Positions 1-42,944 of a stretch of 42,944 nucleotides of DNA are shown piece after piece. Position 1 is the first letter of the stretch, and each line of letters starts with the position of its first letter. The notes below the pieces were generated by a model that searched no databases, was not told the origin of the DNA, and saw only the letters and a program-made list of their open reading frames with translations. The stretch comes from Ectocarpus siliculosus (lineage: Eukaryota > Sar > Phaeophyceae > Ectocarpales > Ectocarpaceae). A program made the position numbers and the translations under genes. The stretch is from the NCBI GenBank assembly GCA_000310025.1, contig FN647684.1, positions 404,911 through 447,854 of the forward strand. Direction: 5' to 3'.

Positions 1-137
1 GGAGGGGAGGTAAAGGGTCAAACGAGTGCGGCAGGCGGGAGTAGGGGTCCCCCCCCCCCCCCCCCGGTCTTCGAAAGCTAGTGCAGAACAAAACGTCTTC
101 TCAGAAAGGCGGTCGTAGCCACACACTCGCTGCGCAC

Positions 138-3100
138 CTGTCAACCGTGGCCGGGACGTACGTGAAGTCGATCTCCCTGGGCTTCGTCAGCAGGCCCCGG
201 GGGAGCGGCACCTCGGGGAGCACCTTCTGCCACTGCTCGCGGGCACTCGCCTGGTCCTCCTCCGCGGCTGCCGCTGCCGCTGCCGCCGCAGCCGCAGCCG
301 TGCCGCCGACGCCGCCGGCGTGCCCCTTGCCGTTCGCCGTCCCGGGCGCCGCCAGCGCGGAGTGGAAGGGCGTCTTCATCGCCAAGGCCAGGCCCATCTC
401 GAGGGGGATGGGATAGGGCTCGTTGCCCTGGGACAGGTCGGACAGCCGGGCGATCTCCTTGTCCTGCTCGTGCACCGAGCGCTGGGCGAAGTGCTTCGGG
501 CAGAAGTAGGGGAGCTCGGACTCCTGGCAGGGGTACCAGTTCTTCCGGCCGTCGGGAAGGACCTCCTGAGCGGCAACAAAAAAGAAAGGCGGCGACGAGG
601 GAGAAGAGCGGTTAGAGTCCACACCACACGGAACGAGGCGAGGAGAGGCGGGTGCTGTCGAGAAAGCGCGCGAAACAAAAGGGGGGCGTGCGCGTACGAT
701 TATTCGCGGCGTGGGCAAGAAGAACATATGGCTCTCCTGTTATAGAAGTGACAACAGGAGGGCCTTGAAGCAGAAACGGAGTAACAATATGGAACATGAT
801 AGGTTCATGTCGAAGTCGCGAAGACGAGGCTGGGGGTGAGGACGGGGAGGAGGGGGGGGGGGGCGATGGTTGGGAAAGGAAAGGGGGTATGGCGGGCGTA
901 AGGACGGAAAATTGACGAGGAGAGGGGCGCTACTTGCGCAACACAACAGTGGTAGCATAACAATACGACTGCAGCCAGGTACAAACGGTTCAAATAAGCG
1001 GCATGTACGACTCTCGAGCACTTTGCATCTCTCATTCTAGGCGCTCCAATAACGTTTGGTGGGCATCGATGCCGCACGGGGAACGCGCCGACAAGACAAC
1101 ACTGCCAGCCTTTGGAGCTAGCGGTCGGGGGAAGCGCAAGAATAAATATTTTAGTGAAGTTGACATCACACTGGACTCGACTCGCCTTGATTGCGCATGG
1201 AAAGTGGACCGAAGCATTACAGCTGGATACCGTGCACCCAATTGATGCCCCCTTTTCCTCGCAGATGATGCAACTCAAGCATCGGGCACGGAAGTACTCC
1301 TGCGTGCGCGTTGATGGGGGGGGGGGGGGCACGCAGACGGTATTTGGGGTGGGAACAGGCCGCTGTTGGACCGGAATGAACGGCGTGGAGGATGAGGGGG
1401 AACAAACCGGGCGCTGCAATGGACCACGTATGTATGGGTGATTGCGCCCCAGACTGAAGACGACAAGACGGTGCATTGTTACTACACCTACTTTCCTTGA
1501 AAGAGCTGGGTGGTCCACGGTGATCAACTTCACCACACCACAAAACGAAGCGGAGGAAATGGCGACTTGTCCTCTTGGGGAGACGCTCCCCGTTCCGGGT
1601 ACGTGCTCTCATTTCTGGATGTTCTTCGGCCGCTTCACTGGTGTCACGCCACGAGTTCTCTTGGCGTTTTCTCCCTCGGGCGCAAACAAACTACAGCAAC
1701 CACAGCAATACAGTGGGGGAACGGGCGGAGTCGTCCAGGCAACACAGTCCTCCTCTGAACGGGTCCCTTCCTCCGTCGGTCCCCGAAGCAGAACAACAAT
1801 GTGTCTGATGCAAACAAAGCAAGGGTATCCCGGAACCGGCCTGACAAGAAGCCATCGGGCTGGATGATACCAAGGTGCGTCAAGGAACGCCCGGTCTGCG
1901 GCGCGCTATTTAATGCGGATACCGACCAACAGGAGGAAGGTCCACCCAAAAAGGAGAGAAGACCGGGCGCGTTGGACGGAGGCAAGACGACCGGTTCTGG
2001 CGAAAAATCACACCGCCAACCAAACACATGCGGCTCCAAACCATATACTGCCGAGACCACCGAGGTCAAGCTCTGCCACTCGCTGCGGCTGCTCTTTGCT
2101 CACTCTGCTGACGTCACGCCACTTGCACTTCGGTGCGGTTTCGTCGTAGATCGTTTGCGGGCTGAAGTGCACGCAGTTGGTGTGGCACCACACGGGCTTC
2201 CTGTTCAGCGTCAGGGTTGGCTCATCGGATGCCCACACGTTCCGGTCGGTAGGGATGTCGATGAAGTCCGTTGCCATCTTTGTGTGTAACGTTGGATGCA
2301 TCGAGAGGTAGCCCGGCGGGGGGAGGGACAGAGGGCGGAAGGGGTTGTTGGTGTCGTTGGTGTTGTTGTTGTCTTCACATTAAAAACCGTTCCGGTCTTC
2401 GCTCAGGTACCTTGCTACATCCGTACGTACCGGTCCCACTGACGCGGACGCCTTCCGTGGTCACAGGCCAACTACCCAAAGAGGGGTACACCAAGCTTCT
2501 AGAACAATCTAGAACGGAAAAAAATAACGTGATCGGGGCAATCCGCTAGACGACGCTCTCGCTCAGCGAACGCCTTGGCCTCTTCCGCGACGGGTTCGGC
2601 GTGGTTCTTCATTTCCTCCTCGCTCTTTTACCGCTTGTTCAGACTAGACTACGTGTTGACCCGGCGGCAAATGAGACGGCTAAGTGAGCAGCAACGACGG
2701 GAGTATCGTAACCTAGGTCGGAGGAGCGAGACCGGGAGGCGCTTCGAACATAAAATAGCGGTAGGCGGTCGTTATGTACATCCCAACCTATTGACAGCAA
2801 CAACAGCAGTGTGGCGGATCGGACCACAGAAAACGCCGCATTCCGTGAACTCGGGTTCCTTGAAATCAACCATGAACGCCGGTGTACTATGTAAATGATG
2901 CTGTGCTCACTGCAAGCCTTGCCACTGGAGGGGGTCCCGCAACTGGGTGAAGAACTGTCCGCTCAGCAACAAGTGTGTACACTCATATCTACACATCTAC
3001 ACTGCCGTCTATGGCACATCTACACTGCTGTCTATGGAGAAAGCTCCAGGGGTGTGCGGATTGTCCATGCAGGTCGCCAAGGGGTTAGGACGACAGCAGC

Positions 3101-3247
3101 AGTTCGCACCTCCAGTCCCTCGTTGTGGCCCAGGTTACAGAAACCGCATTTACGGTCGAGCAGGTCGTCTCCGCTGCTGCTGGAAACGGTTCCGCTTCCG
3201 TCGCCGCCGTCATTGGAGCGTGGTCGCTTCAGTCCTTCGGACGCCAT
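138..3247 (-). CDS. ePHD (extended PHD) zinc-finger protein, C-terminus cut by left edge
   Basis: Likely a nuclear chromatin-associated reader. Exons (minus): 3247-3110, 2277-2104, 1299-1186 and 565-138, giving at least 284 residues; all joins are phase 0 and exon 4 ends in phase 2, so the gene continues left. The ePHD metal ligands are spread over all four exons: CGFC (exon 1, about residues 34-37), WCHTNC followed by VHFSP (exon 2), CIIC, GASIGC, SC and VHFPC (exon 3), and FCPKH (exon 4). This order matches the ePHD/PHD-zf-HC5HC2H fold of MLL, PHF6 and JADE-type proteins. The start is the ATG at 3247; an in-frame GTG lies just before it. Exon 4 then carries a run of about 12 Ala and an acidic stretch. 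The exon 3 donor appears to be a GC site (AAG|GCGAGT at 1186). No SET, bromo or other domain is visible in this part, so the full protein class is unknown. Confidence 0.72.
264..301 (-). repeat. GCN trinucleotide tract encoding polyalanine
   Basis: A mixed GCC/GCT/GCA/GCG run inside exon 4 of the ePHD gene encodes about 12 consecutive Ala, flanked by a Gly-rich and a Glu/Asp-rich stretch. The codons are mixed, which suggests an old or purified tract rather than a fresh expansion. Confidence 0.75.
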
Positions 3248-3865
3248 CACTTCGTTGCAGTGTTTTGGAGCCTCGGGCGTAGAGGGACGTCGGTCGGTAG
3301 TATCCTTAACCCGCGAGCATGTTCCGCTGCGCCTGCTGCTGCTGTTCCTACAAAAAATCCGCGTTTGAATTCAAAAAGTATTGGTCGCCTGTCCTTGCCG
3401 TACGCTCTCCCTGCTCTCGTCTACCTTATCGACGGCAAGATGTATCTGGACCTGGACCTACCAATACACTACGGGGGTCTGTTCAAGCAGACCACCGAGC
3501 CCTTCTTCGAATCTTGCAGGGAAGGGATCGCAGGCGCGCGGGAGAGAGCCGGAGCCAGCCTGAGCAGGGGGAGAGAGAGGGTGGGGGGTTTCAGTAAGTT
3601 CTGAAGGCATTGTATTGTAACGCCAAAGCCAGCGGTCAGGGCGGCCGGGGGGACACAACGCTGACTGTGACTGACTGTGACACGCACGCGAGCGAGAGAC
3701 GGGACAGTCGCACCGCCGCCCGCTGAGTGGTTGGCTAGCTCTCTACAGCTTCTGTGTCTCCGCTGTGTTTGATATTGGTGGTGTAGAATAGCTCAGCTGT
3801 GAGTGCTGGCTGCTCCCGGTGTGATACAAGAAGAAGAAGCAGACGAACCTCTCTCTGTCTCTTTC
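3248..3865. promoter_or_regulatory. Intergenic stretch upstream of the ePHD gene
   Basis: This 618-bp stretch lies between the ePHD start codon and the next possible start on the plus strand at 3866, so it would hold a divergent promoter if the plus-strand exon is real. I see no clear TATA box. It contains a short GACTGTGACTGACTGTGA direct repeat near 3661 and AG/CT-rich runs. No coding stretch with convincing splice borders is visible in it. Confidence 0.35.
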
Positions 3866-4156
3866 ATGATGTCCGGGTTGCTTGCTGGCACCGACATGTC
3901 ACCGACTAGGCTGCTCAGGCTGATGGGCCCAGCGGCGCTTCTCGCTGCGTGGGTGTGCACTGGAGACGCAGCGCATACGATCGGCTCTGGGATCGGCGGC
4001 TCAAGGACCGGGCTTCTCCGGCCACGACCGAGTGAAGTTGCAGTTTCGGAAAGCGAAGATAGGGCAACAGCCGGTGATGGGCGAGTTCGCTGCTATGGTG
4101 CGGATCGATCGGCTCGGGGTCTGTGCGCACAGATGCGGGGCGGGTCGATGGCTGAG
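3866..4156 (+). CDS. Possible first exon with signal-peptide-like N-terminus
   Basis: From the ATG at 3866 the frame is open past the proposed donor (GAG|GTGATT at 4156, phase 0). The first ~38 residues contain a basic stretch (SPTRLLRLM) followed by a hydrophobic core (GPAALLAAWVC) and small residues (TGDAAH), like a secretory or ER-targeting signal. The rest is Arg/Gly/Ser-rich without a recognisable domain. A phase-0 exon candidate follows at 6388. I do not recognise the product; this may be a true exon or chance coding. Confidence 0.25.
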
Positions 4157-5004
4157 GTGATTGTTGTTGTTGTTGGTGGCGGTGGTAGTGTTCTTACTGC
4201 TCGCAACACTGCTGTTTACGCACGCTGGCGCGCACTCTTTGATCAAGACACAATGAACACGGGGGAGGTCGCTGACCCTCTGTTCATGTACACTGACGAC
4301 ATCACTCCTGCTGTGTTGTTGGCAGCTGTATAGTCCACCGCAGTCTAGTGAAGACATCTGGTGTACGAAAGGAGGTTTATTACCCCCTCTGGTGTGTACC
4401 CTCACCATCTCCAACCCTCAAAGAAACCGCAAAAAATGCTTCAAATGTCTCTGAGGAGGGGTGTAATTCAAGAGGTGCCAATTCCGAAACTCGGAACTTC
4501 AAAACATTGTACTTACAATCTACTTTCCCCAGCTCATGTTGCAAGTATGCATCTGCAATATATGCATATGAACCTCATGGAAGATTGAAGATTAGACTGC
4601 GGGTGGAGATACCAGACACACCTGGGTAGTTTTTCAGCTCGTGTGAGAATGGTGTCCAGTCTACAGCAGTGTGTCGATCAAACGCAAACTGTGTGCGTTG
4701 CGCTTATTCTAGTTTGAGTTAAAGGTGCAGATGTATCGATGAGGCCGAGCAAGGCAGGCTTGAACAAACAAACAGGTGATGTGTTGTATCCACAGACAGA
4801 TAACGGTCCGGGACAAATTGTGTTACATGGCCAACCTTGTTTTGGTGCACAACAATAAGATGCAGAGAAATATTCGTGAGAGAGGGAGGAAGGTGATGAC
4901 CTTCAGTAGTGCAAAGGGCAGCAGGCCAACGATGTTTCGTTGCCCCAGCGATGTTTCTCACAAGGCGAGATGCCGTCAAGCACGCCACCACAGAAAAAAA
5001 AGGA

Positions 5005-5038
<34 letters not shown>

Positions 5039-6387
5039 AGTAGAGGGGTAGGACAGTGAGGCAGGAGGGAACCCCTCGTATGTTGAGTGGGGTACAACAG
5101 TGCATAGACCTGCAAAGGAATAGGGTTTGGTCAGAGGCACTCACACGCAGTCCTGCTGCCGCCTGCGTCAAGGCAGCGCTACGTTGAGGCTGCTGCCGTG
5201 CTACGCTGTATGAGGCTGTTACCGTGCTACTGCCCGGGCACTGGAACGTTGGGGGGGTCGTAGTGCTGTCTGTGCGAACACGACGCAAGCGACCAGGCTG
5301 AGAGCTACCTCCTATGTGTGTAGTTTTATTTTTGCCGACGCTCAACACCAGACAGACCTCTATCGAGAGTAATCCAACCGATCGGAGCTCTCGGAACCCC
5401 CTCCCACAAATCAGACCCATTGGTGGTCACACGATTATAGTGTGCAACAACGTATATCACTCTATGAACTTTTCGCTACCAAATGTATGCACAGCTCGGG
5501 GAAGATATATATTTGAAAACCTTGAACGTCAAGCCTGGTCGGCCGTCAGTATCGCTCTTCGCGGAGCTGGTCGAAGCTCTTGGCTTTCCGCAAACACACG
5601 CCATTCCGAAATATGAAGAAAGGAGTTCGATTACTTCCAAACGTTCTATGTATTAGTTGTGCTTCTCTTTCCCCTACTGCGGTGAACCCCACGGCTGTCT
5701 TGTGCCCCTCGTAGTTCTGTCTCCAGACTCCTACACTTCAGAAGAGTTTGGGACTTCTGAATCTCCGCGGGGTACGAGCATCACTTGTGTTGGCTGCGGT
5801 ACTAATTTGCTGTGGTTCTGGTGTTTGCACGAGATAAAATGGCCGTGTATGCTGTCTATATGGAGGCGGATGCCATTGTGTCTAGCTACGCAGCGGCAAG
5901 CTGCACGCCTCGTCTCACAGAAACGCTTGCTTCCAACGAGGGTCGAGCCGTATTTACTCCAGACCGCCCCCCTTGAATTGGTGTTTTGTGTCGTCACACC
6001 TGTATCTATACAATAGTCTTATCACCTTTCTTGTGGTCCAGCACTACCGCAGGCTGGCTGTCGAAGGAAACACGATGGGTGCAGGGTTTCCGTGGCGCTA
6101 AACGCAAGTGACAAACCAATACACTTGCAGATCAAACAGTATCATGTCTTCATCTACGATACGTACCAACTAAGATGATGGTTTTTCGCCGCTCAGACGC
6201 TACACCTGAGGGCGGTTGGCCTCTCCTCATATGCTATCGACGGCTGTGCCGTGATTCTTAGGAAAAACCCACCTTCTTGGACCGCCGGAACAAAAATACT
6301 TTAAAGGTTTTTTCTAACCACCCACCCACTTGTCGCCCGTCTTCCACGGTGCACACGTCGGCAATATTTCGTATTGAATCTGACCAG
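4157..6387. other. No convincing gene; simple repeats
   Basis: No exon with both good codon character and splice borders was found in this 2.2-kb stretch. It holds a (TC)n microsatellite at about 5008-5036 and an imperfect GCTGCCGTGCTACG-type direct duplication at about 5191-5233. It could be intron if 3866-4156 and 6388-6465 belong to one gene, or otherwise intergenic. Confidence 0.4.
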
Positions 6388-6465
6388 AATCAAGGGCCTA
6401 CCGACTACTTGTCCACCCTCCAAGACCAGAGCCAGCCGTGGTGGACAGACGGCAAGAACAAGGCG
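6388..6465 (+). CDS. Possible 26-codon internal exon
   Basis: A phase-0 exon candidate bounded by TGACCAG|AAT with a CTGAC branch-like site and by AAGGCG|GTAAGC. It encodes a hydrophilic peptide containing QPWWTDGKNK. It fits in phase with the exon candidates at 3866-4156 and 8122-8370, but there is no domain match, so its membership is uncertain. Confidence 0.25.
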
Positions 6466-7140
6466 GTAAGCTCGCGGTCACACCCTCGGTTTTGGTTCGG
6501 GTCCCCTCGCTGTAGTTTGACGACGTTTTGGAAACGCCTACAGATCGCCCTCATGGTATGGGAAGCGAGGGCACGGGAGTAATCTCTTCTCTGGAGATGA
6601 TTCGAGCCGCGACTCATCCTAGTGGTGTATCATTTTTCTACGGCTGTTGTCGGCTTCTCTGTCGGCTCTGAGAAGCCAGCGTGCGTTTTTTTCGCGTTAG
6701 ATGTGAAGATCCACGAAGGCAAGGAACTATATAGTAACTTGACAGTTTTTCTGTCTGGCCTACGGCTCGTGCGGTCGGTTTGTGTAGCGGTTGTCGTTGC
6801 TGTTGGTCTTCTCTGTCGTCGTCGCCAAAGTGTCGCCAATCGTGTTTCAAGCGAGGCGTCATCCTGTTTTCTTTGATTGTCATAAAGGCCGGCTTGCTCC
6901 CGAGTGCGCAGCTCATTTTCCTCGTTTCGGCGTGTTGCTTTTATTCGTGTGCCTCTTTCGGCTACCCGGCCGAAAGAAACAAAAGAAGCAGGTTCGTGCT
7001 GCTGGTGGGGGGGGGGGGTCGGCAAACAAGAAGAGGACCGCAGGGTCTGCAGTAGCGGCAAGAACAAGAAGCTCGGCGAGGGCTGGCTTATCATCGCCAT
7101 CGTCATCGTCAGCAACGGCAGATCTCAGGTGGCTTGGAGG

Positions 7141-7245
7141 GGAAGGGTGTACGCATGCCGTAGTCGTCTATACCATAGACCTCGCATCCCTACAATGTTG
7201 GGGACGGAGCGATATGCCGGGTTTTCGCCGGGCCAGGCTACGTTT
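7141..7245 (+). repeat. Dispersed tRNA-like repeat copy (G-capped family)
   Basis: Contains GCATGCCGTAGTCGTCTATA, then CCATAGACCTCGCATCC and a GGGACGGAGC block, matching the copy at 21349-21445 over about 90 bases. It lies about 120 bases downstream of a G tract at 7008-7018 rather than touching it. Confidence 0.6.
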
Positions 7246-8121
7246 CACAAGGATGGAGCAGAAGCTGGTAGTGTCATCATCCTTGCGTTTGCTGTGCAAA
7301 TCCGGTGGCTTGGAGGGTGGGGGTTTAAGAATTGAGAGGACGGCGAAGAGAATGTAACCCACTGTGCTCCGTTGTTATCTGTCTCTCGGAGTTGATGGCC
7401 CAATCAACCGCGCACGCGGGGCACGTGATTACGTCGTTCGTTTGTTTGTTAGTGCCTGGCCGTGGTGAAAGCCATGCCGAACTAGCTTGCGCTTCGATTG
7501 GTGACAGGAAGGATTCAACACGTTTTTTCAACGTCGGGAGTAGCCCTCGCTCTGCAGATTCGCAAGGCGGCAAGCCCTGACGGCATCGTAGCATACACCT
7601 CGCTGTAGTGCGACATGGCAATCGCTGCCTACCGCCCCCCCCCCGCCCCTCCGCTCGCCCTTTCCCCCCAGTAGGTTACGGTGTTCGAGTATGTGCATCT
7701 GTGTCTTTATTGATAGCATTGGGTGCGCTAACCGACTGTTCAAGGAAAGACGTGGGTGGGTGTATTCTCTCTCCCTTGGCAGTGTATCGGCCATGCTGAC
7801 CGGCTGATCGGTGAATAGTGCCGGTTGCTCGCTTCTAGTTGGTGTTGTCCACGCCCTGCCTGTCATTTCGTCTCTTGTGGGGTTCGTGTCACCACCTCGC
7901 CCCCTGTCTCACTCATCTTCACGTGGCACCGCGCCTTCTCCTCAGGCATCATGCTCCCCCACCTCTCTTGTCGTATGCCTTATCAACCCTTGCACCTCTT
8001 CTGCTTCCTTACCGCTTTTTTGGTCGCGGTTCTCTCTCGCTTGCCTCGCTTCCCCCCATCCGGCAGCCCCACGGGATGGGCTGCCCTCCTCGCCCTTCCC
8101 ATCGTATTCCTCTCCGGCAAG

Positions 8122-9515
8122 TACAACACCGACGGCGGCAGCAGCAGGGCGCCAGCGGCAGTAAAAGCCAAACCCGCGGCGGCAAAAAAGGCGAAACCGC
8201 CGTCCCAAGCCGTGCAGAAGAAGAAAACGCCTACTGCGCCGAAACCCAAGGCAAAACCGAAGCCTAAGCCCGCGCCGACCAAAAGGAGTGGCCCTCCGGC
8301 GGCCAGCAGAGGCGGCGGAGGGGTTGCCGGTGTCGTTGGCGGCGTCTTAGGGAAGCTGGTCCCCGACAACGTGAGTGGGGATGCGTCGAGACGGCGTGTT
8401 ACCACCGTGGTTGGCGTTGACCTTTTTTCGCCTGTGTGTACACGTCTCTGTGCTCTCTGCCGGTTCGGCTGGGCGTGTGTTGTTGTCGTTGAATGGTGAG
8501 GGTGACGGTCCCGTGGCGTCTATACTAGGAACTCTCGCTGGCTGTTGCCCGGCTATGTTCGTCGGCGTAAAGTGTGTGAAGCGCGCAGCTAAGGGAGGGC
8601 ACTGCTACACCCTTTTCGCGATAAGTAATGGGGTCAGGCACCGCGGGGGGGAAAGGCGGAGACAAGAAAAAATCGAGGGTGTACGGTTTCTGCTGGGTCA
8701 CCCCGGCTGGCGCGTCAAACATACACCGCAAAGTGTATCATAACGCTGGTGCCCAGAACAGCTGGGACGGCTACACAAACTTCGTACGCAACAGTGCGGT
8801 TGGACGCTATGCATATTCCTTGAGGTGCTAGGATGTGTTTGTATTTGTGATAAGGCCCGTAGACCTTTGCATATTCCAGTGGCGATTGGCCCTCGGTTGA
8901 GCTGTCGTCGACCACGTACTGGAAAAACGGCAGCTTGGCGGCGCTAACGGGAACACAGCAGTGGTTGCCGTGTGTTAACCTTGGTAGGGCAACAATTGAC
9001 ACTCATGACCGGCCATTGCGCTCGCCTCCCTCCCCCCCAGGTGTGGTGTCTGCGGAGCCGTGTGTGCCCTCACCGCCCTCACCGCTAGCCTCCATGTACA
9101 ATCAGCACATCCCCACATCTCTCCTTTCTCGGTTTTCGAGAGCCTTGAACCAGCTCCTTTCCCTCTGCCCTCCTGACATTCCGTGGTGTAATGCTGGCGT
9201 GCTACTGTTGTTGAGCTGCTCCTACTGCTACCACCGCTGTTGCTGCCGCCGCCGCCGCCGCCGCTCCACTGTTCTCTTCCCGGCACTGGGCTCTGCTACA
9301 TGCTCCTGGTATTGCTCTCCTACAACTGCTGTTGCCGCCGCCGCCGCCGCCGCCGCTGCTGCTGCCGGTCCTCCGTGCCGCCTCCCGAACAGGCCTACCT
9401 TCGGTCCCTGTTAATCATTGTCATCGCGGCGCTCGGGAGCGGAGGCCTTCACGCCCTCACCACCAACAACCTGCTGCGCGCGGCATGGCCGATCACCCTG
9501 GTTGACCCTTGGCAG
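8122..9515 (+). CDS. Lys/Pro/Ala-rich exon plus membrane-segment exon, product unknown
   Basis: Two exons join in phase 0: 8122-8370 (83 codons) and 9393-9515 (41 codons). The first is dominated by Ala-Lys-Pro repeats (KAKPAAAKKAKPP, KPKAKPKPKP) and ends GKLVPDN before a GTGAGT donor. The second starts AYLRSLLIIVIAALG, a good membrane segment, and ends LVDPWQ before GTAAGC. The first exon is also open upstream to ATGs at 7951 and 7975, so its 5' border is uncertain. The last donor is phase 0 and could join a phase-0 acceptor at 10547, which would make these exons the N-terminus of the TspO-like gene. They could equally belong to a separate small gene ending around 10083. I do not recognise the family. 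Confidence 0.4.
9240..9360 (+). repeat. Two GCC/CCG trinucleotide tracts
   Basis: Pure (GCC)n-type tracts at about 9243-9266 and 9332-9360 sit just upstream of the acceptor at 9393. They probably act as intron sequence, since the reading through them is only Cys/Arg/Ala homopolymer. Confidence 0.6.
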
Positions 9516-9538
9516 GTAAGCGTACTTCTAGAAAATAT

Positions 9539-9753
9539 CGTATATGACACAAGATAACACACCCCCTGGACCGATTTTCAAAGCTCAACTACTCCACGAT
9601 GAAGAGGATGCATAGACGAAAGGATGCGTTTTCAGAGAGCTCTCGACCAGACGGCTTCAACGCCGCCGTTTTCGGCCCTGCGACTGTTGCTGCTGTTGAA
9701 AAATCGAGCTTTGAAAATCGGTCCAGGGGGTGTGTTATCTTGTGTCATATACG
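9539..9753. repeat. 215-bp hairpin element with 48-bp perfect inverted repeat ends
   Basis: The arm 9539-9586 is the exact reverse complement of 9706-9753, separated by about 119 bases. The inner part (TTTTCGGC, TGTTGC, a CTTTGAAAA block) resembles the hairpin at 33045-33276, so the two look like members of one MITE-like family. It starts 24 bases after the donor at 9515, in the intron or 3' flank. A TA duplication at the ends is not clear. Confidence 0.85.
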
Positions 9754-10198
9754 GTAGGCCAAGTGTCCAGCCGGTTTTCCTGCCACTCACTGTAACGATT
9801 TCAACTCATCCCCTTCGATTGTGGTGATATCTCGGGGTAGTATTTTTATGTGTTTTTATGTAGTATTTCCTATAAAGCGGTGTTTACGCGTATCGGGCGT
9901 AAGGCGAAGAAGGCCTGTTGGATTGCGTCGCTTGTAGCTGAACTCGATGGAGAAGTGGACAGGCGGTCTAGAGGAGGGATGGCCCGAACCTCCGCCAACG
10001 GCTTGGATCAACCCTTCTGCTGTCCTCCGCTCGTTGCATCAGTGGCTTCTTGGGTTCGGACGAGGATTCGCGCAGAACTCTAGCTAGCGTGTTTTTCTCG
10101 CAAAGGGTTTGTAGAGATAACTACTGTAGGCATTCTGGGCGACGCCTCTCCTCTTAGAACGCTGGTCCCTTGCCGGGGCACCTTGATTTTTACTGGCC

Positions 10199-10375
10199 GA
10201 CACTGACGTGTTTTCGTTGTTGAGCCGGTTAGTGCTGCCAATCCCAATATAATTAAACCCCACACACGCGTGCATTGTGCGTTTTCAACCTCACCGAGAC
10301 TGACGTCTTTTGATTGGTCAAGCGGTTAGCGCGGTCAATGCTAGTTATAAAACACCCACACGCTTTGGGCATTTG
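10199..10375 (+). repeat. SINE-like element, two tandem copies
   Basis: Two adjacent copies share GACTGACGT, a TTTTGATTGGTCA-like block and GCCGGTTAG or GCGGTTAGCGCGGTC, each ending in an A/C-rich tail with CACACGC. The same core recurs at 11690, 23195 and 36921, always on the plus strand. The element fills most of the gap before the TspO-like start codon. Confidence 0.65.
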
Positions 10376-10453
10376 GCTTGTGACCACGCAAGGCGTCCGC
10401 TTCAGTCAGTTGGACCAAGCACGAATATCAGAAGGTACTGAGCGGAGACCGGA

Positions 10454-13400
10454 ATGGTTCTTAAAATCGTAAAGACAACAACCCGCTCTCTCTCTCTCGC
10501 GCGCGCGCGCACTGGGGGGCTCCTCCTCCTGTCTCTTCTGTCTAAGGTGCTCGCTGCGTCCGCGTGGGCGTTGAACATGCGGGCCACGTTCGGCGGCGGG
10601 CGGCTGGACGGCATCGGGCAAAGCGGGAGCTCGGGGACCCGTCCTGTCAGGTTCTTGTCGCCGGCAGGGTGGGCGTTCGCCATCTGGGGACCCATATTCT
10701 TCGGTGAGTGTTCACCACACAACACGGTATGAGGGAAGAGGGAGTGTTGACTACACCACGGTATGTGGGAAGAGGGGTAGGGACGGGGTACCGCTGCTGT
10801 AGTACTCTCTTGGGGGGGAGGGGGGGATTGTTGTTGGGGAAGGGGTTGCTTCTGGGAGCCACCGTCTTTGTGACAGAGGCCACCGTCTTTGGGACGGAGG
10901 AGGTGAGGATGGGCAGGGGGGATCGAGATCGAGGGAGAGTGACAAGTTTGTGATGCTGCAACACTGGCGGTAACGTGCGGCGGCTGTTATTCGAAGTGTG
11001 CTTGTTCTACATACGTCGTTCGATCCATTGTGTATGCCGAGCAGGAAAAATCACTACTCAAGTACGTTCACCGTATGCCGCACTCCTCCCGGTGAACGAC
11101 TGAATCCACTACCCCCTCCCCACCCCCACCCCCACCCTGGGTCGCGGCTGGGCTCCCTCCCTCCTGGCGTCAGGCGAAGCGATATACGTGGCCTTCCAGC
11201 TGATGCCCCTGCCCTCTATCCGCGGATCGTGGTGGCTGTCCGACATAAGCCCTTGGTTCGCTGGCGCCATGCTCTTCCAGGTGAAAACTCGCGACCGTTT
11301 GCTGTTCAAGACACACGAAGAATAGAATAGATAGCGAGAGGATCCCCATATCTCCTTTATTGCCTTTGTAGTATGTAGAAACTCGCCACAGCAGAAGCAG
11401 CAGCAGCAGCAGTGCAGGGAGGCAACCGTGAACCTTTTGTGTTCTTATTTTCCTTTGCGAGGGAGACCCTTTTTTATGTTGTAGCCCGCGCGCCCCCAAT
11501 CTACCGCCTGTCCATGCCGCAGTCGAAACACTTACTTCAAGTTTTGCGTTGAATATACGCGAGACGAAAACACACAAACACACACACACACACACACACA
11601 CACATGTCTTTGATCCGAAGGATAGTTTAGCCCCCCCCATGCTGCCCCCTCACGGGGTCCCAGTTCATGGCAGATAGAAGTGTTTAGTGTTTTCAACCGC
11701 ACTAAGACTGACGTATTTTCATTGGTCAGCCGGTTAGCGTGGTCGATGCTAACACTACACACACATACACAAATGCAAATCTATGCAATATCCGCCTCCT
11801 CGCAACGCTTTGCCCGTTTACCCCCCCCCTCCCCCACTTGGCGAGGTCGCGAGGTCAATGGTCTAACGACTACGGCATGCACGACTATGAGTACACCCCC
11901 CCCCCCCTCCCCCACTTGGTGTTGTGCTACAGCTTGGTGCGGTGAATGCCCGGCGTGCTATCTCCGTCCCGCTTTTTGTAGGGATTCGAGGTCAACGTTC
12001 TAACGACTACGGTACGCACGGCCATGAGTACCTCCCCCGTTTGCCCCAAACCCGTTATTCCAACCCGTTTGCACCCCGTTTGCCCCCAACCCGTAATCCA
12101 AACGCCGACGGCTCAGGCTCTCTGGTGCTTCTCCTTTCGACCGTGGGCGAGGGACAGCGGGCTGCTCTGGCTGCCGGCGCTGCTGCTGGGGGGCACGGGA
12201 GTCGCCCTCGGCGGCGTGCACCGCATCCTCAGAGAGGCGTGGTTCACCAGCGACATGACCGTCCTCCAGTACCTCGCGGTCCACGTCCCCCTCAGGTATG
12301 TATGTAGTGGTACGTCGGCCGTGTTTGTGTGTACCATGTCTGCGTCTGTCTGCGTGTGTATATTCGCTGTGAAAATTACTACTTCTGTGGCTGTGAGTTT
12401 GCGCATCTCGTTTTCTCCTCCGTCTTGCGTATGCAGCCGCACGTGTCTTTTCGCCTACCTTTTGGCCATGTGTCTTGTGTGTTTGTCTTACGGTTGTCGA
12501 GTTTCTGGCCAGGGTGAACCGCCGCAACCGGTTCTGATCAACGAACATAGATTACAAGTAGCTCTCAGCAGGGAAACGTCCTTGTCAGTGCGCCTACAAG
12601 GTCCATGTGTCTCTTGATATGTCTGTACCATGTATTTCTAGGGTATCTTATTTTATGTGTGTTTATCGATTATACCTTCTTTGCCTTATCCAGGCATGTT
12701 ACCGTTATTTTCTCTCGCCGGTCTGTCTGTATCTGTCTCAGTCCACTTGTGACGAGAATCAGTGCTGTCAGTGCTGTTTTTCGTCAAACGGCGGGTTTGC
12801 TGCCGTGGAGGCCAGTTACAGCAGTAGCACTACTGCTTTTTCTATCAGCAGCTGTCCTTCGTTCAGTGATGACACTCAACCCCCCCGCCTCCGCGCGCTT
12901 TCTACACCGACGTGCGTCAGCCTCCACTTGGGCTGGATATCATGCGCCACGTTGGTAAACCTGAACGGCTACTTCGCCACGATAAACAAGCTGTCGAACC
13001 GGGTCAAGCTGGGCTTGGCTCTGGGCTCCGTGGTTGCGGCGGTGGCGCTGGGGGTCGCGATAACCCTCCTCCGAGAGGACCCCATCTACGCGGCCGTCGT
13101 CGCGTGGGCCCTCTGGGCTGTGGGGAGCCCCGCAGGATGGGACGAGCTCCGGGTGGGTACCTATATTTGTTCGTTGATTGCTCGTTGTTTTGTTGACGTT
13201 ATTCAACGGTTGTGGTATTTGCTTGGGCCGTGTGTGTGTGTGTTTTTTGGATTCGCACCGACCGCGCTACCCGGTTGACCAATGAGCAAGACTTCCTCCT
13301 TGCTGCGACTGAAAACAGAGAATGCTTCTAAAGGCCATCATCTGGGACCCCGTGAGGGGGCGTCATGGGGGAGGCCAAGCTACTCTCCGGATGAAAGACT

Positions 13401-14199
13401 GCTGTGTATTTTTTTATTCATTCGTTCGTAAGTGTTTGTGAACTGCATCCATTCGCGTCGTGATGGTGCGCTCAAATGCGGACATGACTGTCTATCTGTG
13501 TGTCGCCCAATCGAGAAACACCCTCTCTTTCTCTCTCTAGCGAACCAGAGTACCTCAAAGGGAGCGGTGGTGTAACCGTCCGCCAACGGAGGGTCGTTTT
13601 ATCTCGTAATGTGTTGGGCGACAAGTGCCAAGCGTGCCCGTGGGTACTCACACAGCCTAGGGTTAAGATAGGGTGGAGAGTGAAGAGATCTCGCGCGCCT
13701 CACTCCCCGGAGTCAGTATATCATCGGACTGTTCGCAGCATTCGGCGGATCATTCTTGGGCAAAATTTCCTCGGAATATCATCCGTCATGTCGCCAGATG
13801 TCTACCGCTGCTGCTGTGTGTACAAAAAACTAGGAAGATGTATTTTTTTATCCTGGCGTTCGCCTGGTCTTTATTTTTTTCTTTCTCCGCCCGTGGCCTA
13901 ACCCCGAGACCAAAGTAACGGCGTTTGTCATGACCCTGTACACCCAATGTCTATGTAACCTGATTCGTCTGTCTCATCCCCTCGTTTCTCGCCCTGCTTG
14001 TTTTTTCACGGCGATTCGCTCCGTGCCCGAAAAAATATTAAAACAGGGCCGTGTGGAGCCGGGCTTGATCCGGACACAGCAAGGCGTAGCGAAGGCCGGT
14101 GCCGTCATCACCGCCAGCGCTGCCTGTACCCTCGTGGGGCTGTCCCTCAAGGACCTTGTCATCGGCGCGAGAGGGGGAGACTACGACGAGGACTACTGA
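10454..14199 (+). CDS. TspO/MBR-related multi-pass membrane protein (long form)
   Basis: Exons 10454-10703, 11174-11280, 12117-12295, 12921-13152 and 14047-14199 join with consistent phases to 306 residues, ending TACTGA. About eight membrane segments are seen. Diagnostic stretches are FLSPAGWAFAIWGPIFFGE (TM2), WFAGAMLFQ then ALWCFSF (TM3) and LHLGWISCATLVNLNGYF (TM5), which match the bacterial-type 'tryptophan-rich sensory protein' branch of the TspO family (about 260 aa) rather than the 160-aa five-helix TSPO. TspO proteins bind tetrapyrroles or sterols in membranes; the function of the long form is unsettled. The tail is acidic (GDYDEDY). The start at 10454 gives a basic N-terminus and a full TM1 (LLLLSLLSKVLAASAWAL). 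Alternatively exon 1 begins at a phase-0 acceptor at 10547 and joins 9393-9515. Confidence 0.8.
11577..11604 (+). repeat. (CA)n microsatellite
   Basis: A run of about 14 CA units in intron 2 of the TspO-like gene. Confidence 0.85.
11678..11775 (+). repeat. SINE-like element copy in TspO-like intron 2
   Basis: Carries GTGTTTTCAACCGCAC, GACTGACGT, ATTTTCATTGGTCAGCCGG, TTAGCG, GGTCGATGCTAAC and a CACACACA tail. It is closest to the copies at 23185 and 36908. Confidence 0.7.
11821..12036 (-). repeat. Two tRNA-like repeats with C-tract tails (reverse orientation)
   Basis: Both copies read GGTCAANGNTCTAACGACTACGG then CATGAGTAC followed by a C run (11849-11907 and about 11984-12036). This is the reverse complement of the G-capped copies at 16369, 20720 and 21330. 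The C runs directly abut the GAGTAC end. Confidence 0.65.
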
Positions 14200-16069
14200 T
14201 GACGGATAGCGCCCTCACTCAAGGAAACTTGGTACTTGGTAGTAAGAACTTGGTGCTCTACACTACATTGTCCCAAAATCGAGGCCCCATTTGTTGTAAG
14301 CTCGGTTAAGAAGCCAACAATAAAACGTACATAGCGACCTTTTGTCGCCCACAATAGGAACTAAATACCCCCGCCCCGCCCCGGCCAAAGGTAGAGGTTC
14401 TTACGCGCTGTCTGTATTTCAATGACGCCGCACCACCGGGGGACAAAAGATGTACCGTACGCCAGATATACATGCATCCGGAGTATGCTTCATGTCTTTT
14501 GTAGACTTTGTGTTGGGGGCTGTTTTCAACAGACCGTTCGTAGAGTCGTTCGAGTGGTTTTAATACTGATTGCAGGACTCATGTATTTGGGTTGTCGGTT
14601 AGTTTCGATTTATTGTGTTGCTGACGTTTTGAAGAAAATACACATATTATAGCATCAAGAAAAGAGATGAAAACCCATGCGAGATAATTTGCATGCGTAC
14701 CCAGTTGTTTTTCGAAAAGATTTTTTTATCTCGATACAGAATAATTTGATGTTTGCATCTGGCTGTTTCGCCCTTCCATCGAAGACGTTCAGTTGGTAGA
14801 TTTGATTTGTATTCCCGGCAATGTGCGGTCAGGGAAGGTAGTGGCGATGTAAGAAGAGTCAGGATTGGCAATCAAAATTTAGGATCGGCGATCACGCTGC
14901 CGTGTTGATGGGTATATACAAAAATTAAACGTTCGTGTTCACGTCGTCGTCAGTGCTTGAAAAGAGTGTGAGCCGACAGCAAGTGGTTGCTGACACAAGT
15001 CACAACTTTCAGGGTTGTTTCGAATCAGACTTCTTCGTGGGCACGGCAGGCGTCTTGTGTTGTGGGGTCTGTGGATGGATAACCTGCGAGCACGCGGCAC
15101 AACCGGTGGTCATGCTCAGCTCGCCGAGTTCCGACAAGTGTCGTAGAGAGCTGCACACCACTGCAGCTTTTCAGTTATATAGCACCCGCACGTATGCATA
15201 ACAGAACCTCTTATTTTTGGCCGATTCTCGTTTCTTAATTCTCTATTGGATAGAGCCCCACGGTGCCTGTACACTCCTTACTGTGAGCTTCTTGGCTGAG
15301 CACCTGACCAAGTTCAAATTTATCTCTTCGAGCCTGAATTTCTTAACTCCCGGGTTTCTCAAGTTCGGGTGCAAACTGCAGTCTTCTTGTCCGCATGATG
15401 AGCAAGATGCTTTGCATTGACTCCGGAAATACGCCTTCAACAACCAAAGTCGAAGAAGGTCAGGTGGCGGGATGCCTTGTGGTTTTGAAGGTTTTTGCGG
15501 AGCCAAATCGTACGGATGTGGGGCCACACGAAAGCCTTCGAGAATCGTGGCCGCGATCATTCGGAAGGACGCGCTTCTCCAACAATATTTTTGACACGAA
15601 AAATACAGCCAGACACCCAAAAATATGGTATCTACCAAGGGTTGGTTAAATCCCACGCCAAGAGCCTTCCCCATCTCCAAGTTTTGAGAAGTAGGTGCAT
15701 ATGTATGCCAACACACCGCGGCGAAACGTACAGGACACTACAATAACTAAACGACACACACCAAACATCCATCCAGATTAGATGCCATCATCAATCTTGT
15801 CTTGAACGCCTGGAGGAACCCCGCCCTACCCCCTGCCGAACGCTCGTAACTACTCGCGCCTTCCCACGGACACAGCGCACTGGCTGGCAAGAGACCACAC
15901 GGGCGACACCTCCAACGAGCAGACAGAATACGGCGGGAGAGCTACAAATCTCTCAGCATGGCTCTCGAGAAACCAAAAAAGATGGCTTTGCGTGGAACAA
16001 GAAGAAAATGTTCACCCGACAACAGACAAGAGGTGTCGGGTAAGGCCTTATACAGAAATCGTGTCGAGA
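14200..16069. other. Intergenic region between convergent genes; polyadenylation region
   Basis: This holds the 3' flanks of the TspO-like gene (plus) and the SEY1-like gene (minus). The sequence around 14500-14950 is more AT-rich than the exons, as expected for UTR or spacer. A minus-strand open stretch at 15243-15716 (about 157 codons, Cys- and Leu-rich) has no recognisable domain and no clear splice borders, so I do not call it a gene. Confidence 0.5.
14319..14324 (+). terminator. AATAAA poly(A) signal candidate for the TspO-like gene
   Basis: AATAAA lies 120 bases after the stop codon, the only such hexamer close downstream. Polyadenylation-signal use in this lineage is an assumption. 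Confidence 0.4.
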
Positions 16070-19000
16070 TTACGCCATACAGCACAGCCGTGTGTTCCGT
16101 GTCTCGTCTTGATTCAGCCTCGGGATGCTGCTCTTACTCCGCAGCAGCACAGACAAAAGACAACATACAAGAGACAAAAAGACAGCCAAGTCTAGAAGAG
16201 CGGAAGGCGCGGCACGTCCCTCTCTCTTCTCTCCGAGGCCTTTCTTCGCCCTCCGCAAGTGCTGCGTCGCCTGGAGGTAGTTGAAGTACATCGCCGCCGC
16301 CCTTAGCACCAACCTGCAATGGTGTGGTACATGGCGTTAAGGGGCGGGGGCCATTCATTATGGCCGCGGGGGGGGGGGGGGAGTCATGTAAAAGCATGCC
16401 GTACTCGTTAGACCATAGACCTCGGCCTCGGGCGCGTAATCGTCTGTAGCATACTTCTGTTTTGGAGCACGTTTTCTATTGCATGGAGCAGCCGCGAGCG
16501 TGCTGCGGTTAGGAACTACTAAATGGCTTTGGAGTTCATCGCTAAAACCGGGCTAGAGACCCGCCAGCTTATGCGTGCAACAAGGGATAGAGCGTGGACG
16601 TCATGCAATCACGAAAACGTTGGGAGTTGGGGCTAGGCGTCAACGCACATTAAACTGCCGCCGTGCACTATCCTGCACCTGTACATGGGGCGGTGTAGGC
16701 ACGGCCATGGCTACGCATATATTCCTCGAGCACAAAAATATTTGAACATGGGTGAGAAAGGGGCCCTGTGGGTTCATTCGCCGTCGTATACGCGTATGTA
16801 CTTGCTATTGTGCTTACACAAACGTGATCACTCGAAAGCAATACTCCGTGCTTGGGGAGAAATTTCGGCGAAGCCATGGAACGCTGTTGCAGGATTGGTA
16901 TGTATCTATTGATGTTGAAGACGAATGGGCTCTACGCGCGGTGCATGGTTCGTCGAACGATACAACACGTAGGACAGTCAAACGGGTTCCTCTGTGCGGG
17001 GTACTCGTGTGCCAGTGTCCACGGAGAGCGCAAACCCCTCCCGCGTCACATACAAGACGGCCTCTTCTTTAGTGTTGCAACTCCTCCTCCTGCTGTCTCC
17101 AATCCTTGGCCAATGAAATCCATTCGCTCGCCAGTAGGTACACAGACGGTTGTGGGGGTGTGAATCGATCGCTCTGATTGTCGGACTCGAGACAAGAGAC
17201 GCCACATTTTTACTTTCTCCTCCCTCACCCTTTCCACCACGGCGTCTTCTTCCTCGCCGCCGCTGCCTGCTCTGCCGGGTCCGACGGCAACATCCACGTG
17301 CCCTCCGACAGACGATCTTGCACACGGCTCTACATTACATTACATTACATGAGAGAGGCACGGGGGGCCGCCGGCCCGCCCGGTCGCGAGGAAGCCGGGG
17401 GGGGACGAAGGTGGCAGGGGGAGACGCAGGCGAGAAACGCGTGAAAATGATGCTCCTACCCACGAACTTGCATGTACCGCTACCTCTCTTGGACAGCGAA
17501 GCTCCTGTCAGGATTGGGTTACAAGGAACGCTTGGTTGCTGTACCAAACGACACGCACGGTGTCAGAAGGCCGCACGCGGGGGGAGTCTGTAGGCCACTT
17601 CCAGCTGTCACGGTGTAATGTGCTGTCTAGGTGTTGTTGCGGCCTGGACACATGAGGCTTTGCGAGAGCTTGTTGCAAAACCAAGACGGAACGACCTTTT
17701 TCATCAACAGTACCGAGTACCACATACTGCAAAAATGCAACAGCAGGAGAATCCTCTCAAGGATCACATACTGCAAAAATGCAACATCAGGAGAATCCTC
17801 TCAAGGATCAAAGGCAAAGGCGCTTGCGAGCAAATAACCACGGATCAGTTGAGGACACGTGGCCTAAAGTAATCCCTCCCAGGCAGAGACACATCCCTGT
17901 AGCGAAAATACAGCCTTTTGCTAACACGACGCACATGGAGAGGCACAATCGCAACGCAGCAGAGGGCGTGAAATAGTGTTATTACAATTCCACTAGCGAC
18001 AAGGATTTCAACAACCCTTCCGTCGTGTCCAAGCGCGCATGTCCTGTCGCCCAGTCTCACCTCCATGTCCTCGTTAAGCTTGACCAGCTCCGCCTCCCAG
18101 TGCAAACGCCACACGTCCGCCACTCCGGGTGTGTTCGGAATCGCTAGCTGCATGACACGACATTGGTGACGATAACGAAACCAGCGGAAACAATAACCAC
18201 GGGAGAGAGGTCGGACAAGCTGCGGCGGCAAAACCATTCCCGCATAGCAGAAGCGCGGGACAAAAACAGAGATAGTGATAGGAGACTATGCCGCCGACTA
18301 CTCAACACTAGCACAGAATCTGCACCAACGACGGGAGAAAAACTGACTGCCGGGGAAAGCGCGAGAGGTATGTACGAAGCCCTTCTAAGCACGATAGGTA
18401 TGCAAGCACAACAACTGATCTCCAATCCCTACTAAGCGCGAGAGGTACGTACAAGTGTTTAGTTTCGCCTCTACCCCCGCGTCTCTCGAACAAGCTGTAG
18501 CGAGCCGAAACGAGAGAAGTAAGTACGAAAGCCTTTCCACCTACCTCGTGGCCATCATGGGGCTGGGAAAACCGAAAAACCGTATAAGCATGGCCAAGCG
18601 AAGGAAATCACATCATCAACGCCGGCAGAAAAAGAAAATGGGAATGCTCTCTTTTGCTCTCTCTTTCTCTCTCTATATATATATCAATATTCTCTCTGTC
18701 TATCAATATTCTCTCGTCTGTCCCAATACCTTCGTGGCCTCGAGGAAATTTTGTCTAATGGTCTTGGACATCCGTCGAGACGATTGGTCGAAGTCCGCCG
18801 CTCCCCCCAGCACGCAGGAAAACACCTCCTCGAACTGCTCGTGAAAGTGGCCTCTGGAGGATAAATAGCAAGCGTTGTTATTTTTCGTGTTTGGTTGCAT
18901 TGCTTTCATAAGCACCAAGTGTCGTTGTTGCTGATATTGTATTTTTCGTGCCGGTTGCATTCGTTTCATAAGGAACCAGGACGGCAACGGACAGGATGCC

Positions 19001-22000
19001 ATGATGCCATGTCATTGTCTGAGTAGTGCCACACTCTTTACCTCTTTACTCTCTCGTCTACCAACAAGTGTTTTGTCACCCCCAACACTAAACCTGTCCG
19101 AAGTTTCACGAAAGTTGAGCTTCGGTGCCAATTCCGGCGTTTCAGATACGCCTGTATATCCTACGAAAACGGACGAAACTCGACGGCATCCTCTTTTACT
19201 AAAACCTACCAACTGGCACAGCTCTACCCCCTCTTCTCAACACATGCTGCCGCGATTGAAGGGGCCTCACCGTAAATGCCTCGCGTGCGCCCTGAAGGCC
19301 GGCTCCAGCTCTCTCGCCACCGCCGACACCAACGATCCGCGTTTCTCCCGGAGCACCGCCGCGGGGGCATCGATCTGCGGCTGCCGCGAACGGCGGATTA
19401 AATTCGACTCGACTGGACTGGACAGGACGAGACGCCTACAATAAAAAACAAAACACACGAATAAAAACATATGCAATCCACGTAGAAAACAAAGGAGAGC
19501 AGCAGCAGCGCCAGTCGCATGAAGGCCTCGACGTCCTCTGGGCACATCACTCATGCTTGCATCCACCGGCAGCGAATACGAATAGCAACTACACTCCTTT
19601 ATCCCTCCAAAGGTGGCACCGATGTTCAGCACAACTGGGAACCAACCCTGCTCATGTGCTGCGGCATTCAAATCAAACCCTCAACAACGAGAACGCGCAG
19701 AGGAAAAGTTTTTGGGACGCGCGCGCAAGTTCTGTAAAGCCAGGTAACACTTTTACCGCGCCACAGTTTAGCTCACCTGTGATCTGGAAGACTTTGCCAG
19801 GAATGATTGCACAGCCTCGTCTACGATCTCTGCACAACGCAACACAGCGCGGGACAAGGCGAAACACCATGACCAACCGAACAGAGGTGGTTCAATCAAA
19901 ACAAAACATCACGATAAAGAAACAGAGGTGGTTCGATAGATTGAGTTCAGCGCCAGACAGAAGAACAGGAGTGGATCGACATGAAACAAAGCATCACGAG
20001 TTTCAATGTGAACAAAACATCACGACCAAAAACACGAACAGAGGAGGGGTCCGAGAGATCGAACCCCTCGGCGCAAAACAGCGGTGGTTTCAAGGAGAGT
20101 CCGATCTGAGGAGGCGTGCAAAAACAGGGAGAAGCGGAACAGCAACGCTTGCAGCCTGCCCCCCCTGCCGGGGCTCCTCGCCCACTCACCCTGCGCGTCG
20201 GTACCGAACTGTAGCAGCGGCATCTCTCCCGCCACCGCCGCCTCCACGTCGGTCAGCAGCCTCGCGCACCTCGGACGCGCTTCCGACAGGCAGGACTCCG
20301 CCAACGCCGACAAGGCCACGGCTCCCTGCTGCTCGCCTCGACGAGGAGCCTGAAAGAGAAGGGGCCCCGCAAGGAAGGGTGTGTGTGTGTGGGTGTGTAC
20401 TCTCGTGTTTCGCATGCTTTAGCGGTTAGACCACTGGCGTCCTCGAGAGGACGGAGCATTGTTGCCGCAGGGGGGGGGGGATTCGGATCTGGATCTGGTC
20501 TGGTCGTGTGATCATCGTCGGCGACGACGAGGCATCCCTTTCGATACCGAGCGCCGTTTACACTCCTAGTAGGGACAAACGCCAAATGCCCCGGTCTTTG
20601 TCGCGTTCGTACCACTCTTTGCACCATATTTTACTACGCGGGAGGGCGGGGGCGTACTCATGTTTTGTAGAAGTATGCCTTAGCTGTTAAGACCATTGGC
20701 CACGCGTCCTCCAGAGAGAGGGGGGGGGGGGGGGGGGGTACTCGCTGTCGTGCAATTGACCGTAGTTAATGACCAACTTGCCCAACCCCATACAGTTTAA
20801 AGATGTGCGTGTGTGGGTCACAATGACGGCCGGGGGGGGGGCGGGTTCACCCTTTCGCACGGTTGTTGTACTGCTGTACTGGTCACCCACCACAAATAAA
20901 AAGGAAAAGTTCCTCCACATGGAACAACAAAAAGCAACCATACCCTGCGCCCAGGCTGTGCGGTGGCACGTCCCAACAATCACGCCGTGGAGGAAACGGG
21001 AGAGGTGAAACACAGAGACAGACACCCGACACTTGAGGTAGCTTTCGTACCCTCCAACACACGTGGTGGCAGGTGGCCATCGATTTTTCGTCATCTTACC
21101 TCGGCAAGACGGTTGTTGCTGCTCGCCGATGTCCATATTCCCTCCAGTCGCTGTCGCAGCTGTGACAGGGGCACCGGCGCATGTAGCGTATGCCGCCCGC
21201 CGGGGTTTTCGGCACGCTGCCGCACAGCCCCCTCCCATCCCACCACCCCCGCTTGCCGCCGAGGCTTCCGAAAGATGAACCCTAGAACGCGCGCATGGAT
21301 TTTTCAACAAACAGTCAAATCAGCATCGGAGGGGGGGGGGGGGGGGGGTACTCATAGTCGTGCATGCCGTACTCGTTAGACCATTGACCTCGCATCCCTA
21401 CAAACCCGGGACGGAGCACGCCGGGTTCTCACCGAACCAGGCTCTCACATCACCAAGCGCGAAGGGCCGTGAGGTATTCGGCGAGTCGCATGAAGGGTGT
21501 GCTGCATCCTGCTAAGGATGTTCGGCATCTTGTGCTTACTTCCTTGAGTACGGATGACAGCTGCGTATGGTAGTTCGCTTCCAGAGCCAGTTATAAGTAC
21601 TGTGTAACTGCCTCGAGGGTGCTTGACCAATTTAACACAACGTGGTGCGATCATCCCCCTTGCACGGAGTGAGGCTTCTCAACCCCGCACAACATAATCT
21701 ACTCGACCACCATCATGGTAATCGCAACAAAAAAAAAGAGGCAATAATAAAAAAAAACGCGGTAACCTGGTTGCCGAGTTCACGAAGTGATCGGCTTGTT
21801 TCACAACGTCGTTGCCAGCGACGAAAACCCAACCCCGATGGAAAACACCACCAAGGGGGAAGCTTGTTTTACAACGTCGGTACCAAGCGACGAAAAACCC
21901 AACCCCGCGGGAGGAGGGGGGGGGGGTCCTGATTGGATACTTCTACATAGCGTGTGAAGCTTCGAAATCAGCCATCTTTGCCCAACCGCGCCTTCATAGA

Positions 22001-22337
22001 CAAGGGGGCATCGTGCCAACTCCTGTTGTTGAGACAACTTCAGTATCCAGGCTCCGTCTCTCTGTGCGTCTGATTTCGTCCTTTCCTCACCTCGGTAGGT
22101 AGGGTCGAGGAACGATCGGCTGAGAGTCGCAGCCTTAGCCGCGAACTCGCGTCGCTGATAGATGAAGTGCGGCAGCCCGCAGGTCCTGACATCGAACACC
22201 TCCGACAGCCCTGCGTCACGCAAGCTATAATAGGCCACAGGTCAGCATGGAGACAGGGAACGCAGATGAGGCGAAGCGCAACAGATCGACAAAGGAAGCA
22301 GAGGCGGGACTTAGCGGATGTGGACAGAGGCTAGAGG

Positions 22338-22381
<44 letters not shown>

Positions 22382-25300
22382 AGAGAGCGCCTCAGACTAG
22401 ATGCAAACGAGAGGCACCCATGCTGGTTACGGGGGCCCCGCAACTCACCAAGTTCACCCTGAAAACACAAACACGACAGTCGTCCAACGGGTGCGTTAGT
22501 GTATCGTGCCATTTTGTCTGGAAGTCAGATTATTCATCTTTCGGTCCATTCTCTGGGCGCACCAGTCGGGGTCAGTCACACAGGAGAAAAAAGAAGGCCA
22601 CACGGGACTGTGTTTGATGTTTCCCTGCACTCCCTCTGCGATCGATTGTTTTATAGTAGGTGTTACGACGACAAGAACACAACATACAACAATCTGACCA
22701 ACGCCAGGCAAGTGCAGCCGTTCCAGTAGACGGTGGACGGTGAGGGTCCCTCAAATAGTGCCGGTTGAGTATTGGTGCCACTGCTCGGTGTACAGTAGCG
22801 CCGGTGAGGTCGCGTGACAGGGATGCAAAACCCAACTTGTCTCATTCTCTGAAATATACAGTGACGTGCCGGTGAATGGGGCGGGCGCATGCAGACACTG
22901 CTGAGGGCCCCCCACTGCTGCATACGCCAAGTGTGAGGCTAGAGGCGAGAGAGCGTTGGGGCCGACCTCGCACCTGCTCGGCTTGTCGACGTCCCGCCAC
23001 AACGCCTCCAAGTTCGCCCTCGCGGCCTTGTCCAGGGCTTCCAGGTGCTCGTCTTCTTCCACGTCCCTTAGCACCAGCATCAGAACCTGGCGAGCCCATC
23101 CGAGTCGTTACGCGGGTTACAAAACAAGGACGCGGCTTGGTAGACACGCAATGAGCAAACACAGACAGACAGTTCACGGCATTTAGAAGTGTTTTGTGTT
23201 TTCAACCGCACTGAGATTGACGTCTTTTCATTGGTCAGCCGGTTATTAATATCTTTTCATTGGTCAGCCGGTTATTAATATCTTTTCATTGGTCAGCCGG
23301 TTACTAATTGCGCGGTCGATGCTAACAACATTAAAAACACGCACACGCACATACTACACCCACACAAGATTGCGATCGGTGGGCCTCGGGGATTGTCGCA
23401 TGAGCAAAAGGCACCTGGATGAGGAGCAGACGGCAGCAGTATACCTCAAAGCGCGTCTCTTTTTCTGCACCCCATCTAAGCCTAGACTACCGCCGTCGCT
23501 CGCGAGACCTAGCCGTCATTCGTTGTTGCCTTCTACCGAGGAGGACCCACGATTGGTGGCCACGTGAAAGATTTCCTTTGCGTCGCTCGCCTTAGAGCTT
23601 GATCGCGAGACGGGATTGACCCGGTTCTCTAGTCCTGTAGCCAACAAAGATCGACGCTCGCAATTCTCACGGAACAAACGCTCTCCATTGGTGGGATTCG
23701 AAACCCGCGATCGTGGCCGTTCACGGGCTCCAAAAAATGGAAACGAAGTACGTTACAGGACTCCCCGGTCAGTGGATGGGTCCCAACTCAACCTTAGTGC
23801 TGGTCAAATACTCTTGATCGGGTTGGGGGCAAGGTAACCTCCTACGAGAAATACGCACATATGCATACCCCCCCCCCCCCAGCCCCTGAACCCCTCAACG
23901 TCACGGCATCAGCCCCATCACACGGCCGCAAAGGGAACGCAAAACAAACCCAACACCAAGGACCAAACCATGGCAAGCACACGCACGCCACCTTCGGAAA
24001 CCGCGCCTGCGCCCCCGTCCCCTCCCTGCCCGCAAGCAGGCCTGCCGTGCCCGGGCCAGGGCCGTCACTGCCAACGTCGCCCGTACCGTCTTGCCCCTCG
24101 TACAGCCGCACCGCCTCCTCGAAAACCGACCGCAGGACGGAATACGCCTGCCCGTCGGCACGCCCCACGTCGTGCGCCCACAGGTTCAGCATGATCACGT
24201 CGGCAGCCATCACGGCAAATAGAGTAGTCCTTTCGGGTGGCAGACGGGAGCGTGAGGGGAGGGGCCGCGTTTTCAGAAAGAATAGATACAACCAGAGAGA
24301 GACTATCCGACCGAGATATAACGAGGCGGTCGTGAGAGGGCCGGGGGACAGAGGGGGGTAAGAGGATACTGTAGTGTCGTTGATGCAGGGGGAATGGGAG
24401 AGGTGGCTCTGTGCACACAAGAGTCGAGCCAGTGTTTGGAAGGGTCCAGGGAGTGCCATGCGAATGGACGTCAGGTCCAACCAAGAGGAGGAAGCGTCGC
24501 GAGACTAGTACTGACGCGCCTGATAGAGTGCTGCTGTGTGACACTATCAGTAACTACGGTCCTAAGTTCGAAGCATTACTTGCTAATCGTGTGTTGCTCC
24601 ATGGTCCACAACCACAGCTCTCTACTCCTGTACCGCACTGCTGTACGCATACACTACGAGAACAGGAAAACGTCGTAGTGCTCGCTGTCTACCGGAACAC
24701 GAACGAGTGTCAGGCACCCATGTGGCCAGGACAAAAGCCAGGCACAAGTCGTTTTCAAGCTCAAGTGCCGCTTGCAAGGTTAGGCTTACCTGCTGTCGAA
24801 CTCCATGCCGTCGGTACCACCACGATCTCGACTTTGCGTGCCCTCCACGTCTACCAGCACGAACGGCGTTGGCGCTGCTGAAGGCACCGCCGCCGCCGAC
24901 GCCGCCGTTGCCGTCGCTGCCCCGCCGGAAGCCCCTTCTTTCGGCAGGCGTTTTTCGTGTATCCTAGCACGAGCACCGGTAACGGCGGCAGCAGACGACA
25001 AGGAGGCCGTCCCGCGCGCTTCGCCCGTTCGATTGGCTGCGGTATTCTTAGCCTCAGTCTTCTTCTTCTTGGTCTTCGTGCGGACTTTGGAGCGCGATCC
25101 CGCGGCGGCGGCGGCGGTGCCGTTCGGACGCTGCTTGCTGCTACCGCCACCACTGCTACTGCTGGTGCTGCTGCTGGTGCCACTGAGTCGCGTTGCCTTC
25201 CGTGTGCTGGCGCTGGCAGAGGAATTTTTCGGCTTTTTGGGCCTCTTCCGCCTAGGGGGAGAGCATAGCTGTAGGTCTATCCACGCCCCGATTGTTGTTC

Positions 25301-27146
25301 TCCGAGGGAGCGAATCCTCCGCGTTCTCCATTACGGGGAAACTGCGCAAAAGAAAGACAAATACACACAGTTATGTATATTTTTTTATTTGTCAGTATGA
25401 CCCAACGAATCCATCTCTATCGAAGAAAAGATTCTAAGATAGATTAGAATTGAATCCATAGCGTCAGCGAAAGTTCTGTTTTTCCACGATTTCCCGAGCA
25501 GCACACAGTGGTATCTCCCCCGTGGGTGACAGGGTCAACAAGACAGTTTGGTAGCCACCTTGTGTATCTATCTGTATGTTATGCTGGGAAGGTTTAGAAG
25601 GAAGGTGTTGGGTAGTTGGTTCGGTGTGTGCGTGAAGAAGGCATCGGTGGTCTGCGACCCAACTGTAGCTACTTCAAGCCTGCTGAAGCTTCTCAAGTTA
25701 TTGAAGCAACTCAACGTAGGTCAGCCTTCCGCAGCTCCTCGTTGCGGACTACGGCCGCATTGGCACTACTACGTATTTCGCAATGTAATCCTCGCGCATT
25801 TCCGCCCATACGAGCTTACGCTACTGACAGTGTTCGTCCGCCTCCGCCGGCACGTTCTTATTTTCCGCCTCGTGGACGGCCTTTTTGTCGGCATAACTAC
25901 TGCTGTACCAATACGCGTACGATCACCGAAAGACTACCCGTGCGAGATAAATCCACAGCAGAGTACCTGTACCTGTAGACTAGTCGTTTCGCATACGCTT
26001 TTTGATCTGTTTCAAGATCGCGTGTGAAGCGAGTCTCGACCAAGCAACATACGTAAAGCTGTCACACACTCGAACCATCGGAACGAAGGAAGGAAAGAAG
26101 GAAGGAGAGAAGGAAGGCACCACAACGAGGTGGTCGGGTGACACACGATGACGGCTCAAAACGGTCACCGACACATGATTGTCCTCTCGTGTAGGTAGAT
26201 ACATACTTCCCATGTGGTCGTTTCAAGTTTCAAGGCTAGGACTGCTGGAGCCCTGGGTTAATGTAGTCTACTCCACTGCTACAACGTGGTGCATGCTAAG
26301 GGCACTCACTCGGCCCAGAGTAGCTAACGAGCCGTTGGTAATTCGCTTTCTCGCAGCGGGGAGAAAGATCAACAGGAACAGGAGAGCGGCAACTGCCGTT
26401 GTTCCTCGCCGGAGGTGCTTCGGAGATGTTGGTCGCTGATGCAGTACATGGCCCAACCATGTGTTCCTGTACTCCTCGATATACAGTACGTACTACGGCC
26501 ACTGGGTCTACCTCCCTTCACAACATGTCGAAACACTCTGTGGCGGGCTGCTGCTGCTGCTGCTGCTGCTGCATCGGCGTCTCTTGTGGGATCATGTGTG
26601 GTCTGCGAGCGCGACGCGTGTGAGCCCGCAACGGGCCAACTACTGCTCGTGTGTTCGCAAAACCGGTGGGCCATGACGACCGCATCAGCCAACCGTGGGA
26701 TCAACAACCACAACGGCCGTTAACTCCTATGTGCAATGGTAGAATCCGTGTGACAGCAGTCTGCTACAGCTGTAGTCTAGTCGACACGCCGCATGCGGTG
26801 CCGCTCACCCGGTGCCGAAGAGAGCGTTCAGCAACGTGCTCTTGCCGCTGCACTGGCAGCCGGTTACGGCCACCACCCTGTAGTCGTGGGACGCTCCCAG
26901 CTTCTCCGGCAGCTCGTCGAAGTTCACGCAAAAAGTCAAGAAGTCGTCTGCTGCTGCTGCTGCTACTGCTGTTGCCACAGCAGCAGAGGCTGAAGACTTG
27001 CCACCGCCGTTGGCGAGAGCGTCAAGCCTGCTGCTGCCGCCGCGGGGATCCAGCAGAGCTCCATCCACGCTGCTCGCATGAGTCGGGGCCGCCACGCCCA
27101 TGCCACCGGACACCAGGGCTACAAAAACGAAAGAAACTCGTACCAT
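16070..27146 (-). CDS. SEY1/RHD3/atlastin-class dynamin-like GTPase (ER fusion)
   Basis: Probably fuses ER tubules by GTP-driven dimerisation. Thirteen exons: 27146-26809, 25341-24790, 24229-23992, 23086-22967, 22458-22449, 22210-22091, 21251-21100, 20349-20190, 19412-19271, 18853-18730, 18147-18061, 17329-17229, 16313-16070. All phases fit and total 795 aa, about the length of plant RHD3. Motifs: P-loop GCQCSGKST, FGTGFPVMEN, switch I RRTTIGAW, G3 DVEGTQSRDRG, TTLFAVMAADVIMLNLWAHD, G4-like LVLRD, LSEVFDVRTCGLPHF, then a helical region and a C-terminal hydrophobic pair (PWWKGLVLRAAAMYFNYLQ; LLDLAVFLSLVCCLLSVLL). Oddities: a signal-peptide-like start (MVRVSFVFVALVSGGMGVAA), about 120 low-complexity residues inserted between switch I and G3, and a 10-nt exon. 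GTPase exons are firm; exons 5, 7, 9, 12 and 13 are less certain. Confidence 0.82.
16369..16430 (+). repeat. G-capped tRNA-like repeat copy
   Basis: A G run (16369-16381) is followed by GTCATG, then GCATGCCGTACTCGTTAGAC and CATAGACCTCGG. It lies in the last intron of the SEY1-like gene. Confidence 0.6.
17330..17353 (+). repeat. (TACAT)n tract next to a splice acceptor
   Basis: Repeats of the TACAT pentamer lie immediately upstream, on the minus strand, of the proposed exon 12 of the SEY1-like gene, replacing the usual pyrimidine tract. Confidence 0.6.
17721..17808. repeat. 44-bp perfect-length tandem duplication
   Basis: Two 44-bp units (17721-17764 and 17765-17808) differ by one base. On the minus strand each unit carries a TTTTTGCAG acceptor-like site, so the duplication doubles a potential splice acceptor inside a SEY1-like intron. 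Confidence 0.9.
18650..18715 (+). repeat. CT/AT-rich microsatellite
   Basis: CTCTCTTTCTCTCTCTATATATATATC, followed by a repeated TATCAATATTCTCTC unit, in a SEY1-like intron. Confidence 0.7.
20389..20760 (+). repeat. Cluster of three G-capped tRNA-like repeat fragments
   Basis: Fragments start at about 20396 (GTACTCTCGTG ... TTAGCGGTTAGACCACTGGCG, ending near the G run at 20471), 20652 (GTACTCATG ... TTAGCTGTTAAGACCATTGGC, ending at the G run 20720-20738) and 20739 (GTACTCGCTGTCGTGCA). The TTAGCGGTTAGACCA core looks like a tRNA D-arm or A-box. All lie in one SEY1-like intron. Confidence 0.6.
21330..21445 (+). repeat. Longest G-capped tRNA-like repeat copy
   Basis: A 19-base G run (21330-21348) is followed by TACTCATAGTCGTGCATGCC, GTACTCGTTAGACCATTGAC, CTCGCATCC, ACCCGGGACGGAGCACGC and GGGTTCTCACC. 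It lies in the SEY1-like intron between exons 6 and 7 and is the best reference copy of the family in this window. Confidence 0.75.
21793..21910. repeat. Diverged ~68-bp tandem duplication
   Basis: GCTTGTTTCACAACGTCG ... AGCGACGAAAACCCAACCCCG is repeated after about 68 bases with several mismatches, in an intron of the SEY1-like gene. Confidence 0.75.
22339..22378 (+). repeat. (GA)n microsatellite
   Basis: About 19 uninterrupted GA units; on the sense strand of the SEY1-like gene it is a CT tract just downstream of the 10-nt exon. Confidence 0.9.
23185..23345 (+). repeat. SINE-like element with internal 29-bp triplication
   Basis: Has the family head (GTGTTTTCAACCGCACTGAG), then three tandem 29-bp units starting at 23223, 23252 and 23281 (TCTTTTCATTGGTCAGCCGG plus TTATTAATA), then GCGCGGTCGATGCTAAC and an A/CAC-rich tail. 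It lies in the SEY1-like intron between exons 3 and 4. Confidence 0.85.
26549..26572 (+). repeat. (CTG)n trinucleotide tract
   Basis: About eight CTG units in the first intron of the SEY1-like gene (26808-25342). Confidence 0.85.
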
Positions 27147-27924
27147 GGCATTGCTGATGCTTGGTGGCTGACAGAGCGCGTGCTGGGGCCTTACCATGTG
27201 AAAGAATGGGAGGTTGTTAGGCACGTGGATGATCGCGCTTGCCTGTCGCATCTTGCATCGCAACGACAGGGGCCCCGCGGATTGAAGCCACAAAATGCGG
27301 GGGGTGGAGGGGTCCTCCGCGCGACAAAGCACGGGCGCACCTTGCACGGACGAAGCTCTTGTCTTACAGCGTCACCACATCCCGTCATCGAAACCCCTCG
27401 AACATCAAGGGGTGTGCGCAAAATGCACTTTTTTTTTACGTCGCGGCGGGCAACGTATGATCGTGATGTACACGAAAGGATGGTTGTATGATGTTTTTGT
27501 GTTTGCCCAAATGGTTTGTCATTACACAGCAGGTGCGACTTACCCTTGATGCAATGCTCACATCCCGTAATAAACGTCGAAACACGACATAAATATACGT
27601 CGCAACTAAACACCAAATAAAGCACCACCCACTCTGTGGTACAGCAGTGCCAGTTTCTGTGGGGCATGCGATTGGCGCATGACACATACAGAACAGAACA
27701 GCATCTGAGCGCTTTCATGTCAACACCTGAAACAGCCTTCGCCTTGCTCTCACGAGCGAGGAAGGACGTAAATAACAATACACTTCCAAGTACATCAATA
27801 CACAACAATATTTTCTGACAGGACGTGATCGACCGCAACTACAGTAAATAGATATGCACACGCTCAACTACCACCAAAAAGTATTTTCACACACCACCGA
27901 CTGCTGTGCAACCCTTCATCGCCC
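27147..27924 (-). promoter_or_regulatory. Spacer between glycosyltransferase 3' end and SEY1-like start
   Basis: About 780 bp between two tandem minus-strand genes. It must hold the 3' UTR of the upstream glycosyltransferase gene and the promoter and 5' UTR of the SEY1-like gene. The frame in front of the ATG at 27146 stays open for another 67 codons, so a more distal start cannot be excluded. No TATA-like box was evident. Confidence 0.4.
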
Positions 27925-30900
27925 CTATCGCTTCACCCAGACGAAGAGGCCCCGCACTGGCCCGTACGGAATATGCCAGGTGAGAAACGACGAGAAATGC
28001 TTGAGCGACTTCTTCACGGGGCAGAGCACAGCCTTCTGGAACCGGTCAAGGTCATCGGCGTCCCGACAGACGGGAGATTTCGGGAACATGCCCTCCACGG
28101 TCGAGGCGCTGCGGACGACTTGCAGCCGACTCACGGCCGGAAAGTGCTGCAGGAATACGTCGAGGTCCCACCTCGCCGTCTGAGCGTAGCTTCTTCTCTT
28201 GGCCCATGCCAGGATGTCCTCCTGGTCGCTCAGCTTCCCCTCCGCCCCCGCCCCCGCCTGCGCGTCTAAATTCCCGCCGCCCGACCTCACCGACGTCGCG
28301 CTCACCCTGCCACCTGGAAGCTTGTCGTCGTCATCGGCGGAAAGATAAACAACTCTCGCTCCGTACCTCAACGCTGCAAGCCGGACGGCCCGGCCAAATT
28401 CGTCCAGCTCCTGCGCCCCCCCCGCCCCCCCCAGCTCCTCCTTCGCTGCGGCCACGTAAATCGGAGAAAACCCCAGGTACGAGAGCACCTCCACGCCCAT
28501 GGCAAGCCCTGACGCCTGAGATAGGACCCGGAAGTGTTCCGGCGATCCGTCGGCCACCCCTTCCGCCGGACCCATCCCGGCGACAGCTCCTCCTCCTGGT
28601 ACCCTCCCACCTTTAACACCCCCCTGCTCCCAGCCCTCCCCCACCCCAGCATCAAACCAGTGGACGTTGACCCTTTGCCGCAAGTATTGCCAGTACTGGG
28701 CGCCCTCAGGGCCGCCACTCAAGACGTAAAAGGCCGCGAAAACGTCCCTCGCGAACCTGTTGGCGCTCTCGACACTGTTGGCGACGGCGCCGCTTCGACT
28801 CTGTCCCTTCTTTCCTCCACCGCCCCCACCGCCTCCGCGCGACGCGCACAGCTCGGGGTCAACGCACATGTACATGGTGGGCTTCCACCACGTGTACCGC
28901 TCCGAAACCCGGAAGAAGTCGTCCATCACCAGCGTGTGCATCCCTTGCAGAAGATACAGCGGCAAGCGGTCCACCGCGGTCGCGCTCGTGCCCACCATCG
29001 CCGCCGGCTTCCCGTAAAAGGCTCCGCCCATCCGGGCCCACCACCGACCCGTTTCCTCCCGGTTCGGCGGCGCCATGATCGGCCACCTCCGATTGATGGA
29101 CTCGAGGGTGGCCGCTTGGTGATCCTCGCCGGCGCCGAGGGGCTGCGATCGGGGGGGATTCGACGACCTCTCGTAGGAACCGAGGCAGTCCAGGGTCTGC
29201 TGCAGGTCCTTGGCCAGGATGGACCTCCGGGAGAGGGTGCCCAGGGGGGCGTACTCGCACCACATGGCCGCCTGCCGCAGGCGGCGGGTGCGGAAGGACG
29301 CCGCGACGGCGGTGCCGTTGCTCGCGAGGTAGTCGGCCTCGCAGGAGAGTACCTGCTCGTCCGCAAGGTACCTGGCCCTGGCGTCGAATACCGCGACCCA
29401 GACCCCGACCGTGGCCTCCTCGTTCGTGTAGGTGCGGAAGTCGTTCTTGACGATCTCTTCCGCCAGGCCGCGGGACAGGCCGTACATGCCGCCCTCCATG
29501 TGCTCCGGCCAGTAGACCCCCCTGTAGTCGAACTCGAACACGCCGTCCGTCTCAGTTTCCTCTTCTATCGCTCCCCCGAAAACCAGGCCAGCCGACGGGT
29601 CGGCCGGAGGGTCGAGGACGTTGGCTGGGTTAGCGACCTTTGCCAACGCGTGCCGCTTGCCGAAGTACAGGAGCTCCTCGCGGTCCACCGCCTTCGGCGG
29701 GAGCCAGCCCCCGCGCCCGAACAAGCGCGACAGGAACAGCGTGCTGTCGTCGTCGGCCTTGACCAGGAGGTCGAAGTCGTGGTTCTCCGTGGTCCAGTAG
29801 ATGCAGTGTTTGGTCCTCTCGGACGCCGTGTCTCTGGCTTCCTCGACGGGAGCGATCAGGATGTCCCGGTGCGCCTCCGACTCGGCGGCAAGGCGAGCGT
29901 TCTCCTCCGCGGTGTAGCTCCGGTCCTCCCCCATCACGAAGATGTGCGACACGCGAACGCCGTCCGGGACGTCTTGGAGCCATGTCTGCCGCAAGAGGTG
30001 TCGCCTCTGCCATTCGCTCCGCCGCGTCAAGATGCATATTGCTAGGTTCGTTACTTCCGCCGCGGTGCGTGTCTGGGTGGGGCGACGGTTCGGAAGGACA
30101 ATCGCGCGCGGCGGCGGCGGCGGCGGCGGCGGCGGCAGGTGCAGGGCGTTAGTATCGTGAATAGTACCAGGCATTTAATCTGCTGTTGCCGGTAGCACTC
30201 AGAAAACCACCAAAATAAGGGTCGTTCATTTACTCCATGTGGCAAAAATGAAACGCTTTACTAAACGTGGTCGTGCGTGACAAGTACTTGTATGTCGGGA
30301 AGGTGCGTGGAGGACGAGGGTGCAGCAGTTTGCATCTGTGGGTGCAGTCATCAAATTTCGGCCCTCGATGACGGCACCATTACGGGGGGTGGTGGCGAAA
30401 ACGTACCAGGTTGATGATCTGCAAGATGCAAAGACTCGAGTCACGAGTTCAACGTTCGCAGTTCCCGGACACTCCCTTGTCAGCCTGACTAAATACCGTC
30501 AAGAACCTACGACGTTTGGCACACAGGTACCATACAGCAAGCAGTGCAGCGCTGTAGCAGAGCCCGCCGTGCTCTCTACAGATGAGTACTAAACTGGCAG
30601 CATCACTCCTAACAACAACGTCGGTCTTCTTCGTAAACAGCAGCCGGAATATTGCCCGCCGGAATGAGAACGGAAAATGACGATATATGTAGCGTCGCTG
30701 AACCCGATGCGATCATGTCCTGGTCGAGCACCTCTTCGATACACCGCGCGGAGTCGTGATCACATATGTATCTGATGGCTCTGCTGTCAATAAACTTCAT
30801 TCCAAACTTATGGCCATCTTATCTTGGCCATTTGCTGGCGTCCTCCTGTCTCTGGTTCAGCGCTCACTTTTGTGGTGCAAGAGAGTCGGTCAGTCTCTCC

Positions 30901-31231
30901 GTACTTCGAGCACGAGCAGTACAGCAGTAGGCTCGACTTAGCCGTTTTTGGGACACCTTTTGACGGAACAGAGCGCTCCGGCGTGTTGCACGGTCATACA
31001 CATCCAACCACAAGTTAGCTGTCCAACGGTATCACAGCACTCCTCCACCCTGAACGCCACCACAACATGGCACAGCCCACAGGCAAGAAGCACACATACC
31101 TGCTCCACCGGCTGCTGTTCCCGCCGATCCTGCGGGAGTGATGCCGCTCTCGAATGCAAAATGTTTTGGAGCACCAAGATCACGGCACTGGCGAAGATCC
31201 CCAAAAACACAAAGTTTTTCCCCCGACCCAT
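27925..31231 (-). CDS. Type II membrane glycosyltransferase: GT31 fused to MptE/DUF115-like domain
   Basis: Two exons, 31231-31100 (44 codons) and 30072-27925, join in phase 0 to 759 residues. Exon 1 encodes a short cytosolic tail and a signal anchor (FVFLGIFASAVILVLQNIL, residues 7-25), as in Golgi glycosyltransferases. Residues about 55-330 follow the beta-1,3-galactosyltransferase (GT31) pattern: LAICILTRRSEWQRRHLLRQ, the DDD metal motif in LLVKADDDST (residues 151-153), MEGGMYGLSRGLAEEIV and an E-x-TVG motif. The second half has a VGTSATAVDRLPLYLLQ ... WWKPTMYMCVDPEL stretch, a Gly-rich linker, and YLGFSPIYVAA, resembling MptE/DUF115-like proteins of glycan clusters. The intron has a perfect TACTAAC branch site and a CCCACCCAG acceptor. 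Donor sugar and acceptor are unknown. Confidence 0.82.
30109..30136 (+). repeat. (CGG)n tract inside glycosyltransferase intron
   Basis: Read on the minus strand this is a CCG run just upstream of the exon 2 acceptor at 30073, between the TACTAAC branch site and the acceptor. It can be translated as polyproline, but is better explained as the intron's pyrimidine-rich tract. Confidence 0.65.
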
Positions 31232-31682
31232 CCCACACAGCACCGCGAGCTCAGTTCGCCGAGCGTACGCGCTACCCAGCAGACAACACTGCTGCTGCCG
31301 CACCCAACAACCCACTCAGCACTGGGAAGCCCGTACGGCTCAGGAAAAAACGCCAGGGTGCCCCGTGAATGTTGCGAACCTTTCGAGAACCTCTTTTACT
31401 GGGTACCCATGTACCCGTCGACCCGGCTGAGAGCAAGTGATCTGTGATTTCTCGGCCCCCCACTCATCAACGTCAACCAAGATAAACGTGCGAGAGATCA
31501 GATTCGCACGAACGAGGCTCGCAACACACACGCTCGCCCTCGCGACGTTGCTTGCGTTTGAAAGAACAGGTACGATTCCCTGCCAGCGTCTTGGTTTGCC
31601 CGCACGATTATTCCGCTACTGCTGCCTACGGTCAAAAAGAAACAGCGCTAGCAGCGGCGGCGGTGTTGGACACGGCCCGGAA
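31232..31682. promoter_or_regulatory. 451-bp divergent promoter region
   Basis: Start codons of the glycosyltransferase (minus, 31231) and the OTU deubiquitinase (plus, 31683) are 451 bp apart in divergent orientation, so both promoters and 5' UTRs must share it unless an upstream non-coding exon exists. No TATA box is evident. The frame in front of 31683 is open back to 31437 but contains no earlier ATG. Confidence 0.6.
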
Positions 31683-34600
31683 ATGGTTGCACCGCCTAGT
31701 CAGGAACGAACGCCGCTTCGGGCCGCCGAAAATAGCACCGGCAGCAGTAGTGGACAGGCACAGCGATCGAACCCGCCGCGCGACGGTCCTCGATGGGGCG
31801 GCGACGGCGAGAACGTGAGACCAGCGGGGTGGACGGATAACCCTGCTGCGGCAGGAGCAGCAGCAGCACAAGCGAGGGCGGGCGGCAGCGTTCTCGGAGT
31901 CCTCTCCGCAAGAAGTACCACCCAGCAGGGTGGCGGCGGCCCGGAAGTGGACAGCTACTCTCTGCTGCGTCCCGCTGGCGGTACCCCTCTCTCCGACAGA
32001 CGGCAGGAGGCTGCAGCTGGCGTGATGAACCCGGGCCAGACTCGGGGCCTGGAGCATCAGCAGCGGTACGCTGGCGGGGAAGCCCGAGGCGGAACTGCCG
32101 AGTCGAAACGGGCAGCATCGTCGGAAGCAGGAGACGTTGAACTGGAGATGTGGAAGCTAGGGCTCCAGGTCGGCTCAAATCTTGACGTGAAGGACACCGT
32201 GGACAAGTGGTGCGAGGCCACTGTCACCGCGGTGGACAGAGAGGCCGCCAGGGTTTACGTCTCCTACACCTACTGGGCACCAAAGGTGATGTCGTGGGGG
32301 CGCGTTACGGCAGCGGGGATGTGAGCAGCTCGCATGTTCAACTTCACTTTCGTTCTCGGCGGTGTGTACTACAGCGGTAGCAGAGGGCATGTTTCGTACA
32401 TGCGCATAGCATACATATGCATATGTTTGCGTCTCCGAAAAACTCACGGAATTGTATGCTTACACGTGTACGAACTTTTTTTTGCATTGGTCATGACAAA
32501 GCTTGGGGACGGCTCTCACGGAGGTGGAGGTCAGTCCTAGACTAATCTTAGCAAGACTACGAGCGAGAAGAACACTGCTGTCCAGGGATGAACCTTCGCG
32601 TGGTTGCAGATCCCTGAATGCACGCTGCAGTCCAGCCTGTGGATCTTTGGAGGGTTCCTGGCGAACCGCGGTCGTCACCCCGCTCTTTTAGGTGTTTAGG
32701 TGTATGCATGGATTTTAGCCCGTTGTAGCAAACTTTTTCGTCTCCAGTTACTTGGCCATGACGCGAACGGTCCAATCTCCTTCCACACAGCAGGTTTTAT
32801 CCGGCCAAATCCTCGTCTCATCCGTTCCTCTCCCTCTCTCTCTGTGTGTGTGTGTGTCGTACCACTCACTGCTGTCGTAACACGACATGTCTCCAGTGGG
32901 ACGAGTGGATCAGCATTGACTCCCCCTTTCTCGCCCCTGCGGGAACGATGACATACCAGCCGGGAGGTCCGCTTCGTGTTGGCCATCGGGTGGAGGTCCT
33001 GGACGAAGCCAACCAAGTGAGACACAGCCTTTCAATTTCTACTGTATGTACCGTAAGGATGCGGGTCTCCGCATAGGGGTGTTAACGTTTATCAAAGCTT
33101 TCTTACTCCACAACTAGGAGGGTGCGAAGGTCAAACAACACGTCTAAGGAAAGACCTCGATGAGATAATTCCAAAACCGCCCTTTTCGGCAGTGTTGCTT
33201 TCCTAGTTGTCGAGTGGTGAAGCTTTGAAAAACGCTTAACACCCCTGTGGGGAGACCGGCATCCTTACGGTACATACTTGTTTCGCTTGTGGTGCTGTTT
33301 CGACGGAAAAGCACGGATGTTAACTATGCCTATCCCCGCGCCAAATATCACGGATGTACATAAGCTATGCCTATCCCCGCGCGCGCCCACGACCGAACAA
33401 GCGTTTGATTGTGTGTGTAGCGTACGGGATTGATTTTCTCCCTTTCGTGGAGGCACAATCAACGGGAGGCATCCGACGGCATACATCCGTGTTCTTTGGT
33501 AGAGTAGATAAGTAGAAAACTCCTTTTCAGCAGGTTTCAGCCTTCAACAGGCGTGGAAACTTTGCTCGTCCAAGGTTCTTCGGTGGCGGTATTCTAGGAG
33601 AAAGCCGCCTAAAGGCAGAGAGGCAAATAGTTTGAGCTTCGGCGTATCACACAAATCTCATCATAATCATACTTCCATTCACGACCTTCACAGTCTGCTT
33701 GTAGCGGACTCATTTGCGCTCCAAAGTACTTGTAGCACGAGTGGCCAACTGCAGTCTCTGTTTGTTGTGGGACGTCTGGTGAAATACAAATATGGGTGAC
33801 ATCTTAGTTTTCTTCGTTGATCTCGTACACACGAAGACGGTCGTTGTCTCTCATGTGACATGTTTTTTTGTTATTGTCAAAGTCACATAGTTTTTACCCG
33901 CACGTTTTGGACACAAGTGGCTGGAAGCCGACGTGGTGGAAGCAGCCGAAGATGGCCGCGCCCGCGTGCACTTCAAGGGCTACGCGAAGAAGTTTGACGT
34001 CTGGGTGTCGCCGCGCGGGGGCAGGGTCCGCCAATACGGGCCGCATCGGGTCGCGGCGAAGGGGGGCAACAGGTCCTCTGCAAGGCAGGCTTCGCTCGCC
34101 CCCGGGCAGCAGCACGTGCGGCAGATCGCCCAGCTCAGCAGCCGGTGAGTCCTCTTGTTGAGGTACATAGTAATTGGAGAACAGAGCGGCTTTCTCCCCC
34201 TCACTGCAAAGACTTCAACGAATCCCCTTCGACTGTGTAGTACTTCCGTGATTGTGTGCATTTTTTAAGATGATACTGAAGAATCTTAAAAGGACAAGAC
34301 AGCAGTATTAAATGGTAGCGTTTTGTTGTCTAGCGCCAACTAGAAGACCATACAGCGAACTTTACTTGCTGGCTCTACGCCCTCTCTAGTTTGCTACGAG
34401 GGAACATGGGTGTGCTGGTTGTCGCGCTGCAAGCCAAGAGTTCCTCGACGATGGGGCGGGCAACGGACGTACGCTACGAGGAGAACCTATGCGCTACAGT
34501 ATGTGCTCTTGCGGTTTGCCCGATCGTTGGTCGACGTTCATTTTCTCTGTTGGTGAATCGGTTGTACTGCCGTAGGAAACGAACGCCCTTCTTCGTCGGT

Positions 34601-37600
34601 TTTCGAAGAAAGTGAGAACCCTTCATTTTAGTTCGCAAGGGTCAGCTCCACCGGCTGCCGTCCCACGTTCTGATACGCAGCCAAGGCTTGCCATGTGGCC
34701 CCCTAGTCAGGGCGTAGACAGGAGACAAATTTCTTGCCTCCTTTTAAAAATAATAATGGTACGGAAATCTCATTATGCTCCCGATACGAGGGGGACCTAG
34801 TTGGGTTCCCGCTGTTCTTTTTTTCCGACAGCGGTCGTCCGCGCACTGGCGTGCCTTGACAGGTACGAGCACTACCGGCGCGCTTTGGGCAGCCGCGGCC
34901 TGCGTGTGGTGCCGGTAGAGGGCGACGGCAATTGCCTGTTCCGCAGCGTGAGCCACCAGGTGTACGGTGACGACAACCACCACAGGCTGGTGCGAGCGCG
35001 CTGCATGGACTACATGGAGGTAAGCGAGGGTGTATCGAGGTGCCACGAAGCGACGTGGGTTGCGCTTGATTAAGACGAAACTGACCAACATGAGAGATAG
35101 GAGGGTGCGGGATGAGTGAGGCGCCAGGCGGTGTGTAGTACGAGTGAGCTATCGGGCACAGCAGTGGCTCGAAGGATTGCGAGTAGTGCTGTTCGAGCGT
35201 GTTCGTTCTCGGCGATAGGTTGGGTTGAGTTTCTCCCGCCTTTGTTGCTTTCGAGTTGGCATGTGCGGTTCTTGTCTCTTGAGAAGGAGTGTATCTTACG
35301 TGCAACGTGAGGGAAGAGCGCCAAATATAGCTTCAAAGGCGTTTCTTCGCGTTAGGCGTCACCTCATCACGAGCTTGGCGACTGGTGCGAGTGGCGTCGC
35401 GCTGTCTTGTCATATAACCTTGTTTCGTGGACGTTGTATTGTAGTCTAATTCCCAGCGCACCTCGTTGTTTTTCACCCCCTGCTACAGAGCGAGGCTCAC
35501 TTTTTCGAGCCTTACGTAGAGGGAGATATGGCTGCGTTCCTGCGGTATCTGGAAGTGAAGAGGCAGAACGCGGTGTGGGGTGACGATCCGGAGGTACAAG
35601 CTCTCTGCGAGATCTACGATAGGCCGGCGGAGATATGGGCGTACGATCCTCAGGTGAAGACAACGAGGGACGAAAGACGACAACGTGACGGCGGTGGACT
35701 CAAAAGCTTGTGTTTTTGGTCATGCCTACGTAGTCGTGCAACAACAGCAGTGGTCGTGGAGCAGCGTGCATTCACGGCGACGATGATGTTTTGCTCCGTG
35801 GCAGGATGCCAACCCGTCCCAGCCGAGCCGAGCACCAAGGGAAATTTCCGCTCAGCTCCGTTGCGAGCAACTCGCCGAGCTGCGGCAGACGATGTTTCGC
35901 TTGGTTTACAAGCTTGTAAGATCGGCGTGCGTCCGCCTGTTGCCCCGTTGGTGCAGCGAGGCAGCGGCGAAAGGACAGCAATAATTTTCGCTCGGTGCCC
36001 CGAGAAGGTTGGAACGTTTAACGCGAGCCCCGCGGGTAGACGTGCCAACTGATGGCATCCTCCCCACACGCCCACGTGATCATGCCCTCCCCCCTCCCTG
36101 TCACGTTCGGGTGCCGATTAACAAAAGCTCGGTGCCAAGACGCTACGCACGTTCCACGAAGCCGCCGGGAGCGCGGGCGGACGGCACGGATCGCCCCGAC
36201 CCCCGATGCGCCTGAGCTACTACGGCGGCGGGCACTACGACTCCGTGGCCCCCCTGGACAGCCAACCCCCGCTCGTCGGCGACGCGGCGGGGCCAGCGGG
36301 CGCTAGCGCCTCGGCCGGGAGCGGGGGCGCGGGGGGGGTGGGGGAGTCGGGGGCGGCTGCAGGCGCCGCTGATGCCGTTTCGCCCGCCCCAGAGCCGGGG
36401 CAGCTGGAGGAGGCGGCGCTTGAGCGGTCGAAGATACGAGCGGCTGAGGTCGGCAGCGGCAGGTGCGGGGTATAGTGCGGGTCTGGGATGTGGAGTGGGT
36501 CGGGTGTTCGTACAGCGGAAAACCGTTGTCTGTTCTGTTCTCTGCCCGGAGACCGCAGCAGCAGCGTGTGGGTGGAAAGGCGGTCCAGGCGACGTTCGGC
36601 TTGTCGCCGCGTCTCGTTGGGTTGCTGTGAAATCGCTTTGTGTCTGGTAGTGGTCATCGGTGATCTCAGGCATGAGAGGGAGACTTGTATCGATGCACGG
36701 ATACTTTGTGCGTCTAGAGGTGGTACGGAAGAGAAGAACACCCGAATAGCCTACCCAAGCATTCGGGTAGTCCTTTGTTGGAGAAAAATGGGCGGATGGT
36801 TGGAATGACGCTGTACGGGGGGTGCTTGTCCACAAGGAGTTGCTCTTTTGTTCAGGACCCAAGTGAGGGTGGAAATCTCGACGTTTGGGAGATCGAGCTT
36901 GAGTTTATTACCCCGCTTCTAATACTGACGCATTTCCATTGGTCAGCCGGTTGTGCGCGGTCGATGCTAATAATAATACACACACGCGCACCCCGCCCCC
37001 ATACGCACACACACACGCGTTGTCATGACACACGCCACGCCGGCGCTTTGTGTTCCACATGAAGGTGGGATCTGGAGGAGATGAAGATGCGGAAGGACGA
37101 CGAGAACTCTCCGGCGGGCCGAGCTGCCATGGATCACGCTTTGGCATGGAGCAGAAACGTGTTTGAGGCACAGGTGAAGGGACAGAGAACCACGTGTCTC
37201 AACCGATTGACGGCATGATGTAGTTTTTCACTCGTCTTGGGCAGCTCGTGCGTGGGAACCCTTGTGGCCAAATCAACTCAGCACCATTCAGGCCCTTGTG
37301 CTTTTCGACCGGCCGTGCTGTAGACGGGTGGAGAACCGCGTCAGCCTCGCGAAGGCAGTCAGCATGCTGATGGTGACCTCTTGGCGCACAGACCGGACAG
37401 CTTGCACCTCACCGCTACCATTGTCCCGTCAACCGCCCCCTACGCGTTTTCATCGCCCTCAAAACACGCGGACTGCGCGATTGTTTGCAGCCGTGGGTCT
37501 TCCACCATCCGGTCACATCCGGGCTTCGGTTCCGTTCGCTTTTCTTCTTAGGACGGTAATTCCCCATGTGATGCCACCTTGTCTTGCGCCACGTGCGCAC

Positions 37601-38811
37601 TTCTTGTGTTTTTGTATTCTTGTGGAGCGTTGGCCACCACCCCAGGCACCCCTCGCCGTCTCTCCCGCTCCTAGTGACCTTTGCAGTAACACACTCTCAC
37701 CAACAACGAACGCTCTCTTGGCAGTTTGACGACTTGGACAGCGCTCTTGTCGCCAGCGTCGACCACATGGAGCAGTCCAACCTTAGTTCGCTCGAGGCCG
37801 CATCGCGAGACAGCGAGCTCGTTGTGCTGCAGGTAAGTGAGGGGGTGTCGTATAGTCTCGGGGGACGGGGGCTTGTAAAACACATTTTTTTTTCTATATC
37901 CTATCCGTCGCTCGCGTTTTGCACCTGTTTCCTACTGTCATCTATTTGTGGCACGTACTGTAGGTCTCTTCGATCCGGCGTTGTTTAAGGATTCTCCTCC
38001 CCCAGTCCCCTGTCTTTCTGCGGTACTTGCCTTCAAGATTTCGTCCCACGGAACGATCCGTATTTGCTACATACTCCTCCGCCATGCTGCACGTACATGC
38101 CGTCGTTTCTTCGTCATTTTTCGATTCTGCATGAATCGCGGCCCTTTTCTCGATCGTTTTTTGATGACCCATGTGTGGCTATTTCGAGGCACCAACATAC
38201 ATGCCTATGCATCGCCCTTCGACTTGACCTACCTCGCCACCCGCCGTCGCCCCCAGGAGGAGATGCTGCGCACGGCGCAGGCCCAGAGCGAGGAGGAGCA
38301 GCTTCGGAACGCCCTCGAAGCCTCGCGCAACAGCGCCGCGGCGGCTGCGGCCGAGGAAGACCTGGTACGCCAGGCTATGGCCGAGTCCATGGGCGCTGGC
38401 GCCGCTGGAGCAGCTGGCGGCGGCGGCGCATCTGCTTCTGGCGTTTGCGTGGACGGCGGTAACGCGAGAGGGGACGTGGGGAGCCCCGCTGCGACCGCCG
38501 CCGCCGCCGCAAGCCACAGTGCTGCTGCCGGTGACTTTGCGACGGCGAAGGTCGCGGAGCAACAGCCGCCAAAACAGCAGCAGCAGCAGCAGCAGCAGGG
38601 CCGAGTCGCAGCTGCAGGGGCCGCGGACGTGGGGCAGGAGGACGAGGAGCTGAAGAAAGCCTTACTGATGTCGGGGATGGCGGCGGGGGGCGCGTGGGAA
38701 ACGTTGCCGGCGGAAGCCGGGGGGCCGGCGAAGGGGTTCGGCGTTGACGACTTGGAAGAAGACGACGCCCAGCTTAGACTTGCGATTGAGGCCTCGCTAG
38801 CCGGCGAGTGA
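31683..38811 (+). CDS. OTU-family deubiquitinase with two Tudor-knot-like domains and four UIMs
   Basis: Predicted cysteine protease cleaving ubiquitin chains, related to OTUD5. Ten exons: 31683-32285, 32897-33016, 33918-34144, 34434-34498, 34832-35019, 35489-35653, 36128-36462, 37065-37173, 37725-37832, 38257-38811; phases agree, 824 aa. Residues 1-155 are Gly/Ser/Ala-rich. Two chromo-barrel/Tudor-knot-like modules follow: about 160-210 (DKWCEATVTAV ... VSYTYWAPKWDEWI) and 224-272 (RVGHRVEVLDEANQWLEADV ... VHFKGYAKKFDVWV). The OTU core has EGDGNCLFRSV (D370, C373), HQVYGD, CMDYME, then RPAEIWAYDP and SYYGGGHYDSV (H492), a full catalytic set. A helical segment (AMDHALAWSRNVFEAQ) and UIMs at about 652-666, 673-687, 768-780 and 809-823 follow, with a polyQ tract between. 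The 65-bp exon 4 and the 36128 acceptor are the least certain. Confidence 0.85.
33045..33276. repeat. 232-bp hairpin element with ~75-bp imperfect inverted repeat ends
   Basis: Arms 33045-33119 and 33201-33276 are reverse complements with several mismatches (TATGTACCGTAAGGATG versus CATCCTTACGGTACATA at the ends, and AACTAGGA versus TCCTAGTT inside). It starts 28 bases after the donor at 33016, in intron 2 of the OTU gene. The inner sequence resembles the element at 9539-9753. Confidence 0.8.
36908..37020 (+). repeat. SINE-like element just upstream of an OTU-gene acceptor
   Basis: A 5'-truncated copy: ACTGACGCATTTCCATTGGT, CAGCCGGTTG, GCGCGGTCGATGCTAATAAT and a CACACACGCGC tail. It ends only about 45 bases before the acceptor at 37064, so it may contribute branch-site or acceptor context for exon 8. 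Confidence 0.7.
38575..38601 (+). repeat. (CAG)n tract encoding polyglutamine
   Basis: In the last exon of the OTU gene, a nearly pure CAG run encodes 8 consecutive Gln, flanked by QQPPK and GRVAAAG, between the second and third UIM. Confidence 0.85.
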
Positions 38812-40611
38812 ATATGGGGTCGCGATCTATTTAGTAACTTGTTCGGTCGGCCGGCGGGTGTGCTGTTGGTGTGTTTGTTCATGTCACTGCGGTAGGAGAG
38901 AGTGGAGGCGGATCTTACACACTGTATATATAGGGAGTCACTGCTGTCGGGGTGGCTTGCGTGCGTGCTGTTGTCCGCGTTTTGCGCGAGAGCCAGAACA
39001 ATGAAGTCTGCCGTAGAACACTTGCTGTTACATAAAGTGTTCTTTTGAGTCTTGCGCTCGTCGTTGTGCTCTGTTTGGTGTTTGCTTGGCCTGTAGTTTC
39101 ATTTAGTTCTCAGTGCTGGAGCGATCGATCTATTGCAACTCATCCTACCTCACTCCTTTCTTTTGCCGCCATGGTAGAGCACCAGCAGCAGCCGACGAGC
39201 TCCAGGCCGGTGATTTGCGGCCGCCATTGCCCGCCTTCTTGGTTGCTTGTTCATCATGTCGCTGACTGCTACGCATTCATGTTTTGTCTTGTTGTTGCCA
39301 TGTCGGTTTACGTCAACTTCCAAGGAACTTGGCGATGATATATCTGTGTTGCAGGAAGGACCACTCCATTCTGTACGCTCTGTCGCCTTCTTTTCGTCCG
39401 ATTGTGGGAAGCGCGTGTGTGTGCTTTTGTTGGTAGTTTTTTTCCACCGTTGATGTTGCAGGGAAGAGAGCAGCGGTGTCGGTGTGCTTTGTGCACGTGA
39501 TAAGTTTTCTACGATGTCGTTGTGCGACACAAACACCTGCTCCTGTTTCTGCATGTGCGCATGTGTGACATGATCATCGCGGAGCCGGTTGATCCCGACT
39601 TTTTATGCGCCTTTCGAGACTTACAAAACTGCCCAACTGCTGCAACCATCAAGCAACCATCTCCGAGGCTTTCGTTCATTTCGACCCTCTCCTCCTCTCT
39701 CACCATTCATTGCGCCAGCAAAAAATGGTCATCAAGGTCGGCGGGCGCGGCTAACTTCTTCCCTTGCAATGGCCTTGGGCTGTGTGTGTGGCGCTTTAGT
39801 CTGGAAACTGTGCGCATACGTATTATGATCACGTGGCTCCTCCGTGGCAGGCGTGCAATTTGAAACGGTTTGATGGATTGAGTAAGATCCACACTCACTC
39901 GTAGATTGCACGACGTCAACCTATGCTTGCTGTACACTGCTGTACGCTCGTACACCGTACACACCCCACCAACCGCTATAAGGCTACAGCAGCAGCACGA
40001 AATAAACGTATTGTGCAACTAGAAGATCCAACGGGAGCATTGTGATGTACTCTGCTGTTGTGCTGTTGGAGTACGTAGTACATGAGCAGGAGCAGACGTA
40101 GTATGTACATACAGCAGCATCAATACATGACAGGAGTATCCAGTCGGGTGTGATGGCAGATACAGCAGGAGTACATAGATAGTTCGTGCGTACACAGAGG
40201 GAAGAGAGTGCTGAACTCTTCTCGCATTAAAAATCGAAGGTAGTACCGCACGAGGGGAGCGTAGAGAGGGGATCTTGTGTGTGAAGACGGGTTGGAGTAA
40301 ACGGCACTATTTATTGCTGTGAGCGCTGATTTGACGTGAAGACAAAAAAAAATAAATAGATAGAATGTAGAATCGGAAGATTAACCTGTACCACAAACGA
40401 AGAAGAAACATTTGACATTCCCAGGCGCCGCTGCTGTACATGTGTGAGGAAAAAAGAAGTACCAGATTACGTCTTCCGTCTCGAGTTCGGAAGAGACATA
40501 GAGGGACAGAAAAATGCACGCACATTGCGAAGAACCCGATCTCTTTCGTGCTGCCGGTAGCAGCTCGCTCCTCAAGCTCGCTCGCACCGGGTATATTCTA
40601 CAATCCTAGGA
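38812..40611. other. 3' flank of OTU gene and intergenic spacer
   Basis: I see no supported gene in these 1.8 kb. The first few hundred bases should be the OTU gene's 3' UTR, but no AATAAA is close to the stop. Around 39950-40180 there are many imperfect TACAGCAG and GTACATAC motifs, a degenerate low-complexity region. Short open stretches on both strands have no domain or splice support. Confidence 0.45.
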
Positions 40612-40905
40612 ATGTGGTCGTTAATTGAAGCGGCACAACAACATCAACATTCTCCGACTCAGGCGGGAACCGAGATCTGTGGGTCAGAGCCATCAAACCC
40701 CCTCTTTGACAGGGAGCGACACGACTCTCAAAGCTCCTTCCTTGCGACGTTCGACAGAGTCCATCACACACATGCCACACCCTTATTCGAGAAAAAAAAA
40801 CACGCCCGCCAAAGGGGTATACGGCTGCACGACCCCCCAAACGACGAGCTCGTGGCGCGGCAAGAGAAGGCGAGAGACACCCACGGCGTGCAAGGCGTGG
40901 AAGAG
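40612..40905 (+). CDS. Possible first coding exon upstream of the RWP-RK gene
   Basis: An ATG at 40612 opens 98 codons ending at a strong donor (GAAGAG|GTAAGA, phase 0). The peptide is hydrophilic, His/Gln/Arg-rich, without a recognised domain. A phase-0 acceptor (AATAACAG at about 42022) would join it in frame to the RWP-RK exon starting MRAKPSRPKR. It may therefore be the N-terminus of that protein, or a separate short gene. Confidence 0.35.
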
Positions 40906-42046
40906 GTAAGACTATCGGTGAGAACGTGGTGTGCGGCATGTGCTGTCGAGGGGGCCCGGCGGCTCTGTGTCTCCCTTTCATTTGAAACAAGACTCAGCGG
41001 CGCGCACACGTCGCTCTGGTCGGTCGTAGTACGTGGCGAAGGAAATCAATCCTCTCTTTGGGCGGGGTGCTTTACACACCACAGGCAACCCGCCGGGCCG
41101 AGGATGGATCTGCTTTTCGCGAGGACCCAATCGTTCTTGCATGATGGCTATACAAGCTTTCCCCCGGCGAATGTCATGTGTGTGTGGAGAACAACCAATC
41201 TTTTGTTATTCTGCGCTACAGTATGTACCAGAGGCAAAAGTGAAAAAGGAGCAACCGGCGAGCGGAGAGGACCGGCGAGCGGAGAGGAGACCGTTTTTCC
41301 TGAGCCCCGCCCCGCCTTCCCCCCCCCCGCGCTCCCAACGTTGTTTGGAAAAACCTTCCCGCCCTCGGTGGCAAGACAGCTATTAGAGCTAGCTGCGAGT
41401 TGATATCATTGTTGTCGCTCACACGTAGTCCTTTGTACCGCTGTGCGGGCGTCCGGCGAAATTCGAATACGTTGAAGGGGCCTGAGGAAGCAGAAACCAG
41501 GATTGCTCCGGCGAAAAGTCTCTGTCTCCAGACCGAGTAGCGAGTCAAACGTGGTTGTTTGACATTTTTTTCACAAAGTTTCTGATGCACGATATTTGTT
41601 TGAAGTGTAGACTGTGTCTGGCTACGTTCTTCACCCTTGCACCCGTGCTACACGTGCTTCTGTGTGCAAAAAATCGAGAACCAACAATCCACGACGTGGT
41701 GCGCGAGAGTTTTTTTTAGTTTCTGCCGTGGGAACTGCTTGTAGTAGAACACGTACTACGTACCACGTGTCTATCCTGGTCTATCTGGTGCAGCGCAATA
41801 TTGGGGAGGGGCGAGCCAATGCCCATGACCTGAATCACAACCAGGGAACTCCTGGTGACGCATCCCCCATCTCGCGTTCACTCATGTGAATTTGTCTCGA
41901 TAATTAACTTGCCCCCGGCGCACACCCCGTTGCACCTACCTTCCCGCCGTTACCAGAGGCGGAGTAAGCCAAGCGAGACAGGGTAAATATCTCTGGAATC
42001 AAGTTTTCGTCTCGAATAACAGACAGACGGGCATCACTACAATACG

Positions 42047-42697
42047 ATGCGCGCCAAACCCTCGCGCCCGAAGAGAAACGGCGTGGTGCAGCAGAGCAAT
42101 GCCTCGCGCACCCCGCTCAACCTGCCCAAGACCCCTCGCAAGCTCGCTCGCCAACCCCCTCTCAAGGTTGGTGGTTCAAGCATTCGATTGACCTCTGCAG
42201 CATAGAAGTACTGCGAGCGTGCATATAAGTTTTTTTTTTTTGGAAGTTGACATGATTTGCCGCTGCTACACGCATGTATGCATACATAGTAGTCTCTCTG
42301 TGTGTGTACAATATTAATTTTTCCTAGCACATAAAAGTTGTTCGAAATTTGTTGCAGATGTCACGCTGTCTGATGGTTCGTAACATTTGTTTGTTAAACA
42401 TTAAGTAGGCAACCCCCCTACCTGTGGGTACGCCGTACATGTGCGATCAAATGGCTGGGTATAATAGTGCACACACAAACGTGACCCCCCCCCCCGCGCG
42501 CGCGCGTGCCCGCTCCACCGTCACGCAACCCTGCGCAACCTGGATTTCGCATTTATTTGTGCTCAAATTTCGCGTTTGTTCCGTCCAATCCATTCGACTA
42601 GGGCACTAGGCGGGAAACCTTGCAGGACATTGCGCGCCGAGTTCCGGTGGAGGTCCTGCTGCCGTACTTCAACTTCTCTCTCCGAACGGCCGCCGAT
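42047..42697 (+). CDS. RWP-RK domain transcription factor, 5' part only
   Basis: Exons 42047-42166 (40 codons) and 42602-42697 (32 codons) join in phase 0; the gene runs off the right edge. Exon 1 is basic (RAKPSRPKRNG, PKTPRKLARQPP), likely nuclear-localising. Exon 2 encodes LQDIARRVPVEVLLPYFNFS followed by LRTAAD, matching the first helices of the RWP-RK DNA-binding domain, where 'LGVC-x-T-x-LKK-x-CR' and 'RWP-RK' would follow after the GTACGT donor. RWP-RK proteins control nitrogen responses and gamete or egg identity in plants and algae. The RWPxRK core itself is outside the window, so the call rests on the N-terminal half of the domain. Confidence 0.68.
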
Positions 42698-42944
42698 GTA
42701 CGTACGTCCTTGTGAGACCATGCTCGCAGCAGTCTCCGCGCTAGCGAAAATCTTCAAGCTCAAACACGACCACCGAAGAAACCAGCAATAAAAGGGGAAA
42801 CTTTTGGTCCCTTATGATTTTTTTTTTTCCGGGAGTGGGGTGATGTTTGGGGGGGGGGCGGGGGGGGGGCCCCCAAAAAAAGTCGGAAAACTTGACACCC
42901 GGGGGGAACGGAAAACTTAAAACCCCCCCCCCCTTAAGGGTTGG
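42698..42944. other. Intron start and low-quality right edge
   Basis: After the donor at 42698 no further exon is seen. From about 42820 onward the sequence is broken homopolymers (T, G, C and A runs with GGGG/CCCC/AAAA blocks), typical of a low-quality contig end, so coding content there should not be trusted. Confidence 0.6.

Follow-up and report, generated by a model that had tools for sequence, protein, structure and literature searches.

Human OTUD5 (DUBA) is described as having only two domains, an OTU domain and one UIM, as requiring phosphorylation of Ser177, and as having a role in FACT regulation and acting on chromatin remodellers (PMC10136533). Arabidopsis OTLD1, which has been grouped with OTUD5 (PMC3950621), is a chromatin-acting member of the same clade, and its H2B deubiquitylation is reported to be directed by LSH10, the enzyme being described as having no intrinsic DNA binding (PMC9845307). 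An OTU core and a Royal-family barrel are found together in OTUD4, Drosophila Otu and CG3251. In Otu and CG3251, the reported order is the OTU domain followed by one Tudor domain (PMC4654579), and the Tudor domain of OTUD4/Otu is assigned to the SMN-like T1 type of RNA-linked deubiquitinases (PMC12147562).

Here we analyzed a window of 42,944 nucleotides from contig FN647684.1 of Ectocarpus siliculosus, and found a locus that has in common with OTUD5 the OTU core type, the catalytic Asp, Cys and His, and a C-terminal UIM, and with OTLD1 the core type and the catalytic residues. Unlike OTUD5, the algal protein adds two barrels before the OTU domain, and has four consensus and two weaker UIM-like motifs after it. 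From the N- to the C-terminus, the predicted protein would consist of a low-complexity tail, two MBT/PHF20-type barrels, an OTU protease, and four to six UIM-like motifs in a flexible tail. We propose, with a probability of about 0.5, that the locus is one nuclear gene encoding a diverged OTUD5-like deubiquitinase which is directed to mono- or dimethyl-lysines, most likely on chromatin, and in which the UIMs hold ubiquitin. The domains, their order, the catalytic and pocket residues, the UIM motifs and a second locus are taken from the sequence; splicing, folding, methyl binding, activity and site of action are what we infer. In comparison with OTUD4 and Otu, the order is opposite, the barrel class is different, and the OTU core is on the OTUD5 rather than the OTUD4 branch; membership in the OTUD4/Otu group was rejected because the barrels precede the OTU domain and belong to another class. 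OTU-Tudor enzymes are already known (OTUD4, fly Otu), and what is new is the opposite order with another class of barrel. No fusion of OTU with MBT or Tudor-knot in this order was found among the matches listed from the open-access literature.

The joined gene model extends from 31683 to 38811 on the plus strand, with ten exons flanked by GT donors and AG acceptors that are read in a single frame to give 829 amino acid residues. The predicted start codon at 31683 is the first in-frame ATG, with an upstream in-frame stop at 31428. An earlier note had also proposed ten exons, and nine of them are supported by codon scores of 0.14-0.40, above all 132 non-exon stretches tested (maximum 0.098). Exon 6 (35805-35915), on the other hand, is doubtful or optional: its codon score of 0.016 is about that of the top-scoring non-exon stretches (95th percentile 0.018), and its 37 residues interrupt the OTU core and break the OTU alignment. 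Since exon 6 is frame-neutral (skipping its 111 nucleotides keeps the frame), it may be an insertion, an optional exon, or a false one; the protein would have 792 residues when it is omitted. Residue numbers given here include exon 6.

The sequence argues for the joining of the barrel half (31683-34144) and the OTU half in one gene, as the same note had assumed. In the open frame that contains exon 4 (34801-35019), no ATG precedes the catalytic Cys, so that a start for the OTU half must be supplied by an exon further upstream, and the phases of exon 3 and exon 4 fit. A diverged OTU paralogue elsewhere in the genome, C464, also has barrel exons, putatively joined in frame, upstream of its OTU core in the same order. 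It is improbable that the locus represents two adjacent genes, one for a small barrel protein (31683-34148) and one for a separate OTU-UIM enzyme. The points for such a division are that a TGA at 34146 closes the frame of exon 3 shortly after its donor, and that the fusion hangs on one predicted 718-base intron, read from genomic sequence, which could contain an unseen starting exon. The OTU half had been started at 34832; after the donor at 34144, reading from this position runs out of frame into stops, whereas from 34863 the OTU frame follows, and the start of exon 4 was corrected to 34863.

Exon 4 (34863-35019) contains the start of the OTU core with Asp338 and the catalytic Cys341 (codon at 34933), exon 5 (35489-35653) the middle, and exon 7 (36128-36462) the end with His497 (codon at 36233), followed by an Ala/Gly linker. 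Exons 4 and 5 both have Pfam OTU and OTUD5 matches, and exon 5 is further supported by its codon score. Searching Pfam with the joined 829-residue protein placed OTU (3.1e-17, residues 337-419) and MBT above the cut-off and Tudor-knot below it. With exon 6 kept, the match covered positions 2-87 of 128 in the OTU model, the nearest solved relative in PDB was OTUD5 (2.6e-21), then OTUD1 (1.9e-11) and OTUD3 (2e-9), and the His stretch scored only 0.6 bits outside the significant alignment. When exon 6 was removed, the match covered positions 2-128 of 128 (2.3e-19), the values became 1.2e-25 for OTUD5, 6.4e-15 for OTUD1 and 1.5e-11 for OTUD3, and a single significant OTUD5 alignment ran through the His, with GGGHYDSV on NIHYNSV of OTUD5. 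As judged by sequence, the protein is a member of the OTU cysteine-protease family with the Asp, Cys and His residues, and ubiquitin cleavage is predicted. The OTU core with its triad residues and its likeness to OTUD5, both noticed earlier, are borne out, OTUD5 being the nearest solved relative, and the window protein has a C-terminal UIM as OTUD5 does. Orthology to OTUD5 was nevertheless rejected. There are nine OTU places in the genome (ten matches, two within the window), and the one on C15, another contig, is much closer to OTUD5 by score (1e-35, for a query joined by eye). The window gene is therefore taken as a diverged OTUD5-like paralogue.

The two barrels are encoded by exons 1 to 3. 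Exon 1 (31683-32285, codon score 0.160, GT donor) encodes an Ala/Gly/Ser/Gln-rich N-terminus and the first part of module 1; exon 2 (32897-33016, AG/GT, phase 0, codon score 0.141) the end of module 1 and the start of module 2; and exon 3 (33918-34144, AG/GT, codon score 0.346) the remainder of module 2. Module 1 (32157-32950, residues 159-219) is split by intron 1 and contains D171, Y195, W198 and W202, and module 2 (32972-34046, residues 227-284) is split by intron 2 and contains D237, N240, F260, Y263 and F267. In the joined protein, Pfam MBT matched two stretches with 6.4e-7 (30.0 bits, cut-off 22), of which module 1 alone reached 22.2 bits and module 2 alone 17.8 bits, below the cut-off. 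The module 1 match spans positions 13-53 of the 69 in the MBT model; a complete MBT repeat also includes an N-terminal arm. Among PDB sequences, the nearest single-barrel chain to module 1 was PHF20 (6.7e-9), then PHF20L1 (3.5e-7), and module 2 matched PHF20L1 (3.4e-5). The whole-sequence values for L3MBTL1 with module 1 (8.3e-10, best single domain 0.0095) and for L3MBTL3 with module 2 (6.6e-11, best single domain 0.14) pool weak matches to three repeats, the best single-domain L3MBTL values being 0.0095 for module 1 and 0.043 for module 2. The N-terminal module of PHF20/PHF20L1 and the L3MBTL repeats have in common with the algal modules a barrel of about 60 residues and the Asp and aromatic pocket positions. 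To our knowledge, none of the PHF20/PHF20L1 or L3MBTL proteins has a deubiquitinase.

D171/Y195/W198/W202 of module 1 and D237/F260/Y263/F267 of module 2 align with Asp355 and the aromatic residues 379/382/386 of L3MBTL1, which we take to be the numbering of its pocket. There are departures: in module 1 the position of Asn358 of L3MBTL1 is an Asp, and in module 2 Trp382 and Tyr386 are replaced by Tyr and Phe, respectively. By alignment, both modules are nearest to the MBT/PHF20-type methyl-lysine readers and keep the Asp and three aromatics of the pocket, a combination that would favor mono- or dimethyl-lysine. In L3MBTL3, the D381N mutation in the second MBT repeat is reported to abolish methyl-peptide binding (PMC10889763). 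Two consecutive reader-type barrels before the OTU domain, proposed in the earlier note, are thus supported, with MBT above cut-off and the PHF20 and PHF20L1 matches; the barrel part of its "Tudor-knot-like" label stands and the class is refined, the nearest relatives being of the MBT/PHF20 type and Tudor-knot staying below cut-off (0.0015 at residues 228-272 in the joined protein). Module 2 alone matched MORC2 chromo-like (1.2e-4), MBT (0.0039) and Tudor-knot (0.0044), all below the Pfam cut-off. We consider it rather unlikely that the barrels serve in something other than methyl-lysine reading, such as RNA or DNA binding, contact with a protein partner, or control of the OTU core. Pfam associates Tudor-knot with RNA binding, and both modules match it below cut-off and the C464 barrel above; the OTUD4/Otu Tudor also belongs to deubiquitinases reported to be RNA-linked (PMC12147562). 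However, module 1, module 2 and the C464 barrel all retain the Asp and three aromatics, and a role in RNA binding only would not need them.

The tail after the OTU domain has, by sequence, four consensus UIMs and two weaker ones. The core pattern L..A[LIMV]..S occurs four times in residues 511-829 (mean of 0.07 in shuffled sequences, with none of 20000 shuffles reaching four), and a looser form six times (mean 0.40, 0 of 20000). Exon 10 (38257-38811), which also contains Ala/Gly and polyQ linkers and the stop codon, carries the four motifs previously described after the OTU domain (cores at 38302-38325, 38365-38388, 38650-38673 and 38773-38796), and one of these (residues 682-689) fits the looser form but not the core pattern. 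Exon 9 (37725-37832) adds a core-form motif (37734-37757, residues 613-620), and exon 8 (37065-37173) a weaker one found only in the looser form (37129-37152, residues 595-602). Pfam UIM reached its cut-off once, in the last segment (21.1 bits, cut-off 21.0); the first part of exon 10 was below cut-off, and there was no UIM match in the stretch of exons 7 to 9.

The C464 locus has an OTU match (1.5e-22), a Tudor-knot match above cut-off (1.8e-6), and three barrel exons, separate from the OTU exon, upstream on the same strand. Its barrel has an intron in the same phase as that of module 2, at a position differing by no more than one residue, and by alignment the barrel also keeps the Asp and three aromatic positions. 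Like the window gene, C464 encodes a barrel before an OTU core of the OTUD5-like type; it differs in having one barrel instead of two, an OTU core with 49% identity over 86 residues, and no UIM noticed by eye downstream as far as a run of N. A match of C464 to residues 253-406 of the query was rejected as a single barrel-OTU exon: the part before the OTU core is low-complexity, and the barrel exons are further upstream.

We then consider how far such barrels extend in the genome. For this, the two window modules and the C464 barrel were combined into one model, which was searched against the window and against loci L001 to L010. The window (also L003-L006, which are parts of the same region) and L007 (C464) matched by construction, and matches elsewhere were at chance level, with E-values of 2 to 8 (L008 6.2, and other places in the window). 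None was listed for L002 (C64), L009 (the OTUD3-like C29) or L010 (upstream of C464), and the model search found no barrel in the 5 kb upstream of the C15 OTU. The sensitivity of this survey to short exons is limited, as the first barrel exon of C464, itself part of the model, scored 0.015; the OTU places on C46, C26, C103 and C173 were outside it. Scans of viral contigs and prokaryote genome contigs with a query that included the two barrels and the larger part of the OTU core gave 4 and 33 pattern matches, of which none was confirmed; these scans have no bearing on stramenopiles. Tentatively, at slightly less than even odds, we suggest that OTUD5-like deubiquitinases with acquired MBT/PHF20-type barrels (two in the window gene, one in C464) form a small lineage-specific family that would link methyl-lysine directly to deubiquitination.

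In the proposed mechanism, the barrels would anchor the enzyme to lysines carrying one or two methyl groups, with chromatin as the likeliest location, the string of UIMs would hold a ubiquitin chain or several ubiquitins, and the OTU core would cut the ubiquitin so held. Ubiquitin would be removed where the methyl mark is present, from histone H2B or chromatin-bound factors. Chromatin is probably the site of action by analogy with OTLD1, an H2B deubiquitinase of the OTUD5 clade that is recruited by a partner. Recruitment to methylated histones would be a fair reading, and methylated non-histone proteins are a real alternative. It is possible, with odds well below those of the chromatin reading, that the barrels read methylated non-histone proteins which the enzyme rescues from degradation, as a fused counterpart of PHF20L1. 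In mammals, PHF20L1 is reported to protect DNMT1 and other methylated proteins against the L3MBTL3-CRL4(DCAF5) ligase and ubiquitin-dependent proteolysis (PMC10889763), and PHF20 and PHF20L1 are the nearest single-barrel chains to module 1. Furthermore, when the genome was searched directly, the closest other barrel was one on C17, which adjoins a ubiquitin-like domain and is not an obvious histone factor, and chain-binding UIMs would fit polyubiquitin better than a monoubiquitinated histone. Against this stands the plant OTLD1 of the OTUD5 clade, which works on H2B.

How plant histone deubiquitinases find their sites is described as an open question, with OTLD1 needing a partner (PMC9845307). 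In Ectocarpus, PRC1 and PRC2 are reported to be absent and H2AK119ub was not detected (PMC7784034), which makes other links between methylation and ubiquitin of interest in this organism. A deubiquitinase combining several ubiquitin-binding motifs with reader pockets on the same chain would represent a direct crosstalk between lysine methylation and ubiquitin. If the proposed family is real, the fusion would do in a single chain what plants do by recruiting OTLD1 and animals by the PHF20L1 shield.

The gene at 31683-38811 (plus strand) was modelled as ten exons read in one frame, giving a predicted protein of 829 amino acids. The exons lie at 31683-32285, 32897-33016, 33918-34144, 34863-35019, 35489-35653, 35805-35915 (exon 6, doubtful), 36128-36462, 37065-37173, 37725-37832 and 38257-38811, with an AG acceptor before each of exons 2-10 and a GT donor after each of exons 1-9, and the first ATG is preceded by an in-frame stop at 31428. 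Codon scores, trained on the neighbouring long open reading frame 27928-30174 (minus strand) whose coding status was assumed, were 0.14-0.40 in nine exons and 0.016 in exon 6, and 132 non-exon windows of 111 nt gave a best-frame median of -0.281 (95th percentile 0.018, maximum 0.098); the codon-score background came from the same non-exon stretches as these windows, so that the control slightly favours the exons. By eye, the 749-codon training frame is GT31-type galactosyltransferase-like, a minus-strand open frame at 26808-27371 contains a GCQCSGKSTLLNALFGT stretch that looks like the GTP-binding start of RHD3/SEY1-like proteins, and minus-strand open frames at 104-739 and 808-1608 have cysteines and histidines in a pattern like that of an extended PHD finger. 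Intron 2 holds a foldback element (33044-33277) similar to a miniature inverted-repeat element, with 42-nt arms 93% complementary and inner 34-nt arms 82% complementary.

If the barrel modules and the OTU core belonged to two genes, the OTU gene would require another upstream exon, because no ATG precedes the catalytic cysteine in the open frame (34801-35019) that contains exon 4. A TGA at 34146 lies directly past the exon 3 donor in the exon 3 frame, and splicing from that donor (34144) to an exon starting at 34863 continues the OTU frame. The start at 34832 given in the earlier note was rejected, since after the 34144 donor it reads into stops. A locus on contig C464 (L007) has three barrel exons (in L007 coordinates, the first ends at 8705 and the others span 7466-7407 and 6738-6618) followed on the same strand by OTU core parts (within 4799-4537, 4799 being our cut and not an exon start; from 3603; and 2371-2271). 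When joined, the barrel matched Pfam Tudor-knot at 1.8e-6 (28.2 bits against a cut-off of 20.8) and the core matched OTU at 1.5e-22 over model positions 2-128 of 128. When the two are aligned, the C464 intron that follows DYFVSSQ lies one residue from the module 2 intron that follows DEANQ, and both are in phase 0. The C464 locus, where barrel and OTU are putatively joined, provides independent support for the two halves forming one gene, and its order, the missing ATG and the frame through 34863 argue for the single barrel-OTU gene proposed earlier.

The two modules (aa 159-219 and 227-284; numbering includes exon 6) were searched singly. Module 1 matched PHF20 (6.7e-9), PHF20L1 (3.5e-7) and L3MBTL1 (8.3e-10 summed over repeats, best single domain 0.0095), and when searched by itself it reached the Pfam MBT cut-off (22.2 against 22). 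Module 2, which by itself stayed under every Pfam cut-off, matched L3MBTL3 (6.6e-11 summed, best single domain 0.14), L3MBTL1 (7e-11 and 0.043), PHF20L1 (3.4e-5) and PHF20 (0.0046). These matches agree with the two consecutive chromo-barrel/Tudor-knot-like modules described before, with PHF20/PHF20L1 and L3MBTL types as their nearest solved relatives. In an ungapped alignment with the second repeat of L3MBTL1, D171, Y195, W198 and W202 of module 1 fall at the pocket residues Asp355, Phe379, Trp382 and Tyr386, with Asp174 at Asn358; module 2 has D237, F260, Y263 and F267 at the pocket positions and N240 at Asn358. The C464 barrel (PHF20L1, 0.0039) likewise keeps Asp, Phe, Trp and Trp. Because these residues are kept and the D381N mutation of the Asp in the second repeat of L3MBTL3 abolishes methyl-peptide binding (PMC10889763), our leading guess is that the barrels read mono- or dimethyl-lysine.

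The assembly searched (G000) has 189 Mb in 492 contigs, and the window occupies C474:404911-447854 in it. By direct search, the nearest barrel outside the window's own contig (C474) was on contig C17 (8.5e-5), where a ubiquitin-like segment (Pfam ubiquitin, 7.6e-11) and then a barrel (MBT 0.0024, below cut-off) lie on one strand at about 246-4775 of locus L011 (G000:C17:1399500-1408500). If this is one gene, C17 encodes another ubiquitin-pathway protein with such a barrel. The EsV-1-7 cysteine motif (PF19114), which is expanded in brown algae, had at least 150 matches over the cut-off, taken from the best 150 of 880 first-look candidates, which points to a brown alga as the probable source.

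The solved relatives of the OTU core were, nearest first, OTUD5 (2.6e-21), OTUD1 (1.9e-11) and OTUD3 (2e-9), and in the alignment D338, C341 and H497 occupy the active-site places, which bears out the OTUD5-like core with triad residues of the earlier note. The 37 residues from exon 6 interrupt this core. With exon 6 kept, Pfam OTU aligned over positions 2-87 of 128 (2.1e-18), and against OTUD5 a mere 0.6 bits came from the His part; with exon 6 omitted, Pfam OTU aligned over 2-128 of 128 (2.3e-19) and a single OTUD5 alignment reached through the His (1.2e-25). These latter alignments make the His assignment firmer and exon 6 weaker, and we consider the nine-exon form (792 aa, frame preserved) no less likely than the ten-exon one. 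Elsewhere in the genome, C464 matched OTUD5 at 7.2e-22, and the C15 locus was far closer at 1e-35, with a query joined by eye that includes a small wrong-frame stretch; a barrel model of limited sensitivity found no barrel above chance in the 5 kb upstream of the C15 OTU. From these scores and the barrel search, the genome appears to have, besides one canonical OTUD5 gene, two diverged OTUD5-like genes that carry barrels. The C15 locus (L008, G000:C15:3772000-3781900, at 5076-6428) is probably the canonical OTUD5 orthologue of the genome, with a UIM-like KESLKRALAES stretch further downstream in L008.

The tail, for which four UIM-like motifs were claimed, showed an excess of the motif over shuffled sequence. 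In residues 511-829, L..A[LIMV]..S occurred 4 times (shuffle mean 0.067; 4 or more in 0 of 20000 shuffles) and [LIMV]..A[LIMVA]..S 6 times (mean 0.40; 6 reached in 0 of 20000). Pfam UIM reached its cut-off in the last 63 residues only (21.1 against 21.0 bits). In the first part of exon 10, UIM_2 (16.9 bits), RAP80_UIM (18.5 bits) and UIM (10.3 bits) stayed under their cut-offs, and Pfam found no UIM in the exons 7-9 stretch.

OTU-plus-Tudor proteins are known, namely OTUD4, Otu and CG3251; in the fly proteins Otu and CG3251 the OTU domain comes first and is followed by one Tudor (PMC4654579; PMC12147562), whereas here the barrels precede the OTU. OTUD5 is described with an OTU and one UIM (PMC10136533), unlike the barrels and several UIM-like motifs here. 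Among the open-access papers listed by the searches, none showed an OTU-MBT fusion of this order, and public databases of protein domains may already contain the same architecture.

We propose that the barrels would bind lowly methylated lysines and so anchor the enzyme there, that the UIMs would keep hold of ubiquitin and that the OTU core would take ubiquitin off. A strong rival is that the protein would act as a fused PHF20L1-like shield, saving methylated non-histone proteins from degradation (cf. PMC10889763). We favour chromatin as the probable place of action because Arabidopsis OTLD1, grouped with OTUD5 (PMC3950621), deubiquitinates H2B and depends on LSH10 to bring it to its genes (PMC9845307), and because human OTUD5 acts on FACT as well as on chromatin remodellers (PMC10136533). 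Since PRC1, PRC2 and detectable H2AK119ub are reported absent in Ectocarpus (PMC7784034), H2B or chromatin proteins would be likelier targets of the enzyme than H2A-K119.
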